A DNA stretch of 64,000 nt. It comes from Fredinandcohnia onubensis (GTDB taxonomy: Bacteria > Bacillota > Bacilli > Bacillales > Bacillaceae_L). Below the pieces are notes generated by a model. It did no database searches. It was not told where the DNA came from and saw only the letters and a program-made list of their open reading frames with translations. The stretch covers positions 124,001-188,000 of the forward strand of contig NZ_JAPSKV010000007.1 of the NCBI RefSeq assembly GCF_031181385.1. The letters are read 5' to 3'. Made by a program: the position numbers and the translations under genes. Positions 1-64,000 of the stretch are shown here, in pieces (position 1 is the first letter of the stretch; every line of letters begins with the position of its first letter).

Positions 1-573
1 TAAATAATATTGCTTGTCTATATTCTGTAAGCCTGCTAAGAATATAATGATGTTATAACCTAATCCTTTCCAAATACTCATGATGATCAGAGCTGGCATT
101 GCCCACTGCGGATCCGTTAACCATTTAATCGGTTCGATGCCGAAGAAACTAAGAAAATAGTTCATTAACCCATATTCTGTATGGTAGATCCAGCGCCAAA
201 CGATAGAGACGGCTACTACTGAGGTAACAAATGGAATAAAGTATATAGATCGAAATAAACCCTTTAATTTAATATTTGAGTTTAATAGAATAGCAATTCC
301 AAGTGAAATTAATATAGATAGAGGAACTACACCAAGAACGAAAATAAAGGTGTTTTTGATAGCTACCCAAAATTCCTCATCCTGAAAAATATAGGTGAAA
401 TTAGCAAACCCATATTCTTTTACAACGTCATTAAAGTAGTCATAGTCTGTATAAAAGCTCATTAAAAAGGATTTAATGATCGGATAAAAGTTGAATACAG
501 CTAATATGATAAGTGCGGGTGCTAAGTATAAGAGAGCTTTTAATGTACTAGATAATGTTGGTTTTTGATTCAA
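1..573 (-). CDS. Sugar ABC transporter permease (UgpA/MalF type), N-terminal part
   Basis: This is an inner-membrane permease of the binding-protein-dependent sugar or glycerol-3-phosphate importer class. The frame is open from a TTG start at 571-573, preceded by a GGAGGG ribosome site, and runs off the left edge, giving 191 codons. The translation begins MNQKPTLSS, has a first membrane helix at about residues 12-35, and then the soluble loop and helices typical of MalF/UgpA proteins. The conserved EAA loop would lie beyond the edge. The start lies inside the 3' end of the upstream ATPase gene (26-nt overlap), so the two are translationally coupled. The substrate cannot be told from this part. 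Confidence 0.85.
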   Translation of the reverse strand, partial: MNQKPTLSSTLKALLYLAPALIILAVFNFYPIIKSFLMSFYTDYDYFNDVVKEYGFANFTYIFQDEEFWVAIKNTFIFVLGVVPLSILISLGIAILLNSNIKLKGLFRSIYFIPFVTSVVAVSIVWRWIYHTEYGLMNYFLSFFGIEPIKWLTDPQWAMPALIIMSIWKGLGYNIIIFLAGLQNIDKQYYL

Positions 574-1678
574 CCAAAAGCCCTCCTTGTAACTTATTTA
601 CGTTCAGATTCACTTCAGATTGAGCATCAAATAAATGAAATCTGTTGTTTCGAACGGATAACTCCACATGGTCACCAGGCTGAACCTCAACCTCCGGGCT
701 AACTAATGCTCGGATGGTGTGTTCACCTATAGTTGCACTTAATAATGTATCTCGTCCAATCCGCTCAACCATTTCTACTTTTGCTTTCAGAGAAAAAGTC
801 GCGTTATGATCCGTGATTGTCCAATCTTCGGCACGTACACCTAGAATCATTTTGCTTGATGTAGAAAATTCTGTATTAAAAGGCAGGTCAATTGTAAAAG
901 ACTCGTCCGATTTATCAACCGTAAAAACGGATTGTTCCTGATTATATGAAACTTGAATAATATTAATAGGTGGGCTTCCCATAAACTTTCCAACAAAGGC
1001 ATTGACCGGATGATCATACATTTCTTGTGGTGGACTATACTGCTGATATTTTCCGTCCTTCATTAATAAAATTCTGTCGGAGATGCTCATGGCTTCTTCC
1101 TGGTCATGAGTAACGAAAATCGTTGTTATACCGACTTCCTGCTGTATCCGACGAATTTCTTCACGCATTTCTAAACGTAAGCGTGCGTCTAGATTTGAAA
1201 GAGGCTCATCCAAAAGTAATAATGATGGCTTTTTAACAAGAGCACGTGCTATCGCAACACGTTGTTGCTGTCCACCAGAAAGTTGTTTTGGTTTACGGTC
1301 AAGTAGATGATCAATTTGAACAAGCTTTGCCATTTCAATGGCTCTTTCTTCAGCTTCTTTTTTTGGTATTTTAGTCATTTTTAAAGGAAACATGATATTT
1401 TTAAGCACCGTCATATGTGGATAAAGTGCATAGTTTTGGAAAACCATGCCAATTCCTCGGTTTTCTGGTTCAATGTTATTTACTAATTTATCACCGAAAT
1501 ATAACTCACCCGAAGTTGGCTTATATAAACCTGCTAACATGAATAATGTTGTACTTTTACCGCATCCACTAGGTCCAAGAAGACAAACGAGTTCACCTTC
1601 ATTAATTGTGACATTTAAATTATCAACCGCGGTCACATCATCAAATTTCATGGATATATCTTTTAACTTTAGTTTCAA
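548..1678 (-). CDS. ABC transporter ATP-binding protein, MalK/UgpC/MsmX type
   Basis: This 376-residue ATPase powers a carbohydrate importer, presumably the one whose permease follows it. Walker A (GPSGCGKST) is at about residues 35-43, the Q-loop Gln at 81, the signature LSGGQ at 133-137, Walker B with LLDEP at about 155-159, and the H-loop His at 191. The region after about 235 is the TOBE/OB regulatory fold characteristic of MalK, so this is a full-length CUT1-type ATPase and not a generic ABC subunit. The start is TTG at 1676-1678, behind a GGGGAGG site. Placing the ATPase before the permease is less common than stand-alone MsmX. The substrate is unknown. Confidence 0.9.
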   Translation of the reverse strand: MKLKLKDISMKFDDVTAVDNLNVTINEGELVCLLGPSGCGKSTTLFMLAGLYKPTSGELYFGDKLVNNIEPENRGIGMVFQNYALYPHMTVLKNIMFPLKMTKIPKKEAEERAIEMAKLVQIDHLLDRKPKQLSGGQQQRVAIARALVKKPSLLLLDEPLSNLDARLRLEMREEIRRIQQEVGITTIFVTHDQEEAMSISDRILLMKDGKYQQYSPPQEMYDHPVNAFVGKFMGSPPINIIQVSYNQEQSVFTVDKSDESFTIDLPFNTEFSTSSKMILGVRAEDWTITDHNATFSLKAKVEMVERIGRDTLLSATIGEHTIRALVSPEVEVQPGDHVELSVRNNRFHLFDAQSEVNLNVNKLQGGLLVESKTNII

Positions 1679-2044
1679 GGTGAAACCTCCCCAATAAAAT
1701 GTAATACCAAAGTCAACATTTCCATTTTATAGGTATTTTTTTAATCCCTTGTAAATAATTTGTAAAATAATAGTATGTAATCTTAATATTGCAGCTATTC
1801 AAGATGAGCTAAGTGAACAATAGAATTTGTAAAATACGTGAAAATGCGTGATTTTGTCTGAAGTCGAGCTAACTTCAGACAAGCAAGAGGAGAAACCGCG
1901 AGACTGTGTCTAAAGCCGAGCTAACTTCGTTCGTTGTTTTCCAGTATCCCCTTCGCCCAAAATACAACTTTTGAACATTTAGTGAAATATATTTGACAAT
2001 TTTGTGAACAAGACTAATAATATATAGTAGGAGGATGAGGAAAA
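1679..2044. repeat. Intergenic region with two copies of a 52-bp repeat
   Basis: This gap holds the divergent promoters of the ATPase and the small membrane protein. A repeat beginning GTCTGAAGTCGAGC at 1856 recurs as GTCTAAAGCCGAGC at 1908, exactly 52 bp later. The first copy forms a perfect 9-bp hairpin (GTCTGAAGT/ACTTCAGAC, 1856-1880). A weaker GAGCTAA match lies at 1806. The spacing equals that of the larger arrays near 10.1 and 29.3 kb although the sequence is unrelated. No gene is visible here. Confidence 0.6.
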
Positions 2045-2269
2045 ATGAAATCTACTATGCTTGAGGCTGTTAAGTATTTTGGGGGAACAGTGCTTATTGC
2101 CGGTATCATTATTTTTTGTCTTGGATTTTTCGGAAACGGTTCCAGCATATTAACACCAATTGGAATCGGAACGGTCATGGGAGCAATTTTTGTCTTTTTG
2201 ATGGGGTTATTTTTAATCGCATCTGAAGAAATGTTACTTAAGGCACAAGGCGCAAACAAGATTAAATAA
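2045..2269 (+). CDS. Small two-helix membrane protein
   Basis: This is a 74-residue protein of unknown function with two hydrophobic segments at roughly residues 14-30 and 40-60, a Gly-rich loop between them and a short charged tail. The ribosome site AGGAGG at about 2030-2035 fits the ATG start, and a strong terminator follows directly, so it is a single-gene transcription unit. Nothing in it identifies a family. It lies between the sugar ABC genes and the quinol oxidase operon with no obvious link to either. I am confident that it is a gene but not of its role. Confidence 0.7.
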   Translation: MKSTMLEAVKYFGGTVLIAGIIIFCLGFFGNGSSILTPIGIGTVMGAIFVFLMGLFLIASEEMLLKAQGANKIK

Positions 2270-2289
2270 AAACAATTAATTATTTATAG

Positions 2290-2318
2290 GCTTAGCCATT
2301 CATTTGGCTAAGCTTTTT
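2290..2318 (+). terminator. Rho-independent terminator of the small membrane protein gene
   Basis: GCTTAGCCA pairs with TGGCTAAGC over a 6-nt loop and is followed by TTTTT. Confidence 0.85.
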
Positions 2319-2344
2319 ATTTTGCCTCGAATTATGTCTAAATA

Positions 2345-2375
2345 CAAAAAAAGAGTGCCTATAAAAGACACTCTT
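2345..2375 (-). terminator. Terminator of the qox operon
   Basis: On the minus strand AAGAGTG pairs with CACTCTT and is followed by a T-run (the A-run at 2345-2350). It lies just past the qoxD stop codon. Confidence 0.8.
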
Positions 2376-2382
2376 ACTTTTA

Positions 2383-2664
2383 TTACATATCCCAAAGAAG
2401 CAGGAATAATGTACCGAATATTGTAATTAACGCTATAAAAATCATGAAGTATACATTTGCGTAGATTGCCCATTTATCCTTTGATTCACCAGCATGCATG
2501 AATACAATTAGTTGCAGCAATGCTTGCACAAATGCTGTTATAATCAGAATTGTTATGCCTGCCGTAAAGGATAAATCTAGGAAGTACACCGAAAGAGCAA
2601 TAACCGTAAGAACTAATGAAAATACGAAGCCCATGACTTGTTTTGCTGGAAATAGTTCTCTCAT
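2383..2664 (-). CDS. qoxD: Cytochrome aa3 quinol oxidase subunit IV (QoxD)
   Basis: This 93-residue subunit has three membrane helices (about 8-28, 34-55 and 69-90) and is the last gene of the quinol oxidase operon. Subunit IV of A-type quinol oxidases is a small non-catalytic membrane protein that stabilises the CuB site and assembly. The HAGES/KDKW loop between the second and third helices is typical of CyoD/QoxD proteins. It follows qoxC by one base, with an AAAGGA ribosome site inside the end of qoxC, so it is translationally coupled. Confidence 0.9.
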   Translation of the reverse strand: MRELFPAKQVMGFVFSLVLTVIALSVYFLDLSFTAGITILIITAFVQALLQLIVFMHAGESKDKWAIYANVYFMIFIALITIFGTLFLLLWDM

Positions 2665-2665
2665 A

Positions 2666-3262
2666 TTACATCATTCCTTTCAAGTAGATGAAGCTGAAGA
2701 TGAAGATCCAGACTACATCTAGGAAGTGCCAATACAATGAAAAGATAAACGATTTACCAGCAGTTTGAGCTGTTAAGCCTCTTTTTCTTATTTGAAGAAT
2801 AATCATAACTCCCCAAAATAAACCAAATGTTACGTGAAGTCCATGTGTTCCTAATGTTGTTAATAACATCGCTGTAAACGCGCTTGTTTGTAGTCCAGCT
2901 CCGACGTGGACATAGTGAACAAACTCATAGATTTCAACACCTAGGAAGGTTAAACCTAGAAGCAATGTTACTACGAAAAATCCGATCATTGCTTTTTGTC
3001 TGCCAAGGCGCATCGCATGAACCGCAAGACCAATTGTAAAACTACTTGTTAATAGTAGAAATGTTTCAATTAACACAGGTGTGATTTCAAAAATCTCTGC
3101 ACCTGATGGACCACTGCCTACGCGGTTCTCTAATGTAAAATATGATGTAAACAAGGTTGCGAAAAGCATGATTTCGGCACCAAGAAAAATCCAGAAACCA
3201 AAAATATTTAACTCATTTTCGTGTGTACTATATTCAAGAGGTTGCGAGTGATCTAGTTTCAT
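2666..3262 (-). CDS. qoxC: Cytochrome aa3 quinol oxidase subunit III (QoxC)
   Basis: This 198-residue integral membrane protein with about five helices matches subunit III of haem-copper oxidases in length and pattern. It has the NIFGFWIFLGAE start of helix I, the THGLHVTFGLFWG segment, and the YWHFLDVVWIFIF end. It has the five-helix length of quinol oxidases rather than the seven helices of mitochondrial subunit III. Its ATG overlaps the qoxB stop by 4 nt, which implies coupling. It carries no metal centre and supports proton uptake and stability of the catalytic subunit. Confidence 0.95.
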   Translation of the reverse strand: MKLDHSQPLEYSTHENELNIFGFWIFLGAEIMLFATLFTSYFTLENRVGSGPSGAEIFEITPVLIETFLLLTSSFTIGLAVHAMRLGRQKAMIGFFVVTLLLGLTFLGVEIYEFVHYVHVGAGLQTSAFTAMLLTTLGTHGLHVTFGLFWGVMIILQIRKRGLTAQTAGKSFIFSLYWHFLDVVWIFIFSFIYLKGMM

Positions 3263-5208
3263 AACTTAGCACCTCCTAATTTTTCTTCTGTTTCTTTTAC
3301 TTCTTCAGCAGAAATATATCGTCCATGATCTTGTTCAAATGAACGGTATGCCATACATACAAAGATACCAATTGTTGAAATAATCAACAGTGTCCACATT
3401 GCAAATACGAACGAGAAGCCCCATACAAAGAAAATACTACTCATGATAAATGGAACACCACTATTGTTCGGCATGTGAATCTTTTCAATTTTACCTGGGA
3501 AGAGCTTGTGTTTTTTCTTCTTATCATCCCAGAATGGCTCACTTGAGTTCACACTTGGTGTAAGTGCAAAGTTGTACTCAGGAACTGGGGTATGTGTTGC
3601 CCACTCTAAAGTACGTGCGTCCCATGGGTCGCTTCCAATATCTCTAGATGCATAGCGGATACTGTAGTAAATGTTATACACAATTAAAACAAAACCAATC
3701 GCCATGATACCCGCACCAATGAATGAAATCATGTTCAATGGACCAAAACCTGTCGATTCAGAGTATGTGTACATACGACGAGCCTGACCGTCTAATCCAG
3801 TGATGTACATTGGGAAGAATGCTAAAACAAATCCGATTGCTAATGACCAGAATGTCCATTTTCCAATTCGTTCACTTAACATAAAGCCAAACATTTTTGG
3901 CCAATAATATGTGAGTGCAGCAAGCATTGCGAATACTACACCAGGAATAATTGTGTTATGGAAATGTGCCACTAGGAACATTGTATTGTGATACTGATAG
4001 TCTGCTGCTGACATCGCAAGCATTACCCCGGTTACCCCACCGATTGTGAATAGTGGAATAAATCCAATTGAGTAAAGCATCGGTACTGTCATACGGATTT
4101 TACCTTTCCATAATGTAAACAGCCAGTTAAAGATTTTCACACCAGTTGGAACCGCAATCGCCATTGTTGTAATTGAGAAGAAACTGTTTGATGCTGCCCC
4201 TTGCCCCATTGTAAAGAAATGGTGCGCCCAAACTAGACATGAAAGAACTGAGATAATAACCATTGAACCAACCATTGATTTGTAACCATATAGGTTTCTT
4301 CCTGAGAAGGTTGAAATGATCTCACTGTAGATACCAAACGCAGGTAGGATTAAAATATAAACTTCAGGATGTCCCCATACCCAGAATAGGTTTGCCCAAA
4401 GCATATCCATTCCACCGTTTGTACTTGCAAAGAAATGTGTTCCAAATAGACGGTCCATTGTACCCATTGCTAGTGCAACTGTTAATACAGGGAAAACTGT
4501 TACGATAATTAAGTTAGCAATTAAAGTAGACCATGTGAACATTGGCATTTTCATTAACGTCATACCAGGTGCTCTCATTTTAAGAATTGTGGTAATCATA
4601 TTGATACCAGTCATCAATGTACCAAGGCCCGAAATTTGTAACGAAAGCATATAATAGTTCGTTCCAACTGATTTACTGAACTCATTACCAGCAAGTGGGA
4701 AGTATGATGTCCAACCTGCATCAGGTGATCCCCCAATTACAAAGGAGATATTAAATAGCATTGCCCCCATAAAGAAGAGCCAGAAGCTAATCGCATTTAA
4801 GCGTGGAAATGCTACGTCGCGCGCACCAATTTGCAGTGGTACAACATAGTTCATGAATCCTATGATAAACGGCATCGCCATGAACATGATCATGACAACA
4901 CCATGCGTTGTAAAAATTTCATTATAGTGCTGCGCATCTAATAGCTTCGCTTCAGGTGAAGCTAGCTGTGCACGCATCATAATCGCATCTACCCCACCGC
5001 GGAACAGCATGATCAATGCGGAGATTAAATACATAATACCAATTCGTTTGTGGTCAACGGTTGTTAACCATTCACGCCATAGATAACCCCATTTTTTAAA
5101 ATAGGTTAAACCGGCGATAATTCCAATTACCGTAAGTCCGATTGCGACCATTGCTGCATAGATGGCGGGACTTGGATGTGGTATGGCAAAACGTTCGAAG
5201 AATTCCAT
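3259..5208 (-). CDS. qoxB: Cytochrome aa3 quinol oxidase subunit I (QoxB), catalytic
   Basis: This is the catalytic haem-copper subunit, which oxidises menaquinol and reduces O2 to water while pumping protons. At 649 residues it has the usual QoxB length. Visible landmarks are TTHGVVMIMFMA (low-spin haem His), WGHPEVY (CuB His and the cross-linked Tyr), AHHFF (CuB His pair) and VAHFHN (high- and low-spin haem ligands). The residue after HFH is Asn, as in CyoB-type oxidases, where B. subtilis QoxB has Tyr as far as I recall. About fourteen to fifteen helices are expected. The ATG has an AAAGGAG site. About 280 bp separate it from qoxA, and this spacer contains a dispersed repeat, unusual inside an oxidase operon. 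Confidence 0.95.
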   Translation of the reverse strand: MEFFERFAIPHPSPAIYAAMVAIGLTVIGIIAGLTYFKKWGYLWREWLTTVDHKRIGIMYLISALIMLFRGGVDAIMMRAQLASPEAKLLDAQHYNEIFTTHGVVMIMFMAMPFIIGFMNYVVPLQIGARDVAFPRLNAISFWLFFMGAMLFNISFVIGGSPDAGWTSYFPLAGNEFSKSVGTNYYMLSLQISGLGTLMTGINMITTILKMRAPGMTLMKMPMFTWSTLIANLIIVTVFPVLTVALAMGTMDRLFGTHFFASTNGGMDMLWANLFWVWGHPEVYILILPAFGIYSEIISTFSGRNLYGYKSMVGSMVIISVLSCLVWAHHFFTMGQGAASNSFFSITTMAIAVPTGVKIFNWLFTLWKGKIRMTVPMLYSIGFIPLFTIGGVTGVMLAMSAADYQYHNTMFLVAHFHNTIIPGVVFAMLAALTYYWPKMFGFMLSERIGKWTFWSLAIGFVLAFFPMYITGLDGQARRMYTYSESTGFGPLNMISFIGAGIMAIGFVLIVYNIYYSIRYASRDIGSDPWDARTLEWATHTPVPEYNFALTPSVNSSEPFWDDKKKKHKLFPGKIEKIHMPNNSGVPFIMSSIFFVWGFSFVFAMWTLLIISTIGIFVCMAYRSFEQDHGRYISAEEVKETEEKLGGAKL

Positions 5209-5242
5209 CCGTTGTTACTCCTTTCAAATGAAGATGATGGTT

Positions 5243-5437
5243 AAAAAGTCCGGTGAATATGACACTTCGAATTTCTGTGTTGGCTTGCTTTTCCGTTCCT
5301 CACGTATTCACTGCATACGCTCCGGTACTCAAAGCTGCGCCGCCTTGAAATTTCGACGCACAGGACGTGCTAGTGTCGACAATGCCACAGGACGTGGCGT
5401 TTTTGTCGACGCGGTCCTCTTCATCCTCCTTTTTAAA
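5243..5437 (+). repeat. Dispersed structured repeat, copy 1 (inside the qoxA-qoxB spacer)
   Basis: About 195 bp here match, in opposite orientation, 43606-43776, with few substitutions. Copy 1 has an extra 27 bp (GACGTGCTAGTGTCGAC and flank) that looks like an internal duplication. Both copies keep pairable arms: TCGAAATTTC with GAAATTCGA, and inside these CGTAT with ATACG over a 7-nt loop. The element is richer in G+C than its surroundings. Read in the operon direction it begins with AAAAAGGAGG. It separates qoxA from qoxB, so it may set subunit ratio or mRNA stability. Its origin is unknown. Confidence 0.75.
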
Positions 5438-5488
5438 CTCCTATCTGAAGTTAAATTCGGCGTTCAAGTTATATCTGTTAAATGTTTA

Positions 5489-6403
5489 TTAATGATTGTT
5501 ATGTTCTGTTTGACCTTCGTGCTCTGTATGCTCATCCTCATGGACCTCATGACCTTCTTCTGTATTATCTGATCCATGGTTATGCTCAGGCGGTGGTGCG
5601 AACTCTAAGTGAGTTCCGATGAAAGTCATTTGACCAAGATGTCCTGGTTCTAAAATCTCCTCAAACTTATCTTCAGTGAGAGGTTTCGCAGTTTCTTTAA
5701 CCTCATCTACCCATTCTTCAAAATCCTTTGGAGATACGGCATTTACACTAAACGTATTTTCGGCAAATCCTTTACCACTAAAGTTTGCGTTTCGTCCCAT
5801 TAATTCACCTTTTTCATCAGCTGCAAGATGCAAAGTCGTTATCATGTCGGCCATAGCATACTTTTGTCCACCAAGTTGCGGAATCCAAAAGCTTGTGATT
5901 GGTCCGTATGAATAAAGTCTGAATTCAAGTGGACGATCGGTTGGGATGTATAGATAATTGACTGTTTCAATATCCTCTTCAGGGTAGCTAAAATGCCATT
6001 TCCAATCGGAAGATGATGCATAGATAACCAACGGCTCTTGATCTTCATATCCTTGCGGAGCTGACTCGACAATGTAGTTACTTTGAACCGATACAACTGA
6101 AAGATAGCCCACAATTAAGACTGGAATTCCAATACAAATCGCTTCAACCCAGGGATTTCCTTCAATATGTGGTGGCTCATAATCCTCTGGCATTTTTGAA
6201 GCTCGATATTTTACAAGCATATAAACTAACAATACGAAAACGACAATAACTACAACTGCCATGATTCCAATGGAAAGTAAGATATCATGGGCTTGCCTCT
6301 CGGCTTGTGGACCTTTTGGATCAAGAACCATTACTGGTTCACAGCCTGCAAGCACTGTGGCAATAGTAATAACCATCGATAAGAAAAACCATTTGATTTT
6401 CAT
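5489..6403 (-). CDS. qoxA: Cytochrome aa3 quinol oxidase subunit II (QoxA), lipoprotein
   Basis: This 304-residue subunit II has a lipoprotein signal (hydrophobic residues 5-18 and lipobox LAGC with Cys20), two membrane helices at about 43-67 and 90-110, and a cupredoxin domain outside. The cupredoxin has no CxxxC CuA motif, so it is a quinol oxidase and not a cytochrome c oxidase subunit. The LDPKGPQAERQ segment after the lipid anchor is characteristic of QoxA. The last 35 or so residues are very rich in His and Glu (PPPEHNH onward), which looks metal-binding and is not needed for the fold. The promoter region holds a Rex-like operator and an Fnr-type box. Confidence 0.93.
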   Translation of the reverse strand: MKIKWFFLSMVITIATVLAGCEPVMVLDPKGPQAERQAHDILLSIGIMAVVVIVVFVLLVYMLVKYRASKMPEDYEPPHIEGNPWVEAICIGIPVLIVGYLSVVSVQSNYIVESAPQGYEDQEPLVIYASSSDWKWHFSYPEEDIETVNYLYIPTDRPLEFRLYSYGPITSFWIPQLGGQKYAMADMITTLHLAADEKGELMGRNANFSGKGFAENTFSVNAVSPKDFEEWVDEVKETAKPLTEDKFEEILEPGHLGQMTFIGTHLEFAPPPEHNHGSDNTEEGHEVHEDEHTEHEGQTEHNNH

Positions 6404-6462
6404 AAGTGTACTCCTTTCCGAATGGATGCTCTTTATTCACAACTATGTGGCTTGTGACGAAT

Positions 6463-6480
6463 TTGTGTACAACTTCACAA
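6463..6480. promoter_or_regulatory. Probable Rex operator upstream of qoxA
   Basis: TTGTGTACAACTTCACAA keeps the TTGTG-N8-CACAA layout of Rex sites (consensus TTGTGAAN4TTCACAA) with one deviation in the arms. It lies about 60 bp before the qoxA start. Rex is the NADH/NAD-sensing repressor of respiratory and fermentative genes in Bacillus. Binding is inferred. Confidence 0.55.
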
Positions 6481-6684
6481 AGTTGTCAAAAAATTTTTAG
6501 CTACTTGTTTTTTTCGTAATATCTTGAAAAAATTGAAGCTAAATTTTATTTCGCAAAATTATTTTTTAAAGCTTATCACTGTGTAAATGATGATAACATG
6601 CGAGATATTAAAAAGTTGTTACAGAAAAGGGAAGGAAGTATTTGTAAAAAAGAATTATCTTAACATAAATGCCTCAAACCTTGA

Positions 6685-6700
6685 TGTGACGCAAATCACA
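6685..6700. promoter_or_regulatory. Fnr/Crp-type box between qoxA and the vanW-type gene
   Basis: TGTGACGCAAATCACA is a perfect TGTGA-N6-TCACA palindrome. The Bacillus Fnr consensus has TA in the centre, and here it is CA. It lies about 280 bp from qoxA and 135 bp from the vanW-type gene, so the target is uncertain. The rest of the 430-bp gap (6404-6835) is AT-rich promoter DNA without a gene. Confidence 0.5.
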
Positions 6701-6835
6701 GCATTTTTTTGAATTTGAACAATTTGTTACAAATTATAAAACGAAAAAAGTTCTCCTATTATTAATGGAATTTGAAGGAACCATCCATACTATAAAAAAA
6801 GAGTTTCAAAAAGGTGGTGGGGGACACTGAAAATA

Positions 6836-7711
6836 TTGTGGGCACTGATGCTTTTCCTTTCTATACAACAATTCCATCCTCAGGATAATCTTTATATAAC
6901 CTATAAAGGAGAACCGATCGCTACTGTAAATCGAGCTGAATACTCAGTACCATTGATTGGAGTTCCCACCTTGAATTTCAAAAAATATACGGACTTTCTT
7001 ACCTATTTAGAGGAACAAGTATACGAAGAGCCCAAGGATGCAAAGATTGGCAAATCGAATGAAATTATTAAAGAACAAGTAGGAGTGAAATTAGATAAAG
7101 ATAAATTCTCAAGGTTATTCTATTCTAGTTTTTTTGGTAAGGCAGATTACCTTGAAGTACCCATTCAACGAATTTATCCACGTGTAGATAGTGAACTATT
7201 ATCAACCATTCGGGTAAAACAGATTGGACAGTATGTCACGCATTTTAACTCTTCCAATAAAGAGCGTTCCACTAATATTGCTCTTTCAGCAGCAGCAATC
7301 GACAGCTATGTTCTTTTTCAAAATGAAACCTTTTCTTTTAATACAGTTGTTGGAAAACGAACCGCTGCCAGAGGATATCAGCCTGCGCCTGAAATCATTC
7401 GAGGTGAACTAATTGAAGGAATCGGGGGTGGCATATGCCAGACTTCCTCCACTCTCTTCAATGCCGTTGATCGTGCAGGTGTTAAAATTGTTAAGCGCTA
7501 CTCCCATAGCAAACGTGTTGGCTATGTACCACCTGGGCGCGATGCAACTGTGAGTTGGTATGGACCTGACTTTCTTTTTAAAAATACATTTAATCAGCCA
7601 ATTTTAATTCGTGCAAAGGTTTATGGAGGGACACTTATCGTAACCGTTTATTCATCTGAGGATATCAATTTTACCCCTCGAAAGATTGTACCTAAAACAA
7701 AAACGGAATAG
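6836..7711 (+). CDS. VanW family protein
   Basis: This 291-residue protein contains the VanW core at about residues 130-235, with the landmark segments NETFSFNTVVG, GGGICQTSSTLFNA and the PPGRDATV-WYGPD region. VanW proteins occur in vancomycin-resistance clusters and more widely in Firmicutes near cell-envelope genes, and their biochemical role is not established. The N-terminus is hydrophobic (residues 1-12) and may be a signal or anchor, so an extracytoplasmic location is likely. The start used is TTG at 6836 behind GGTGGGGGA. There are no resistance genes nearby, so it should not be read as glycopeptide resistance. Confidence 0.85.
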   Translation: MWALMLFLSIQQFHPQDNLYITYKGEPIATVNRAEYSVPLIGVPTLNFKKYTDFLTYLEEQVYEEPKDAKIGKSNEIIKEQVGVKLDKDKFSRLFYSSFFGKADYLEVPIQRIYPRVDSELLSTIRVKQIGQYVTHFNSSNKERSTNIALSAAAIDSYVLFQNETFSFNTVVGKRTAARGYQPAPEIIRGELIEGIGGGICQTSSTLFNAVDRAGVKIVKRYSHSKRVGYVPPGRDATVSWYGPDFLFKNTFNQPILIRAKVYGGTLIVTVYSSEDINFTPRKIVPKTKTE

Positions 7712-7847
7712 ATATTGATTATAGAAAACTAATTCTACACCTTTATAAGTCTGGGTGAATATATTAGAAATGGGCTAAAGAATATAAAAAACATTTATAT
7801 ACTCTCATTGACCCTATAATATCTGAATATAGTTATGGGGGGAGTTC

Positions 7848-8228
7848 ATGAATAAGGAGAAAAGGTCTGCTGTTATCACCGCTGCAACTGAAGTAAGTCA
7901 GAACAACTCGAACTCGTCTCCGGGAAATTTTGAATATAAACCACCAAACAATAGCGGAACAATCCTAGGAATAATTGGGGGGGTATTATCTGCCACCGGT
8001 GACGCTTTAGCAACGATCGGAGCAATCATTCAACTAAATACAGATACTTCTGTTGATTTTCAATCTCAAGTACACGATTATCACTCAGAACAAGATAAGA
8101 AGAAGATGCAGGAAGAAATTGATAATCTTCAAGAAAAAGTGAAACAGCTTGAGGAACTCATTAAAAATAACCAAAACCAAAATCAAAACCAAAATCAAAG
8201 AAAAAAAAGAAAGAGAGACCAAACATGA
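7848..8228 (+). CDS. Small protein with a Gly-rich hydrophobic segment, coiled coil and NQ repeats
   Basis: This 126-residue protein of unknown function starts at an ATG with a GGGGGGAG ribosome site. It has three parts: a polar Asn/Ser-rich start, a Gly/Ala-rich hydrophobic stretch at about 38-64 (GIIGGVLSATGDALATIGA), and a coiled coil at about 80-108. It ends in a run of Asn-Gln dipeptides followed by a Lys/Arg-rich tail. The stop codon abuts the convergent flavin reductase gene. The NQ run is encoded by a near-perfect AACCAA repeat and may vary in length between strains. I recognise no family; a membrane-associated or secreted role is a guess. Confidence 0.6.
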   Translation: MNKEKRSAVITAATEVSQNNSNSSPGNFEYKPPNNSGTILGIIGGVLSATGDALATIGAIIQLNTDTSVDFQSQVHDYHSEQDKKKMQEEIDNLQEKVKQLEELIKNNQNQNQNQNQRKKRKRDQT

Positions 8229-8840
8229 TTACTTTGGTCTCTCAATTTCGAAAACCTCTCCAATTTTCGCATAATAATTACCTGCCAAGCGACTTACCGC
8301 CCCTAATTTTTCTTGATCGATCCTTCCTTTACTATATAGATCCTCATTGACATGAAACTGGACCACTTTTCCGATTAATAAATCACAACCAGACATTTCC
8401 TCCTCGCCACCTAATTCAATTGAGTGCTCTAAAATACATTCTAAACGAATTTTTGATTCCCTAATCCCCGGTACTTTTATATTCTTACTTTCTACTGGAG
8501 TCAGCCCGGCACGTTCAATTTCACTTTCATTCGGTGGAAGACTTGCTGCCGTCTTATTGATTTTTTCTACATTACTTTCATCCACAATATGAACGACAAA
8601 CTCTTTTCCTTCAATAATATTTCTAGCCGTGTCCTTCATTTCCCCGTCTTTTCTTTGGACCGATATTGAAATAAGGGGCGGATTTGAAGACACTATATTA
8701 AAATAACTAAAAGGTGCACCATTTAGCGTTCCTTCCTTTGAAATTGACGTCACAAATGCGATTGGCCTCGGGATGATACTTCCAATTAACAGCTTATAAT
8801 TATCCCTTTCAGAAGCATTATTCGGATCAATTGAAATCAA
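8229..8840 (-). CDS. Flavin reductase family protein (FMN-binding split barrel)
   Basis: This 203-residue protein matches the flavin reductase-like/flavoredoxin fold. It has the GSIIPRPIAFVTSIS opening at about 20-34, NGAPFSYFNIVSSNPP at about 40-55, and the internal R-KDGEMKDTARNI segment. Such proteins bind FMN and use NAD(P)H to supply reduced flavin, or act as isoflavin reductases. It is the second gene of a two-gene unit 15 bp after the MhqO-type dioxygenase, so a role in quinone or aromatic electrophile detoxification fits. It is full length for the family. Confidence 0.88.
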   Translation of the reverse strand: MISIDPNNASERDNYKLLIGSIIPRPIAFVTSISKEGTLNGAPFSYFNIVSSNPPLISISVQRKDGEMKDTARNIIEGKEFVVHIVDESNVEKINKTAASLPPNESEIERAGLTPVESKNIKVPGIRESKIRLECILEHSIELGGEEEMSGCDLLIGKVVQFHVNEDLYSKGRIDQEKLGAVSRLAGNYYAKIGEVFEIERPK

Positions 8841-8855
8841 TTTTTTATCTCTCCT

Positions 8856-9785
8856 TTAATCAAGACTTCTTACTTCAAACGGTAGTAATACATTTTCTAT
8901 CTTCTGTCGGTGGGGTTCATATTGTGGAGGCAACTTTAGCTCCGAACCCATCTCCTTATACTCTTCATCAATGCCAAAGCCTGGCGGATCTGTTGCAATT
9001 TCAAAAAGAAGTTCTCCGTGTTCTCTAAAATAAATCGCATTAAAATAATTTCGATTACGCACGTCTGTAATCCGGTAACCATGATCGGCAATGAATTTTT
9101 GCCAATCTAATTGTTCCTCATCATCCTTTGCACGCCATGCAATATGGTGGACGGTTCCAACACCCATTTTACCTTTCTCACCAGGTGTTTGTTTTATATC
9201 GATGATATTTCCAATGTCCCCTTCAGATTTAAATCGTATAAAGTCTCCTTCAGCACCAATCCGCTCTAGACCCATAAGTGTTAAAAGCTTTTCTGTTTCT
9301 TCAGGCTTTGAGGAGAATAATATCGCACCACCAAAGCCTTTAATTGCTACATCGGAGGTTATTCCGCCAAATTCCCACTTGCTTTTTGCTCCTTCTTCTC
9401 TTTCTACAATTTCAAGCTGCAAACCGTGGATGTCTTTGAATTGAAGAAATTGTTCTCCGAAACGTTCCGTTCTCTGATAGGAAATTTCAAATTTTGATAA
9501 CCTAGCTTCCCAAAAAGACAGTGCTCCCTTTGGAATCACGTACGTTGTTACCCCAACTTGGCCAGCGCCAATTTTTCCCTGACACGCATTTGCCCACGGG
9601 AAAAATGTAATGATACTCCCCGGATTTCCAACATCATCACCAAAATAGAAATGATAAGTACCTGGGTCATCAAAATTGACCGTTTGTTTTATAAGTCGAA
9701 GTCCTAATACACCGGCATAAAAGTCAACATTCTCCTGGGGATGTCCAACAATCGCCGTAATATGATGAATGCCTGCTGTTTTCAT
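8856..9785 (-). CDS. mhqO: Ring-cleaving dioxygenase, MhqO type (glyoxalase fold)
   Basis: This 309-residue vicinal-oxygen-chelate protein has two glyoxalase modules. The first opens with GIHHITAIVG and the second at about residue 150. Metal ligands are likely His7 or His8, a His in TVHHIAWRA and a Glu in LFEIATDPPG. B. subtilis MhqO is induced by quinones and acts in aromatic detoxification. The gene is preceded by a palindrome (9871-9888) that matches the MhqR operator, which supports the assignment and the regulation. It is cotranscribed with the flavin reductase. Confidence 0.85.
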   Translation of the reverse strand: MKTAGIHHITAIVGHPQENVDFYAGVLGLRLIKQTVNFDDPGTYHFYFGDDVGNPGSIITFFPWANACQGKIGAGQVGVTTYVIPKGALSFWEARLSKFEISYQRTERFGEQFLQFKDIHGLQLEIVEREEGAKSKWEFGGITSDVAIKGFGGAILFSSKPEETEKLLTLMGLERIGAEGDFIRFKSEGDIGNIIDIKQTPGEKGKMGVGTVHHIAWRAKDDEEQLDWQKFIADHGYRITDVRNRNYFNAIYFREHGELLFEIATDPPGFGIDEEYKEMGSELKLPPQYEPHRQKIENVLLPFEVRSLD

Positions 9786-9870
9786 AGTAATTATTCTCCT
9801 TTACTATTTATCTAATCTATTTTCCAACAAAATATGAAGGAATATTCGATGTGATTATCTTAAAATCATT

Positions 9871-9888
9871 TATCTTGAATTTAAGATA
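9871..9888. promoter_or_regulatory. Probable MhqR operator
   Basis: TATCTTGAATTTAAGATA is an 18-bp palindrome that follows the MhqR consensus (TATCTCGAATTCGAGATA as I recall it). It lies about 85 bp before the mhqO start. A half copy (TTATCTTAAAATCA) precedes it at about 9856. MhqR is a MarR-family repressor released by quinones. Confidence 0.6.
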
Positions 9889-9929
9889 ATTTTATAAAAA
9901 ATAAGGGGTGTTGTCAATTCTAATTGTTT

Positions 9930-10030
9930 CGGATATCGGACAATCGCAAAGAGATATCGGACATAGCTTTGAAGTTTATCGGACCAAAATGTAATTATAT
10001 CGGTCATAACCAACAAATTATCGGACAAAG
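9930..10030. repeat. ATATCGGACA repeats with 21-bp phasing
   Basis: Five copies of ATCGGAC or a close variant begin at 9935, 9956, 9978, 9999 and 10020, a spacing of 21, 22, 21 and 21 bp, about two helical turns. The spacer sequences differ. The array lies upstream of mhqO, next to the 52-bp array. No gene is present. Confidence 0.7.
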
Positions 10031-10075
10031 CTCGATTTTGAGCCATAAATAAAAGCCTTCAGGGTTCTTTGACTG

Positions 10076-10415
10076 AATCAAGGCTACTTTCTGACTCAAC
10101 GTGCCTAGTAATTAGAGAGTGTGTCACAATCTTCGGCTCTTTGCGACTCGGCTCACCGAATTAATAGATTCTCTGTCGCAATCAGTGACTCTTTGTGACA
10201 CCGATCAATCAAATATTAGATTTTCTGTCAGAATCAAGGCTACTTTCTGACTCAACGTGCTCAGTTATTTTGGAGTCTGTCACAATCAGCGACTCTTTGC
10301 GACTCAACTCACCGAAATAATAGATTCTCTGTCAAAATCAAGGCCACTTTCTGACTCAATGTGCCTAGTAATTAGAGAGTGTGTCACAATCACCAGTTCT
10401 TTGCGACTCGATTTT
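10076..10415. repeat. Tandem repeat array A, exact 52-bp period
   Basis: AATC marks unit starts at 10076, 10128, 10180, 10232, 10284, 10336 and 10388, with no indel in 312 bp. Two unit types interchange (AATCAAGGCTACTTTCTGAC and AATCAGCGACTCTTTGCGAC). Each boundary can form a hairpin of the form GTCNNAA...TTNNGAC, and changes compensate in some units: GTCAGAA with TTCTGAC, GTCGCAA with TTGCGAC or TTGTGAC. The region is between mhqO and the narI pseudogene and has no reading frame of note. Confidence 0.9.
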
Positions 10416-10482
10416 TAATAAAACGCCTAATTTGTCTCAATGAATGGATTCCTAAACAAAAAAGAGGAGGTTACTCCTCCCC

Positions 10483-11184
10483 TTAATTTTGACGTGTATT
10501 TTTTGAATATCCATCACGTGCGCGGTATTGCTGTGGTGCCCTTGTTGGATAGCGCAACGGAAAACTAAACATATGCACAAGCTTTGTAAATGGAATCGAT
10601 GCAAATAATAGGAATGACAAAATCACATGCAATTTAAACAGTGGCGGAACTCCAAGCATTAATTCAGGCTGTGGATTTAATGTGAATAAGTTGCGAAACC
10701 ATGGCCCGATTGAAATCCGGTACTCATAAGCTGCTACTGTCGTGTTGTAGACGATTGTCATATATGTACCCAAACCAGCTAGCAGAAGTAGTAAGATAAT
10801 CGTAAAATAACTACCAACTGATGTATGAACTTGAACACGTTTGATTACGAACTTTCGGATCAAAAATAAGATCAATCCGAGGACAACCATTAATCCAGCA
10901 AACCCACCGCCTACTATTGCAAATAAGTGGTATGTGTGGTCGTCCACTCCAATAGCGTTGTAGAACTCAAGCGGAATCAACATCCCCATCACATGATCGA
11001 AAAAGGCAAAGATGATTCCGTAGTGAAAGATAATGGAAGCATAACGTAGCCACTTTTTCTCAAAAATTTCCGTTGATGGTGCTGTCCAGCTCTTCCCTCT
11101 AAACACGAATCGATAAAATGTTCCTACTACAAGAATCGCGATGCATATATAAGGATAGGCCGTCCACTAGAAGTGTAATTCCAT
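10483..11184 (-). pseudogene. narI: narI, nitrate reductase gamma subunit, with an amber codon near the start
   Basis: The frame encodes a near full-length NarI, the dihaem cytochrome b that takes electrons from menaquinol to NarGH. The natural start is ATG at 11182-11184 behind a GAAAGGGGG site, reading MELHF, then TAG at 11167-11169, then WTAYPYIC. So codon 6 is a stop where a hydrophobic codon is expected. The rest (about 225 codons) is open and keeps SIIFHYGIIFAFF and the closing LHVILSFLLFASIPFTKLVH, with its two haem His residues. A later internal start could give a 207-residue product lacking helix I. With narG absent the gene has no partner, so I call it a pseudogene. Confidence 0.85.
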
Positions 11185-11219
11185 CTAATAGCCCCCTTTC
11201 AAAATATTTTGATATAAAC

Positions 11220-11366
11220 TTATCCACATAAGAACATTTGTTTTCCACAACCTGTGGATCCTTTTGTGGATAGTGATGAGCGTTTCGCATTTTCCTTTTT
11301 CCACAATATCCACGTTATCCACAGAAAAGCATCATACTTATCCACATTGTCCACAAGTTATGAACA
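11220..11366. other. DnaA-box cluster between narJ and narI
   Basis: Three perfect DnaA boxes (TTATCCACA) lie at 11220-11228, 11315-11323 and 11338-11346. One-mismatch boxes are TTTTCCACA at 11241-11249 and 11297-11305, TTGTCCACA at 11347-11355, CTATCCACA (minus) at 11265-11273 and TTATGAACA at 11358-11366. Two-mismatch boxes occur at 11253-11261 (minus) and 11306-11314. The flank at 11198-11218 is almost pure AT. There is no dnaA, dnaN or rpmH here, so it is not the main origin. Similar clusters outside oriC in B. subtilis titrate DnaA. An integrated plasmid origin is the alternative. Confidence 0.8.
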
Positions 11367-11380
11367 TTTTCCCCGCTTTA

Positions 11381-11512
11381 ACTGGCAGTAAGACTCCTAC
11401 CTTTATGACGTAATTGAAGTGCAAGAAGTGAAAGGGGGTGATCAACTGCCAGTAAAAGCCCGATTGGTTCAACTAACATTCAGTGAGGGTTGAAATACCC
11501 CCCCACTGAATG
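11381..11512. repeat. Spacer with inverted repeats after narJ
   Basis: ACTGGCAGT (11381-11389) and ACTGCCAGT (11445-11453) form an inverted pair 55 bp apart. A 13-bp hairpin, CATTCAGTGAGGG with CCCCCACTGAATG, spans 11477-11512 directly after the narJ stop. In B. subtilis narJ and narI are adjacent, so this whole 340-bp spacer with the DnaA boxes looks like an insertion. It may be a dispersed non-coding element. Confidence 0.6.
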
Positions 11513-11522
11513 AAGTTTCACT

Positions 11523-12126
11523 TTATTGATAAAGCAGAGGATATGGAAGCTCTTCTAAATCCGCTTCCTCACGCTGATTTTCCAGCAATGTGATTTCTTC
11601 TGCTTCTGGTGTTTCAAAGACAAACATCATTAACAAGTCCACAATTCGGTGGTATGGATTCGAATCGAATAGGTTCTTGTGGACCCGATCAACAGCAAAC
11701 GCTAAACGGCGGTATAATCGTTCAAAATTCTCTCCCTCTGGTGCATGAACTAATAGCTCGAATAACATCGGGATATAATCCACAATTTCCTATCCGTGAT
11801 ATTCAAACCCACCTTCGACGATTAACCTTTTGGAGCTTAATTAATGCAGCTCCACGTTTTCTACTGTCGCCTAATTCATGGGCTGTTAAATAAAGACCTG
11901 TTTTATCCTTATAATCAAAGGTTTCTACATAAAGCTCCTGTAAGTCTAATAACGGCATCTTAAAAAGTGGTGCAATCCTTTCTAAGATTTCGTTTCTCAT
12001 TTTTACCGAGCCAACTTCTGCGTTCACATATTCCTCAATTTCCGGAAACCCTTCGTGAAGGGTCTTGTCCGGATAATCGAGAATTCGTGACATGATCATT
12101 AATATAGCTTTTGCTTCATTGGTCAT
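11523..12126 (-). pseudogene. narJ: narJ, nitrate reductase assembly chaperone, frameshifted
   Basis: The first part (12126 to about 11835) encodes a normal NarJ N-terminus (MTNEAKAILMIMSRILDYPD) up to AALIKLQK. The frame then shifts by one base near 11830 in an AAAAGG run. The restored frame reads LIVEGGFEYHG, meets TAG at 11790-11792, and continues as EIVDYIPMLFELL to the natural end. So there are two independent lesions. NarJ inserts the molybdenum cofactor into NarG, which is missing here, so loss of selection is expected. The ATG overlaps the end of the narH remnant, as in intact nar operons. Confidence 0.88.
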
Positions 12127-12418
12127 TGATTTCCACTTCTTTCGAATGGATAAGTCACCATTCCTTCAGGTGGTGCCAAATCCTCAATACTACATGCGCC
12201 TTGCTTGTAATGGAGGTCTTTTATCCATTTCCCGACGGCCTGTAGGAATAACGAAGCGTTCATTGTATTTTGCTACACCCAATAAACGTTGCATTTCTTC
12301 AAGCTCTTCAACTGTTGTATTTGCTTCTTTTAAGAGCTTAGACTTCTCCACTTCGTCAATTCCTCCAACTGTTTTGGCACGTATATGAACACGCATTGCT
12401 GCCATTTTCAAACCCCTT
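12123..12418 (-). pseudogene. narH: narH, 3' remnant, frameshifted and truncated
   Basis: Only about the last 97 codons of the iron-sulfur beta subunit remain. The fragment enters mid-protein at about 12418 (GLKMAAMRVHIRAK), reads through VAKYNERFVIPTGRRE, and is then thrown out of frame by an extra A in the run near 12222-12226. The natural end is recoverable in the next frame (DLHYKQGACSIEDLAPPEG onward) to a TGA that overlaps the narJ ATG. Everything upstream, including all of narG, is replaced by IS3-type sequence in the opposite orientation. It is clearly non-functional. Confidence 0.88.
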
Positions 12419-12788
12419 GAGGAAGCAATTAAAATTGTAAAAGACTCAAAGTATCGGACAACGATTCACTCTGATCAAGGATGGCAATACCAGCATAAGA
12501 AGTGGGTAAAAACACTTAAGGAAAATAAGATTTTCCAAAGCATGTCTCGAAAAGGAAACTGTTTGGATAACTCACCGATGGAAAACTTTTTTGGCTTACT
12601 AAAACAAGAGATGTATTATGGGGAAGCGTTGGGTTCGTTTGAGGAATTAAGAGAGAAAATTGATAGCTATGTAGAATACTATAATAATAAGCGTATTAAG
12701 CAAAAACTGGCGGGTATGAGCCCAGTACAATACCGACTCATTACCAGCCAATTAGCTGCATAATAAAAACTCTAACTTTTTGGGGTCA
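12419..12788 (+). mobile_element. IS3-family (IS150-like) 3' fragment
   Basis: A frame open from the narH junction (GAG at 12419) to a stop at 12764 encodes the last 115 residues of an IS3 orfB transposase. It has HSDQGWQYQH (second Asp of the DDE triad), NSPMENFFGLLK (catalytic Glu) and the YNNKRIKQKLAGMSPVQYR ending. A terminal inverted repeat follows, CTCTAACTTTTTGGGGTCA, ending at 12788. The left end, orfA and the first catalytic Asp are absent, so the element cannot move on its own. The missing IS half and the missing narG/narH sequence meet at one point, as after an adjacent deletion. Confidence 0.88.
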
Positions 12789-12813
12789 CATCACAACCTG
12801 TCCCTCTGCCCCA

Positions 12814-12871
12814 TAAAAAAAGGGACTCTTCCCTACTTTTTAAAGGTTTTTTTAAAAAGTGAGAGGAGTCC
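12814..12871. terminator. Hairpin overlapping the end of yueI
   Basis: GGGACTC (from 12822) pairs with GGAGTCC (12865-12871) around the yueI stop codon, with A- and T-runs on both sides. It can act in both directions, for yueI and for the IS fragment. Confidence 0.65.
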
Positions 12872-13282
12872 TTTTTTTTCGGATTTATTCTCTTGTGGTA
12901 GTATTGGTTTTCCTTTTTCCGTTATATAAATATCCGCTTTATCGATGGCATGATCGAATGCAAGTACTAGTCCGAGGTCAGAATTGTAGTCCTTGTTTGT
13001 GACAAGTGTGTACTCCATGTTGTTTGTACTCGCCAGCTTCACATATTTGGATAAAAAGTGATAATTCATATGACCATTTAAGTACATATGTACCCCGGTG
13101 TTTTTTTTACAAGCATCCTGTACTTCTTGGAATACCTTATTTTCTCTAACCTGTGATTGAGTTAACGCCAATAATACACGTTCCCTAATAGTTCCAAGAA
13201 ATTGTTTGCGCTCTTCTGGCTTTATTTCCTTCGTCCCATGTATCCCCTGTTGAAGATAGTCATCTACATTCTGCTTCGTCAT
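12833..13282 (-). CDS. yueI: YueI family protein (DUF1694)
   Basis: This 149-residue protein aligns well with B. subtilis YueI as I recall it: DYLQQGIHGTKEIKPEERK, then FLGTIRERVLLALTQ, then TNKDYNSDLGLVLAFDHAID. The family is soluble, limited to Firmicutes and of unknown function. The Lys-rich C-terminus (about residues 128-149) is longer than in B. subtilis and may be an amphipathic tail. The start ATG has a weak upstream GGAGG site. It is monocistronic with a terminator overlapping its 3' end. Confidence 0.85.
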   Translation of the reverse strand: MTKQNVDDYLQQGIHGTKEIKPEERKQFLGTIRERVLLALTQSQVRENKVFQEVQDACKKNTGVHMYLNGHMNYHFLSKYVKLASTNNMEYTLVTNKDYNSDLGLVLAFDHAIDKADIYITEKGKPILPQENKSEKKGLLSLFKKTFKK

Positions 13283-13423
13283 ACCTTCCTCCCCTTTTCG
13301 CTCGCCTTTAGTATTTCCAATTATAACAATATCTTGCTCCTTTTATGAGTATTCTGTTCGGCACGTCTATGTTCATATGAATGTATACAATACAAAATGG
13401 AGCATTCGCCGATGCTCCATTAC

Positions 13424-13765
13424 TTAAAACCATATTAGATAATAAATTACCCCAAAAAGGACCGCCACCATCGTAATGAGGGCACCTCTATTCTTATTTT
13501 CCTTCATTAATAAGATACCTGATAGAAGCCAACCGCTTGCTAATAAATAGGCACCGATATGTTTTACTAAGGCGATATCAGCAATTAGCCCTGAAATAAA
13601 TAGGAGTATCCCTATGATACGCATGCTTTCTTCCCAGAACTCGAAATTTTTATAGTCAAAAATACGATTACGTTTCTCTTTTTTCGCTTTATTGTATACC
13701 TTGACAACATTAACCCCAAATATTCCCCATATTAAGACTAGTATCGCAATCTCAACAAAATCCAT
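13424..13765 (-). CDS. Four-helix membrane protein of unknown function
   Basis: This 113-residue protein has hydrophobic segments at about 5-22, 47-62, 68-87 and 94-112. A basic stretch (KVYNKAKKEKRNRIFDYK) separates the first from the rest and probably faces the cytoplasm. A strong AGAAGGGAG site supports the start. It stands alone between yueI and the alpha/beta hydrolase, on the same strand as both. I do not recognise a family. Confidence 0.65.
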   Translation of the reverse strand: MDFVEIAILVLIWGIFGVNVVKVYNKAKKEKRNRIFDYKNFEFWEESMRIIGILLFISGLIADIALVKHIGAYLLASGWLLSGILLMKENKNRGALITMVAVLFGVIYYLIWF

Positions 13766-13784
13766 AGGAACTCCCTTCTGCCTC

Positions 13785-14813
13785 TTACAATTTCAATTGA
13801 CTTAACTCTTCTATTAAATGTTGCTTTATTCGTTTTGTATCACTTGGATGAAAAGCATGCGCAGATTTCTCCGCCCAAATCATCCGTTTTCCTTTTGGTG
13901 CATCCATCTGATTAAAATAAGATTCTACTAAGCTGCCATTCACATGAAAATCATGTCGTCCGTGAATAAACGTAACTCGTATAGGAACTTCGGGTAATGA
14001 CTCCATAAAGTTATTTGTAGCCAGTTCTTCTATAAATCTCTGGGAATAGATAAGCTTGAATCCTTTATAATATGTATGATACACATCCTTCAATGAGTAC
14101 TCCTCAGACCTTACCATATCCATCGTGAGTGCAAATAGCCCAGGTGCATTTTCAGTTTGATAGACTAGTGTATTGAAGATACGCTGCCATTTTCGAATGA
14201 CACTCCACTGTCGAAAACTCTCAATATAAGGTGGTTCTCCTACATTTTCTAGTTCTGTGATTGCTTTCTTATTTCCACGCCTTTTCGCTTCTTCCTTTAG
14301 CCATTTAAGAGCCAAGCGATCATTCTCTGTCCAGCTAATAATCTGGGAAATTCCTACATATGAATTAAATTTTTCAGGGTACCTTGAAGCGAGGTTTAAT
14401 CCAATGGTAGTTCCCCATGAATGAGCAGCTAGGAAAATCTTATCCTGCTTAAAGCGGTCCCGCAAATAGTCCACTAGTTCGTTCGCATCCGAAATAAATT
14501 GTTCAATTGTCATAGAATCCTGTGGAATTTCCTTATGATATGATTTACCCGTTCCACGCTGATCCCAGAAGACAACTACAAACTTTTTCACCAGTTCCTT
14601 TGTATTGGTGATAATCGTATAATCCCTTCCCTTTGAAGAAATACCTGGTAACGGCATAGAAGGGCCACCATGAATAAAAAGTAGAACCGGCTGTGTTTCA
14701 TCATCCGCTTGAATTAAAATGGATTGCTTTATACCACCAAGAGTAACCAATTCAACCGATTGTATCCCACTTGAAGGAATCTCAAAATCAGGCTTACGCG
14801 AAAATATCCCCAA
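13785..14813 (-). CDS. Alpha/beta hydrolase (proline iminopeptidase-like)
   Basis: This is a serine hydrolase of about 342 residues. It has an oxyanion segment LFIHGGPS at about 45-52, FWDQRGTGKS at about 84-93, the nucleophile elbow AHSWGT, an acidic GRHDFHV and a catalytic His in SAHAFHP, with a helical cap between. The HGGP and WDQRGTG motifs are those of the proline iminopeptidase S33 group, but many members act on other small substrates. I chose the TTG at 14811-14813 because a GGGAGG site lies 9 bp before it. An upstream in-frame start at 14837 would add 8 residues without a ribosome site. It is predicted cytoplasmic. Confidence 0.85.
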   Translation of the reverse strand: MGIFSRKPDFEIPSSGIQSVELVTLGGIKQSILIQADDETQPVLLFIHGGPSMPLPGISSKGRDYTIITNTKELVKKFVVVFWDQRGTGKSYHKEIPQDSMTIEQFISDANELVDYLRDRFKQDKIFLAAHSWGTTIGLNLASRYPEKFNSYVGISQIISWTENDRLALKWLKEEAKRRGNKKAITELENVGEPPYIESFRQWSVIRKWQRIFNTLVYQTENAPGLFALTMDMVRSEEYSLKDVYHTYYKGFKLIYSQRFIEELATNNFMESLPEVPIRVTFIHGRHDFHVNGSLVESYFNQMDAPKGKRMIWAEKSAHAFHPSDTKRIKQHLIEELSQLKL

Positions 14814-14926
14814 ACCAACCACCCTCCCCGAAATCAAAATATATACTACTCTATTCTCTCAACTTCCTCAAAATTCCTTTTCCGCAATTATCGATTTTGG
14901 GCATGGGTGGGCTTGACATGGAAACG

Positions 14927-14996
14927 GTTGGGTCACAGGGATAGGTACTGTGTCCAAGGAAAAAAATGGAGGGACAAGTACCTGTCCCTCTGGTCC
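14927..14996. repeat. GGGACAGG-type palindromic element
   Basis: GGGACAAGTACCTGTCCC (14971-14988) is a near-perfect palindrome following a degenerate copy (ACAGGGATAGGTACTGTGTCC). The same core recurs at about 12795, 16467, 17877, 54110 and 62770. It directly follows dbpA and may serve as its terminator. Confidence 0.65.
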
Positions 14997-15003
14997 TAGA
15001 AGC

Positions 15004-16440
15004 CTATTTTGCTATATGTACTTTTAGTTGTTTTCCTTTAATGGTTGTTTGTTTCATTGCTGTAAGAACTCGTTGGCCTTTCCCGTTTAGGATTTCCACA
15101 TAGGTGGCGTTTTCCTGGATGGTGATGATTCCAATATCATCTGCAGATACTCCAGGAATTTTAGCAATTGTTCCGACAAAGTCGACCACTCGGAGCTTCT
15201 TTTTCTTTCCACCATTAAAATAAAGCTTTAAAATATCCTTGTTAACTTGCTTTGCTTTGTCTTGTTTAAGCTGTGGATTGGTGTTCATTTTTTCTATAAA
15301 GGCTGCTTTTGCACGAGTAACTTCTTCCTTACTTGGAGATTCAATGTTCCGAATTTCCTCACCGATGTATTCTTCAATTTCTTTTACTAGATTTTCTTCT
15401 TGGGGTGTTGCGAGAGTAATTGCTTTTCCAGTTTTACCTGCACGACCCGTTCTTCCAATCCGATGAACATACCGCTCTTTATCCTGAGGCACATCGTAAC
15501 TAATCACAAGCGAAATATCCTCAACATCTATCCCTCTTGCCGCAATATCTGTCGCTACTAGGTATCGAAACTTGCCCTTCTTAAAGTCATCCATCGTAGC
15601 AAAACGCTCTTCTTGAACCATACCACCGTGAATTTTTCCACAGGAATAATTGGCTTTTGTCAGCTTTCGATACAAATCGTCCACACCCTGCTGTGTTCCG
15701 CAAAAAATAATACAGCTATCTGGATTTTCAACAATCGTAATGTTCTTTAAAAGTGAGAGTTTCTCTTCTTCTTCAACACTCATTAAAGAATGCTCAATTT
15801 TTCCTTTAGCAACAATTGGATTTTTAACCTCAATATATTCTGGCTTTTTCATATACTTGGCCGAAAGAGCTTCAACATCTTCAGGTAATGTCGCTGAAAA
15901 CAGCAGCGTAACCCGCTCAGTCGGAAGGGCTAGGATAATCGACTCCACTTGTTCAATGAAACCCATATTCAACATCTCGTCAGCTTCATCAATTACAAGA
16001 AATTTTATATTATCCACAAAAAGCGTTCCCTTTTGAATATGGTCCAGTACCCTTCCTGGTGTTCCGACAACTACATGTGTCTTTTGCTTTAGCTCTAACT
16101 TTTGTCGTTCATAGGATTGCTTTCCAAAAATAGCAGTTGCCTTAATCCGTTTAAATCGACCAATATGAATAACATCTTCCTTCACCTGTGCGGCTAGCTC
16201 TCTTGTTGGCGTTAAAATCAACGCTTGTGGCTTATTTTCAATCCAATCCACTAACTCACAAATCGGAATCGCAAATGCAGCGGTCTTACCACTACCGGTT
16301 TGCGATTTTCCAACAATGTCATTTTTCTGCATCACAACAGGTACCACCTTCGCTTGAATTTCTGTTGGAATTTGATAACGCAAACCCGAAAGTGCCTTCA
16401 CAATTTCATCACTTAAATTAAATCCTTCAAAACCATTCAT
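15004..16440 (-). CDS. dbpA: ATP-dependent RNA helicase DbpA (YxiN type)
   Basis: This 478-residue DEAD-box helicase remodels 23S rRNA during 50S assembly. Visible motifs are [10 protein letters not shown] (I), PTRELA (Ia), DEAD in [13 protein letters not shown] (II), SATLP (III) and [10 protein letters not shown] (VI). The C-terminal domain, about residues 400-478 ([16 protein letters not shown] onward), is the RNA-recognition fold that targets DbpA/YxiN to hairpin 92 of 23S rRNA, and it separates this protein from CshA-type helicases. Length and domain order are normal. The ribosome site (GAGG before ATG) is modest. Confidence 0.93.
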
Positions 16441-16466
16441 GTTATTACCTCATCTATATTTATTAT

Positions 16467-16485
16467 GGGACAGGCCCATTGTCCC
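16467..16485. repeat. GGGACAGG-type palindromic element
   Basis: GGGACAGGCCCATTGTCCC is another copy of the dispersed palindrome, placed 27 bp upstream of the dbpA start between dbpA and the divergent MFS gene. Confidence 0.6.
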
Positions 16486-16625
16486 GGGACGCGGCTGATT
16501 CAGCGCGGAACTTATCCCAGTTTTTTTTCGTTGACAACTGGATAGGGATGTATTAACTTAGTATAGCTAATGAGAAATAGAATTAAAGTTTTTATATAAA
16601 TATTCATGAAAAAAGAGGTGTATTG

Positions 16626-17819
16626 ATGTCAGCAGACCAACGTAAAAAAATGATCATTTTGATGATCAATATGTTTATTGCAATAGGGAGTTTTGGGATT
16701 ATTATTCCCATTTTGCCTGCTTATCTAGAATCAATCAATGAGGGTGGAAAAGCAGCTGGCCTCATGATTGCTATTTTTGCTGGTGCGCAATTTATTTTCT
16801 CACCGATTGCAGGTAAATGGACGGACCAATATGGCCGTAGAAAAATGATTATCTATGGACTATCCGGGTTAACATTGTCCATGTTTATTTTTTATTTTGT
16901 AGATTCCATTTGGCTACTCTATGCATCCCGCGTTGTTGGTGGAATCGGGGCTGCGCTTCTTATTCCAGCTATTTTTGCCTATGTTGCGGATATCACAACG
17001 ATGGAACAACGTGCAAAAGGGAATAGTTATGTATCAGCCGCTATGTCGCTTGGAATCGTAGTGGGACCTGGTATCGGTGGATTTTTAGCTGACTTCGGAT
17101 TAAAATTTCCCTTTTTAATTTCCGCATTGGTTTCGCTTGTATCGGTAATATTCTCGTTTGCGGTCCTAAAGGAAAGTCAACAAAAAGAAGAGGGATTTAT
17201 GCCTGTTGATGATGAAACAATGGCAAAGAAGTTAGTGCGCTCAGTCAGAATGCCATTTTTCATTCCATTGATTATCACACTGGTGATGAGCTTTGGATTA
17301 ATGGCATTTGAATCAGTTATCGGACTTTTCGTTGATAACCAATACCAAGCCACACCTCAGGATATTGCAATCATGGTAACATCAACTGGACTTGTAAGTG
17401 TTATTGTTCAATTATTCGTTGTAGATCGCATGGTAACACGCTTTGGAGAAGGAAAAATCTTAAACATTTTTATTTCTGTGGCTGCTTTAGGCTTTCTTCT
17501 TTCATTAGTTGCTAACAGTTTCGCAATGTTTTTTGCTATTTCGCTACTCGTTTTCCTTGCAACTTCCATCCTACGCCCTGTGCTTAACACGCTAATATCT
17601 AAGCTTGCAGGCAACGAACAAGGATTTGCGATGGGAATGAATAACGCATATATGAGTATCGGAAACATATTAGGCCCAACACTTGGTGGATTATTATATG
17701 ATGTAAATATTATCTATCCATTCATCCTGGGGCTAATCCTTCTCATTGTCACATTATTCATCACAATCATGTGGCAAAAAAACTCAAAGTCAAAACCGCA
17801 AGTCAAAGCGATGATTTGA
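16626..17819 (+). CDS. MFS drug-efflux transporter (DHA1/Bmr-TetA group)
   Basis: This is a proton-coupled exporter of about 397 residues with twelve predicted helices. Motif A is present after helix 2 (GKWTDQYGRRKMIIYG, about residues 63-78), and motif C in helix 5 as SLGIVVGPGIGG (about 140-151), the antiporter signature of DHA1 efflux pumps. The ATG at 16626 has GAGGTG six bases before it. The TTG three bases upstream is too close to that site. A clear terminator follows. It resembles NorA, Bmr and the second MFS gene at 52875. Substrate unknown. Confidence 0.88.
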   Translation: MSADQRKKMIILMINMFIAIGSFGIIIPILPAYLESINEGGKAAGLMIAIFAGAQFIFSPIAGKWTDQYGRRKMIIYGLSGLTLSMFIFYFVDSIWLLYASRVVGGIGAALLIPAIFAYVADITTMEQRAKGNSYVSAAMSLGIVVGPGIGGFLADFGLKFPFLISALVSLVSVIFSFAVLKESQQKEEGFMPVDDETMAKKLVRSVRMPFFIPLIITLVMSFGLMAFESVIGLFVDNQYQATPQDIAIMVTSTGLVSVIVQLFVVDRMVTRFGEGKILNIFISVAALGFLLSLVANSFAMFFAISLLVFLATSILRPVLNTLISKLAGNEQGFAMGMNNAYMSIGNILGPTLGGLLYDVNIIYPFILGLILLIVTLFITIMWQKNSKSKPQVKAMI

Positions 17820-17842
17820 TGGGACAATGACTTCTATAAAAT

Positions 17843-17869
17843 AGGTGACCAAATTTAGGTCACCTTTTT
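17843..17869 (+). terminator. Terminator of the MFS gene
   Basis: AGGTGACC pairs with GGTCACCT over a 7-nt loop, followed by TTTTT. Confidence 0.88.
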
Positions 17870-17876
17870 CTATGTT

Positions 17877-17928
17877 GGGACAGGTGTACTGTAAAAGGAA
17901 AAGTTTGGTAGTACACGAAACCTGTCCC
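17877..17928. repeat. GGGACAGG-type element, long-hairpin form
   Basis: GGGACAGGTGTACT and AGTACACGAAACCTGTCCC form a long imperfect stem around a loop of about 19 nt, ending 8 bp from the fnr stop codon on the other strand. It may also terminate fnr transcription. Confidence 0.6.
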
Positions 17929-17935
17929 CGTGTCC

Positions 17936-18667
17936 CTAATGTACTCCACCCGAATAGTCGCAAATTTCATATAAGCAATTGATTCGGTTGATTACGACTT
18001 TATGGTCGTACATTTCAACTATTCCTTCTCTTTTCCAGCTGTTTAAAATACGGTTGACACTTTCACGGGTAGTGCCGATGAAATCACCTAAGTCTTTGTT
18101 CGTTAGTTCGATTGCAAGTAGGATCCCATCCTTACACTTTACACCATGTGTTGTGGTTAGTTTAATTAATGTAGATGCCAATGCTCCTTGTTTGTCAAAA
18201 AACAGGAAATCGTATAATTTGTTCTGCATGATTCGCTGTGTCCAGCCAATCCAACTCATAAATTCAACTGCAAAATTCCCAAATTGGTATAATAACTTTT
18301 TCAAATCATTAATGTGGATGATACCGATCTCAGCAGCTTCTTCGACATCTGCACGGTAATTGTAGTATAGGTTTTCAGTGAAGCCGCCAAATTCTCCAAT
18401 TAGACTTCCTTTTTCTTTAATAGATAATAAGAAATCTTTTCCTCCTTCTGAGGATGCACGAAGTTTCACTCTGCCAGACTTAATATAATACAATTCTTTC
18501 GCTTCCTCACCATCCCAAAAGAGGTGAGTTCCCGCTCCTACTTTTCTTGTACGCATAATACTTTGTAATTTATTTAAATTTTCTTCAGATAAGAATTGAT
18601 CGATGCTTTCGTTAATTGACTCTATGTGAGGAATCTCGCTATTTAGTTCCTGTACAATCACTGCCAT
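17936..18667 (-). CDS. fnr: Crp/Fnr-family regulator, Fnr-like
   Basis: This 243-residue regulator has a cyclic-nucleotide-fold sensor domain (about 30-145) and a C-terminal winged helix (about 155-230) whose recognition helix contains GTTRESVNRIL. It is like B. subtilis Fnr in length and in FMSWIGW, LASTLIKL and the C-terminal Cys region. B. subtilis Fnr binds a 4Fe-4S cluster with three C-terminal Cys and an Asp. Here only Cys231 and Cys236 align with that motif, and the position of the first ligand appears to be Arg228. I chose ATG 18667, with GGGGGGAT upstream, over a longer frame. It is divergent from nreA and presumably controls the nitrate operon. Confidence 0.82.
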   Translation of the reverse strand: MAVIVQELNSEIPHIESINESIDQFLSEENLNKLQSIMRTRKVGAGTHLFWDGEEAKELYYIKSGRVKLRASSEGGKDFLLSIKEKGSLIGEFGGFTENLYYNYRADVEEAAEIGIIHINDLKKLLYQFGNFAVEFMSWIGWTQRIMQNKLYDFLFFDKQGALASTLIKLTTTHGVKCKDGILLAIELTNKDLGDFIGTTRESVNRILNSWKREGIVEMYDHKVVINRINCLYEICDYSGGVH

Positions 18668-18731
18668 TTTTAAATCCCCCCGTAATGACTTTATACTATA
18701 ATCATACGGCCAATAGTGAAAACGGGGTATC

Positions 18732-18873
18732 GGGGGAAATCCTGAACTTTTGCTCCGAATTCCCCTAATTATTCTCCCGTGATTTTCCCCTAGCCAAGCA
18801 TACCTCATAGGAATTTCCCCTAATAAGGATGTAAAGTTCATCTTTTTTGACCATAAAGTTAAGGGAATTCCCT
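18732..18873. promoter_or_regulatory. NreC-like sites in the fnr-nreA divergent promoter
   Basis: AGGGAATTCCCT (18862-18873) fits the NreC palindrome known from Staphylococcus (TAGGGN4CCCTA) at all inner positions. Three further half sites, seen on the plus strand as TCCCCTA, lie at about 18761, 18786 and 18815, and a GGGGGAAAT lies at about 18735. The whole 312-bp gap (18668-18979) contains no gene. The cluster suggests that phosphorylated NreC controls fnr, nreA or both. Confidence 0.6.
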
Positions 18874-18979
18874 GACATACAATCTTGTTAAAAAGATTTA
18901 CAATAGATAGGAAGATATAAAAATCTTATTACGTCTATATAAAAAAGAAATCACGAACAATATCGAGGAGAGATTACTC

Positions 18980-19411
18980 ATGGAAGCAATACAAGTGGAA
19001 ATTGAACAAAAACTTCATGATTTGTGTACAAATACCTCAAGTGATTTCTCTGCATATGCAAATGTCGATCAAGATACTCATACAATCCGCTGGGAATATG
19101 CATACGGTTTTACAAATAACCGTTTTAAGAATATGGTCATTCGTCCAGGCAAAGGGTTATCCGGCTCCGTTGTCCGTTTTGGTATAACCATGATCCTAGA
19201 CATTGATACACCAAACCGACATCAAACACGACTCCAATATCCAATCATGCTAGCAGAAAACCTAGTTTCAGCTGTTGCAGTTCCGGTCCATGTGAATGGT
19301 AAGGTTGCTGGGGTCCTTCTAATCGGCTCACGCTCTGAAGTCAAATACACAACCGAACAAATCGTGTTATTAAAAAAGACAGCAAGCCAATTTGCTGAAA
19401 TAAAAAAATGA
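18980..19411 (+). CDS. nreA: NreA-type GAF-domain nitrate receptor
   Basis: This 143-residue protein consists of a single GAF domain: RWEYAYGFTNNRFKNM at about 38-53, GKGLSGSVVRFG at about 59-70, and AVAVPVHVNGKVAGVLLIGS at about 99-118. In Staphylococcus, NreA binds nitrate and inhibits NreB kinase until nitrate is present. Here nreA stands alone between fnr and the nitrate operon, while nreC-nreB lie 7.4 kb away on the other side of that operon. A GAGGAGAG site precedes the ATG. The assignment rests on fold, length and context. Confidence 0.8.
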   Translation: MEAIQVEIEQKLHDLCTNTSSDFSAYANVDQDTHTIRWEYAYGFTNNRFKNMVIRPGKGLSGSVVRFGITMILDIDTPNRHQTRLQYPIMLAENLVSAVAVPVHVNGKVAGVLLIGSRSEVKYTTEQIVLLKKTASQFAEIKK

Positions 19412-19438
19412 ATCCCGTAAATAGGATTCATTTTTTTT
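19407..19438 (+). terminator. Terminator of nreA
   Basis: AATGAATCC pairs with GGATTCATT over 8 nt and is followed by a run of T; it overlaps the stop codon. Confidence 0.88.
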
Positions 19439-19508
19439 ACTTTCTTCATAGAATTTTTCACCTCAATTAGGAGGATGAATTTGCCTTTTGGGTATGAGCC
19501 ACTAATGA

Positions 19509-19592
19509 TTTATAAAGTCTCCGGCGGATGCCACGATTTTAAAAAGAAATGTTTCGATCTTGCTCAAAAAAAATCGGGCACATTTGCGCCCA
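19509..19592. repeat. CCTCCGGCGG-type dispersed element, copy 1, ending in the narK terminator
   Basis: AAAGTCTCCGGCGGATGCCAC and the following 60 bp resemble, in opposite orientation, 45797-45885. The last part (GGGCACATTTGCGCCC on the plus strand, beside an A-run) forms a minus-strand hairpin with a T-run and can terminate the narK operon. Confidence 0.6.
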
Positions 19593-19597
19593 ATTTA

Positions 19598-21112
19598 TTA
19601 ACCTTGTTTAACTTGTTTTCCGGTCATATCACTTAGCATACCGGCGTATTGCACGATATCCCCAGAATCATTTTTAATAGCACTGATTGTGAGCCATTGT
19701 AAGTAGTTTGATCCGTCCTTACGTTTGTTCCAGATTTGTCCTTGCCAGAAGCCTTCTGTTTCGATTTTTTGCCAGAGGTCCTCATAAAACTCTTTTGGCT
19801 GTTTACCAGATTTGAGGACACTTGGTGTCTTCCCAATAATTTCTTCCTCTCTAAAACCTGTAACTGTCGTAAAAGCTGGATTCACTAAAATGATTTTCCC
19901 ATGTAAATCGGTAACCATGATTCCTTCTGCGGTATGATCTATGACCTGTTTCGCAAGTTCCATTCTTCCGTTATAGTACATCCATACCACTAGAATTAAG
20001 CTTGCTAATGCCACCTCTGATAAGGCCATAAATCCAATTGCGTAATGTCCGTTGACATGGTAGAGAATCCCTAAGAGAATCGGTGGGAAAAATCCCCCTA
20101 GTCCGCCGATGGCTGATACAATACCATTCACAATCCCCGCTTGCTTTTGGAAATACATTGGTACTAATTTAAAAATAACCCCATTTCCCATGCCCGCGCA
20201 GAAAGCAATTGTTAAGCATCCGATTGTATACCAACCGATTGAGGGAGCAAATGATAGGATCATGGCAGACACTGTATAGCACCCGAACACAAACATTAAT
20301 AGTTTTAGAGAATGAAAACGGTCCGCTAGCCAACCACCTACTGGTCGCATCAAGGTTGCAAGAACAATAAATCCTGCCGTTCTGATCCCCGCATCAATCT
20401 TATCTAAACCGAAATTCTCCACTAAAAAGTTTGGTAAATAGACTGTAAAAGCAACGAAAGACCCAAACGTAATAAAGTAGAATAAGCTTAGAAGCCATAG
20501 TTTTTCATTTTTATAGACTCCTCTGATTTGCTCCATTAAAGGAGTTTGAACCTTTACTTCCTTTTTATCGCCTAATAAAAAGTTTGCTACGATAAAAATC
20601 GCTAGGACAATTAAATATAATTGAACGGTTAAAGACCAACCGATCTTTGTAGCAATCACTGGTGCTGCAAATGTTGAAATTGCAGTTCCAAGGTTACCCG
20701 CACCATAGATCCCGTTAACAAATCCGTGTTTTTCTTTTGGGTAGTATTTAGGCAATGAAGTAACCCCTACTGAGAAAACAGCTCCACCAATCCCAAGAAA
20801 CAGACCGCCAATCAATAGGTCAGTTACTGTGTTAGCTATACTAATATAGTAAACAGGGAACAACAATAAAATGAAACTTAGTAAAAAAATGATTCGTGCA
20901 CCAATTTGATTTGCGTAATATCCAAGTGGAATTCGCAAAATAGAACCTAGGACAACGGGTATTGCAGTTACCAACGCTAATTGATTTGCTGGAATATGAA
21001 TATCCTCTTTCATAAAAGGCAAGAGGGATGAAATAAGCACCCAGACCATAAAACCAACAACCAGGTTTAATGTTTGAAGGGGAAGTTGAATTTTCCTAAC
21101 CATTCTGTCCAC
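19598..21112 (-). CDS. narK: NarK-type nitrate/nitrite transporter fused to a C-terminal PAS domain
   Basis: This 504-residue protein has two parts. Residues 1-382 form a twelve-helix MFS transporter with the nitrate signature GIYGAGNLG at 134-142, its repeat CAGMGNGVIFKLVP at 305-318, and one membrane Arg per half (Arg60, Arg256), the pattern of nitrate-binding Arg pairs in NarK. Residues about 386-497 form a PAS/PAC domain (EGIMVTDLHGKIILVN, then KRKDGSNYLQWLTI), which ordinary NarK lacks. The PAS resembles that of the kinase encoded at 27087, but no kinase part follows. It ends the nitrate operon and overlaps the preceding gene by 17 nt. The PAS may sense redox state or gate transport; that is speculation. 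Confidence 0.9.
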   Translation of the reverse strand: MDRMVRKIQLPLQTLNLVVGFMVWVLISSLLPFMKEDIHIPANQLALVTAIPVVLGSILRIPLGYYANQIGARIIFLLSFILLLFPVYYISIANTVTDLLIGGLFLGIGGAVFSVGVTSLPKYYPKEKHGFVNGIYGAGNLGTAISTFAAPVIATKIGWSLTVQLYLIVLAIFIVANFLLGDKKEVKVQTPLMEQIRGVYKNEKLWLLSLFYFITFGSFVAFTVYLPNFLVENFGLDKIDAGIRTAGFIVLATLMRPVGGWLADRFHSLKLLMFVFGCYTVSAMILSFAPSIGWYTIGCLTIAFCAGMGNGVIFKLVPMYFQKQAGIVNGIVSAIGGLGGFFPPILLGILYHVNGHYAIGFMALSEVALASLILVVWMYYNGRMELAKQVIDHTAEGIMVTDLHGKIILVNPAFTTVTGFREEEIIGKTPSVLKSGKQPKEFYEDLWQKIETEGFWQGQIWNKRKDGSNYLQWLTISAIKNDSGDIVQYAGMLSDMTGKQVKQG

Positions 21113-21383
21113 ACACCTTTTTTACGATATAGGTTAATCCCGCTTGCTCGTCAAAAGCCGACCAAATATCATCACTTATTGCTACCTCTGCAGTTAAAGG
21201 GACCGCGAAGAACTGCAATCGGTCAAAATAAATGCGGAGGTGGGTCCGGTCCGGACAAAGCTCTGTTTTAATAATTTCCTTTTTTACGAACGGGGCTTTA
21301 TCATCCCCATCTTCATCCAAAATGGACACTTCCACATTTCCCAAAATGAAAGATTCCAAGCTACTAATTTCAGTTAACTCCAC
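21096..21383 (-). CDS. Small protein of the nitrate operon, unknown function
   Basis: This protein of about 95 residues is read from a GTG at 21381-21383, preceded at good distance by GAGAGGGTG. It overlaps the preceding gene by 14 nt and narK by 17 nt, so translation is probably coupled. The sequence is acidic early (ILDEDGDDKAP) and mixed later, with two cysteines (CPD and a C-terminal KKVCGQNG) and no membrane helix. A longer frame exists upstream to 21488, but it overlaps the preceding gene deeply and lacks a ribosome site. I recognise no family. Position suggests an assembly or accessory role. Confidence 0.6.
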   Translation of the reverse strand: MELTEISSLESFILGNVEVSILDEDGDDKAPFVKKEIIKTELCPDRTHLRIYFDRLQFFAVPLTAEVAISDDIWSAFDEQAGLTYIVKKVCGQNG

Positions 21384-21681
21384 AGCTGCCACACCCTCTC
21401 TTAACAGGATAGATGAACATTTTATATCCTTGAAGATAGGACCAAAAGGCATCTTCCGCATGTGTTTCGATGTAATCGATAGTTTCATCTTCGGATTGCC
21501 ATCTACTCATTCCTTTGACCTCAGCAATCACAATTTCAATGCCTTCCTCCGTCTTTTCCTCCAAGTACCAATTGAGTCGTATGCCCTTAAACAACTTGGT
21601 TAAGAGCTCATTAATTTCTTCTGTAAAATTACCGGTTGCCTCTCTTATAAAACAAAAATCGAGATAGGTTTCACTGTTCAT
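21370..21681 (-). CDS. Small protein with a C-terminal CGSCG motif, unknown function
   Basis: This soluble, acidic protein of about 103 residues starts at an ATG (21681) ten bases after AAGG. An upstream in-frame GTG at 21690 lies too close to that site. It ends in KRGCGSCGVN, so two cysteines sit almost at the C-terminus, a layout seen in some metal- or persulfide-handling proteins. The central part (SEDETIDYIETHAEDAFWSY) is likely helical. It lies six genes into the Nas-type reductase operon. A chaperone or cofactor-maturation role would fit a molybdoenzyme operon that otherwise lacks a NarJ, but no homology supports this. Confidence 0.65.
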   Translation of the reverse strand: MNSETYLDFCFIREATGNFTEEINELLTKLFKGIRLNWYLEEKTEEGIEIVIAEVKGMSRWQSEDETIDYIETHAEDAFWSYLQGYKMFIYPVKRGCGSCGVN

Positions 21682-21686
21682 GTACG

Positions 21687-21872
21687 TCACGCCTTTTTCA
21701 ACTTTTTATATACAATCCATGCGACTGGAAATAATACAATGTTTAAGCCGCAATAGATCAGCGTATTTACATAGTTTTCATAAAAATATTGATGCACCAT
21801 TTTTTGTGTGAAAATGATATTCAATAACAAGATGACGGATAGGAGGAGTACACCTTGGTAACTACGCTTCAT
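21687..21872 (-). CDS. Small two-helix membrane protein of the nitrate operon
   Basis: This 61-residue protein has two hydrophobic helices (about 7-23 and 36-55) and a basic C-terminus (VYKKLKKA). Its start lies inside the end of the Rieske gene (11-nt overlap) and its stop is 5 nt before the next start, so it belongs to the operon. It may be a small membrane subunit of the predicted respiratory complex, as small hydrophobic subunits are in other oxidoreductases. No family is recognised. Confidence 0.65.
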   Translation of the reverse strand: MKRSYQGVLLLSVILLLNIIFTQKMVHQYFYENYVNTLIYCGLNIVLFPVAWIVYKKLKKA

Positions 21873-22389
21873 ATCGTTTCACCCTCACCGCATAAACTGC
21901 ACCATTTTCCACCTTTACCTGAATTTCTGGCAATGGACGGCGTGGTGGACCTGCAGTTGGTGCACCCGTTTCTACATCAAAGAATCCGTGGTGGCAAGGA
22001 CAAACCATTTGGCCCTCCTCCTTCACCCAAAAAACAGGACAGCGGAGATGTGTACATGCATTTTGATAGGCCACATATTTGTTTTCGGAGAGTCTAATTA
22101 AAATGGCATCATCATGGTCACCAGGAAAAGTAAAGTCAATAGAATCTCCCACAGCCAATTTACTTACATCGGTGATTTTTTTATGTGAATATTCTTTTTC
22201 TCCAAGTCCCATTAATTCCTTAGCAGCAACAGCCCCCCATGGCAGGGATGAAATTGCAAACACTCCAGCTGCTCCAACTAATGTCTTCATGAAGCCACGG
22301 CGGTCAAGGCTTCTTTCATTTTTTCGGTTAATATTATGTGTGTAATTATCCTCATTAAAAGGAATTTTATTATTTTTATCAGACGGCAT
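21862..22389 (-). CDS. Rieske [2Fe-2S] protein with Tat signal
   Basis: The protein has about 175 residues. Near the N-terminus lies a twin-arginine motif DRRGFMK followed by a hydrophobic stretch (LVGAAGVFAISSLPWG), so the folded domain is exported by Tat and probably stays anchored. The Rieske site is complete: CTHLRC and CPCHHG give two Cys and two His ligands plus the disulfide pair. It resembles QcrA and the Rieske proteins of haloarchaeal nar operons. Here it follows the ferredoxin subunit gene and precedes small proteins and narK. An outside Rieske beside a NarI-like cytochrome b suggests quinol oxidation on the outer face. ATG 22389 was chosen for its AAGGAG spacing. Confidence 0.88.
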   Translation of the reverse strand: MPSDKNNKIPFNEDNYTHNINRKNERSLDRRGFMKTLVGAAGVFAISSLPWGAVAAKELMGLGEKEYSHKKITDVSKLAVGDSIDFTFPGDHDDAILIRLSENKYVAYQNACTHLRCPVFWVKEEGQMVCPCHHGFFDVETGAPTAGPPRRPLPEIQVKVENGAVYAVRVKRYEA

Positions 22390-22431
22390 TCCCATCACTC
22401 CTTAGCGGATGCTTCCTTTTTGAACATATTT

Positions 22432-22989
22432 CTAAAATAACTTCTCAATACCTTGTAAAATACCAGGTAAACTTATCTTTACGTTCGTTTCTCCCTCAAG
22501 GGGCATGCTTGTAACCCATTTTCCATTATCAAGATTATGGTGCTTCTTCTTATTTTCGATATCTTCATCTGTTAACCACTGGATCGTGTTAGACGGACAA
22601 ACACTTGCACACATCGGTGGAATGCCATCCTTTGAGCGATCGATACACAGGTCACATTTGTACATTAAGTTTTGCTCTTCATCGAATTTCGGAATTCCAT
22701 ATGGGCATGCAATTGTACAGTTCTGACAGCCAATACATTTCTCCACGAGTGCAGATAACACGGCACCTGACTCATGGATTTGAATCGCCTGTGCCGGACA
22801 GCTTCTAGCACAAGCTGGGTTTACACAGTGAAGGCACATAAGTGGCATGGTCTGTCTATTCACTAGCGGATTCACGTCATATACGTAGTTTCGGTTTCGT
22901 TGTTCATGCCCACCGCATTGTGTACATGCCGCAAGACAAGAGCGGCAACCGATACAGTTCTCAAGTTCTAAGTAAAGCCGTTTTTGCAT
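22432..22989 (-). CDS. Four-cluster ferredoxin subunit (DmsB/NrfC type)
   Basis: This 185-residue electron-transfer subunit has sixteen cysteines in four groups: CIGCRSCLAAC at about 12-22, CLHCVNPACARSCP at about 52-65, CIGCQNCTIACP at about 85-96 and CDLC with CASVCP at about 112-132. These should bind four [4Fe-4S] clusters, as in DmsB, FdnH and NrfC. Such subunits pair with a molybdopterin catalytic subunit and link it to a membrane anchor. Classical assimilatory NasC works with NasB or a small ferredoxin-like partner instead. The ATG directly abuts the stop of the catalytic subunit gene. Confidence 0.92.
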   Translation of the reverse strand: MQKRLYLELENCIGCRSCLAACTQCGGHEQRNRNYVYDVNPLVNRQTMPLMCLHCVNPACARSCPAQAIQIHESGAVLSALVEKCIGCQNCTIACPYGIPKFDEEQNLMYKCDLCIDRSKDGIPPMCASVCPSNTIQWLTDEDIENKKKHHNLDNGKWVTSMPLEGETNVKISLPGILQGIEKLF

Positions 22990-25158
22990 TTACTGCACCT
23001 TCTTTGCAACTAATTTTTCAATTTGGGCAGCACATGCCTTGAACTCTGGCATTCTTGAAATTGGATCAAGCGCTGCAATTGTCAGTAGATTAATAGATTC
23101 CTCATGACCAAAATGATATGGAACAAACACTGTATCTTTTCGGATAGCTTCCGTGATTTTCACTTTATAAATACTTTCTCCCCTTCTTGTAAAAAGGCGA
23201 ACACGTTCTTCATGCTGAATATCATATTTTGCCGCCAATTCTGGATGGACCTCTACATATGGTTCTGGACACATATCATGCAGAAACGAAATACGTCTTG
23301 TTTGGTTTCCAGATAAGTAGTGATACACGACACGTCCTGTTGTTAAGCGAAGTGGATAGTTTTCATCCGGTTCTTCTGCTGGTGGACGATATGGCAATGC
23401 ACAAATTTTGGCTTTTCCATCTGGATGATAGAATTTCTTATCGAGGAACATATGTGGTGTTCCCTTGTCTTCCTCATCACGGCATGGCCAGAATACCCCA
23501 TCTTGTTTTTCGATTTTATCCCATGTCGCCCCGTAATAATCGGCATAGCCACCTTTACTTGCGAGTCGGAACTCGTCGGCAACATCTCTGGCTGTTTTTA
23601 AGTGTGAAAAATATTCTCCTCTACCTAGACGCTCTGCAAGTTCAACCTGCATTTGCCAGTCAGGCTTGGATTCACCAATTGGTTCTTGTGCTTTATTGAT
23701 TTTAATAATACGTCCTTCAATATTCGTAACTGTTCCTTCATCTTCTGACCATGTCACAGACGGAAGAACAACATCTGCAAACTCTGCTGACTCTGATAGG
23801 TAAAAGTCTGCACACACCATGAAGTCCAGTGATTTAAGTGCATTTCTGACGAAGTTTAGGTTTGGTGCAGATACTGCTGGATTTGAGCAAAGGAGATAAA
23901 GTCCACGAATTGTCTTTTGTTCCATTAGTTCAAACATTTCATATGCAGAAACACCTGGTTTTGGCATTTCTTCTGGAGTAATCCCCCAAACACTGCAAAC
24001 TTCTTTAACATGCTCTGGATTCGTCAGTTTGCGGTAGCCTGGCAAAAGATCTGATTTTTGACCATGTTCACGGCCACCTTGCCCATTTCCTTGACCTGTA
24101 AAAGTGGCTACACCTGATTTTGGGCGGCCAATTTTCCCTGTAATAAGGGCCATATTTGTATATCCAGATACATTATCAACACCTTTATGTTGTTGCTCAA
24201 TACCGCGGGCAAACATCACAACCGCATTCGGTGCTTTTCCAAAAATCTCAGCAGCGCGGATAATCTTTTCTGGTGCAATTCCTGTTAACTCGCTTGTGTA
24301 TTCAGGTGTGAATTCCTTCACAAGTTCCTTCGTCTCTTCAAAGCCATTTGTGTGATTGGTAATAAATTCTTCATCTGTATAGCCATTTTTAATAAGCAAA
24401 TGTAACATCCCGTTTGCAAGGGCTAAATCTGTACCTGGTTTTAAATCAAGGTGCACATCCGCTCTTCTTGCTATCGGTGTTTCGCGCGGATCCACGACAA
24501 TGATGTAGCCTCCTCGCTCCTGTACATTCCAAACACGGAACATGGAAGTTGGATGACACTCTGCTGTGTTGCTTCCTGCGATAAATAAACAATCGGTTTC
24601 ATGGATATCCGTCCATGGTAATGTCGATCCACGGTCAACTCCAAAGGAGCGAAGGAATCCACCTGCAGCACTAGACATACAGAAACGTCCATTGTAATCA
24701 ATGTAGCGAGTACCTAATGCGACTCGAGCAAATTTTCCTGTTAAATAGCATTTTTCATTTGTCATCGATACTCCGCTGAACACAGATAATGAATCCTTCC
24801 CATATTCCGCTTGCAAGCCCCTGAACTTTTTAGCAATTAAATCATATGCTTCATCCCAACTTGCTTCCCGAAAGCCTTCTTTTGTTCCTTTTAAGGAAGC
24901 ATCATCACGAATAAGTGGTTTTAAGATTCGGTCTTTATGGTTCGTTTGCTGGTATGCCGTTACCCCTTTCGGACACATTTTTCCGACGGTTACCGGCCAA
25001 TCATAGCGTGGCTCAACCCCTACAATTTTGTTGGTGGTTGTATCGACTCGTAAATTCATTCCACATTGCATTCCGCAATAGCTACAATGTGTTTTAATTA
25101 ATTTTTCGTTTGGATGAATAACATTTTTAACTTCTTTAAAAAACTTATCCCTTTGCAT
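22990..25158 (-). CDS. NasC-type molybdopterin nitrate reductase, catalytic subunit
   Basis: This 722-residue protein belongs to the bis-MGD oxidoreductases and is closest to the assimilatory nitrate reductases NasC/NarB. The N-terminal [4Fe-4S] site is Cys25, Cys28, Cys32 (HCSYCGMQCGMNL) and Cys62 (MCPKG). NasC-like segments include FARVALGTRYIDYNGR, IAGSNTAECHP, ARGIEQQHKG, TGQGNGQGGREHGQKSD and LLCSNPAVSAPN. There is no Tat signal, so it is cytoplasmic. I chose ATG 25158, ten bases after AAGGAGG; a longer frame overlaps the upstream gene and lacks a site. NasC normally serves nitrogen assimilation, but its partners here are respiratory. Another oxyanion substrate is possible. Confidence 0.9.
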   Translation of the reverse strand: MQRDKFFKEVKNVIHPNEKLIKTHCSYCGMQCGMNLRVDTTTNKIVGVEPRYDWPVTVGKMCPKGVTAYQQTNHKDRILKPLIRDDASLKGTKEGFREASWDEAYDLIAKKFRGLQAEYGKDSLSVFSGVSMTNEKCYLTGKFARVALGTRYIDYNGRFCMSSAAGGFLRSFGVDRGSTLPWTDIHETDCLFIAGSNTAECHPTSMFRVWNVQERGGYIIVVDPRETPIARRADVHLDLKPGTDLALANGMLHLLIKNGYTDEEFITNHTNGFEETKELVKEFTPEYTSELTGIAPEKIIRAAEIFGKAPNAVVMFARGIEQQHKGVDNVSGYTNMALITGKIGRPKSGVATFTGQGNGQGGREHGQKSDLLPGYRKLTNPEHVKEVCSVWGITPEEMPKPGVSAYEMFELMEQKTIRGLYLLCSNPAVSAPNLNFVRNALKSLDFMVCADFYLSESAEFADVVLPSVTWSEDEGTVTNIEGRIIKINKAQEPIGESKPDWQMQVELAERLGRGEYFSHLKTARDVADEFRLASKGGYADYYGATWDKIEKQDGVFWPCRDEEDKGTPHMFLDKKFYHPDGKAKICALPYRPPAEEPDENYPLRLTTGRVVYHYLSGNQTRRISFLHDMCPEPYVEVHPELAAKYDIQHEERVRLFTRRGESIYKVKITEAIRKDTVFVPYHFGHEESINLLTIAALDPISRMPEFKACAAQIEKLVAKKVQ

Positions 25159-26230
25159 TCTGATTTGCCTCCTTGACTTTAACCTCGTGGGTTGGGAAGC
25201 CGGAAAATTGTGCAATCCGGTATTTTCTGCGACATGGAAGACACATTTCTGCTAAATGATGGCCTTCTCTCGTTTTAAAATGTATATCGTTCACATCAAG
25301 TACATTAATGACATCTTGTGACTGTTCAGTTGATACAAAACCTTCGCCGCAAACCTTACATTTCTTCGTTTCTTTTTCTGCATAATGCTCACGATAGTTT
25401 CTTGCCAACACACTCATTGGGCGGAATGGAATATGCGCAAGCTTTCCAAATGGCAAATAAATCAATGTGATAATCACTGACCATTGGTGGATGAGTGACA
25501 TCACCGGCTGACCTGCACCATGTAAGAAAATGTTCATGAAGGTTAAAAGTAAACCGGTAATGCTGACTAATAACAGCATGTAAAGTGGCAGCAAGTCATA
25601 CAAAAATTTTTGTTCAGCTCTTGCCTGTAGATTTTTCATTCGTCGGTACAATGCCATGCAAACCCCTGCAATTACCATGATTGCGGTAATATTTAAGGCA
25701 TTATAAGATAGATTCGCGATGATACCATCAGCAGGTACCGTCATGACTTGTATCCCCATCGCAATGATGTTGTAATAGCCATTCTCGTCCATCGTAAAAT
25801 ACATCCAACCGAAGACTAGTGGAAAAGTAACAAAACAAGAAAGGATGCAACCCCAACCGATTAAAATATGTTGGGTCCATCGGTAAATTCCCCTATTCCA
25901 AATGAAATTGTAGGTAGCTAAATGCTCTACAGATGTTTTTGGGGTTGATTTTCGAAATAAAAGTTTTATACCTTTTTTAATAATAATCTTCGTTGGCGGT
26001 CTTTCTCCCCAAGCAATGAAGCGGTAAAAGAAACCTCCAATGAAAACAATCGTTCCTACCATATAGCCGTATAGGTTTAAGTCAACATGTGTAAACATTC
26101 TCGTTCCAATAAATGATATAACCGCCAGCCCTAGCACAGATAAAAACATGGACTTGGCAAACTTTGATGCAAACGCATTATTATAAGCTGGTGTTTGCTT
26201 TTTTTGGATTGCTGCAGCTTTTGCCTGCAT
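25145..26230 (-). CDS. NarI-like dihaem cytochrome b membrane subunit with a two-CxxC tail
   Basis: This 361-residue protein is the first gene of the operon. It has six hydrophobic segments (about 27-46, 53-74, 121-145, 178-196, 212-236, 245-264) and His at 121, 237, 248 and 266. His248 and His266 are 18 residues apart, like His187 and His205 of E. coli NarI, and LAHIPF recalls the end of NarI. After the last helix a soluble tail carries Cys291-X2-Cys294 and Cys330-X2-Cys333, which could bind Zn, Fe or a cluster; NarI has no such tail. It probably oxidises menaquinol and passes electrons to the ferredoxin subunit. The gene overlaps the catalytic gene by 14 nt. Confidence 0.85.
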   Translation of the reverse strand: MQAKAAAIQKKQTPAYNNAFASKFAKSMFLSVLGLAVISFIGTRMFTHVDLNLYGYMVGTIVFIGGFFYRFIAWGERPPTKIIIKKGIKLLFRKSTPKTSVEHLATYNFIWNRGIYRWTQHILIGWGCILSCFVTFPLVFGWMYFTMDENGYYNIIAMGIQVMTVPADGIIANLSYNALNITAIMVIAGVCMALYRRMKNLQARAEQKFLYDLLPLYMLLLVSITGLLLTFMNIFLHGAGQPVMSLIHQWSVIITLIYLPFGKLAHIPFRPMSVLARNYREHYAEKETKKCKVCGEGFVSTEQSQDVINVLDVNDIHFKTREGHHLAEMCLPCRRKYRIAQFSGFPTHEVKVKEANQNAKG

Positions 26231-26294
26231 ACGAACTCCTCCTCAAATCAATTAACATAAACCTATTGTAAAAGAAGTGTGATTTAAAACATAT

Positions 26295-26331
26295 CAGGGA
26301 ACCCCCCTATCTTTGGAAGAAAAACCCCTTA
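26295..26331. promoter_or_regulatory. NreC-like site in the promoter between the nitrate operon and nreCB
   Basis: CAGGGAACCCCCCTA (26295-26309) resembles TAGGGN4CCCTA with a 5-bp spacer. A second half site, ACCCCTTA, follows at about 26323-26331. A half Fnr site (TGTGATTTAAAACA) lies at about 26278. All fall in the 210-bp gap between divergent transcription units. Confidence 0.5.
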
Positions 26332-26440
26332 TTTGTAACAATTCCTTGAACGATTGATTTTCAAAAAAAACGTAAGAACATGCTATAATGGAACTACTGT
26401 GAATAGAAAACGTCTGATTCGTTTTAGGGGGAGGAATATC

Positions 26441-27094
26441 GTGGTTAAATTACTGATTGTGGACGACCATGCCGTTGTCCGTTCGGGACTGATGATGCTA
26501 TTGAACGGGAAAAATAATATAGAAGTAATTGGGGAAGCATCTGAAGGTGACGAAGCAATTAAAAAAGCAAAGGAATTAAACCCTGATGTAGTACTAATGG
26601 ATTTAAGCATGCCTCATGGAAAAGATGGATTAACTGCAACACAGGAACTTCACGAGCTCATGCCAGACATCGCAATCCTCATTTTAACCATGCACGATGA
26701 TGAGGAATACTTATTTAGAGCGATTCAATCTGGAGCTTCAGGCTATATTTTAAAAAATGCTCCACACGAGGATTTGCTAGGAGCAATTGAATCCGTTTCA
26801 ACAGGGAATGCCTATTTAACACCCTCTGCAACAAAGGTTCTAATGAGTGGATATTTGGATCGTGTCAAAAAGGGAGATAATGCGGACACATTCGCGTTGC
26901 TTTCAGAACGGGAAAAAGAAGTGCTCGAGTGGATTGCAAAGGGTTATTCAAATAAAGAAATCGCCGAGCGTTTAGTGATTAGTGTAAAAACCGTTGAATC
27001 ACATAAAAGCAACTTGATGGAGAAACTCGGGTTGAAATCTCGACCTGAGCTTGTCAAATACGCAATGAAGAAAGGATTATTGCATTTTGAATAA
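26441..27094 (+). CDS. nreC: Response regulator NreC (NarL/FixJ family)
   Basis: This 217-residue regulator has a receiver domain with Asp8/Asp9 and phospho-acceptor Asp54 (VLMDLSMP), a Thr and Lys later in the fold, and a LuxR-type helix-turn-helix (SNKEIAERLVISVKTVESHK) near the C-terminus. The start is GTG 26441 behind GGGGGAGG; a longer upstream frame runs through the promoter. In Staphylococcus, NreC activates nitrate and nitrite reductase and narK. Here nreC precedes nreB, with an 8-nt overlap, and both are divergent from the nitrate operon. Gene order C-B with A elsewhere differs from the staphylococcal nreABC order. Confidence 0.88.
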   Translation: MVKLLIVDDHAVVRSGLMMLLNGKNNIEVIGEASEGDEAIKKAKELNPDVVLMDLSMPHGKDGLTATQELHELMPDIAILILTMHDDEEYLFRAIQSGASGYILKNAPHEDLLGAIESVSTGNAYLTPSATKVLMSGYLDRVKKGDNADTFALLSEREKEVLEWIAKGYSNKEIAERLVISVKTVESHKSNLMEKLGLKSRPELVKYAMKKGLLHFE

Positions 27095-28193
27095 AATCGA
27101 CCGACTCAAACACCAATCTGAAATTGGCGGCCCAAATGTCATGAAGCTTTTGGCCGATCTAGATAAACACATTGAGGATCCTGCTTTTCGCGAAGATGTG
27201 GAGAAATCATTACGTCATCTTGCCGATTTAACCTTTGCACTTGATGAATCCTCGATTGTTGCAATTACAGATCGACAAGGAAAAATTCAATATATCAATA
27301 ATAAATTCTGCGAAATTTCAAAGTTTTCGAGGGAAGAGTTAATGGGGCAGGACCACCGAATCATTAATTCTGGCCATCATGACAAGGAATTCTGGAAGGA
27401 AATGTGGCGTACGATTGGGTCTGGCCATGTCTGGAAAGGTGAAATTAAGAACAAAGCGAAGGACGGCTCATTTTATTGGGTCGATACAACGATCGTTCCC
27501 ATTTTATCTGAAAATGGACGCCCCAACCAGTATTTAGCCGTACGACATGAGGTTACCGCATTAAAAGAAACACAGGAAGAACTAAAAAGCATGATGACCC
27601 GCGTCATCAGCATCCAAGAAGAAGAACGTAAACGTTTTTCACGCGAACTTCATGATGGCATTGGTCAAAGTATGTTTTCATTATTGATTCAACTTGATCA
27701 ATTGCTTAGTGAAAAGCCGGATGAGCGACTTGGCCGTTTGCGTCAGGATGTTTCTTTTATGATGGAGGACATCCGCAGTCTTGCCTGGGAACTTCGCCCT
27801 TCAGTGTTAGACGATCTTGGTGTGGTTCCAGCGCTTCGAAAATATATTGAGCACTACTCCCAGCATTACGGAATTGATGTGGAGTTCGAATGTACATTAA
27901 AGACACGCCTTGATATTCATAAGGAAACAACCATTTATCGCGTTGTCCAAGAGGCATTAACCAATATCGCCAAATACGCCAATGTAGCAGAAGCAGTTGT
28001 TAAGATTCATGAAGGCGATTCGGACGTCACCGTTGAAATAATCGACAAAGGCCAAGGCTTTACAGTTGATGAAAAAGGAAACGGTGTTGGCCTCTTCAGC
28101 ATGGAAGAACGTGCTCGAGGAGTTAATGGCAGCATTACCTTGGAATCCGAGGTTGGTAAAGGCACTTCGCTAGTGTTAGTGGTACCGAAATAG
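27087..28193 (+). CDS. nreB: NreB-like sensor histidine kinase with PAS domain
   Basis: This 368-residue kinase is cytoplasmic, without membrane helices. It has an N-terminal helical part (1-50), a PAS/PAC domain (about 51-160), a HisKA_3 dimerisation segment with phospho-acceptor His189 (RFSRELHDGIGQ), and an HATPase_c domain (about 280-368; NGVGLFSMEER). Staphylococcal NreB holds an O2-sensitive [4Fe-4S] cluster on four Cys in its PAS; here the PAS has only Cys75, so oxygen sensing by a cluster is unlikely. The PAS resembles the one fused to NarK nearby. It presumably phosphorylates NreC. Confidence 0.85.
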   Translation: MNKIDRLKHQSEIGGPNVMKLLADLDKHIEDPAFREDVEKSLRHLADLTFALDESSIVAITDRQGKIQYINNKFCEISKFSREELMGQDHRIINSGHHDKEFWKEMWRTIGSGHVWKGEIKNKAKDGSFYWVDTTIVPILSENGRPNQYLAVRHEVTALKETQEELKSMMTRVISIQEEERKRFSRELHDGIGQSMFSLLIQLDQLLSEKPDERLGRLRQDVSFMMEDIRSLAWELRPSVLDDLGVVPALRKYIEHYSQHYGIDVEFECTLKTRLDIHKETTIYRVVQEALTNIAKYANVAEAVVKIHEGDSDVTVEIIDKGQGFTVDEKGNGVGLFSMEERARGVNGSITLESEVGKGTSLVLVVPK

Positions 28194-28199
28194 GTGGTT

Positions 28200-28227
28200 G
28201 GCCTGCTCTGATGCAGGCCATTTTTTT
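28200..28227 (+). terminator. Terminator of nreCB
   Basis: GGCCTGC pairs with GCAGGCC over 6 nt, followed by A and a run of seven T. Confidence 0.9.
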
Positions 28228-28306
28228 ATACCACATTTCGGATTCTCCTTTGAATCTACTAAATTTTCAAATATAATGAAGGTAATTACTAGAAAGGATG
28301 TATGCT

Positions 28307-29212
28307 ATGATCTTAAAACACCGAACAAAACCGGATGAACTGATTCTTCTCGAGTTATTAGACAAGCGAAGTGAATTGTCTAGCAAGGATATGCAGTACT
28401 TATCTAATCTAAAAAAAGGTTACGAAGGAGAATTGTTATTCGATAACTTGACGGAACAACTTCAATGCGAATGCTTAATCTTAAATGATTTGTTATTGGA
28501 AGTGAATAACACTATCTTTCAAATTGACACCCTTATTTTGATCGACGGGAAAATTCACTATTACGAGATTAAAACTTTTGAAGGTAACTACTATTATGAG
28601 GCAAATAAATTATTCAAGAAACCCAAACAAGAAGTGAGCAACCCCCTACTTCAATTAAGTAGAAGCGAAACTTTGTTAAATCAATTGCTTCGCAACCATG
28701 GATGTAACCTCCCAATTGATGCTTCTGTTGTTTTTATCAATCCCTCATTCACTCTTTACCAAGCACCCCTAAATTTACCGGCGATATTACCAACTCAAAT
28801 CAATAACTACATGAAGACATTGGACGCAACCCCTGTAAAAATAAACGAAAAACAGAAAAAAATAGCGGCTTTATTAATGTCATTGCATATCACCAAATCC
28901 CCATTTACTAAAATTCCAAATTACAATTACGAGCAAATTCGTAAAGGGATTACTTGTGAGAAATGTGATTCGTTTTCTGTAGTAGTTGAAGGTAAAAAAT
29001 GCAAATGTAAAGAATGCGAGCATAAAGAATCAGTGACAAACGCTGTATTAAGATCCGTTAAAGAGTATCAGATACTGTTCCACGAGGAAAAAATAACGAC
29101 CAATCATATTTATGATTGGTGTCAAGTAGTTCCTACAAAGAAGTGGATTCGGCAAATATTAAAGAAAAATTATAAATTAGTAGGCGTTCATCAGTGGGCA
29201 TACTTCGAATAA
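28307..29212 (+). CDS. NERD-domain protein with C-terminal zinc ribbon
   Basis: The protein has about 301 residues. The nuclease-related domain covers about 35-150, with GYEGELLFDNL, FQIDTLILIDGKIHYYEIKTFEG (the D...ExK nuclease core) and a Gln/Arg segment after it. A zinc ribbon follows at about 216-240 (CEKCDS, then CKCKECEH). NERD proteins are common in Bacillus chromosomes and plasmids and are thought to act on DNA, but their role is unclear. ATG 28307 was chosen because AAAGG is nine bases upstream; an ATG at 28298 abuts that site. There are no other defence genes beside it. It precedes a 52-bp repeat array. Confidence 0.82.
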   Translation: MILKHRTKPDELILLELLDKRSELSSKDMQYLSNLKKGYEGELLFDNLTEQLQCECLILNDLLLEVNNTIFQIDTLILIDGKIHYYEIKTFEGNYYYEANKLFKKPKQEVSNPLLQLSRSETLLNQLLRNHGCNLPIDASVVFINPSFTLYQAPLNLPAILPTQINNYMKTLDATPVKINEKQKKIAALLMSLHITKSPFTKIPNYNYEQIRKGITCEKCDSFSVVVEGKKCKCKECEHKESVTNAVLRSVKEYQILFHEEKITTNHIYDWCQVVPTKKWIRQILKKNYKLVGVHQWAYFE

Positions 29213-29261
29213 AAAAACGATACTATTTAGTTGAGTGCTTATTTAGTCCTTCGCAAATTGG

Positions 29262-29671
29262 ATGAAGGACTTTTCCTATGCTCTCTTGCTTGGTGCGGGA
29301 CTTCATCCGCTCTATGAAGGACTTTACCAGCGTACTCTGGCCTGGTGCGGGACTTCATTCGCTCTATGAAGGACTTTACCAGCGTACTCTGGTCTCGTGC
29401 GGGACTTCATTCGCTCTATGAAGGACGTTTCCTATGCTCTCTTGCTTGGTGCGGGATTTCATCCGCTCTATGAAGGACTTTACCTGCATGCTCTAGCTTC
29501 GCGTGGGACTTCATCCACTCTATGAAGGACTTTACGTGCATCCTCTAGCTTCGGGCGGGACTTCATCCGCTCTATGAAGGACTTAACGAGCATGCTCTAG
29601 CTCCGTGCGGGACTTCATCCACTCTATGAAGGACTTTACGCGGCTGCGCTAGCTCCGCGCGGGACTTCATC
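29262..29671. repeat. Tandem repeat array B, exact 52-bp period
   Basis: Eight units begin with ATGAAGGAC at 29262, 29314, 29366, 29418, 29470, 29522, 29574 and 29626, with no indel over 364 bp; the last unit is partial. Units end in GCGGGACTTCAT. At each junction CTTCAT and ATGAAG form a 6-bp stem over the loop CCGCTCT. The array fills most of the 630-bp gap between convergent genes. It shares its period with array A but not its sequence. Confidence 0.92.
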
Positions 29672-29774
29672 AACAAAAATACTGATTAAGCTCCGACCAA
29701 GTCCGCTACTCCAACACACCAATCTAAAACCCATACTTGATCTTGAACCCCTTCAAACTAATTATCCCCCAAAC

Positions 29775-29817
29775 AAAAAACCCCAATCCCCACCAATAAC
29801 AGTAGCGAATCGGGGTT
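29775..29817 (-). terminator. Terminator of the tkt-tal operon
   Basis: On the minus strand AACCCC and GGGGTT close a long hairpin followed by a T-run (the A-run at 29775-29780). Confidence 0.75.
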
Positions 29818-29841
29818 CCCCATATAAAAACTAATTTTCAA

Positions 29842-30507
29842 TTATTTTACTGCTTTAACCCAGTCAGCTGCGAATTTTTCAAGTCCTTGGTCTGTAAGTG
29901 GGTGCTTAGTAAGTTGCTCAATTACAGAGTATGGAATTGTTGCAATATGCGCACCAGCTAGGGCTACACGAGTAACGTGGTCTGGGTGTCTTACAGATGC
30001 AGCGATGATTTGAGAGTCTAAGTTGTGAACACGGAATAGCTCAGCAATTTTTGCTACAAGCTGTACGCCATCTTCAGAGATGTCATCTAGACGACCTAAG
30101 AATGGAGATACATAAGTTGCACCAGCACGAGCTGCTAATAGAGCTTGGTTCATAGTGAAAATTAAAGTAACGTTAGTTTTAACGCCTTTTTTAGAAAGGT
30201 AACGAGTTGCTTCTAATCCAGCTACTGTCATTGGAACTTTGATGGTGATGTTTTTGTCGCCACCGTTGATTTTTAGAAGCTCCTCAGCTTCTGCGATCAT
30301 TTGCTCAGCAGTTTCAGCATCTGGAGATACTTCAGCAGATACACTTTCTACTTCTGGGACAGCTTGAAGGATTTCAGCAATGCGGTCTTCGAATTTAACG
30401 CCTTCTTTTACAACAAGTGATGGGTTTGTTGTTACACCAGATAGTACGCCCATTTTATACGCTTTTTTAATGTCATCTAAGTTAGCTGTATCGATAAAAA
30501 ATTTCAT
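29842..30507 (-). CDS. tal: Transaldolase (short type)
   Basis: This 221-residue enzyme of the non-oxidative pentose phosphate pathway transfers a dihydroxyacetone unit between sugar phosphates. It belongs to the short transaldolase/FSA type, with [16 protein letters not shown] at the start, VTTNPSLV, and the Schiff-base Lys in NITIKVPMT, about residue 85. I use ATG 30507, which has GGAGGG upstream; an upstream in-frame ATG would add 18 atypical residues. It follows tkt by about 90 bp on the same strand. Together they interconvert pentose and hexose phosphates, which suits the neighbouring xylose-type genes. Confidence 0.93.
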
Positions 30508-30598
30508 TTCTTTTTCCCTCCAGTATCTTATCTTCCATATTGTTAGAAACATTTGACTCACCTATACTTGTTGGTGGGTCAAATGAGTTAGTAAAAAC

Positions 30599-32608
30599 TT
30601 ACAGTACTTCTTTAAAGTTCTTTACAACATTTTCAACTGTAAAGCCGTATTCTTGTAGAAGTTTACCAGCTGGTGCAGATGCTCCAAATGTGTTAACTGC
30701 AAGAACTTTACCTTGGTCGCCAACGAATTCTTTCCATCCTAGTGGAGAAGCCATTTCGATTCCAAGACGAGCCTTAACAGCTTTTGGTAGAACTGTTTCT
30801 TTATATTCTGCAGATTGCTTTTCGAAGCGATCCCAGCTTGGCATACTTACTACTGATACGAAAATACCTTCTTTTTCAAGCTCTTTTTGAGCTTCAATTG
30901 CTAATGAAACTTCAGAACCTGTTGCAAGTAATAGACCTGCAACTTCTCCTTTTGCTTCAGAAACAACGTAAGCACCTTTTTTAACACCTTCATATACAGC
31001 TTCTTGATCAAGCTCTAAAGTTGGTAAACCTTGACGAGTTAATACAAGCGCTGTTGGTGTGTCAGTACTCTCAATAGCTAAGCGCCATGCTGCTGCTGTT
31101 TCTTTTGCGTCAGCTGGACGTAGAATCGAAAGACCTGGCATTGCACGTAATGCAGCTAATTGCTCAACAGGCTCATGAGTTGGGCCGTCTTCTCCAACTG
31201 CAATTGAATCATGTGTAAATACATATGTTACAGGTAACTTCATTAAAGCTGCTAGACGAATTGCTGGACGTAGGTAATCAGAGAATACGAAGAAAGTTGC
31301 TCCGAATACTTTTACACCACCGTGAAGTGCCATACCGTTGATAGCTGCACCCATTGCAAATTCTCTAACACCGAACCAGATGTTACGAGCAGCAAAGCTG
31401 TCGATTGCATAGTTTTTTTCAGAAGTGATAAGTGTTTTGTTTGATCCTGCTAAGTCTGCTGAACCACCGATTAATTGTGGGATTGCAGTAGCAGCAGCAT
31501 TTAATGCTTTACCTGAAGCATCACGAGTTGCAATTGAAGATCCAGCTTCAAAGCTTGGAAGAGAAGCTTCCCAGTTTTCAGGTAGCTCGCCATTTAATGC
31601 CATTTCAAATTGATTTGCTAATTCAGGGTATGCTTTTTTATATTCTGCAAATAATTCATTCCATACACTTTCTTTTTGCTTGCCAGCTTCAACAAATTGG
31701 CTGTAGTGTTCTTTAACTTCTTCTGGTACGAAGAATGGCTCTTCATAAGTCCAGCCGTATGATTCTTTTGTTAAAGTAACTTCATCTTTACCAAGTGGAG
31801 CACCGTGCGAAGCAGATTTTCCACCTTTATTTGGAGAACCGAAGCCGATTGTTGTTTTAACTTCAATTAATGTTGGACGGTTTAAATCCGCTTTTGCTTC
31901 TTGTAATGCTTTTTGAATTTCTTCTGTATCATTACCATTTTCAACGCGGATAACTTGCCAGCCGTATGCTTTAAAGCGATCTTCAACACTTTCAGAGAAA
32001 GAAAGGTTTAAATCACCATCTAATGAAATATCGTTTGAATCGTACATCACGATAAGACGACCTAATTTTAAGTGACCTGCTAGTGAAGCTGCTTCTGCGG
32101 AAACACCTTCCATTAAGTCTCCGTCACCACAAATTGCATATGTAAAATGGTTAACTAATTCATAGTTGTCTTTGTTATATGTTTCAGCTAGATGTCTTTC
32201 TGCCATTGCCATACCAACAGACATTGCAACACCTTGGCCAAGTGGACCTGTAGTTGCTTCAACACCTGGAGTATGACCAAACTCAGGATGTCCTGGAGTT
32301 CTACTTCCCCATTGACGGAAAGCTTTTAGATCTTCCATTGTTACATCGTAACCAAATAAATGTAGTAAGCTATATAAAAGCATGGAACCATGTCCAGCTG
32401 ATAATACAAAGCGGTCGCGGTTGAACCAGTTTGGATTTGCAGGGTTATGATTCATTTCTTTTGCCCAAAGAGTGTAAGCCATTGGAGCAGCACCCATTGG
32501 CATTCCTGGGTGTCCAGAATTTGCTTTCTCTACACCATCAATTGATAGAGTTCGAATCGTATTAATTGCTAACAAATCTAATTCTTTGTTATTTAAAGCT
32601 GTTTTCAT
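30599..32608 (-). CDS. tkt: Transketolase
   Basis: This 669-residue thiamin-diphosphate enzyme transfers two-carbon units in the pentose phosphate pathway. Landmarks are [15 protein letters not shown] near the start, [19 protein letters not shown] (ThDP binding), ASHGAPLG, and in the C-terminal half [20 protein letters not shown]. Length is normal for bacterial transketolases. The start ATG has GGAGTG. Bacillus genomes often carry one tkt near other housekeeping genes; here it sits with tal and is transcribed divergently from xylR, so it may be a dedicated pentose-induced copy. Confidence 0.95.
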
Positions 32609-32725
32609 GTAACCACACTCCTAAACTATTAAATTAAAAACTATTAAATAAAAAATAGTAATCCTATTGTTATACACTACCTAAAAAATCCAATCTTTTC
32701 AATCTTAAAAATAAGTTGTATAATT

Positions 32726-32746
32726 AATTCGTTCACTAAACAAATT
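32726..32746. promoter_or_regulatory. XylR-like operator in the tkt-xylR gap
   Basis: AATTCGTTCACTAAACAAATT shares the half-site CTAAACAAATT with two palindromes upstream of the xyloside transporter. It lies in the 250 bp between tkt and xylR and could control both. Confidence 0.5.
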
Positions 32747-32831
32747 ATAACCATTTATAATGTACCACCCTTACCACTATTCGTCAATTATCAAAATACA
32801 AACAATTATGTGAAATGCAAATTTAGTACTT

Positions 32832-32845
32832 TGAAAGCGCCATCA
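32832..32845. promoter_or_regulatory. Catabolite-responsive element (cre) before xylR
   Basis: TGAAAGCGCCATCA matches the CcpA consensus TGWAANCGNTNWCA at 13 of 14 positions and lies about 100 bp before the xylR start. Confidence 0.6.
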
Positions 32846-32945
32846 TAAAAAAATTCACATATTGCAATTAATTATGTATAACTTAATGATGAAATCTTCT
32901 TTTTTAGAATTTAAGTTGGGAGCAACTACCAAATGGGGGATTTGT

Positions 32946-34112
32946 ATGATTACTGGAGATGCAGCATATATAAAAAAAATAAATCGCTCGCTTATTTTAG
33001 AAAAAATAGTTCAAGAAGGCATGATTTCAAGGGCTGACATTTCCAAAGCAACAGCACTTACAAGGGCCACTGTATCTGCACAGGTTGCTGATTTACTAGA
33101 TGAAGACTTAATTATTGAAACTCAGTTAGAGCATAATAGTGTTGGACGAAAGCCAATTATGCTTTCATTAAACGCAAAGGCAGGATATGCCCTGGGAATA
33201 GATGTGGACTATAACCAAATCTCCTTTACCATATCGGATTTGCTCGGAAAGCTTGTTTTTGAAAAGACAATCGAGTGTCAAAGCCGAGCCTATGAGAACA
33301 TTCTTCAGATACTAATTGAACAAATCAATTTACTTGATGAGGAATACAGTGACAACCGTTATGGCATTATAGGTGTTGTCATTGCAATTCACGGACTTGT
33401 TGGAAAAGATGAGACGATTCACTTTGTACCTCGATTCTTATGGCAGTCTGTTAATTTGAAGGAAGACCTTGAAAAAGCATGCAAGATCGACATTCATATC
33501 GAAAACAATGCAAACATGTCCGCTTTTGCCGAAAGGGTCTTTCTTCACCACGAAACGAATAGCCTACTATGTACCACGATTTATTCTGGAATCGGGCTTG
33601 GGATGATTATGGACAACCATTTCTTTCGAGGAAATGATGGCTTCGCAGGTGAAATCGGTCATATGATCGTTGTTCCACACGGAAGGCCATGTTCATGTGG
33701 TAATGACGGCTGCTGGGAACAGTATGCTTCGGAAATGGTTTTTTTAGAAAATATTAAGGAAGAACGAAATCTATCTTCTTTTACGTATAGAGATTTAGAG
33801 AAATTAATAAATAATGGTGATCCAGAAATACTTGAGCGACTTGACAATTATATTTATTACCTATCAATTGGTTTAAATAATATGATCAATATGTATAATC
33901 CTGATACAATTATCCTTGATGGAGAAATTCTCAGACTATATCCAGATTCCATAAAAAAATTAGAAGCTCATTTAACATCTTCTATCAGTCATTATCGTGA
34001 ATTATCGGTTTCAACCTTAGGTAAAAGAACGGTTCGGATGGGTGCATGTGCCTTTGCTATCAAGCATTTTCTAGATGTCCCCATGTTAAACTTAAAATAC
34101 CAGGAAGCCTAA
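32946..34112 (+). CDS. xylR: XylR-type ROK-family repressor
   Basis: This 388-residue repressor has an N-terminal winged helix (about 18-65; ISRADISKATALTRATVSAQ) and a ROK sugar-kinase-like domain with GIDVDYN, the GHM-VVPHGRPCSCGNDGCWEQYAS zinc-binding signature and the closing VRMGACAFAIKHFLD. It resembles Bacillus XylR, which binds xylose and represses xylose and xyloside genes. ATG 32946 has GGGGGAT upstream; a longer frame to 32862 would include the promoter. The inducer is inferred from similarity, the adjacent transporter and pentose phosphate genes. xylA and xylB are not in the window. Confidence 0.85.
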   Translation: MITGDAAYIKKINRSLILEKIVQEGMISRADISKATALTRATVSAQVADLLDEDLIIETQLEHNSVGRKPIMLSLNAKAGYALGIDVDYNQISFTISDLLGKLVFEKTIECQSRAYENILQILIEQINLLDEEYSDNRYGIIGVVIAIHGLVGKDETIHFVPRFLWQSVNLKEDLEKACKIDIHIENNANMSAFAERVFLHHETNSLLCTTIYSGIGLGMIMDNHFFRGNDGFAGEIGHMIVVPHGRPCSCGNDGCWEQYASEMVFLENIKEERNLSSFTYRDLEKLINNGDPEILERLDNYIYYLSIGLNNMINMYNPDTIILDGEILRLYPDSIKKLEAHLTSSISHYRELSVSTLGKRTVRMGACAFAIKHFLDVPMLNLKYQEA

Positions 34113-34136
34113 TTAATGAATATACAAACTAAGAAG

Positions 34137-34168
34137 AAAAACCCCTTCAAGTACGAAGGGGTTATTTT
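34137..34168. terminator. Bidirectional terminator between xylR and the symporter
   Basis: AACCCCTTC pairs with GAAGGGGTT over 6 nt, with A- and T-rich flanks, between convergent genes. Confidence 0.88.
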
Positions 34169-34178
34169 ATAACTACAG

Positions 34179-35606
34179 TTATTCGTTTTTATTAGTTCTT
34201 TTCTCAGCTAAATCAGTCGCTAGCTGAAGAGTACGGTTCTTATTTAATGGATAGAAGAAAACAATCATTAAGAAAATAACCAAGAAAATCACGGCTGGTA
34301 ATAAAGTACCTAAGGTATGAATACCATTTAATGTTTCTTGTGTTTGTATCTCTAGCGTTGAATTATACCCAACTATTCCAATTAAGACCCCGCCTAGACC
34401 ACCAGCAACTGCTTGTCCAATTTTGCGTGCCATTGAATAGATAGAGTAGACTGTTGCATCTTCACGTAAACCTGTAATGAATTCATGGTAATCAATCACA
34501 TCTGTTACGAATGCCCAGATGACTAGATTAAAGATTGCATTACCAAACATACCTATCGTTACAATACCAACAAATTGTATTGCACTGATGTCCTTTAAGA
34601 AGAATAACAGTAAGTAAACCACACCAGCAAGTAACATTCCAAATGCAGCTAATTCTTTTTTACCAAACTTTTTAACAAGCGGACTCAAGAATGGCATCAG
34701 AGCAAATACTGTACCTGAAGTAACTAAATTTACCAAACTTAGTGCTTTAGCGTTTCCAAAATAATCTTTGAATAAAAACGTATTAACTGACTGAATAAGC
34801 ATCGTACAAACCATGAAAGTTAAAGATGCAATAAGGATCCAGATTAAAGGTTTATTTTTTACAAGCCCTTTCATTGTTACTTTCGAAGAGCCTTTTTGCT
34901 TTGGTTTTTCAGGTGAAACAACCCGTTCAGTAGATAATTTATAACATGCAATATAACAAGCAAGTGCAAGAACACCGAAAATAATAGCAGCCATCAACAT
35001 GCGATTAGGATCAATTTTATTATCAATAAATATGAACATGGGACCACCCACACCAATGATTAGACCGGCAGCTTGACCACCCATTGTTCTCCATCCAGAT
35101 AGAGACGTACGTTCAACCGGATCATCTGTTATGACAGAAGCCATTGATCCATAAGGAATATTAACTGTACTGTATAAAGTTCCCCATACGATATATGTTA
35201 CAAATGCCCAAGCAAGATAGAATCCATCAGACATTCCTGGAATCTTAACGAACATCAACACACCTACAATAACAAGTGGGAAGGACATTCTCATAATCCA
35301 AGGTTTAAACTTACCTTGAGGAGTTGTCTTTCTTGTATCGATGAAACGCCCCCACGCTACGTCAGCAAAAGCATCCCAAAGACGTGCGACTGTAAATAAT
35401 ACCCCAACGGTTGCTGGATGAATGTGAAAAACATCGGTATAGAATACCATTAAGAATATAGCTACAAGCATAAAAAAGAAATCGTTGCCAAAATCGCCAA
35501 ATAAATAACCAAGCTTATCCCTTATACCAAAGGGACGTACATTAGGACGCGGTTCGTTTCCGCTTACATTTGGTTCAGTAAAATCTAGCTTCTTTGCTGT
35601 GCTCAT
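34179..35606 (-). CDS. GPH-family glycoside:cation symporter (XylP/XynB-like)
   Basis: This secondary transporter of about 475 residues belongs to the glycoside-pentoside-hexuronide family with twelve helices. It has the helix 2 segment GVLFTVARLWDAFADVAWGRFID, NIPYGSMASVITDDPVER, and FVTDVIDYHEFITGLREDATVYS near the end. In Bacillus such proteins take up xylosides. Two XylR-like palindromes and cre-like sites upstream, and xylR next door, support a xylose or xyloside substrate. The start is ATG 35606 behind GGGGGAAG; an upstream ATG at 35621 overlaps the ribosome site. No beta-xylosidase gene is adjacent, which is unusual. Confidence 0.88.
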   Translation of the reverse strand: MSTAKKLDFTEPNVSGNEPRPNVRPFGIRDKLGYLFGDFGNDFFFMLVAIFLMVFYTDVFHIHPATVGVLFTVARLWDAFADVAWGRFIDTRKTTPQGKFKPWIMRMSFPLVIVGVLMFVKIPGMSDGFYLAWAFVTYIVWGTLYSTVNIPYGSMASVITDDPVERTSLSGWRTMGGQAAGLIIGVGGPMFIFIDNKIDPNRMLMAAIIFGVLALACYIACYKLSTERVVSPEKPKQKGSSKVTMKGLVKNKPLIWILIASLTFMVCTMLIQSVNTFLFKDYFGNAKALSLVNLVTSGTVFALMPFLSPLVKKFGKKELAAFGMLLAGVVYLLLFFLKDISAIQFVGIVTIGMFGNAIFNLVIWAFVTDVIDYHEFITGLREDATVYSIYSMARKIGQAVAGGLGGVLIGIVGYNSTLEIQTQETLNGIHTLGTLLPAVIFLVIFLMIVFFYPLNKNRTLQLATDLAEKRTNKNE

Positions 35607-35645
35607 TTTGTCTTCCCCCATAACTTAGGATTGTAAACTACATTT

Positions 35646-35670
35646 TTTGTTAGTTGGCTAAACAAATTAA
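35646..35670. promoter_or_regulatory. XylR-like operator 1 of the symporter gene
   Basis: TTTGTTAG and CTAAACAAA form an inverted repeat around TTGG, about 40-65 bp before the symporter start. The arms match the other two operator candidates. Confidence 0.6.
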
Positions 35671-35710
35671 ATAATGAATTGCTCTATCATTTAATTTTTT
35701 AGTATATTTT

Positions 35711-35724
35711 TGAAAGCGCAATTA
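35711..35724. promoter_or_regulatory. cre-like site upstream of the symporter gene
   Basis: TGAAAGCGCAATTA matches 12 of 14 positions of the CcpA consensus. A weaker one, CGAAAGCGTTTTAT, lies at 35907-35920. Confidence 0.5.
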
Positions 35725-35827
35725 TCAGTAACCCTTTTAATCACGTGTGTTTATACAGTCTATTTAGTATAAAAAAATCAACCGTTTCCAAATAAAGAAA
35801 AACTCTTCAAACATGAAAATAATATAG

Positions 35828-35856
35828 TTAATTTGTTGGTTTACCAAACAAATTAA
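35828..35856. promoter_or_regulatory. XylR-like operator 2 of the symporter gene
   Basis: A near-perfect palindrome with arms TTAATTTGTTGG and CCAAACAAATTAA around TTTA. Two operators about 180 bp apart could allow looping. The 397-bp gap (35622-36018) contains only these sites and the terminator of the next operon. Confidence 0.65.
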
Positions 35857-35978
35857 AGTTTGTACTAATATATTAGCACCTCTTGTCGAAATTCGTCAAT
35901 AATTTTCGAAAGCGTTTTATAAAAAAATCTTACCTAGCATTGATTAAACGTCTATATTCATGGAAGGAAATATTAATC

Positions 35979-36011
35979 AAAAAAAAGACCCCAACCATCA
36001 AGTTGGAATCT
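35979..36011 (-). terminator. Terminator of the ABC-2 exporter operon
   Basis: On the minus strand AGATTCCAAC and GTTGGGGTCT pair around TTGATG, followed by a T-run. Confidence 0.8.
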
Positions 36012-36018
36012 CTATCTT

Positions 36019-36804
36019 CTACACATTCAAATCCTTCTTTTTGTAAAAAACATACGTAGCTGCTGTGAGGAACACGATCAAACAAACGGAGATAACGACG
36101 AACACTGCTTCAAACCCATCCCCTGTCAGCATATTTTCTGCTGTAAAATACTTAAATGGGACAACATATTTAAGGGCTTCAAGTTTTTCACTTAAATCAA
36201 TGACAATCGATAAAATAAATGTTAGTAGCAGAATTCCTGTAGCAAAAGGGGCTGCTCTTTTCGGATTCCGGATAACTGCTGCAAGTGCAGAACCAAGCAC
36301 TAAAAAAAGGATTTGTAAAATAAACATTCCGCCCATTAACATAAGTAGGTCCTTAATCCCATTATCCATTTCAAAAATCAAAACCGTCGCAATCGTTGTA
36401 ACAGCATTAAAAACGACAAGATTAATAAATGCAGCTACTAGTTTCATCGTAATGACCTTTGTACGGGTAATGGGTTTTACAAATAAGAATTCAAAGGTCT
36501 TATCCCGCTCTTCCTTGGCAATGATGGAAGCCCCCATCATTGAGGCATGTATTGTTGCCATCAAAAGCAAATATAAATACAGAATCGCGAAATACCCAAT
36601 CGGTCTCGATAAATCTAACGTCCCCGTCCCCATTAAGGCTTGAAGTGCTTTTGGCATCGACTCAACAAGTTCATTCAAGGATTGCCCTGATGAAGAAAGG
36701 CTCGAGTATTCGGTGTTTCCCATGAATACTAAAAGGACAAGTCCGATGCTCCAAATGATGAGAGACTTACGGTATGCCTTCATTTCTCTTAAAAATACAT
36801 TCAT
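36019..36804 (-). CDS. ABC-2 type permease, second subunit
   Basis: This 261-residue membrane protein has six helices and a cytoplasmic N-terminus, beginning MNVFLREMKAYRKSLIIWSIG. That opening is almost the same as in the preceding gene (MNVFLHECRAYRKTTLIW), so the two permeases arose by duplication and probably form a heterodimer. AKEERDKTFEFLFVKPITRTKVI is the typical cytoplasmic coupling segment of NatB/ABC-2 permeases. ATG 36804 has GAAAGGAGGT; a longer frame overlaps the neighbour. Substrate unknown; such systems often give resistance to peptides or solvents. Confidence 0.87.
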   Translation of the reverse strand: MNVFLREMKAYRKSLIIWSIGLVLLVFMGNTEYSSLSSSGQSLNELVESMPKALQALMGTGTLDLSRPIGYFAILYLYLLLMATIHASMMGASIIAKEERDKTFEFLFVKPITRTKVITMKLVAAFINLVVFNAVTTIATVLIFEMDNGIKDLLMLMGGMFILQILFLVLGSALAAVIRNPKRAAPFATGILLLTFILSIVIDLSEKLEALKYVVPFKYFTAENMLTGDGFEAVFVVISVCLIVFLTAATYVFYKKKDLNV

Positions 36805-36820
36805 ACAAAGACCTCCTTTC

Positions 36821-37615
36821 TTATACAGAATGAATATCTTTTTTCGTATAGTAGATATAACTCGCGATAATTGCAACAGCTACAATCCCTAATCCAACTA
36901 TTAAAAATGCTCCCTCATAACTTGTGTGTTCAATCATATAGTACGAATCAAAGTATTTAAAAGGAGACAGATATCGTTTAAATTCATCACCACTAGAACT
37001 AAGCATCCCTATAGTGAAGAAAGCAAAAACAGTTCCTAAGGAAACGGAGAGTACCGATTTTATTTTTGGCAAGTAAACGGAAAGGAATATCCCTATCGCA
37101 AGAAAAATGGCTTGCAGTAAAAATAGCGAAGTCGAAATTAGTAAAAACGCTTTAGTACTGTATTCATCCGTTGCCACTGCAGCTACCATTAGCCAAGAGG
37201 CAACTAAATATACAATGCTTGTGAACAGAATGGAAGTAAATGCAGCCAAAACTTTTGCCGTTAAAATGGTTTTTCTGGTGATTGGTTTTGTTAGTAAGAA
37301 GTCCGCTGTTTTTTCTCTTACTTCCTTTGACACAATCGCCGTGCCAAAATTCATCGCCTGGATCGCCCCACAAAGGCTAATGTACACAAACACGTAGGAG
37401 TAAAATCCAAGAACGGAACCAAAGGTTTCAACCTGTAGTCCTAATGCTTGTTTCATTGCATCCGGAAAACCATCTAACACCTTTTTATAATCTTCAATAT
37501 CCTTTGCAATCGTTGGAAACATCGACATAAACAAGACCATGATTCCAACGAGCGATATTGTCCAAATGAGCGTGGTTTTTCGATAGGCTCTACATTCATG
37601 GAGAAAGACGTTCAT
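36821..37615 (-). CDS. ABC-2 type permease, first subunit
   Basis: This 264-residue six-helix permease is paralogous to the following gene and lies 6 bp after the ATPase gene. The coupling segment reads SKEVREKTADFLLTKPITRKTIL. It presumably forms the exporter channel together with its paralogue and two copies of the ATPase. The ATG has GGAGG within the ATPase gene end, so translation is coupled. No regulator gene is adjacent, whereas many such exporters have a GntR or two-component partner. Confidence 0.87.
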   Translation of the reverse strand: MNVFLHECRAYRKTTLIWTISLVGIMVLFMSMFPTIAKDIEDYKKVLDGFPDAMKQALGLQVETFGSVLGFYSYVFVYISLCGAIQAMNFGTAIVSKEVREKTADFLLTKPITRKTILTAKVLAAFTSILFTSIVYLVASWLMVAAVATDEYSTKAFLLISTSLFLLQAIFLAIGIFLSVYLPKIKSVLSVSLGTVFAFFTIGMLSSSGDEFKRYLSPFKYFDSYYMIEHTSYEGAFLIVGLGIVAVAIIASYIYYTKKDIHSV

Positions 37616-37621
37616 ATCATT

Positions 37622-38506
37622 TTAGGCCTCCTTCTCGTAATAATGCATGAAAATCTCCTCAAGGTCTGGCTCTGTTACGGACAGATTGGTAATCTCAATT
37701 CCAGCGATTTTTTCCATTACTGTATTGATATTACCTTTAAACAGGAAGCTAACTTTCTTATCTGTAGCCTCTAAATCATTTACCCCTGGAATTGAAAAAT
37801 AGCTTTTTTTAATTGGAGATAATGGTTCAACCTCAAATCTTTTAAAATTGTTCTCTTTTAAAGTACTAATCTTTTCAACGGTTACGATTTTACCTTCCTT
37901 GATAATAGCAACCCTGTCACACAGGCGTTGAACCTCACTTAAAATGTGGGAAGAGAAAAGAATCGTCACACCTTTTTTATTTTCTTCCTCTAGTAAATCA
38001 AAAAAGCGCTGTTGCATTAATGGATCGAGCCCGCTCGTTGGCTCATCAAGTATCACAAGCTTTGGTTCATGGAGAAGTCCCTGGACAATGCCTACCTTTT
38101 TCTTGTTTCCAAGTGATAAATCATCAATTTTACGATTCAGGTCTAGTTCCATCATCTCAGCCAGCTCTTTGATTCTCTTGGAGCAATCTTTTTTATAAAA
38201 GCTTGCCGAATACTTAAGCAGGTCCTTCACTTTCATATTGTCATAGTAAAAGACTTCTGATGGTAGATAGCCAATCTCTTTTTTAATTTCAGATGAGAAT
38301 TGAACTGTGTCTTTCCCGAAAATTTTTGCACTTCCACTTGTCGGGTAGATGAGTGACAGCATGGTTCGAATGGTTGTGGACTTTCCAGCACCATTCGGCC
38401 CAATAAATCCGAAGATCTCCCCTTCCTCCACATGAAAGCTAATATCTTCAATCCCCCGCGCCTTTCCATACATCTTTGTTAGGTTTTGAATTTCAATGAC
38501 ATTCAT
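37622..38506 (-). CDS. ABC-2 exporter ATP-binding protein
   Basis: This 294-residue ATPase has Walker A GPNGAGKST (about 38-46), signature LSLGNKKKVGIVQ (about 131-143), Walker B LVILDEPTSGLDP (about 150-162) and an H-loop His in ILFSSHILSEV. The signature is LSLGN in place of LSGGQ, as common in this drug-exporter group. The C-terminal 80 residues form the extra domain of NatA/CcmA-type ATPases. It is the first gene of a three-gene exporter operon, with GGGAGG before its ATG. Confidence 0.9.
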   Translation of the reverse strand: MNVIEIQNLTKMYGKARGIEDISFHVEEGEIFGFIGPNGAGKSTTIRTMLSLIYPTSGSAKIFGKDTVQFSSEIKKEIGYLPSEVFYYDNMKVKDLLKYSASFYKKDCSKRIKELAEMMELDLNRKIDDLSLGNKKKVGIVQGLLHEPKLVILDEPTSGLDPLMQQRFFDLLEEENKKGVTILFSSHILSEVQRLCDRVAIIKEGKIVTVEKISTLKENNFKRFEVEPLSPIKKSYFSIPGVNDLEATDKKVSFLFKGNINTVMEKIAGIEITNLSVTEPDLEEIFMHYYEKEA

Positions 38507-38657
38507 TTTTCTAGACCTCCCATAATCTGTGTTGTATGTATATTTCTATTATATCTTGCAATATACCCTTATCATTGTTAAGTTTGTAAATTTCAGCGAT
38601 TAATAATGGAAATATCAAAAAAATGCCCCAAAGTTTATCTTTGAGACACAGACATTC

Positions 38658-39194
38658 CTAACCAAACAATATATCGATTTCCTTTTTAAGCTCTTCTAAT
38701 AATGGAAAAGCTGAGGCATGGCCTAGGCTTTCGGCTACATTCCGGTAATACCACTCTTGTTTTTCCTTACCACGGCTAAATCTGCGCCAAACTTGATCGC
38801 CCTGCTCCTCATAGTCTCGGATAATTGACCGGATATTATGTAGCTTATCCGCACATACGACTGTTCGATTATCTTCTGAGGCCTCTCTTAGAAATGAAAT
38901 GGTATGTTCTTTCCTTGCTTCCCACGGCAGAGATTTATTCGGCTCTGAACAACCGTCCACAAGTTCTGCTACCTCATCACCAAAGCCATCTCTAATATCC
39001 TTTAGAGTTAACTCGGTATCCTCCACTGTGTCGTGTAGTATTCCAGCAGCTACTAGTTCCGTGCGTGCATTTATTTTCATTAAAATAAAGCCTACCCCAA
39101 GTGGATGCGTAATATATGGAATTTTCGTTAGTTTCCGATACTGCCCGTCATGTGCTTTACTCGCAACAATAATTGCTTTCTCAATCATGTCCAT
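38658..39194 (-). CDS. HD-domain hydrolase, small (p)ppGpp-hydrolase-like
   Basis: This 178-residue protein has the metal-binding HD motif of RelA/SpoT-type hydrolases: ASKAHDGQYRK, ITHPLGVG, AGILHDTVEDT and CADKLHNIRSI. The size fits single-domain hydrolases that lack synthetase and regulatory domains, such as Mesh1-like small alarmone hydrolases. Activity on (p)ppGpp is inferred from the motif set. ATG 39194 has AGGGAGG upstream; the longer frame to 39251 runs through the terminator of the preceding operon. Confidence 0.82.
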   Translation of the reverse strand: MDMIEKAIIVASKAHDGQYRKLTKIPYITHPLGVGFILMKINARTELVAAGILHDTVEDTELTLKDIRDGFGDEVAELVDGCSEPNKSLPWEARKEHTISFLREASEDNRTVVCADKLHNIRSIIRDYEEQGDQVWRRFSRGKEKQEWYYRNVAESLGHASAFPLLEELKKEIDILFG

Positions 39195-39211
39195 TTTGGT
39201 TTCCTCCCTAT

Positions 39212-39243
39212 AAAAAATCACCTGACACAACCTTATGCCAGGT
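39212..39243 (-). terminator. Terminator of the amino acid ABC operon
   Basis: ACCTG and CAGGT close a hairpin followed on the minus strand by GATTTTTT. Confidence 0.7.
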
Positions 39244-39251
39244 ATCCTCAA

Positions 39252-39974
39252 TTAAAGTACTTTACTCAAAAAGGCTTTCGTACGGTCATGTTGTGGATTT
39301 TCAAATAATTCCTTTGGTTGATTCTCCTCAACAATAATGCCACCATCCAAGAAAAGAACACGGTCACCAACTTCACGAGCAAAGCCCATTTCATGGGTTA
39401 CGACCACCATTGTCATTCCTTCTCGTGCCAGCTGCTTCATAACCTCTAATACTTCTCCAACCATTTCAGGGTCAAGCGCAGAAGTTGGTTCATCAAACAG
39501 CATGATTCTAGGTTCCATGGCAAGTGCTCGTGCAATCGCAACACGCTGTTTTTGACCACCAGATAATGAATCCGGATAAGCGTCTGCTTTTTCTGCAAGA
39601 CCAACCTTTTTCAAAAGCTCCATCCCTTTATTATACGCTTTTTCAATCGAAACCTTCTTTACTATCAATGGTGAAAGCATAATATTCTCCATTACGGTTT
39701 TGTGAGGAAATAAATTAAACTGCTGGAACACCATCCCGACATCTGTTCTAATTGAATTAATATTTGTTTTCTTATCAGTAATATCGACACCCTCTATAAA
39801 AACATGCCCTTCATCTATTGTCTCCAATAAATTAATGCAACGTAAAAAGGTTGATTTCCCAGATCCCGAAGGACCAATGACCACCACAACCTCCTGAGGC
39901 TGAATACCAACTGAGATACCTTTTAACACTTCATTTTTCCCAAAGGATTTTTTTATACTGTCTACTTTGATCAT
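39252..39974 (-). CDS. Polar amino acid ABC transporter ATPase (GlnQ/ArtM type)
   Basis: This 240-residue ATPase has Walker [10 protein letters not shown] (about 34-42), the Q-loop [11 protein letters not shown], signature LSGGQKQR (about 138-145), Walker [17 protein letters not shown] and H-loop VVTHEM. Length and the lack of a C-terminal extension place it in the polar amino acid transporter group. It overlaps the permease gene by 4 nt and ends the three-gene importer operon. The substrate could be glutamine, arginine or another polar amino acid. Confidence 0.93.
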
Positions 39975-40627
39975 TCCGTTTTCAACCTCTTTTCAAGATA
40001 GTTTAGTAGGATTGTCAATGAAAGAGTTAAAATCAAATAAATGAAAGCTGCGGTTAAATATGGTTCCCACACACGCGCATATTGGCCAGTCATCATTCGG
40101 CCCCAGTGCATTAATTCCGGTGTTGCTACTACCGATAGAAGGGACGAATCTTTTATTAGAATAACAAATTCGTTTCCTAATGGAGGGATCATTCGTTTAA
40201 ATGCCTGAGGGATAATAACGTATCTCATTGCTTGAGCATGTGTCATGCCCAACGAGCGAGCGGCTTCCATTTGCCCACGGTCAAGGGATTGGATGCCCGC
40301 TCTAAAAATCTCTGCTATGTAGGCTGATGCATTTAATGTAAGTGCAATAACACCTGCAACAATTCCGTTTGTTCCACCTAAAAATAGAGGAACAACCCCA
40401 AAGTGAACTAAAAAGATTTGGACGAGTAGTGGTGTCCCGCGGAAGAAAGTTACGTAAAACATAAATGGAAGAGCAATCCATTTATTACGAATCATTTTTC
40501 CAAGGCCAATAAACAGACCTAGGATTGTCCCAAGTAAGATTCCAGCAATCGATAAGCCGATAGTTAATAATGCTCCTTTCCCAAAATAGGGAAGATAATC
40601 TATGATTATATCAAACCTAAAATCCAT
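39971..40627 (-). CDS. Polar amino acid ABC transporter permease
   Basis: This 218-residue permease of the HisM/GlnP type has about five helices. The family signature is [28 protein letters not shown] (about 105-132), and [17 protein letters not shown] follows. Only one permease gene is present, so it probably works as a homodimer. The ATG has AAAGGGGGA upstream. It sits between the binding-protein gene and the ATPase gene. Confidence 0.93.
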
Positions 40628-40697
40628 GGTGTGTCCCCCTTTTTATAAGCCAAAAATTGCGTAACACATTGAAGTCGTTACGCAATTTTTCGCTCGT

Positions 40698-41531
40698 TTA
40701 TTTCGAAGCTTCTTGTTCTGCCTTTAATGCTTCTAAATCTGGCTCTGCCCCAAACCATTCTTTATAAATTTCTGTGTATTTTCCACTTTCAATAATTGCT
40801 TCAATTGCTTTATCCAAATCAGCTTTCAAGTCATCACTGCCCTTAGGGAACATCATGCCGTAGAATTCTGCATCAAATGTGTCTTTGTCTCCAACAACCT
40901 TTAGCTTTTTGTCTGGATTTTGCGCTGCGTAGTATTCAATAACACCATTATCCGCTACAACCGCATCCGCTCCACCGCTTTCAAGCTCCAGAATGGCTAA
41001 GTTATTATTTTCAAATGCTTTAATATCAGGATGCTTTTCACCAAGTACTTTTTCGACCGCGAAATGTCCAGTGGTCGATGCTTGAACCGCTACCTTTTTT
41101 CCTTTCAAATCATCAGCAGTTTGAATATCACTATCTTCAGGGATCATAATTTTATTAGTTGATAGGAAAAACGGAATCGTAAATAGATACTCCTTCTTAC
41201 GGTCTTCGGTAATCGAAATTGACGATATCGCCATATCATACGAACCTTTATTTAATTCAACAAAAATCGGATCCCAACCCGTATGTTTAATATCTAGTTC
41301 GTAGCCTGCCTCCTCAGCTACAGCATTAAGAACATCAATTTCGAAACCAACGATTTTGTCACCTTCCATAAACTCGAATGGTGCATATGCCGCATCTGTC
41401 ATAACCTTAAGTGTCTTTTTCCCTGTATCTTCTCCCTCTTTTTCTCCGCCTGTCCCACTCGTTTCGCTAGTTCCACAGGCTGCCAAGAAGAAAAATACAA
41501 GCATGATTGAAAAAACCGTTATCTTCTTCAT
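40698..41531 (-). CDS. Polar amino acid ABC transporter substrate-binding lipoprotein
   Basis: This 277-residue binding protein has a lipoprotein signal (FSIMLVFFFLAACG, lipid Cys at about residue 18) and the family 3 solute-binding fold: LKVMTDAAYAPFEFMEGDKIVGFEIDVLNA after a Glu/Gly-rich linker, later GKKVAVQ and GGADAVVADNG. Length and motifs fit ArtP/GlnH/FliY proteins. ATG 41531 has AAAGGGG upstream; a longer frame adds six residues before the signal. The acidic Asp in GADAVVADN probably contacts the ligand amino group. Confidence 0.92.
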   Translation of the reverse strand: MKKITVFSIMLVFFFLAACGTSETSGTGGEKEGEDTGKKTLKVMTDAAYAPFEFMEGDKIVGFEIDVLNAVAEEAGYELDIKHTGWDPIFVELNKGSYDMAISSISITEDRKKEYLFTIPFFLSTNKIMIPEDSDIQTADDLKGKKVAVQASTTGHFAVEKVLGEKHPDIKAFENNNLAILELESGGADAVVADNGVIEYYAAQNPDKKLKVVGDKDTFDAEFYGMMFPKGSDDLKADLDKAIEAIIESGKYTEIYKEWFGAEPDLEALKAEQEASK

Positions 41532-41773
41532 GTATGTAACCCCTTTCACTTTTTATAAAATTTTAAATAGTTAACTTTTTCCTATATTATCACAATGGTA
41601 GTCTAAAAGAAATATAGAATTGATTTTCCCCCTTTAATGAATGTCTATCGTTACATTTTATGAACCATATATAGAACTATAGAACTAACCAAACAACAAA
41701 TCGGGTGGTGACAGTAACTGGAATTTCGAATATATTTAGAATAGTAGCTATTTTCGAAAAGGAAGGTGTCTTT

Positions 41774-42691
41774 GTGGGGGTTGTGAAAGAATTCGGAAAG
41801 ATTTTAGCAATTTATTTATGTGTATTTCTATGTGTGATATTATTTGTACTTTTCCCTCGCGAACCTAGTATTGATTTCTCCGGTAAGGCAATGACTGTTG
41901 AGTATTCCTATCATTTTAATTTGAAAGAATATGTAACGAGTGTTGGCACATTTTTAAAAGATGTATATGAGAATAAAAGTCTTGGAGGAACTAAATTCGC
42001 CTCCCTCTCAGCCGAAGATGAAATTGCGAAGTTTTTTCCGAGAAGTCTTAAAATCATTTTGATTGGGTTCATTCTTAGTGTCGTGTTCGGAATAGCAAAA
42101 GGAATCCTTGACTATCGATGGACAAATTCGAAAAAGAGCTTTTTAGGAAGTGGTGCCACCTGGTTCTTCTCAGGCGTTCCTGACTTTTTTATTATCATTT
42201 GTTTAAGCTATTTTCTACTATTATATGTACCGGATTTTAGCATCATGGGAACTGAAGCCTGGTGGAAGTTCATTGCACCTAGTATTCTCGTATCGATTGC
42301 GCCAATGCTTTATGTTGCAAGAATCACGTCGGTTTCACTTCTTACTCAAGACCGCGAACCCTACATTCAAGTGGCATTTGCTAAGGGATTCACAAAAAAT
42401 AAAGTATTGCTCAATCATATGATGAGATCGTGCTTAATCACGGTTTCCAGCCATTTACAATCAATAATGGTATTTGTTCTATCAAACCTATTGGTTGTCG
42501 AATATTTACTAGGTTACCAAGGAGCTGCCTATCGATTATTTTCGGCAATTGGCTATACCAACTTTATCCCACCAGGTGGCGGTGCCGATGAACGAGGTCT
42601 AATCATTGGGATTTGTATAAGCTTTCTAATACTTGTGATGGTGGCTCATATGATAAGCCAAGTACTCAAAATGAGATTAGATCCAAAATAG
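41774..42691 (+). CDS. Oligopeptide-type ABC permease (DppB-like), orphan pair, first gene
   Basis: This permease of about 305 residues has six helices and the DppB/OppB coupling segment EPYIQVAFAKGFTKNKVLLNH (about residues 195-215). It ends like OppB but is more divergent than the copy at 59196. The start is probably GTG 41774, with GGAAGG 10 bp upstream; the frame stays open further upstream without a ribosome site. It is followed after 9 bp by a DppC-like gene. No binding-protein or ATPase gene is adjacent, so the pair must borrow them, or the operon is reduced. Confidence 0.82.
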   Translation: MGVVKEFGKILAIYLCVFLCVILFVLFPREPSIDFSGKAMTVEYSYHFNLKEYVTSVGTFLKDVYENKSLGGTKFASLSAEDEIAKFFPRSLKIILIGFILSVVFGIAKGILDYRWTNSKKSFLGSGATWFFSGVPDFFIIICLSYFLLLYVPDFSIMGTEAWWKFIAPSILVSIAPMLYVARITSVSLLTQDREPYIQVAFAKGFTKNKVLLNHMMRSCLITVSSHLQSIMVFVLSNLLVVEYLLGYQGAAYRLFSAIGYTNFIPPGGGADERGLIIGICISFLILVMVAHMISQVLKMRLDPK

Positions 42692-42700
42692 GGGTGTTTT

Positions 42701-43600
42701 ATGGTAAATCGAAATTGGTTTTTAATCACTGGCATATTTATGTTAAGTATCCTTCTTCTCGTTACCTTTGTCGGTCCACATATTCCATATGTTAAAGAAG
42801 GAATTGAAGAGGGTAGAATTCGTTTTTTAGACGGTGGTAAGGGGTTGCTTAAAGCACCTTTTTCACCAGGACAACAACCCCCTTTTGGATCTGACCATGA
42901 AGGAAGAGATTTATTAAGTGTGATCATCGTTGGTGCGAAAGATACACTAAAAGTCATCTTAGGAATTGTGGTTATTCGCTATTGTTTAGCCATCCCTCTC
43001 GGGTTACTGGCAACACGTAAAAACAATCCGTTTTCCTGGATTGTTACAACTTGGAACAATGTCTTTTCTAGTATTCCAATTATTTTTTCGGCACTGCTCT
43101 TATTGGCAATTCCAGCCCTTGTAATGAATGAGAATCGCTTATGGTGGTCGGTTTTACTTTTAGCATTAATTGAGGTTGGAAAAGTAAGTCACATCATTCG
43201 TGAGGAAACCCAAAGAATCGTAAGGAAACCGTATATAGAGGCTGGAATTACAGTCGGCATTTCCCCACTTCGACTAGCGTTAGGAAACATTTTGCCCAAT
43301 ACATATCCTGCAATTATGGTAAACTTTTTTGTTGATATCGGAAGAACCTGTCTTTTAATCGCACAGTTAGGAATTTTTGGTGTGTTTCTATCACAAGTGT
43401 TTGTTCAAACCAATTATGGTGTCGGAGAGATGATTAACACTAGTCTTAACTGGCCAACGTTACTTGGACAAGCTAGAAAAGACATGATTAGCTCGATTTG
43501 GATTCCATTTTGGACTTGTGTTGCAATCTCCTTTACGATGTTTACTTTTACCATTCTAGGGGAAGGCTTGAGAAGGTATTTCGATCGAAAAACAACCTAA
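42701..43600 (+). CDS. Oligopeptide-type ABC permease (DppC-like), orphan pair, second gene
   Basis: This 299-residue permease has a DppC-like N-terminus with one helix and a long external segment containing PPFGSDHEGRDLLSVIIVGAKDT, then a five-helix core with RKPYIEAGITVGISPLRLALGNILPN as coupling loop. It presumably pairs with the preceding protein. A dispersed structured repeat starts 6 bp after its stop codon. The family is clear but the substrate is not. Confidence 0.85.
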   Translation: MVNRNWFLITGIFMLSILLLVTFVGPHIPYVKEGIEEGRIRFLDGGKGLLKAPFSPGQQPPFGSDHEGRDLLSVIIVGAKDTLKVILGIVVIRYCLAIPLGLLATRKNNPFSWIVTTWNNVFSSIPIIFSALLLLAIPALVMNENRLWWSVLLLALIEVGKVSHIIREETQRIVRKPYIEAGITVGISPLRLALGNILPNTYPAIMVNFFVDIGRTCLLIAQLGIFGVFLSQVFVQTNYGVGEMINTSLNWPTLLGQARKDMISSIWIPFWTCVAISFTMFTFTILGEGLRRYFDRKTT

Positions 43601-43605
43601 TGCGT

Positions 43606-43776
43606 GTTCAAAAAGGAGGGTGTAAAGGACCGCGTCGACAAAAACGCCACGTCCTGTGCGTCGAAATTTCAAGGCGGTGCAGCTTTGAGTACCGGAGCGT
43701 ATGCAGTTAATACGTGAGGAACGGAGAAGCAAGCCAACGCAGAAATTCGATGTGTCATTTCCGGCCGACTTTTTGT
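43606..43776 (-). repeat. Dispersed structured repeat, copy 2
   Basis: This is the inverted partner of 5243-5437, without the 27-bp internal duplication. It keeps the pairing arms TCGAAATTTC/GAAATTCGA and CGTAT/ATACG. On the minus strand a frame is open in both copies and the 27-bp difference keeps it, but no ribosome site or start fits, so I read it as non-coding. It immediately follows the permease pair. Confidence 0.75.
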
Positions 43777-43874
43777 ACAACCTCATAAGTTGTCAAGAAT
43801 GGTTTTCCTTGTTAAAGTGTATAGTAAATGATGGGAAATGACATTGAGAACTGTAAGTTGAAAGGAGCTTTTTA

Positions 43875-44216
43875 ATGACTACACCAAATAATGAATTACC
43901 AGCTAAAACATGTACCATTGAGCGTCTTGTGACAATGGAGTCAGATGTAAAAAAAGTATTAGAAGGTAAAAAAACAGCTACACGCAGAAATGGTCGATAT
44001 GCAGATGTTGGAGAAATCATGACTCTTGAGGGTCAACAATATAAAATTGACCGTGTATATGAACAATCCCTAGGTGAGTTGACAGATGCGGATGCGAAAA
44101 GGGAAGGCTTTGATACTGTTGACGAATACAAAGAATCAATTCTTTCCTACCATCCTGGCATGCCTTGGCTCCCACATATGAAAGTTTGGGTCCATGAATT
44201 TAGTAAGGTAGACTAA
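43875..44216 (+). CDS. ASCH-domain protein
   Basis: This 113-residue protein is a single ASCH domain, a PUA-like beta barrel expected to bind RNA or nucleotides. The family pattern is seen in VKKVLEGKKTATRRNGRYADVGEIMTLEG (about 27-55, the GKKT-xR motif) and the closing MKVWVHEF. YqfB-type ASCH proteins hydrolyse acetylated cytidine, but this one lacks enough similarity to claim that. It has AAAGGAG before the ATG and its own terminator. Confidence 0.8.
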   Translation: MTTPNNELPAKTCTIERLVTMESDVKKVLEGKKTATRRNGRYADVGEIMTLEGQQYKIDRVYEQSLGELTDADAKREGFDTVDEYKESILSYHPGMPWLPHMKVWVHEFSKVD

Positions 44217-44225
44217 AAACATAAG

Positions 44226-44260
44226 AAAACCCTTGTCATTATAAGGTGGACAAGGGTTTT
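44226..44260. terminator. Bidirectional terminator
   Basis: AAAACCCTTGTC pairs with GACAAGGGTTTT between convergent genes. Confidence 0.9.
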
Positions 44261-44262
44261 CT

Positions 44263-44691
44263 CTATTTATGACTTGTTTTTTCAAAAAGCGCCTGCTGAT
44301 GTAAGGCATAATCTTCAGGTGCTACCGTTTTTATTTTCGTAATGAAATAATAGTATTTATAAATAACAACTGCGACCAAAAATAACTTTAACCAGATGCT
44401 ATCTAATATAAAAAATGGAACTGAGATCATCGCATCTGCGGTTAACAAAATGGTCACTTTTTGTTTTAACGTCATTTCACGCCGCTTTACAAAACCTTCT
44501 AAATGCTTTTTATAGATACTAGTCCCTTTAAACCACCGATCAAATTTTTCCGATCCTTTTACGAAAAAGAATGATGCTAGTAGTAACAGGGGTGTAGTTG
44601 GGATGATGGGCAATATGATTCCTACTACCCCAAGGCCAAAGAAAATAAAACCTAAAACAATATATAAAAATTTTGTGATACTCTTCACCAT
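44263..44691 (-). CDS. YbaN family membrane protein (DUF454)
   Basis: This 142-residue protein has two N-terminal helices (about 8-40), a soluble part with FFVKGSEKFDRWFKG and YKKHLEGFVKRREMT, and two more helices (about 82-112). The GIILPIIPTTPLLLLASFFF segment is the DUF454 hallmark. The function is unknown. The ATG has AAAGGGGAC upstream. It is a monocistronic gene sharing a terminator with the convergent ASCH gene. Confidence 0.85.
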   Translation of the reverse strand: MVKSITKFLYIVLGFIFFGLGVVGIILPIIPTTPLLLLASFFFVKGSEKFDRWFKGTSIYKKHLEGFVKRREMTLKQKVTILLTADAMISVPFFILDSIWLKLFLVAVVIYKYYYFITKIKTVAPEDYALHQQALFEKTSHK

Positions 44692-44793
44692 ATTGTCCCC
44701 TTTCTATGACTATAAGGACTTCTTTCCTATTATACCACGTATCTTTTACTGGAAAACCACTGTCACAAAATAGTAAGATTATGTATAGGGAGT

Positions 44794-44809
44794 TGTGAGT
44801 TACATCACT
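44794..44809 (+). promoter_or_regulatory. Fnr-type box upstream of the DUF2269 gene
   Basis: TGTGAGTTACATCACT matches TGTGANNTANNTCACA at all but the last position, including the central TA. A likely -10 (TATAGT or TATCAT) follows about 25-35 bp later, the spacing of an activator site, with the gene start at 44871. Confidence 0.6.
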
Positions 44810-44870
44810 TACCTTTTTTACTATAGTGCTATCATAATAGTGGAATATGTTGTAAATGGGGGACCATAAA

Positions 44871-45326
44871 ATGGATGTTGTTTATCAAGCACTTGTTTTC
44901 ATACATATTTTTTCAGCCATCCTTGGAATGGGACCTGGCTTTATTTTAACAACGGTTGTGAAGTCGGGAGATACGATGACAGAGCTTAGACATTCCTATG
45001 CAATTAGACATAGGCTACACATATTTGTTATGGTTGGTGGTATACTCCTGCTCGTTTCTGGACTTTTGATGGGCGCTATTAATCCTTATCTATTTACAAT
45101 GGGCTGGTACGTGACAAGCTTATTGCTATTTCTTGTTGCGCTAGCGATGGGTCCCTTCGCCCTGACACCTAAATCAAAGCCAGTAAAAGCTTTATTAGAA
45201 TCACATCAAGGTGAAGACATTCCTGCCGAATACTATCCTTTGGCAAAAGCACTTTTTCGAGTAGAACATCTCGAGAATACACTCTTTTTGATTATCATTG
45301 CATTAATGATCTTAAAGCCTTTTTAA
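44871..45326 (+). CDS. DUF2269-type integral membrane protein
   Basis: This 151-residue protein has four helices (about 2-24, 42-63, 72-93 and 130-150). The pattern of HI in FIHIFSAILGMGPGF and the second RHRLHIFVMVGG is like small haem-carrying or CopD/DUF2269 membrane proteins, with His residues near the membrane face. The ATG has GGGGGACC upstream. A good Fnr-type box precedes it, so it may be induced under low oxygen. Function unknown. Confidence 0.75.
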   Translation: MDVVYQALVFIHIFSAILGMGPGFILTTVVKSGDTMTELRHSYAIRHRLHIFVMVGGILLLVSGLLMGAINPYLFTMGWYVTSLLLFLVALAMGPFALTPKSKPVKALLESHQGEDIPAEYYPLAKALFRVEHLENTLFLIIIALMILKPF

Positions 45327-45349
45327 TTGATATAACAGTTTATTCTACT

Positions 45350-45378
45350 AATCCCCATCATTCATTGGTGGGGATTTT
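45350..45378. terminator. Terminator between convergent genes
   Basis: AATCCCCATCA pairs with TTGGTGGGGATT around a short loop, followed by TTC. It overlaps the end of the minus-strand gene. Confidence 0.8.
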
Positions 45379-45640
45379 CTTCGAGTGCTTGTTTCTTTTT
45401 AAATGGAAATGTAGCTTCTTGTGTAATCAGACTTAATAATAAAACAACCCCGACAAGTAAGGATGCGATTATCCAAAAGTTAATGCCAAATCCAACGACT
45501 TTGAATGCCCCCTCGTAATAATTCACGTCTGGACGATTCATATTTGATGATATGATTGCAGCCGTAACATGTTTTGTGGCATACAAAAAAGCAGAAACCG
45601 CTATGAAAAAGCACCCCAAAAATGCCTTAACTTGTTTCAT
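45362..45640 (-). CDS. Small two-helix membrane protein
   Basis: This 92-residue protein has helices at about 6-26 and 48-74 and an external loop with NMNRPDVNYYEGAFKVVG. ATG 45640 is preceded by AGAGGGG; an upstream in-frame ATG would add 14 charged residues. It is convergent with the DUF2269 gene and has no recognised family. Confidence 0.65.
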   Translation of the reverse strand: MKQVKAFLGCFFIAVSAFLYATKHVTAAIISSNMNRPDVNYYEGAFKVVGFGINFWIIASLLVGVVLLLSLITQEATFPFKKKQALEENPHQ

Positions 45641-45745
45641 TCTACCCCTCTTCTCTATTTCACTTTTGTTTAATCGTACCATGATTACAGTTGGTAGGAC
45701 ATATTACTTTTTGCCTATGTTCGATACAGGGTTTCTCACAAAAAA

Positions 45746-45885
45746 ATGCCGCATAAAGAATTTCTTCTTTATACGGCAATTAAATCAAATGCGCCTTGGC
45801 GTATTTGCCGCCCAGACTTTTTCGAGCTTGCTCGAAAAATTACCTTTGAAAATCTGTGGCGTCCGCCGGAGGCAAACTTTATTCA
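45746..45885 (-). terminator. Terminator of the CoA-transferase gene with CCTCCGGCGG-type element, copy 2
   Basis: The hairpin ATGCCGCATAAAGAA/TTCTTTATACGGCAA (45746-45779) has a T-run on the minus strand. Next to it 45797-45885 resembles the element at 19509 in opposite orientation, with the core CCTCCGGCGGACGCCAC and a perfect inner palindrome TTTTTCGAGC/GCTCGAAAAA (45819-45840). Confidence 0.65.
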
Positions 45886-45966
45886 GCCAAGGTTCACTTT
45901 AAAGATACATTGATTGATTATCCTTAGTGTATCCAACAAAAATATATAAGTCTATCTGAATAAAGT

Positions 45967-47478
45967 TTATGCTTCTACTAATTCTTTTTCTAGCATGGTT
46001 CCTTTTTGTGCAAAGTTTGTATGCCATGAGAATGCTTTTTCTAATACATGTGGTGTTTGGCCACCTCTTGTTAGTGCTTCTTGGTAGTAATCACGAAGCT
46101 GTTGCTTATACATTGGATGTGCACAGTTTTCAATCAGTAACTCTACACGTTCTCTTGGTGCAAGTCCTCGTAAGTCTGCGTATCCTTGCTCTGTTACGAT
46201 GACATCAACATCATGCTCTGTGTGGTCCACATGTGAGACAAATGGAACGATACTTGAAATGTCGCCACCTTTTGCAATCGATTTTGTAACGAAAATCGCT
46301 AGACGTGCGTTTCGGGCAAAGTCACCAGACCCACCAATTCCGTTCATCATCTTTGTACCAAGCACATGGGTTGAATTGACGTTTCCGTATATATCAAGTT
46401 CAAGTGCTGTGTTTATTGAAATAAGGCCGAGACGACGGATAATTTCAGGATGATTTGAAATCTCCTGTGGTCGCATAATTAAACGATCACGATACTTGTC
46501 AAAGTTCCCAAACACTTTTTTCATCTTTTCTTCTGACAAAGTTATGGAACAACAGGAAGCAAAACTTACTTTGCCGGCATCCATTAAGTCAAATACCGCA
46601 TCCTGCAATACTTCAGAATAAACCTCTAAATCTGTGAAATCAGAATCAAGCATACCGTGTAGTACTGCATTTGCCACAGAACCTATACCAGATTGTAGTG
46701 GTGCAAGCTTCTCTGTTAAACGGCCAGCTTCAACTTCTTTTCGTAAAAAGGTTAAAAGATGCTGTGCCATTATTTCCGTTTCTTCATCTGGTGGTACGAT
46801 TGTTGATGGAGAATCAGTTTGGTCTGTAAACACAATTCCCTTGATTTTTTCAACATCTACTTTGATTCCAGGCAAGCCAATTCGATCATCTGACTTTGTT
46901 AACGGAATAGGTTCTCTTTCGCCTTGCTTTCCTGGTGCATATAAATCATGAACTCCTTTAAGCTCTGTTGTTTGTGCAAGGTTGATTTCAACAATGATTG
47001 ATTTAGCATGCTGTGCAAAGGTTAAAGAGTTCCCGATTGAAGTTGTAGGAATGATTAATCCATCATCATCAATTGATATCGCTTCCAAAATTGCAACATC
47101 GACATCCATCACATTTGAACGAATTAATTCTGATGTATGAGATAAATGCTGATCTACAAATAAGAAGTCCCCATTGTTAATACCTTTTCTCATTGTTGGA
47201 TCAGCTTGGAATGGTAAACGCTTACCTAAAATTCCTGCTTCAGCGAATAATTTATCAACATCAGAGCCTAACGATGCACCTGTATATACGTTTACTTTTA
47301 GGCTTTCCGTTTCAGCACGTTTTACAAGTGCGAATGGTACCGCTTTCACATCACCGGCACGTGTAAAGCCACTAAGGCCTAATGTCATACCGTCCTGAAT
47401 CCACTCCGCTGCCTCTTCCGGTGTTACAACACGGTCATGTAGACGGGTGTCCTTAATGCGATCAAGTTTATTAGTCAT
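45967..47478 (-). CDS. Acetyl-CoA hydrolase/CoA-transferase (succinyl-CoA:acetate type)
   Basis: This 503-residue enzyme of the Ach1/Cat1 family moves CoA between short acids, typically succinyl-CoA and acetate. It has an N-terminal domain (GLSGFTRAGDVKAVP) and a C-terminal domain with the catalytic Glu region (VTEQGYADLRGLAPRERV) and GIGGSGDFARNA. Length and motifs are full. The ATG follows AAGGGGATGGGAG. The LytTR regulator gene lies 150 bp upstream on the same strand and is likely its control. Acetate handling would matter during overflow or nitrate respiration. Confidence 0.92.
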   Translation of the reverse strand: MTNKLDRIKDTRLHDRVVTPEEAAEWIQDGMTLGLSGFTRAGDVKAVPFALVKRAETESLKVNVYTGASLGSDVDKLFAEAGILGKRLPFQADPTMRKGINNGDFLFVDQHLSHTSELIRSNVMDVDVAILEAISIDDDGLIIPTTSIGNSLTFAQHAKSIIVEINLAQTTELKGVHDLYAPGKQGEREPIPLTKSDDRIGLPGIKVDVEKIKGIVFTDQTDSPSTIVPPDEETEIMAQHLLTFLRKEVEAGRLTEKLAPLQSGIGSVANAVLHGMLDSDFTDLEVYSEVLQDAVFDLMDAGKVSFASCCSITLSEEKMKKVFGNFDKYRDRLIMRPQEISNHPEIIRRLGLISINTALELDIYGNVNSTHVLGTKMMNGIGGSGDFARNARLAIFVTKSIAKGGDISSIVPFVSHVDHTEHDVDVIVTEQGYADLRGLAPRERVELLIENCAHPMYKQQLRDYYQEALTRGGQTPHVLEKAFSWHTNFAQKGTMLEKELVEA

Positions 47479-47576
47479 ATTCTCCCATCCCCTTTATGAA
47501 ATTGAATATTAAGATAATTTTACCTATATTCTCCACATGAAGTGGGATTTCTGGAGTAAAGAACATAAAAATTCGA

Positions 47577-47618
47577 TAAAAAAGAAGAACAAACCCCCGA
47601 AGCAGAAGATTTGTTCTT
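47577..47618 (-). terminator. Terminator of the LytTR gene
   Basis: AAGAACAAA and TTTGTTCTT form a stem with a T-run on the minus strand. Confidence 0.75.
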
Positions 47619-47629
47619 TTTCTAGAAAA

Positions 47630-48274
47630 TTAGAAGCCTAAAAGTTTCCGAAAGTAACTTGAATAATTTTGACTAACAGGGACACGGGCACCGTTTTTCA
47701 TTTCTAAGACAAATGTGGAATGAGTATCAGGATGAATTTCTTTGATTTGATTCACATTCACGATAAATGAACGATGGCAGCGAATAAAAGAGTCCTTTGG
47801 CAACGTGTATTCAAATTCCTGAAGCGAATATTTATGTGTCCCCGAAAAACCTTTTGTGTACACATGTGTTTTTTTATCTTTTGCTTCAAGGTAAAGCACA
47901 TCTGAGAATGGAATGGGAATCCAGCCATCTGGAGACTTTACGGTTACCACCGATTTTCCATCTGTTAATGCTGGGTAGATTGCCGTTACGCAACCTTCCA
48001 ATTGGTCCTCATGAAAAAAAGGAACGGCCATGCCATGATAAGGAATGCCAAATACGTCACGATTAATAAATTCAGAAGCCTTTTGTCTTGACGTGATGGC
48101 TTTATACGCGATGGTCCCCTCTTTTACTTCATCACCTGGTTTAATTTTTAAATCAATTCGCTTACTTGGTCGATAATAAAGGTATTCTTTTGTATTTGAG
48201 ACAGCAATTGATATCTCGTCGGAGAACAATTCCCCAATCACATCTAAGAGTGAGCCAATTGTTATATCCTTCAC
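47630..48274 (-). CDS. LytTR-family transcriptional regulator with an atypical sensor part
   Basis: This 214-residue regulator has a C-terminal LytTR DNA-binding domain (about 115-212; IPFSDVLYLEAKDKKTHVYT, FIRCHRSFIVNVNQI). The N-terminal half is not a receiver: it has no phospho-Asp pattern but resembles a PAS-like small-molecule domain (SIAVSNTKEYLYYRPS, GHGMAVPFF-type segment), so it is probably a one-component regulator. The GTG start has AAAGGATG upstream. It sits directly upstream of the CoA-transferase gene and is likely to control it. Confidence 0.82.
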   Translation of the reverse strand: MKDITIGSLLDVIGELFSDEISIAVSNTKEYLYYRPSKRIDLKIKPGDEVKEGTIAYKAITSRQKASEFINRDVFGIPYHGMAVPFFHEDQLEGCVTAIYPALTDGKSVVTVKSPDGWIPIPFSDVLYLEAKDKKTHVYTKGFSGTHKYSLQEFEYTLPKDSFIRCHRSFIVNVNQIKEIHPDTHSTFVLEMKNGARVPVSQNYSSYFRKLLGF

Positions 48275-48437
48275 ACGTCAACATCCTTTGTTGTAGAAAT
48301 CTAGTATCCTCTTCTATTTTACAAGTAATTCATAGATTAATCATCATCCTTCACAAAAAATCATCATATGCGTTTAAAATGGCTTTTATTTGTGTATGAA
48401 GTATAATGTTGGTAATCACGTTTTAGGAGGAATACAT

Positions 48438-48914
48438 ATGTACCATACACTTGAAGAATTCTTACAAGATTGGAATTATGAAGGTAATGCCACTCAAAAA
48501 ATTCTTGACGCTCTAACCGATGAGTCATTATCACAGTCTGTTGCAGCTGGGCACCGTACATTAGGTGAACTTGCATGGCATGTTGTAACTTCCGTACATC
48601 AAATTATTTCACAAACTGGACTTCAGTTCGAAGGTGCGGCTGGTGAAGCAGTCCCAGCATCTGCAAAGGAAATGGCCGATAGCTACCGTACAACAAGTGA
48701 AAACTTAGTCTCTGCGATTAAAGAACAATGGAACGATGCAACATTGAAGGAAATGAAAGAAATGTTTGGTCAACCAATGCCTGTTGCCGTGATACTTGGC
48801 ATGACGAATACCCACCAAATCCATCACCGCGGACAAATGACAATCCTAATGCGTCAAGCTGGATTAAAAGTCCCTGGCGTTTACGGTCCATCTAAGGAAG
48901 AGTGGGGCGCATAA
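48438..48914 (+). CDS. DinB-family protein
   Basis: This 158-residue four-helix protein belongs to the DinB/YfiT group of metal-binding enzymes. The His triad is seen in GELAWHVVTSVHQI (first) and NTHQIHHRGQMTILMRQAG (last). The family includes thiol-dependent S-transferases using bacillithiol, but most members are uncharacterised. ATG 48438 follows TTAGGAGG at good distance; the longer frame has no ribosome site. A perfect terminator follows. Confidence 0.88.
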   Translation: MYHTLEEFLQDWNYEGNATQKILDALTDESLSQSVAAGHRTLGELAWHVVTSVHQIISQTGLQFEGAAGEAVPASAKEMADSYRTTSENLVSAIKEQWNDATLKEMKEMFGQPMPVAVILGMTNTHQIHHRGQMTILMRQAGLKVPGVYGPSKEEWGA

Positions 48915-48930
48915 TCTAAAATTAAGTTTG

Positions 48931-48957
48931 GCCACTAGGGTACCCTAGTGGCTTTTT
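48931..48957 (+). terminator. Terminator of the dinB gene
   Basis: GCCACTAGGG and CCCTAGTGGC form a 10-bp stem over TA, followed by TTTTT. Confidence 0.95.
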
Positions 48958-48967
48958 AGTATGGGTC

Positions 48968-49338
48968 TGATCCTGGTTGATTCGTTCTAAATGAGTTTAG
49001 TGTGATTCGGGTCCAGTTTTAGGATGCTTATGGTGCTCTATTCCTCTTAGAGTTATACCACATTCCATTAATTAGGATGTTGATGATACTCAAAACCTTT
49101 TTGGAGACTACTGGATTCCAGTTATTAGGATGTTGATAGCACTCCAAGCCTTTCAGAGTGACATCACTTTCCAGTTCCTAGGATGTTGATGGTACTCTAA
49201 ACCTTTTGGAGCGACATCACCTTCCAGTTTCTAGGATGTTGATGATACTCCAACCCTTTCAGAGTGACATCACTTTCCAGTTTCTAGGATGCCGATAGTA
49301 CTCTAACCTCTTTGGAAGACACCGCTTCTCCGATATAC
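48968..49338. repeat. Tandem repeat array C, 53-bp period
   Basis: AGGATG marks unit starts at 49021, 49074, 49127, 49180, 49233 and 49286, exactly 53 bp apart; a diverged unit precedes at 48968. Each unit holds a short stem such as CTCTA/TAGAG, CTCTAAA/TTTGGAG or ACTC/GAGT, so the stem varies with some compensation. It ends in CCAGTTTCT. The array lies in the gap between convergent dinB and the AbrB-type gene. Confidence 0.9.
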
Positions 49339-49385
49339 CCTCTTACAAGCGTAAACCTCATTCTAGTTGACATAATATTTTTCAA

Positions 49386-49566
49386 TCAAACGTTTGTTTA
49401 ACGGTCTATCCCTTTGGGCACAAGGGATTTCATTTTCAGTCAAACGTTTGTTTGAATTTTTGCTTACAAAATTTCCAGAAACTACAAATACTCCCCTCAA
49501 ACGCCCGTTTAACTTACATCCCTTGGTACACAAGGGTTTCCGTCTTCAATCAAATGTTTGTTTGAA
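49386..49566. repeat. Repeat array D, TCAAACGTTTG palindromes every 53-57 bp
   Basis: Copies of TCAAACGTTTGTTTGAA or variants begin at 49386, 49440, 49497 and 49550. Between them lies a second stem, ATCCCTT/AAGGGAT (CCCTTG/CAAGGG in the third unit). The CAAACGTTTG core is a perfect palindrome and looks like a TetR-type operator, but its repetition and position after the gene argue for a repeat element. Two more copies occur at 51190-51259. Confidence 0.8.
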
Positions 49567-49579
49567 TTGCCTCTTTTTG

Positions 49580-50635
49580 TTATGCAGCTGCTTTTTCCCT
49601 TCTCGTAAACATCCATTTTAAAAAGCTCGGTACGATTAAAATTATGAACAAAAGTCGAATTAGTTGTAATGAACTCACTACTGCTGGATCTGCACCGATT
49701 GCGGTCGCAGTTAATACCATTTCAACCAAACCACCCGGTGAAAAGCTCAGTAAAGCAGTTGGTACATCTAAATCTGAAATTATGGCAAATAAATAGCCAA
49801 AGCCAAATGAGAATACGAGTAATAATAACGTGAGAATAAAGTAAACTCCACAATACTTTCCACCAATCTTTAAATCTCTTAGATTGATATTATTTCCCAT
49901 TCTTATCCCAACCGTGATTTGGGCAAGAATTAGTAACCATGATGGAATAGGTGGTAACCCTACTCCCACTACACCAAGTAAAACCGTAACTGCAAGTGGA
50001 CCAATAACATATGCCGCCGGGAGCTTATTTCGAAGGAACCACCCCGCAAAGAGGGCTACACTGAACCATAAATATGCATAAGCAGGTACAGTGCTGAGAT
50101 TTTTCGTGATCTCAGATGAATTTCCAACATTAGCTATGAACCAATGTGTCACAATAAACGGAACCATGAACACAACCGTTAACAAACGAACCGTTTGAAA
50201 AATCGTTACCATTGCAGTGTTTGCTTTTAACGAATGACTTGCGGCAACCATTTCGGATAGTCCCCCAGGAATCGAGCCGAACACACTTGTCATCGGATCA
50301 ATTTTAATAAATCTAGTTACAAAAATACTGTTAACTACACTAACCGTTAAAAGCAATATCGTCATTATCAAAAACGGGATGATATACGGATAAACCGTAA
50401 TAAAGGTTTCTTTAGTAAACGACAATCCGAAGTAGATTCCTAGTGTCGCGAGTCCTACATTGTACAAGCGTGCTGACACAACCATCGTTCGATGTGTAAT
50501 GGCTTTGTATAAAATCATGAATGTCATCGGTCCAAGTATCCATGGAATCGGAAAGTGTAATAAATAGAAAACCATTCCCCCCGCGCCCGCTATAAAATAG
50601 GACTCTATTAAGCCTTTCTGCTGTGAAAATTTCAT
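49580..50635 (-). CDS. AbrB family membrane protein (DUF, 'ammonia monooxygenase' misnomer)
   Basis: This 351-residue membrane protein has about ten helices and an internal duplication: GIYFGLSFTKETF and GSIPGGLSEMVAASHSLKANTAMV in the first half, and ITVGIRMGNNINLRDLK and SFSPGGLVEMVLTATAIGADPAVV in the second. That repeat is the mark of PF05145 proteins, a group related to E. coli AbrB that databases mislabel as ammonia monooxygenase. A transport or regulatory role is likely but unproven. The ATG follows GAAAGG. It is divergent from a thioesterase gene. Confidence 0.88.
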   Translation of the reverse strand: MKFSQQKGLIESYFIAGAGGMVFYLLHFPIPWILGPMTFMILYKAITHRTMVVSARLYNVGLATLGIYFGLSFTKETFITVYPYIIPFLIMTILLLTVSVVNSIFVTRFIKIDPMTSVFGSIPGGLSEMVAASHSLKANTAMVTIFQTVRLLTVVFMVPFIVTHWFIANVGNSSEITKNLSTVPAYAYLWFSVALFAGWFLRNKLPAAYVIGPLAVTVLLGVVGVGLPPIPSWLLILAQITVGIRMGNNINLRDLKIGGKYCGVYFILTLLLLVFSFGFGYLFAIISDLDVPTALLSFSPGGLVEMVLTATAIGADPAVVSSLQLIRLLFIILIVPSFLKWMFTRREKAAA

Positions 50636-50730
50636 ATATATTCGACCTTTCTCTTTATCGTTCTTCTATTATAATATGCAGGAAAAATTCCCTCTTTGCA
50701 GAATATACTCTGTAAAAAGGAGGGAACAGC

Positions 50731-51150
50731 TTGGAAAACTTTCATTTTTCACATACGGTCCGTGTGAGGTATTCTGAAATAGATGGTCAAAAAATTGTTT
50801 TTAACGCGCATTATCTTACATATATAGATATCGGCTTCACTGAATACATGCGTGAGATTCTTGGGCCTGATTGGCTTAAGAATCAACACTCATCCCAATT
50901 TGAACCAGTTCTTGTTAAAAGTACGGTTGAGTACAAAAAACCAGCATTACTAGATGATATCATCACTATTTATGTTCGGGTAAAAAAATTGGGTACTTCC
51001 AGCCTCACCCTTGAGAGTATCATAACACGAGATGATGATATCTTAGTTGAAGCCGAAACCATTCAAGTAAATTACAACAATATTACAAAAACATCTACAC
51101 CTATACCTGATGACATTAAACATAGAATACAAGAGTTTGAAGCTTTATAG
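50731..51150 (+). CDS. Acyl-CoA thioesterase, 4HBT/YbgC type
   Basis: This 139-residue hotdog-fold thioesterase has the pattern VRYSEIDGQKIVFNAHYLTYIDIG near the start, where the usual catalytic Asp follows Q or M; here the segment reads EIDGQKIVFN. Full-length hotdog features follow (LVKSTVEYKKPALLDDIITI). The start is TTG 50731 behind GGAGGG. It probably hydrolyses a short or medium acyl-CoA. It is flanked by copies of the array D repeat on both sides of the two-gene block. Confidence 0.87.
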   Translation: MENFHFSHTVRVRYSEIDGQKIVFNAHYLTYIDIGFTEYMREILGPDWLKNQHSSQFEPVLVKSTVEYKKPALLDDIITIYVRVKKLGTSSLTLESIITRDDDILVEAETIQVNYNNITKTSTPIPDDIKHRIQEFEAL

Positions 51151-51189
51151 GAATAAAATAAAGGCGCTAGTCGACACCTTATTTCTCAA

Positions 51190-51259
51190 TCAAATGTTTG
51201 TTTAGCGCCTTTTCTCTTTTTTCCAAGGGTTTTCACATTCAATCAAACGATTGTTTGAA
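51190..51259. repeat. Array D repeat, two further units
   Basis: TCAAATGTTTGTTTAG at 51190 and TCAAACGATTGTTTGAA at 51243 are 53 bp apart and separated by CCAAGGGTTTTCACATTCAA, as in 49386-49566. The rest of the 409-bp gap (51151-51559) is AT-rich promoter DNA of the next gene; a short frame at 51251-51445 has no ribosome site. Confidence 0.75.
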
Positions 51260-51559
51260 AAAGCAATGAAATACTCTAATCATGTTACCGACTTCCTTCA
51301 ATCTCCTCATAGGCACGAGACCCTTTCTTATCCTACTTTAGTAGGAATAATATTCCGCTTATATTACAAATATATTTCGACATTGACATGTTTGTTCTTT
51401 TACGAAACCTTGATTCTAGTAGGTTTTGAAACATTACAATATTAACAATATGTAACAATTTCGCGACAAATGGAGAATTTTATAGAAACTTATGATAATA
51501 TGGTAGAGTAAAAGACTCGGATATAGACTAAGTAGATTAGTAAGAAAGTAGGAATTATC

Positions 51560-52699
51560 TTGAAAAAGACACTCGTAACCTTAAGTGCCACTTTAATGAT
51601 AAGTGCCTTTTCTCCATATGTAATATCAACTAGTGCAGAAACGTCGATTAGTTCACTTCAAACTGAGCTTTCTGATACACAAAAAGCATTAGCAGAATTA
51701 AATGCTCAAATAGCAAAAGTTGACCAAGCGATTGAAGATAACCGCAAAATGATCGCTCAAACAGAAGCGGAAATTAAGAAAACAGAAGAACAAGTAAAAA
51801 CTCTAGAAGCTGAGATTGAACAACTTGAAAAAGAAATTGAAGCTCGTAATGAAATTTTAAAAGAACGTGCCCGCATGATGCAACAATCTGGTGGAACGAT
51901 TAGTTACCTAGATGTTATTTTCGGCGCACAAAGCTTTTCTGATTTTATTAACCGTGTGAGTGCAGTCTCTACAATTATGCAAGCTGACCAAGAAATAATT
52001 GATGAACAAGCGAAAGCAATCAATCTGGTAGAAGAAAAGCAAGCTAAGATTCAGGAGACTCTAACTTCATTAACAAACGAAAAAGAAGAATTGGTAGCCA
52101 TGCAAGGTCAAATTGAAGACCAAAAAGCTCAAAATGACGCATTAAAGGCTGCATTACAATCAAAAGAACAAAAAACCTTAGCGGACATTGAAGACCTTCG
52201 TGCTAGTATGATTACTGCAACACCTGCAGTTAGCACTACGACTTCATCTAGTTCTGCTCCAACAACATCTAATGCTACTGCTTCAGTCCCAACCTCTACA
52301 CCAAAGGTTTCGGGTTCAATCAACACAGTAATCAAAGCTGGATATAAGTACATTGGAAACTCTGTATATGTATTTGGTGGAGGAAGAAACTCTTATGATG
52401 TTGCACACGGTCGCTTTGACTGCTCTGGTTTCGTACACTGGGCATTTGCACAGGCTGGTATAAGTGTTGGTGCTAGCACAGATGCACTGAAAAACCAAGG
52501 AACTCGAGTTTCTGTTAGTGACATGAAACCTGGAGATTTAGTATTCTTTAATACCTATAAAACGGATGGCCACGTTGGAATTTACATAGGCGGCGGTAAG
52601 TTCATCGGTTCTCAAAGCTCAACTGGAGTTGGCATTGCTGATATGACAAGTGGTTACTGGAAAAATACGTTTAATGGTCGTGTAAATCGTATTTTTTAA
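51560..52699 (+). CDS. Secreted NlpC/P60 peptidoglycan hydrolase with coiled coil (CwlO-like)
   Basis: This 379-residue protein has a signal peptide (about 1-27, cleavage after TSA), a long coiled-coil region (30-215), a Ser/Thr-rich linker (220-250) and a C-terminal NlpC/P60 domain. The catalytic Cys288 lies in FDCSGFVHWAF and the His338 in DGHVGIYIGG. The architecture is that of CwlO/PcsB-type DL-endopeptidases, which cut the peptide bridge during wall growth and are often activated by FtsEX. There is no ftsEX nearby. The start is TTG 51560 and a terminator follows. Confidence 0.92.
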   Translation: MKKTLVTLSATLMISAFSPYVISTSAETSISSLQTELSDTQKALAELNAQIAKVDQAIEDNRKMIAQTEAEIKKTEEQVKTLEAEIEQLEKEIEARNEILKERARMMQQSGGTISYLDVIFGAQSFSDFINRVSAVSTIMQADQEIIDEQAKAINLVEEKQAKIQETLTSLTNEKEELVAMQGQIEDQKAQNDALKAALQSKEQKTLADIEDLRASMITATPAVSTTTSSSSAPTTSNATASVPTSTPKVSGSINTVIKAGYKYIGNSVYVFGGGRNSYDVAHGRFDCSGFVHWAFAQAGISVGASTDALKNQGTRVSVSDMKPGDLVFFNTYKTDGHVGIYIGGGKFIGSQSSTGVGIADMTSGYWKNTFNGRVNRIF

Positions 52700-52716
52700 T
52701 TTAACAAGCCTAACTA

Positions 52717-52746
52717 AAGCATCTTCATCTTTGAAGATGCTTTTCT
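52717..52746 (+). terminator. Terminator of the NlpC/P60 gene
   Basis: GCATCTTCA pairs with TGAAGATGC over TCTT, followed by TTTTC. Confidence 0.92.
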
Positions 52747-52874
52747 TGTGAAGAAAATTGGAAGTTATTGGTCCCTCACAAAAAAAGTTCTTTGACTCTC
52801 CTCCCGATTACTTTCAAATTGTTTTCATTTAATTTATGATAGGAAAGTAAGCTATCATACTGGAGTGACATACG

Positions 52875-54056
52875 TTGGATACAAAAAAAGCATTACCTAT
52901 ATTATTTGCAGTTATGTTTTTGGTTTATGTCGGGTTCGGAATTATTATTCCGGTCATACCCTTTTATGCAGAAGATCTTGGTGCTTCACCTACTGAATTG
53001 GGATTACTCATGGCTGTTTATTCATTAATGCAATTCTTGTTCGCACCGATGTGGGGAAGAATTTCCGATCGGATTGGACGTAAGCCTGTTATTATGATTG
53101 GTATCTTTGGACTTGCGGTTTCATTCTTTCTCATGGCGTTATCCACAGAATTATGGATGTTGTTTGTAGCCAGAATCATTGGTGGCTTTCTTTCAGCCGC
53201 AAATATGCCGACCGTAATGGCATATGCTGCCGATATTACCTCTGAGGAAGACCGTGGTAAAGGAATGGGGGTCATTGGTGCATCAATCGGTTTAGGGTTT
53301 ATCTTTGGACCAGCAATTGGTGGTATTTTCTCAAAAACGGACTTACAGATGCCCTTTTACATAGCTGGAACCTTGTCTTTACTTACCTTCTTCCTCGTCA
53401 TGTTCATCCTTAAAGAATCTCTAGCTAAGGAGCAAAGGCATCCAAAAGACCGAAAAAGAACGGGTCTGTTAAAAGCACTAAACGGTCCTGAAAGTGTTCT
53501 CTTTTTCCTTTCTCTTTTTATCACTTTATCCCTATCAGGGCTTGAAGCTACGTTTGCTTATTTTGCGGCGGAAAAAGCTGGATTGGGGACGACTGAGCTC
53601 GGTTATATTTTTATGATTATGGGACTCGCTGGAGCGATTGTACAAGGTGGATTAGTGGGAAGGCTAACGAAACGGTTTGGTGAAGGGTTCGTAATCCAAA
53701 TTGGGATTTTCGTGTCAGCCGTAGGTTTTTTCCTTATTTTATTTACAAAGGATTTCGTTACAGCTGCGATTTATTTAACCATTTTTGGAGTAGGAAATGG
53801 TATCATTCGTCCTGCGGTTTCGGCATTACTAACGAAGCGATCTAAGACGGGACATGGAAGCGTCACTGGGTTATTGTCCTCCTTCGATTCGCTTGGACGA
53901 ATTCTTGGACCTATTTTAGGTGGTCTGCTTTATACAATTTCAATGGGATTACCCTATATATCAGGTATATTCCTATCCGCTGTCGCTTTCATATTGTTTA
54001 GAATGTATTCAGCAAAAACGAAGAAAAATCATACGGCACAAACGAACAAAGGGTAG
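52875..54056 (+). CDS. MFS drug-efflux transporter (TetA/DHA1 group)
   Basis: This 393-residue twelve-helix exporter has motif A GRISDRIGRKPVIMIG (about 60-75), motif C GASIGLGFIFGPAIGG (about 135-150) and the repeat of motif A in the second half (GRLTKRFGEGFVI). It is close in type to the gene at 16626 and may be a paralogue. The TTG start follows GGAGTG. A terminator overlaps its stop. Substrate unknown; similarity to TetA does not imply tetracycline transport. Confidence 0.88.
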   Translation: MDTKKALPILFAVMFLVYVGFGIIIPVIPFYAEDLGASPTELGLLMAVYSLMQFLFAPMWGRISDRIGRKPVIMIGIFGLAVSFFLMALSTELWMLFVARIIGGFLSAANMPTVMAYAADITSEEDRGKGMGVIGASIGLGFIFGPAIGGIFSKTDLQMPFYIAGTLSLLTFFLVMFILKESLAKEQRHPKDRKRTGLLKALNGPESVLFFLSLFITLSLSGLEATFAYFAAEKAGLGTTELGYIFMIMGLAGAIVQGGLVGRLTKRFGEGFVIQIGIFVSAVGFFLILFTKDFVTAAIYLTIFGVGNGIIRPAVSALLTKRSKTGHGSVTGLLSSFDSLGRILGPILGGLLYTISMGLPYISGIFLSAVAFILFRMYSAKTKKNHTAQTNKG

Positions 54057-54078
54057 CAATCATGCTACCCTTTGTTTT
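54045..54078 (+). terminator. Terminator overlapping the MFS gene end
   Basis: AACAAAGGGTAGCA pairs with TGCTACCCTTTGTT over ATCA, with the stop codon inside the stem. Confidence 0.9.
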
Positions 54079-54136
54079 CATTTTACCATTAAATTGGAAA
54101 GAACCAATAGAACCGTCCCTATGGTCCCTGTCCATC

Positions 54137-55075
54137 CTATATTCTATTTAGTGCCTCACCAAGAAATTTTGCAAGCTCAAGCATTCCGTATTTTTCCGCT
54201 TTCGCTTCTGCATCTGAGTTGTAGTTGGTATTTGTATTCACGTCATAGGTGAAGACTTCACCATCTGCATTCTTCACAAACTCAATACCTGCTACATCAA
54301 TGTTTACATCTTTCAAGAATGCTTCGTAACGCGCAATCTGTTCTGGGTCAACATCGTCGATAATTTCAAACTTAGGACGTACTTCTACCTCTTCCCCAAC
54401 CGGGCAAAACAAATCGCCAATTTGACATGCATCTGCAGGGCAAAGCTCAAATCCTTCTGACGTATCTACTCGTACAGAATATACATACTTACCACCAACA
54501 AATTCTGCTCTTGTAATATAGGATTCTGGTGATTGGATATACTCTTGAATGAGCGTAATCCCGTCTACTGGCTCTTCAAATGCAGGGCTATTAACGTATG
54601 CCTTCAAGGACTCTACAGATTGGAATAATTGAACGCCTAGTCCCTTACCTGCTCGATTGTGTTTTGTAATAAAAGGTACTGTTCCTAGCTTTTCAGCAGC
54701 TTCAATAATTTGCTCACGGCCCACTGCACCAATTGTTTTTGGAGTGCGCACCCCATTTTTTTCAAGCGCTGTATATTGCTTGATTTTACTTAACTCAAGA
54801 CGAAGGGCATTACTCCCATTAAAAACAGTGCGATTATGGAATTCGAGCCAATCTAAAATCCCGCCTGTTAATTCTGGTGCAAACCGGTGATCCCTTGTGT
54901 GCGAAGAAGCACTCATACGGTTATAAAAAACACCCTCTGGTGGTTCTGCAGTTAAATCAATGACCCCTTTATCAAGATGCCATGCCTCATATGGTAAATT
55001 TAGCTCATCCAATCGTTTTGTTAAATGTGAAGTCCAATCATCATTTTCATGGATAATATATATTTTTTTAGACAT
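54137..55075 (-). CDS. ATP-grasp ligase (RimK/carboxylate-amine type)
   Basis: This 312-residue protein has the ATP-grasp fold. Residues 1-90 form a preATP-like domain. The segment VPFITKHNRAGKGLGVQLF (about 150-168) has the Lys and Gly loop, LIQEYIQSP follows, and the metal site is in TYDVNTNTNYNSDAE (about 275-290) with Asn and Asp. The closest general types are alpha-L-glutamate ligases such as RimK and amino-acid ligases. It ends the oligopeptide operon, 33 bp after the peptidase gene. A joint role with a peptidase suggests peptide or amino-acid conjugate metabolism, which is a hypothesis. Confidence 0.85.
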   Translation of the reverse strand: MSKKIYIIHENDDWTSHLTKRLDELNLPYEAWHLDKGVIDLTAEPPEGVFYNRMSASSHTRDHRFAPELTGGILDWLEFHNRTVFNGSNALRLELSKIKQYTALEKNGVRTPKTIGAVGREQIIEAAEKLGTVPFITKHNRAGKGLGVQLFQSVESLKAYVNSPAFEEPVDGITLIQEYIQSPESYITRAEFVGGKYVYSVRVDTSEGFELCPADACQIGDLFCPVGEEVEVRPKFEIIDDVDPEQIARYEAFLKDVNIDVAGIEFVKNADGEVFTYDVNTNTNYNSDAEAKAEKYGMLELAKFLGEALNRI

Positions 55076-55108
55076 ATAGAACGTCTCCCTTCGTATTACC
55101 TATTGGTC

Positions 55109-56254
55109 CTATTGATTACTTAGTCTCTGAATCACGTTTGCTAGTAAGTTTGTTCTTACTGTAAGGGAAGGAATATAAAGAAACTCTGATTCCTCATGTG
55201 CATTTCCACCCTCAGGACCAAGCCCATCTATGGATGGAATACCCATATATCCAGTTATATTTCCGTCTGAACCTCCACCACTTTTTTCATGAGAAAGTTC
55301 AAGGCCAAGCTTTTTCCCTTCATCTGCTATTATATCAATAAGCTTCTGAGACTCCTCAGTTAATACCCATGCCGGTCTCGTAATCTTACCTGACAATTCA
55401 AGCGTTGTACCTGGCACATCCGATTTGCTACAAATTTCTTTAATCGCCTTGTCAATGGCGTCTCCTTGCTCAGCGGTATTAATTCTTACATCGATAGAAG
55501 CCTCTGCATAAGGTGCTATCGTATTGACGGACGTACCACCTTTTACAATTCCGACATTCACATTGATTCCTTCATCTCGGTTTGTTAACTTGTGCAACTT
55601 TATGATTTTATTCCCTAGTTCCTCAATTGCACTTACTCCATTTTCAGGTGCTATTCCCGCATGTGAAGATTTCCCAGTTATTTTTAGTAAGTACTTTCCT
55701 CCACCTTTACGCTCGCTTACCAAATTTCCATTTTGCGCAGGTTCAAGGATAAGTGCATATTTTTTATCTTTAGCAGTTCTTTCAATAAGGTCTCTAGAAT
55801 AGATCGAGCCTATTTCCTCATCCGTATTTAGGATGATTTCTACATTCTTATAGGCGTTGCTTCCACTTTCAATTAGCGCCTTAAGAGCAAATAGGGTCGT
55901 AACTTGGCTTGACTTCATATCAATCACACCAGGTCCATATGCGTAATCTCCTTCTCTTCTGAAGGTTCTTTCCGCAACTGTTCCTTCTTTAAATACTGTA
56001 TCCATATGTGCAATAATCAAAATTTGAGGATTAATAACTTCTGGATGGCGTATTAAAAGATTATTTCCGACAATTTCTTGTTCATCGATTTCCGCTTGAA
56101 AACCGATAGATTCATATTCTTCAAGAAGAACCTTTCCAACCTTGTCAACACCGTGCTTGACGTATGTACCACTGTCAATATTGACAAGAGTTTCAATTAA
56201 CTCTAGCATCTTATCCTCATTACCAATAATGTTATCCTTCACTTCTAGCCACAT
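55109..56254 (-). CDS. M20-family metallopeptidase (CPG2-like)
   Basis: This 381-residue zinc peptidase belongs to the M20A/CPG2 group. HMDTVFKEG (about 82-90) carries the first metal His and catalytic Asp, GPGVIDMKSS gives the bridging Asp, and NTDEEIGS the catalytic and metal Glu pair. A dimerisation domain occupies about 180-290. Members release C-terminal glutamate or act on dipeptides. The gene follows the OppF-like gene by 11 bp and precedes the ATP-grasp gene. The start is ATG 56254 with AAGG directly upstream; GTG at codon 5 is an alternative. Confidence 0.9.
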   Translation of the reverse strand: MWLEVKDNIIGNEDKMLELIETLVNIDSGTYVKHGVDKVGKVLLEEYESIGFQAEIDEQEIVGNNLLIRHPEVINPQILIIAHMDTVFKEGTVAERTFRREGDYAYGPGVIDMKSSQVTTLFALKALIESGSNAYKNVEIILNTDEEIGSIYSRDLIERTAKDKKYALILEPAQNGNLVSERKGGGKYLLKITGKSSHAGIAPENGVSAIEELGNKIIKLHKLTNRDEGINVNVGIVKGGTSVNTIAPYAEASIDVRINTAEQGDAIDKAIKEICSKSDVPGTTLELSGKITRPAWVLTEESQKLIDIIADEGKKLGLELSHEKSGGGSDGNITGYMGIPSIDGLGPEGGNAHEESEFLYIPSLTVRTNLLANVIQRLSNQ

Positions 56255-56265
56255 CCTTAGATCAA

Positions 56266-57249
56266 TTATTCATCATATAGATGGCATTGTACTTCGTGGT
56301 TACCATCTACTTTAACTTTAACTGGCTTTTCTAATCTGCATCGTTCTGTAGCATATGGACAACGCGTATGGAATACACACCCACTCGGAACGGAAAGTGG
56401 TGATGGAACGTCCCCTTTTAAAATAATCCGTTCCCTCCTGCTTTCTGGGTCAGGAATCGGAACTGCTGACAATAAAGATTGAGTATATGGGTGTAATGGA
56501 TTTTTAAATAATTCATCAGTTGGTGCCTTTTCAACCATTTCACCGAGATACATTACTCCGATTCGGTCCGCAATATATCGAACCACACTCAAGTCATGAC
56601 CGATAAATAAATAAGATAGCTTTAGATCGGTTTGAAGCTTTCTTAACAAGTTAAGAATTTGGGACTGAATCGAAACATCAAGTGCAGAAACAGGTTCGTC
56701 GCAAACGATAAACTTAGGGTTTAATACGAGCGCTCGAGCAATTCCAATTCGTTGTCTTTGGCCACCAGAGAATTCATGTGGAAACTTATCATAGTGCTCT
56801 TTACTGAAACCAACCTGTTCAAGAAGGTCAAGCACTCTTTCCTTTCGCTCTGCTTTAGTACCGATTTTTTGGATGATCATCGATTCTTCAAGGCTATATC
56901 CAATTCTTTTTTTAGGATCAAGCGATGCATAGGGGTCTTGAAATATCATTTGTAAATCCTGACGAATCGTTCTAAATTGCTTCTCTTTCATGTCAAAGAT
57001 ATTTTGATTATTATAAAATACCTCTCCCCCAGATGGCTCTGTCAGTCTAAGGATTGTTCGGCCCGTCGTACTTTTACCACAGCCCGATTCTCCAACAATT
57101 CCAAATGTCTCACCTTCATAGATTTCAAAGGAAACATCATTTACTGCCCTGACTACATTTTTCTTAAAAAAAGATGATGATGCCGTTGAGAAGGACTTCT
57201 TTAAATTTTTCACTTTTATGATTGGTTCTTTTTCTTTAGGAATTGCCAT
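56266..57249 (-). CDS. Oligopeptide ABC transporter ATPase (OppF/DppF)
   Basis: This 327-residue ATPase has Walker [10 protein letters not shown] (about 53-61), Q-loop [10 protein letters not shown], signature FSGGQRQR (about 163-170), Walker [13 protein letters not shown] (about 184-195) and H-loop [10 protein letters not shown]. The C-terminal oligopeptide domain has the Cys-rich [14 protein letters not shown] motif (about 295-308), which in this family binds an iron-sulfur cluster. It overlaps the OppD-type gene by 14 nt. Confidence 0.93.
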
Positions 57250-58246
57250 TTGAAGTCCCCCTCTTCAAGGAAATTTCTTGATAATGCCAGCATCTTACCT
57301 TATGTGAGTCTGTTACTTCCTCAAGTATTGGAGCTTCATTTCTACACTTGTCTGTAGCAAATTCACATCTGCCCGCAAATCGACACCCTTGTGGAATTTG
57401 GTGAAGAGATGGTACAGAACCATCGATTTCATGGAGTTCCTTTGTTCGATCACTATCCATGTTTGGCATTGATTTTAAAAGGCCGATTGTGTATGGATGA
57501 AGAGGATTATTGAATAAATCCTTCACATCTGTTTCCTCGATCACCTGACCGAGATACATAACGACTACTCGATCGCATGTCTCTGCAACAACCGCTAAAT
57601 CATGGGTTATCATCAAAATTCCCATACTTGTTTTCTTTTGAAGGTCTTTCATCACATCCAAAATTTGCGCTTGAATCGTTACATCTAATGCGGTTGTTGG
57701 CTCATCTGCAATTAACAGGGTTGGCTCACAGCAAATCGCAAGAGCAATCATAACCCTTTGTCGCATTCCGCCTGAAAGTTGATGAGGATAATCATGAATT
57801 CTTTGTTCAGGGGAAGGAATTCCCGTTAATCGCAGTACCTCAACCGCTTTTTGATAGGCGTCTTTCTTTGACAGCTTTTTGTGTAATCTCAACGATTCAA
57901 CAATTTGGTCACCAATTGTATAGACGGGGTTTAGTGAACTCATTGGGTCTTGAAAAATCATCGAGATTTCATTCCCTCGTATTTTTCTAAGCGATTTTTC
58001 CGATTCTGTTAAAAGGTTCTGATTATGATAGGATATTGTTCCCTCGTAATCGGTCAATTGGTCATCATGTAATTTCAGGATAGACTCCGCAGTTACACTC
58101 TTACCACAACCTGACTCACCAACAACCCCTAGTGTTTCACCCTGTTTTATATAAAAGGAAGCATCTTCAACAGCCGTTAAACGCCCTTTCTCTGTCCAGA
58201 AAGAAACTCGTAATTTATCAATCTGTAGTAAATATTCGCTGTTCAT
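57236..58246 (-). CDS. Oligopeptide ABC transporter ATPase (OppD/DppD)
   Basis: This 336-residue ATPase has Walker [10 protein letters not shown] (about 39-47), Q-loop MIFQDPMSSL, signature LSGGMRQRVMIA (about 147-158), Walker B LLIADEPTTALD and H-loop LMITHDLAVV. The C-terminal CRFAGRCEFATDKC motif (about 289-302) matches its OppF partner. The ATG has GGAGGGG upstream. Typical heterodimer with the next gene product. Confidence 0.93.
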   Translation of the reverse strand: MNSEYLLQIDKLRVSFWTEKGRLTAVEDASFYIKQGETLGVVGESGCGKSVTAESILKLHDDQLTDYEGTISYHNQNLLTESEKSLRKIRGNEISMIFQDPMSSLNPVYTIGDQIVESLRLHKKLSKKDAYQKAVEVLRLTGIPSPEQRIHDYPHQLSGGMRQRVMIALAICCEPTLLIADEPTTALDVTIQAQILDVMKDLQKKTSMGILMITHDLAVVAETCDRVVVMYLGQVIEETDVKDLFNNPLHPYTIGLLKSMPNMDSDRTKELHEIDGSVPSLHQIPQGCRFAGRCEFATDKCRNEAPILEEVTDSHKVRCWHYQEISLKRGTSNGNS

Positions 58247-58280
58247 GCTATCCCCTCCTAATGATACAAATTCTACAATT

Positions 58281-59186
58281 CTATTTTTTCACAAGACTCT
58301 TTTTTCGCTTTGCGTGGACAATTTTTGGATCCATTACATCTCTTAGCCCATCACCTGCAAGGTTTAATCCAAGAACAAGGAGGACGATGAAACTACCCGG
58401 AAATACAGTCATCCACCAGGCCTTATAGATCACGCTTTTCCCATCAAACAATATATTTCCTAAACTAGGTTCTGGGGCTGGAATCCCTGCGCCCAAGAAG
58501 CTTAAGGAAGCCTCCGTTAAAATCGAAACAGCAAATATAAAGGTTGTTTGAATAATAACCGGTGAAAGGACGTTGGGAATGGTGTGAATAACTAGTATCC
58601 TCCATGTACTTGCCCCTTGTGCCTTTAGTGCTTCGATATATGTTTGCTCCTTTACAACTAATGCTGCGGATCGAACTACCCTTGCAATGGAAGGAATATA
58701 GACAATCACGAGAGCAATCATCACGTTTACTGTATTTGGTCCTCTGACAGCTACAATAGCCATTGCTAGAAGAATAGAAGGGAAAGCATACAGACCATCG
58801 ACTATTCTCATTAGGATATGGTCAAGCACAGTAAAATAAGCGGATAAAAGGCCAATGATTAAACCAATGATACCCGTAATAATTGCGACTGAAAGCCCAA
58901 CTATAATTGATACCCGTATTCCATAAAGGACCCTTGTAAATAAATCTCTACCAAAGTTATCTGTACCAAACCAGTGCTCTCCACTTGGTGGCTGGAGTCG
59001 GTTCTGTGGATTAATTTCATAAGGACTAAACGGTGCTAAAACAGGTGCTAATAAAGCAATGATGGTTAATATCGAAATGATGATTAAACCAGTAAGGAGC
59101 ATATTGTTAGATAGGAGCCGCGTCCAATTACGTTGTTTTTTTACGAAAAGAGTCGATGGCTTACTTACTTGTATTTCACTCTTCAT
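58281..59186 (-). CDS. Oligopeptide ABC transporter permease (DppC/OppC)
   Basis: This 301-residue permease has the DppC-type N-terminal helix (about 31-51), the external FGTDNFGRDLFTRVLYG motif and a core with QTYIEALKAQGASTWRILVIHTIPN as coupling loop. It pairs with the DppB-like protein encoded 10 bp upstream. The ATG has GAGGAG upstream. Confidence 0.93.
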   Translation of the reverse strand: MKSEIQVSKPSTLFVKKQRNWTRLLSNNMLLTGLIIISILTIIALLAPVLAPFSPYEINPQNRLQPPSGEHWFGTDNFGRDLFTRVLYGIRVSIIVGLSVAIITGIIGLIIGLLSAYFTVLDHILMRIVDGLYAFPSILLAMAIVAVRGPNTVNVMIALVIVYIPSIARVVRSAALVVKEQTYIEALKAQGASTWRILVIHTIPNVLSPVIIQTTFIFAVSILTEASLSFLGAGIPAPEPSLGNILFDGKSVIYKAWWMTVFPGSFIVLLVLGLNLAGDGLRDVMDPKIVHAKRKKSLVKK

Positions 59187-59195
59187 GTAATCTCC

Positions 59196-60149
59196 TCATT
59201 TTCTCTGATTTAAGCGAACTCGCGGGTCAACCACGCCGTAAAGCAAATCAATCACTAAATTTAATAAAACGTATGTTACAGTGATCATTAAAACTGTTCC
59301 TTGAATAACTGGAAAATCTCTTCTCTCGATTGAGTTAACAATTAACTGTCCTATTCCAGGAATATTAAAAACAGTTTCAACAACAGCCGCTCCTGTAATT
59401 AACGTTCCAAAGCTTTCTCCGATGACGGTTAAAATTGGAATAAATGCACTACGGAGAGCGTGCTTGAAGGTGATTTTGTTTGGATGTAACCCCTTGGATT
59501 TAGCCGTTTTTATATAATTCGTCTTCATTACATCTAGCATTGAAGAACGCGTCATTCTTGCGATTAACGCCGCTTGCATCATGCCAAGGGCGATTGCAGG
59601 TAGGATTAGGTAACGGAGATGTTCCCATAACCCATCACTTAAAGGACGATAGCCTGCAACAGGAAGCCATTGCAATTGAACGGAAAAAATTAAGATTAAA
59701 AATAAACCAACTAGAAAGCTAGGTACTGAAATACCAAATAGAGATATTCCCATAACTGCCTGATCCATGAAAGTGCCTCTCTTTTTCGCTGCAAAGACAC
59801 CAAGAACAAGGGCCACAATAATCGCAATAATTTGCGAGATGATCGCTAATGATAAAGTCGGTCCTAAGTATTCGAAAAATGCTTGTGTTACCGGCATTTT
59901 CAGAAAATAGGAATCTCCTAAATCACCTATGATGACCCCTTTGAACCACAGGAAGAATTGAGTATAAAGAGGCAAATCAAAGCCGAGTTCCTTTCGTAAC
60001 TCGGCTTTGGTCTCTTCTGAAGCTTCATCTCCAAGAAGAACGGTAACGGGATCACCTGGTGTCAGATGGGCCAAGAAAAAGACAACTATGGCAACTACCA
60101 GCAATATGGGAAGTAATGAAAATAATCGTTGTACAATATACTTTAGCAA
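59196..60149 (-). CDS. Oligopeptide ABC transporter permease (DppB/OppB)
   Basis: This 317-residue permease has the N-terminal helix with FFLAHLTPGDPV (about 25-36), a six-helix core and the coupling segment NYIKTAKSKGLHPNKITFKH (about 210-229). It begins with TTG behind AAAGGATG. A hairpin at 60174-60202 separates it from the binding-protein gene, which commonly lowers expression of membrane subunits against the binding protein. Confidence 0.93.
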   Translation of the reverse strand: MLKYIVQRLFSLLPILLVVAIVVFFLAHLTPGDPVTVLLGDEASEETKAELRKELGFDLPLYTQFFLWFKGVIIGDLGDSYFLKMPVTQAFFEYLGPTLSLAIISQIIAIIVALVLGVFAAKKRGTFMDQAVMGISLFGISVPSFLVGLFLILIFSVQLQWLPVAGYRPLSDGLWEHLRYLILPAIALGMMQAALIARMTRSSMLDVMKTNYIKTAKSKGLHPNKITFKHALRSAFIPILTVIGESFGTLITGAAVVETVFNIPGIGQLIVNSIERRDFPVIQGTVLMITVTYVLLNLVIDLLYGVVDPRVRLNQRK

Positions 60150-60173
60150 TTTATCATCATCCTTTACTTCTGA

Positions 60174-60202
60174 ATGAAGGCGTTCTAATCGGCCGCCTTC
60201 AT
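60174..60202 (-). terminator. Hairpin between the binding-protein and permease genes
   Basis: ATGAAGGCG pairs with CGCCTTCAT over an 11-nt loop without a strong T-run. It is more likely an attenuator or mRNA stabiliser than a full terminator. Confidence 0.65.
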
Positions 60203-60217
60203 CGCTGGAGCTTCACC

Positions 60218-61801
60218 TTACTCACTCTTACTTACATTCCATAAAATTGGGCCAATGAGATTTTTATAACCCTTTACATCATCACTTACAGCTACTAAGT
60301 CTTGGATATTCCCAACCTTAGCAACCGGTAAGTAATTCCATACCTCTGTTTGAAGTTCATCAATTAATGGTTTTGCATCTTCAAATGATGAAGCTGATTT
60401 AATATCGACAAGTAATTGGTCGATTTTTTCACTGTTAGTCCAACCAGGATACTCCGCTTTAGAATCCAAGAATGGATTTTGGTGAATCGTTGGTCTAACA
60501 GCAAATGTCATGGCAAACATATCAAAGTTATTTGCATCTACACGTCTTTCTTGAACGGTTGGCCAGTCATATACGTCTAATTTTGCTTTTATTCCAATGC
60601 TTTCAAGAACTTGTTGTGCAACAACAGCTAAATTGTACTGATCGGTGTAGTCTTTCGTTGCTAATATAACAACTTCCTCACCGTTATAGCTTGATTCCTC
60701 TACTAACTTTTTAGCCTTTTCAATGTCACCTATATTATAGTTTTCCTTCGCTGCATCACTATGCCAGTTAATTTGGTTTGGTAATGCAAGACCAGAATCC
60801 AATGTAAAGAATCGATCATCACTATAAGCAGCAATCATTGCTTCTTCTGCATTAAGAGCGGTATTAAACGCTTCTCTTAATTTTAAATCAGAAAACGGAC
60901 CTGATTTTTTGTTAAATACATAAGTTGCAATTCCACCTTCGTCAAAAACATTCGTTACACCATCAGTTGATTCAATTTGATCTGCACTGTCAAACGGAAC
61001 TTCAAATGCAATATCATATTGGCCGGTTGTAACACCTGATACCCGTGTAGATTCATCTGTGACAATGTGGAAGTAAACATCTTTTACAAGTGCTTCTTTC
61101 TTTCCGCCAAGACCACTGCTTTCGTCTTCTCTTGCTGCGTATTCGTCAAATCGTGTTAAGTGAATATGTTGATCAACTTTCCATTCTTCAAGCTTAAATG
61201 GACCTGTACCAATATATTCTGTTAATCCAGTATCACCAGCACCTTCAACTGATTCTTTTGGAACAATTGCTGGGAATGGAGCTGCATCAGCCAGTACAAA
61301 AGGAACAATTAAAGATGGCTTATCAATATGCAATTCTACAGTGTATGGGTCAACCTCAACGAATTGTGCACCACTTAAGTTTGCTTTACCTTGAGTCGAT
61401 GTTTTCATCCATTTTTCCATAGAAGCTACAACATCATCTGCCTGCATTTCTTCTCCATTATGAAACTTTACGCCTTGTCTTAGTTTGAACGTATACGTAA
61501 GACCATCAGTACTTACGTCATAAGATTCAGCCAACATCGGAACTACTTCATAGTTCTCATCAAGTGTTAACAGCTGTTCAAATATTTGTCTTGCTACGTC
61601 CCTTGTTGATTGATTTGTTGTTAAATGTGGATCTAAGGTTTGTAGGTTTGTAGGATATGCGATATTTAATTCCGCATCCTTATTAATCGTCGCTTCTTTT
61701 GAGTCAGAGCCTGATTTTGAATCTTCATTATTACCACATGCTGTAAGCAAAAGAAGTGCACTTAGTACTAATAATGAAATGAGTTTTGTTCGTTTTTTCA
61801 A
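60218..61801 (-). CDS. Oligopeptide ABC transporter substrate-binding lipoprotein
   Basis: This binding protein of about 527 residues belongs to family 5 (DppA/OppA type). It has a lipoprotein signal (LISLLVLSALLLLTACG, Cys at about residue 22), the ADVVASMEKW-type motif near 125, YTFKLRQGVKFHNGEE and a long two-lobe fold. TTG 61801 has GGGGGG 8 bp upstream; a GTG at 61807 is nearer the site. The gene leads an operon that also encodes an M20 peptidase and an ATP-grasp ligase, so its ligand may be a peptide or peptide-like conjugate and not nickel. Confidence 0.9.
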   Translation of the reverse strand: MKKRTKLISLLVLSALLLLTACGNNEDSKSGSDSKEATINKDAELNIAYPTNLQTLDPHLTTNQSTRDVARQIFEQLLTLDENYEVVPMLAESYDVSTDGLTYTFKLRQGVKFHNGEEMQADDVVASMEKWMKTSTQGKANLSGAQFVEVDPYTVELHIDKPSLIVPFVLADAAPFPAIVPKESVEGAGDTGLTEYIGTGPFKLEEWKVDQHIHLTRFDEYAAREDESSGLGGKKEALVKDVYFHIVTDESTRVSGVTTGQYDIAFEVPFDSADQIESTDGVTNVFDEGGIATYVFNKKSGPFSDLKLREAFNTALNAEEAMIAAYSDDRFFTLDSGLALPNQINWHSDAAKENYNIGDIEKAKKLVEESSYNGEEVVILATKDYTDQYNLAVVAQQVLESIGIKAKLDVYDWPTVQERRVDANNFDMFAMTFAVRPTIHQNPFLDSKAEYPGWTNSEKIDQLLVDIKSASSFEDAKPLIDELQTEVWNYLPVAKVGNIQDLVAVSDDVKGYKNLIGPILWNVSKSE

Positions 61802-62011
61802 TGTCACTACCCCCCGATGATATGTAATCTTATACGTTTAGTCCTGTTAACTACTACTCTTTTAAGCTTTAATTTTATTTATCTTATAAGAGAAATTTAT
61901 CGAAAAATTAATTCCTACTAAACATATACGATTTAACTATTTTATTGAGTCCATGTCAAGTAAAAGGGGTTACTTTTATCAGAAGCATTATTTACCAATT
62001 TTTCAGAGCAT

Positions 62012-62046
62012 AAAAAAATGCACACGTTATGGACACGTGTGCATTT
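62012..62046 (-). terminator. Terminator of queF
   Basis: AAATGCACACGT pairs with ACGTGTGCATTT, followed on the minus strand by a T-run. Confidence 0.9.
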
Positions 62047-62065
62047 ATATATAGAAAACTATGCC

Positions 62066-62566
62066 TTATCGGTTATCTACTTTTTCAGGATAGAGGTCAT
62101 GGTTCATCAAGCGAAACTGTGCCATTTCCTCATATTTCGTACCCGGTTTACCATAATTACACCAAGGATCGATTGAAATGCCTCCGCGTGGAGTAAATTT
62201 ACCCCATACTTCGATATAACGTGGATCCAATAGTTTAATAAGGTCATTCATAATGATGTTTACACAATCCTCGTGAAAATCACCATGGTTACGGAAACTG
62301 AATAAATACAGTTTTAAAGACTTGCTTTCTACGATTTTCTTATCTGGAACATACGAAATGTACATCGTTGCAAAATCCGGCTGATGTGTCAGTGGGCAAA
62401 GACTCGTAAACTCCGGGCAATTGAACTTCACAAAATAATCCCGGTCTGGATGTAAATTATCAACAGACTCCAAAACCTCTGGTGCATATTCAAAACTATA
62501 TTTTGTATTCTGATTTCCAAGTAAAGTTAAATCATTCAATCCTTCTTCATGACTTCTTCCTGACAT
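62066..62566 (-). CDS. queF: NADPH-dependent 7-cyano-7-deazaguanine reductase (QueF)
   Basis: This 166-residue short-type QueF reduces preQ0 to preQ1 in queuosine synthesis. Catalytic Cys57 is in EFTSLCPLT, general acid Asp64 in HQPDFATMY, and Glu99 in FHEDCVN contacts substrate, matching Cys55, Asp62 and Glu97 of the B. subtilis enzyme. ATG 62566 follows AGGGAGG; a longer frame runs into the riboswitch. The gene is alone: queC, queD and queE, which usually precede it in Bacillus, are not here. A preQ1 riboswitch controls it. Confidence 0.95.
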
Positions 62567-62618
62567 GAAAAAACCTCCCTGTTCTACTATTCTTTTCAAA
62601 CTAAATTGGACAAACATA

Positions 62619-62704
62619 TAAAAAGCCACGTCCAATATGGACATGGCATCATAGTCATGTATCCATAGTTTTTTATAGAGGGTTATGAGCTATGAACCTC
62701 TCTC
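62619..62704 (-). ncRNA. PreQ1-I riboswitch with terminator, leader of queF
   Basis: On the minus strand the aptamer reads AGAGGTTCATAGCTCATAAC, then CCTCTATAAAAAACTA (62664-62704), which is the class I preQ1 pattern: P1 stem AGAGG/CCTCT and an A-rich tail folding back into the loop. About 17 nt later GCCATGTCC and GGACGTGGC form a terminator with TTTTTAT (62619-62647). preQ1 binding should favour termination, giving feedback on queF. Confidence 0.9.
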
Positions 62705-62759
62705 GATTAAACCAAGTATCTTCCCATATAATATAAGACCCCACCAAAAACGTCAAGCA

Positions 62760-62822
62760 TGGTGGGGCACAGGGACAGGTCCCTTGCCCCCATCAATTTT
62801 TGGTAGGGCACAAAACCTGTGT
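62760..62822. repeat. GGGACAGG-type palindromic element
   Basis: GGGGCACAGGGACAGG and CCTTGCCCCC form a hairpin, and a partial second copy (AGGGCACAAAACCTGTGTCC) follows up to the stop of the next gene. Another copy of the dispersed family. Confidence 0.6.
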
Positions 62823-62824
62823 CC

Positions 62825-64000
62825 TCATTTTGTTTTTCTTGCAGCCTGCTGAATGGGGTCCCAAACACCATTGTAGGGTGGCGCATATGCTAAATCTAAA
62901 TCCAATAATTCGTCTATAGACATGTTGTGAAAGAGGGCCGTTGATAGGACATCAATCCGTTTGTCTACGCCACTTTCACCAATGACTTGTCCACCAAGAA
63001 GCTTACGGGTGACTTTATGGTAGATTAATTTCACGGTCATCTTCTTTGCATCTGGATAATAGCCCGCAATGTCTCGCGCACGGATTGTGACAGAAGCAGT
63101 TGGCATATTCAACCTTTCTGCTTCTTTTTCTGAAAGCCCGGTTCGACCAAGTGTTAAATCAAAAAACTTGATAATCGATGTTCCAACTACACCTTTAAAG
63201 GTTTTATGTAAGTTTACCATATTCAAGCCAGCGATCTGCCCCTGTTTGTTGGCATGAGTCCCAAGAGGAATATAATCATCCCGCTCCTTGATTCGGTGAT
63301 ACTGTGTTGCGCAGTCACCCGCTGCAAAAATATCCTCCATATTTGTTTGCATAGACGAATTTACTTGGATCGCTCCCTTTATTCCTGTTACAATTCCCGT
63401 ACCATTAATAAACGCTGTATTTGGTTTCACTCCCACGGCAATTAAAACCAAATCTGTTTTGATATCACCCTTATCCGTTTTTACTGATTCAACAAAATGA
63501 TTTCCAATAAAACCTTCTACTGATTCCCCAAGTCTTAGTGTTAGATGATGCTTCTTCGCCTCATCGTGAATGATATCAGCAAGATCTCGATCAAAAATTC
63601 CAGCAAGCTGATCATTCCTCTCAATGATAGTGACGTTTTTTCCTATTTCCGCAAAGCTTTCTGCCATTTCAAGACCTATATAACCACCACCGATAATTGT
63701 TACGTCTTTGACATCACGGAAGCCCTTGTACACATAATCTAAAATTTCTTCAGTATCTGGTATTGTTTTTAGCGTAAAGATGCCTTGAAGTGAACTCCCT
63801 TCCCAACTTGGGACAACTGGACTAGCACCCGTTGCAATTAGCAAACGGTCATATGTTTGTTCAAAGATTTCTCCCGTGGAAAGATTAATTCCACGTACAA
63901 CCTTTTGTTTCGCATCTATGCTATTTACTTCGTGAAAGACCCTTGCATCAATATCATACTTTTCTTTGAATTCTTGTTGTGTTCTTGCAATCACCTTGTC
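62825..64000 (-). CDS. CoA-disulfide reductase family flavoprotein, C-terminal part
   Basis: The frame runs off the right edge, leaving about 391 residues. The visible part has FAD/NAD motifs: YDRLLIATGASPVVP, the NAD-binding VTIIGGGYIGLEMAES, and the second FAD motif DIFAAGDCATQYH. The C-terminal dimerisation domain has LGGQVIGESGVDKRIDV and closing YAPPYNGVWDP. This matches the CoA-disulfide reductase/NADH oxidase (Nox/Cdr) group. The redox Cys that distinguishes the types lies in the missing N-terminus, so the exact activity is open. It belongs to a cytoplasmic thiol-redox enzyme family. Confidence 0.88.
   Translation of the reverse strand, partial: DKVIARTQQEFKEKYDIDARVFHEVNSIDAKQKVVRGINLSTGEIFEQTYDRLLIATGASPVVPSWEGSSLQGIFTLKTIPDTEEILDYVYKGFRDVKDVTIIGGGYIGLEMAESFAEIGKNVTIIERNDQLAGIFDRDLADIIHDEAKKHHLTLRLGESVEGFIGNHFVESVKTDKGDIKTDLVLIAVGVKPNTAFINGTGIVTGIKGAIQVNSSMQTNMEDIFAAGDCATQYHRIKERDDYIPLGTHANKQGQIAGLNMVNLHKTFKGVVGTSIIKFFDLTLGRTGLSEKEAERLNMPTASVTIRARDIAGYYPDAKKMTVKLIYHKVTRKLLGGQVIGESGVDKRIDVLSTALFHNMSIDELLDLDLAYAPPYNGVWDPIQQAARKTK

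Follow-up and report, generated by a model that had tools for sequence, protein, structure and literature searches.

The gene content of a widespread but unrecognised cluster suggests that bacteria use a NasC-type enzyme to breathe nitrate

Described systems and layout of the operon

In haloarchaeal Nar, a Rieske protein and a cytochrome b accompany a nitrate reductase whose catalytic subunit is of the NarG type and is exported. For a Nas/Nap-type enzyme, too, passages on the Nap cluster of Caldithrix abyssi (PMC5317091) propose that quinol is oxidised by a Rieske/cytochrome b pair; that cluster differs from the operon described below in its periplasmic NapA, multihaem cytochromes and bc1-like cytochrome b. 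With regard to NasC and NasA, passages of PMC7331816 and PMC10100899 state that these enzymes act exclusively in assimilation, and the former passages add that four-[4Fe-4S] subunits and membrane anchors are absent throughout the NasC/NasA clade. For Bacillus bataviensis, Heylen and Keltjens (2012, PMC3475470) reported genes for nasC, a 'hybrid iron sulfur protein' and a Rieske protein (BABA_16882-16872); the passages concerned read them as assimilatory and mention no cytochrome subunit.

The operon examined here lies in a stretch of 64,000 nucleotides from Fredinandcohnia onubensis (the window), on the minus strand and in a single tightly packed run. It contains every gene named in the original prediction, namely those for a cytochrome b, a NasC-type catalytic subunit, a ferredoxin, a Rieske protein, three small proteins and a NarK-PAS transporter; the observation behind that prediction is thus confirmed, and the operon is real. 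With haloarchaeal Nar it shares the Rieske protein and the cytochrome b, and it differs in the type and location of the catalytic subunit. It resembles NarGHI in having a cytoplasmic molybdenum subunit, a four-cluster ferredoxin, a NarI-like membrane subunit and NarK, but its catalytic subunit lies outside the NarG family, narJ is absent from the operon, only three of the four haem histidines are found, and a Rieske protein and a two-helix peptide are added. As judged by locus-tag order and a catalytic subunit of 729 aa given in passages of PMC3475470, the B. bataviensis genes are very likely the same cluster, which was probably glimpsed in 2012 and then taken as assimilatory.

Subunits of the predicted complex

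The NasC-type molybdopterin catalytic subunit (positions 22990-25158) was identified by the NCBIfam NasC profile, its active-site motif and a tree. Its reading frame was listed from a TTG at 25215; we revised the start to the ATG at 25158, which is most likely correct because the upstream frame is closed by stops in 64/80 relatives. At the threshold used, no hydrophobic segment was called in the resulting 722-aa product, and no Tat motif was seen in its first residues, in agreement with the predicted lack of an export signal. In this respect, and in the closed upstream frame, it differs from Nap, and it is like the canonical Bacillus NasBC-NirBD system in catalytic family, molybdenum-site motif (YNGR(F/L)CM) and lack of export. 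It scored 869.5 bits against NCBIfam NasC (cut-off 1100), within the 697-946 bits obtained for the catalytic subunits of the cluster as against 1172-1347 for canonical NasC. The NCBIfam NarG score of 64.1 bits (cut-off 1084) places it outside the NarG family. The motif itself reads YNGRFCMSSAA, with C-M as in canonical NasC and NapA, whereas C-H occurs at this position in four of five formate dehydrogenase references and C-Q in the fifth. C-M is not universal, as two references annotated as nitrate reductase (Streptomyces, L130, and Deinococcus aetherius, L138) have C-T.

In a tree of 56 sequences calculated under a single preset model (LG+F+R5), the catalytic subunits fell inside the Nas/Nap nitrate reductases (100), where the cluster sequences formed a separate clade, sister to canonical Bacillus NasC (99) and apart from the formate dehydrogenases. 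Deinococcus joined this clade with weak support (68). Besides the window, the tree held 7/80 type A, 10/11 type B, three type C and 9/10 class-level loci; L115 (a 496-aa fragment) and L149 were omitted, L148 was entered as a 412-aa fragment, and the 5-kb loci of further samples and L120-L122 were kept out. The tree and the motif agree in placing the subunit with NasC-type nitrate reductases, as had been predicted. Identity as a formate dehydrogenase was rejected on the same grounds, although the best PDB matches are formate dehydrogenases. Some copies, those of L115, L148 and L149, look broken.

The ferredoxin subunit (22432-22989), recognised by profiles and alignment, is of the NarH/FdnH/DmsB type with four [4Fe-4S] clusters. 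The sixteen cysteines noted in the original prediction are kept in all 81 type A sequences. Its best solved match is 1kqf_B (FdnH), a likeness to FdnGHI, from which the cluster differs in that the tree sets its catalytic subunit apart from the formate dehydrogenase references; its solved relatives include both FdnH and NarH.

The membrane cytochrome b of 361 aa (25145-26230) is NarI/QmoC-like according to Pfam and NCBIfam profiles and invariant residues. It scored 22.2 bits with Pfam Nitrate_red_gam, slightly below the cut-off of 22.9, and 36.3 bits with NCBIfam QmoC, well below the cut-off of 300. The alignment shows three histidines, H121, H248 and H266, that do not vary across types A, B, C and Deinococcus; the same holds for C291, C294, C330 and C333, which make up two CxxC pairs in the C-terminal domain. 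H248 and H266 align with His187 and His205 of NarI, in a weak match. NarI has four haem histidines, and no fourth invariant histidine was found across the three types and Deinococcus. Of the predicted dihaem character, three of the four ligands therefore stand and the last is missing. Structural identification was dropped because the AlphaFold model was too poor (pLDDT 61.5) and a fold search with it gave no match at E <= 0.001.

The Rieske [2Fe-2S] protein (21862-22398; Pfam Rieske 41.6 bits) is of the Tat type with an N-terminal hydrophobic anchor, its single hydrophobic segment spanning residues 35-53. R33, R34 and F36 as well as C115, H117, C120, C133, C135 and H136 are invariant across the types and Deinococcus. 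A 61-aa membrane peptide with two hydrophobic segments (21687-21872), recognised by conservation and topology, is alike in types A, B and C (72-96% with hhalign). It has the same position and topology as DUF6755 in Deinococcus; hhalign gave no support for homology to DUF6755, with a probability of about 1% or less against one Deinococcus sequence. A 106-aa protein (21370-21690), present in 79/80 type A loci, has a predicted ferredoxin-like alpha/beta fold (AlphaFold pLDDT 91.3). Its Foldseek matches are weak, two of them at E <= 0.001, and no NapD occurs among the 50 matches listed. The overlapping gene (21096-21488) encodes a weakly conserved protein of up to 130 aa with an uncertain start, found in 78/80 type A loci. 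The NarK-family nitrate/nitrite transporter (19598-21112; NCBIfam NarK family 228.6 bits, cut-off 311.7) carries a C-terminal PAS domain.

Distribution and predicted function

The order cytochrome b, catalytic subunit, ferredoxin, Rieske protein and two-helix peptide was found in 80/80 type A loci and in 14 longer type B/C loci, where the peptide was seen by eye. It also occurs, by annotation, in 4/4 Deinococcus plasmids, in each of which an MFS transporter follows the cluster (two are named nitrate transporters). The gene order singled out in the original prediction thus recurs across Bacilli and Deinococcus and is kept in two phyla. In the order sample of 159 genomes, the cluster is present in 39, and 44/44 catalytic genes below the NasC cut-off adjoin a cytochrome gene; in the class sample, which overlaps with the order sample, it is present in 31/299 genomes. 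Since the five core genes follow one another in the same order in all 80 loci and the catalytic and cytochrome genes adjoin in all 44 cases, their association is more than chance, and a NasC gene with a chance neighbour is ruled out by the latter linkage.

Taken from gene content, gene order, cofactor residues, phylogeny, conservation and regulatory context, all of which were observed directly, the best reading appears to be a dissimilatory nitrate reductase that is linked to quinol and belongs to none of Nar, Nap and Nas. More specifically, the operon probably encodes a membrane-attached, dissimilatory menaquinol:nitrate oxidoreductase built on a NasC-type catalytic subunit. The predicted respiratory module is partly supported, by the tree and the motif, by the membrane module in two phyla, by respiratory-like regulation and by the finding of no siroheme or NrfA nitrite reductase in this genome (see below), whereas the dihaem cytochrome and a general replacement of Nar were not upheld.

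Complex formation, quinol as the donor, the direction of the reaction and every step of electron transfer are predicted as follows. On the outer face of the membrane, the cytochrome b and the outward-facing Rieske protein would together oxidise menaquinol, and the electrons would cross the membrane via haem b. The ferredoxin, with its four [4Fe-4S] clusters, would then hand them on to the cytoplasmic catalytic subunit, whose own [4Fe-4S] cluster and molybdenum would receive them for the reduction of nitrate imported by NarK, with nitrite leaving the cell. As in Nar, protons would be released outside and used inside, so that energy would be conserved. Against this reading, the Rieske protein would face outward with the active site inside, three of the four NarI haem histidines have an invariant counterpart and the fourth does not, and the similarity of the cytochrome b to NarI is weak and below the Pfam cut-off.

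A further-reaching proposal, which we consider unlikely, is that of a distinct respiratory class in which menaquinol oxidation is bifurcated, one electron going to the outward Rieske protein and one to haem b, with more energy per nitrate than in Nar. Such a class would be spread over Bacilli and Deinococcus and would have been overlooked because surveys seek narG and napA, and because annotation presents its components as assimilatory proteins or transporters.

On gene content, the cluster contradicts the statement that the NasC/NasA clade has no four-[4Fe-4S] subunit or membrane anchor (passages of PMC7331816), and it puts the assimilation-only statement in doubt. In the literature searched by titles, beginnings of abstracts and passages, mostly outside subscription journals, no description of the complex as respiratory was seen. 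Should the cluster serve nitrate respiration, Bacilli that lack narG and napA may have been passed over as nitrate respirers in surveys like PMC11388526, which in the passages concerned names narGH and napA as its markers for nitrate reductase, and a Nas-related branch would belong to the origin of nitrate respiration.

Regulation, the host genome and alternative readings

Next to the operon lie an NreA-like GAF protein of the nitrate sensor family (18980-19411, plus strand; NCBIfam NreA 99.6 bits, below the cut-off of 175) and a Crp/Fnr-family regulator (17936-18841, minus strand; NCBIfam Crp 72.6 bits, below the cut-off of 266). Divergent from the operon is a gene for a NarL/LuxR-type response regulator (26354-27094, plus strand), and a PAS histidine kinase (HisKA_3; 27087-28193, plus strand) is NreB-like by position, both recognised by profiles. 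The kinase was not accepted as NreB because the four-Cys motif of NreB is not conserved in 74 sequences. By tblastn, 65/68 type A loci with complete flanks have NreA-, NarL- and kinase-like genes all in their vicinity (64/68 under stricter identity).

An FNR box with at most one mismatch precedes the cytochrome gene in 11/14 type B/C loci (the two types pooled) and in 7/10 class-level loci, compared with about 0.5% of shuffles, which preserved base composition only. In type A, where the count covered the 78 of 80 loci with an upstream stretch longer than 150 bases, such boxes were rare (4/78; shuffles about 1%), and the window's own promoter had no FNR box better than chance. TnrA boxes were found in 6/10 canonical nasC loci, 3/80 type A loci, 0/10 class-level loci and 3/14 type B/C loci, in the last all at least 4 kb from the cytochrome gene; a looser pattern gave no enrichment upstream of the clusters. 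The regulation of the cluster, with FNR boxes in types B and C and NreA/NarL-like genes in type A, looks respiratory-like and not nitrogen-assimilatory.

These results bear on a reading of the cluster as an alternative assimilatory nitrate reductase that receives electrons from the membrane or a ferredoxin and not from NADH, as passages by Heylen and Keltjens (PMC3475470) have it for B. bataviensis. It would agree with the NasC-type catalytic subunit and with the published restriction of NasC/NasA to assimilation (passages of PMC7331816 and PMC10100899), but the clusters show FNR boxes or NreA/NarL-like genes instead of upstream TnrA enrichment, and canonical nasC coexists with the cluster in 14/159 genomes of the order, i.e. 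in 14 of its 39 carriers. Canonical nasC loci have NirB-like neighbours (10/10) and no cytochrome gene (0/10), whereas the cluster has the membrane cytochrome, the four-cluster ferredoxin and the Rieske protein; none of the 10 class-level loci carrying the cytochrome has a NirB-like gene. The genome of the window yielded no NirB above the cut-off, no NIR_SIR protein (11/14 controls positive) and no NrfA (only 1/14 controls positive), so that nitrite would not be assimilable by these routes. With no narG found there either, an assimilatory role appears unlikely in this genome, and for the cluster at large we regard the assimilatory reading as quite improbable.

A second alternative keeps the quinone pool as donor and makes the enzyme a side branch for redox balancing or nitrate detoxification, as Nap is in some bacteria, where it does not support growth. 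It gains from the genus, in which the cluster coexists with full-length narG in 8/9 genomes, all but this strain (seven with a type A cluster, one with type B), and from regulation that differs between types. Against it stand the FNR boxes of types B and C and the situation in this genome, where narG is gone, the cluster is kept, and its catalytic subunit is the sole Nas/Nap-like enzyme among three matches to it; we hold this alternative to be very unlikely. The least probable reading, a respiratory complex acting on another substrate (e.g. chlorate, iodate or selenate) or running as an oxidase of nitrite, draws on the ease with which molybdoenzymes change substrate, on the Rieske subunit of iodate- and arsenite-type enzymes and on arsenite oxidase small subunits among the matches of the Rieske protein, but the linked NarK-family transporter and NreA-like gene, the canonical NasC active-site motif and the sister position to Bacillus NasC argue against it.

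Returning to the menaquinol:nitrate oxidoreductase that we favour, the neighbouring nar operon is a remnant (10483-12465, minus strand). What is left comprises a C-terminal piece of narH within 12190-12465, an N-terminal piece of narJ (11803-12126), another frame at 11526-11789 that looks like narJ by eye but has no family match, and an open frame for narI (10483-11106), which its profile covers from position 30 or 34 onwards. The predicted decayed narGHJI is accordingly seen in its narH, narJ and narI parts, with no narG found in the genome. A replacement of Nar by the cluster fits this strain, but not the other eight of the nine genus genomes. In the order sample, cluster and narG were independent (6/39 with both, 6.4 expected, p=1.0). 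They were anti-associated in the class sample (2/31 with both, 8.4 expected, p=0.005, uncorrected for relatedness), and avoidance of narG was dropped as general evidence because the order sample gave no such signal. The cluster is also present in Bacillus sp. DNRA2 (L066), a strain that reduces nitrate and 'possesses nap' according to passages of PMC10653820.

Gene content and identity of the catalytic subunit

The cluster comprises eight genes that lie in a single run on the minus strand of the window (19598-26230). In Pfam and NCBIfam the membrane cytochrome resembled NarI/QmoC weakly, and the molybdopterin oxidoreductase came nearest to NasC (869.5 bits vs a cut-off of 1100). The other matches were to a NarK transporter with a PAS domain (19598-21112), a Rieske protein and a ferredoxin with four clusters; the 61-aa peptide had no family match above cut-off, and the 106- and 130-aa proteins had none in these two collections. 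The 106-aa protein (21370-21690), in which Cys13 and a C-terminal GC..CG are conserved, is confidently predicted to adopt a ferredoxin-like alpha/beta fold. Neighbouring genes encode an NreA-like protein, a Crp/Fnr regulator and, divergent from the cluster, a regulator of the NarL type and a PAS kinase (27087-28193; Pfam, NCBIfam). The PAS domains of this kinase and of the transporter each gave NifL/DibA-type matches below the cut-offs of those models, hinting at common redox sensing.

The catalytic gene most likely starts at 25158, since a stop closes the upstream frame in 64 of 80 relatives. Hydropathy revealed no hydrophobic segment in the product, unlike the Rieske protein, which has a Tat motif and one anchor. 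The predicted NasC-type subunit lacking an export signal thus held for the 722-aa product of this start, NasC being the closest family. A tree of this subunit had also been proposed in the original prediction. In that tree (56 sequences) the cytochrome-linked catalytic subunits formed a single clade (support 100 for Bacilli, 68 with Deinococcus), whose sister group consisted of canonical Bacillus NasC and one nirB-linked Deinococcus enzyme (99). The clade fell inside the Nas/Nap group (100), apart from the formate dehydrogenase references. The Mo-site motif, YNGRFCMSSAA, has C-M; so do canonical NasC and NapA, together with three further Nas references, from Klebsiella, Paracoccus and Tsukamurella. 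C-T occurs in the Streptomyces and Deinococcus aetherius references, both annotated as nitrate reductase, and the formate dehydrogenase references have C-H (4/5) or C-Q (1/5). C-M versus C-H generally tells nitrate reductases from formate dehydrogenases.

Conservation and distribution

A scan of named genomes, from which the best 80 of 367 relatives were kept (nearly all Bacillaceae by title), showed that the cytochrome, catalytic, ferredoxin, Rieske and 61-aa genes were present and collinear in all 80; of the two other small genes, the 106-aa one was found in 79 and the last in 78. The conserved gene order that was to be sought in genomes was thus found throughout these window-like loci (type A), and likewise, by annotation, on four Deinococcus plasmids. 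There it is followed by an MFS transporter, named a nitrate transporter in two of the four, and by a GAF or BTAD regulator; the cytochrome of one plasmid is 32% identical to that of the window. In all four (L125, L165, L166 and L167) the gene for the NarI-like cytochrome (6675-7787 or 7001-8113) is annotated as 'MFS transporter'.

The order sample (159 genomes) contained the cytochrome in 39. Among its NasC-profile matches, 28 genes in 27 genomes were canonical (1172-1347 bits); the other 44, in 39 genomes, scored lower (697-946 bits), and each of these had a cytochrome gene within 1 kb. Two further subtypes, B and C, also have the four redox genes, along with a small peptide whose two helices were judged by hydropathy on three examples and which was recognised by eye after the Rieske gene in the 14 longer loci; in type B/C loci tblastn found nothing matching the 106- or the 130-aa protein. 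Three copies look broken (L115, L148 and L149). A profile of all types matched 31 of the 299 class-sample genomes, and a single-sequence query of the phylum sample matched, among 299 genomes, solely the window's own. One contig of Niallia endozanthoxylica carries two copies (L014 and L055) about 34 kb apart, with the 106- and 130-aa genes undetectable in the second.

The module is a real and widely conserved nitrate reductase module outside the definitions of Nar, Nap and canonical Nas; this agrees with the original prediction of a module matching none of the three. The nitrate reductase markers for Bacillota in the part of PMC11388526 consulted are narGH and napA.

Cofactors and putative electron path

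The 81 type A sequences all retain the 16 ferredoxin cysteines, the Rieske ligands (C115-H117/C133-H136) and the Rieske C120/C135, likely a disulfide pair. H121, H248 and H266 of the cytochrome are kept across types A, B, C and Deinococcus, as are two CxxC pairs near its C-terminus. These invariant pairs (25145-25360), about 35 residues apart, could possibly form a zinc or iron site able to dock the ferredoxin subunit. In a weak match to solved NarI (E 0.1 overall), H248 and H266 pair with His187 and His205, which serve there as haem ligands. Since a fourth NarI histidine has no invariant counterpart across these types, a single bis-His haem is likely, a second uncertain, so that the cytochrome b of the prediction stands with three invariant histidines, its dihaem nature in doubt.

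Gene order, ligands and localisation signals are observed, and from them we infer the electron path. The complex would most likely be a quinol-linked enzyme with its active site in the cytoplasm. Since the Tat motif would place the Rieske protein outside, this protein may take the first menaquinol electron, beside the cytochrome. Pfam matched no cytochrome c family in the cluster or the genes next to it.

Respiratory or assimilatory function

An assimilatory role has been favoured for related genes. In the accessible part of their paper, Heylen and Keltjens (PMC3475470) link nasC of Bacillus bataviensis to iron-sulfur and Rieske proteins and propose an alternative assimilatory system; locus tags and order suggest that this is the same cluster. 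Excerpts from Wells and colleagues (PMC7331816) describe this clade as lacking four-cluster and membrane-anchor subunits, and NasC as serving assimilation only.

In the window's genome, whose completeness the tool put at 100, the siroheme nitrite/sulfite reductase domain NIR_SIR (PF01077; found in 11/14 controls) turned up in no protein, and there was no NirB over cut-off and no NrfA (found in 1/14 controls), so nitrite would not be assimilable by those routes. As no PF01077 protein was found, sulfate assimilation may be missing too.

Promoters were compared by counting, in the 350 bases preceding the cytochrome gene, FNR boxes with no more than one mismatch. Such boxes occurred at 11/14 type B/C and 7/10 class-level loci (shuffles about 0.5%) and at 4/78 type A loci (shuffles about 1%); the best site in the window's own promoter has two mismatches, which is chance level. 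As a control, a stricter TnrA box was found at 6/10 canonical nasC loci (8 sites vs 0.2 expected), where FNR boxes were not enriched (2 vs 5.2 expected). The TnrA box occurred at 3/14 type B/C loci (at a distance from the cytochrome gene), 0/10 class loci and 3/80 type A loci. NirB-like genes accompanied all ten canonical nasC loci, none of which had the cytochrome, and were found at none of ten class-level cytochrome loci. On balance we regard the module as probably respiratory.

The original prediction further held that a decayed narGHJI fits its replacement by the cluster. No narG was found in the window's genome. About 7-9 kb from the cluster lies a nar remnant: the narI frame is open (Pfam, 210.6 bits), an N-terminal piece of narJ narrowly misses the cut-off (55.5 bits), another frame looks narJ-like by eye, and of narH an end piece is left (40.9 bits). 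Replacement therefore fits this strain but is no general rule, as full-length narG is present in the other eight genomes of the genus (seven with a type A cluster, one with type B) and accompanies the cluster in 6/39 genomes of the order sample, consistent with independence (p=1.0). In the class sample the two coincide in 2/31, indicating mutual avoidance (p=0.005, kinship ignored).

According to the part of PMC13199352 consulted, Neobacillus nitrireducens lacks napA and reduces nitrate in the presence of oxygen, with narG put forward for this role. As its close relative N. drentensis carries the cluster (L029), the latter is another candidate for this activity. Bacillus sp. DNRA2 (L066), a studied nitrate-to-ammonium reducer, also carries it; the literature, as far as consulted, credits 'nap'.

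NreA-, NarL- and kinase-like genes lie near 65 of 68 type A clusters with full flanks (64 of 68 at stricter identity). The type A kinases have no conserved four-Cys motif of the kind that marks NreB, and are therefore not NreB proper. At one locus (L015, 12253-12909) a 218-aa HisKA_3 kinase that lacks a sensor domain lies between the cluster and the NarL/NreA-like genes, and many other type A loci have a weaker kinase or PAS match in the same place.
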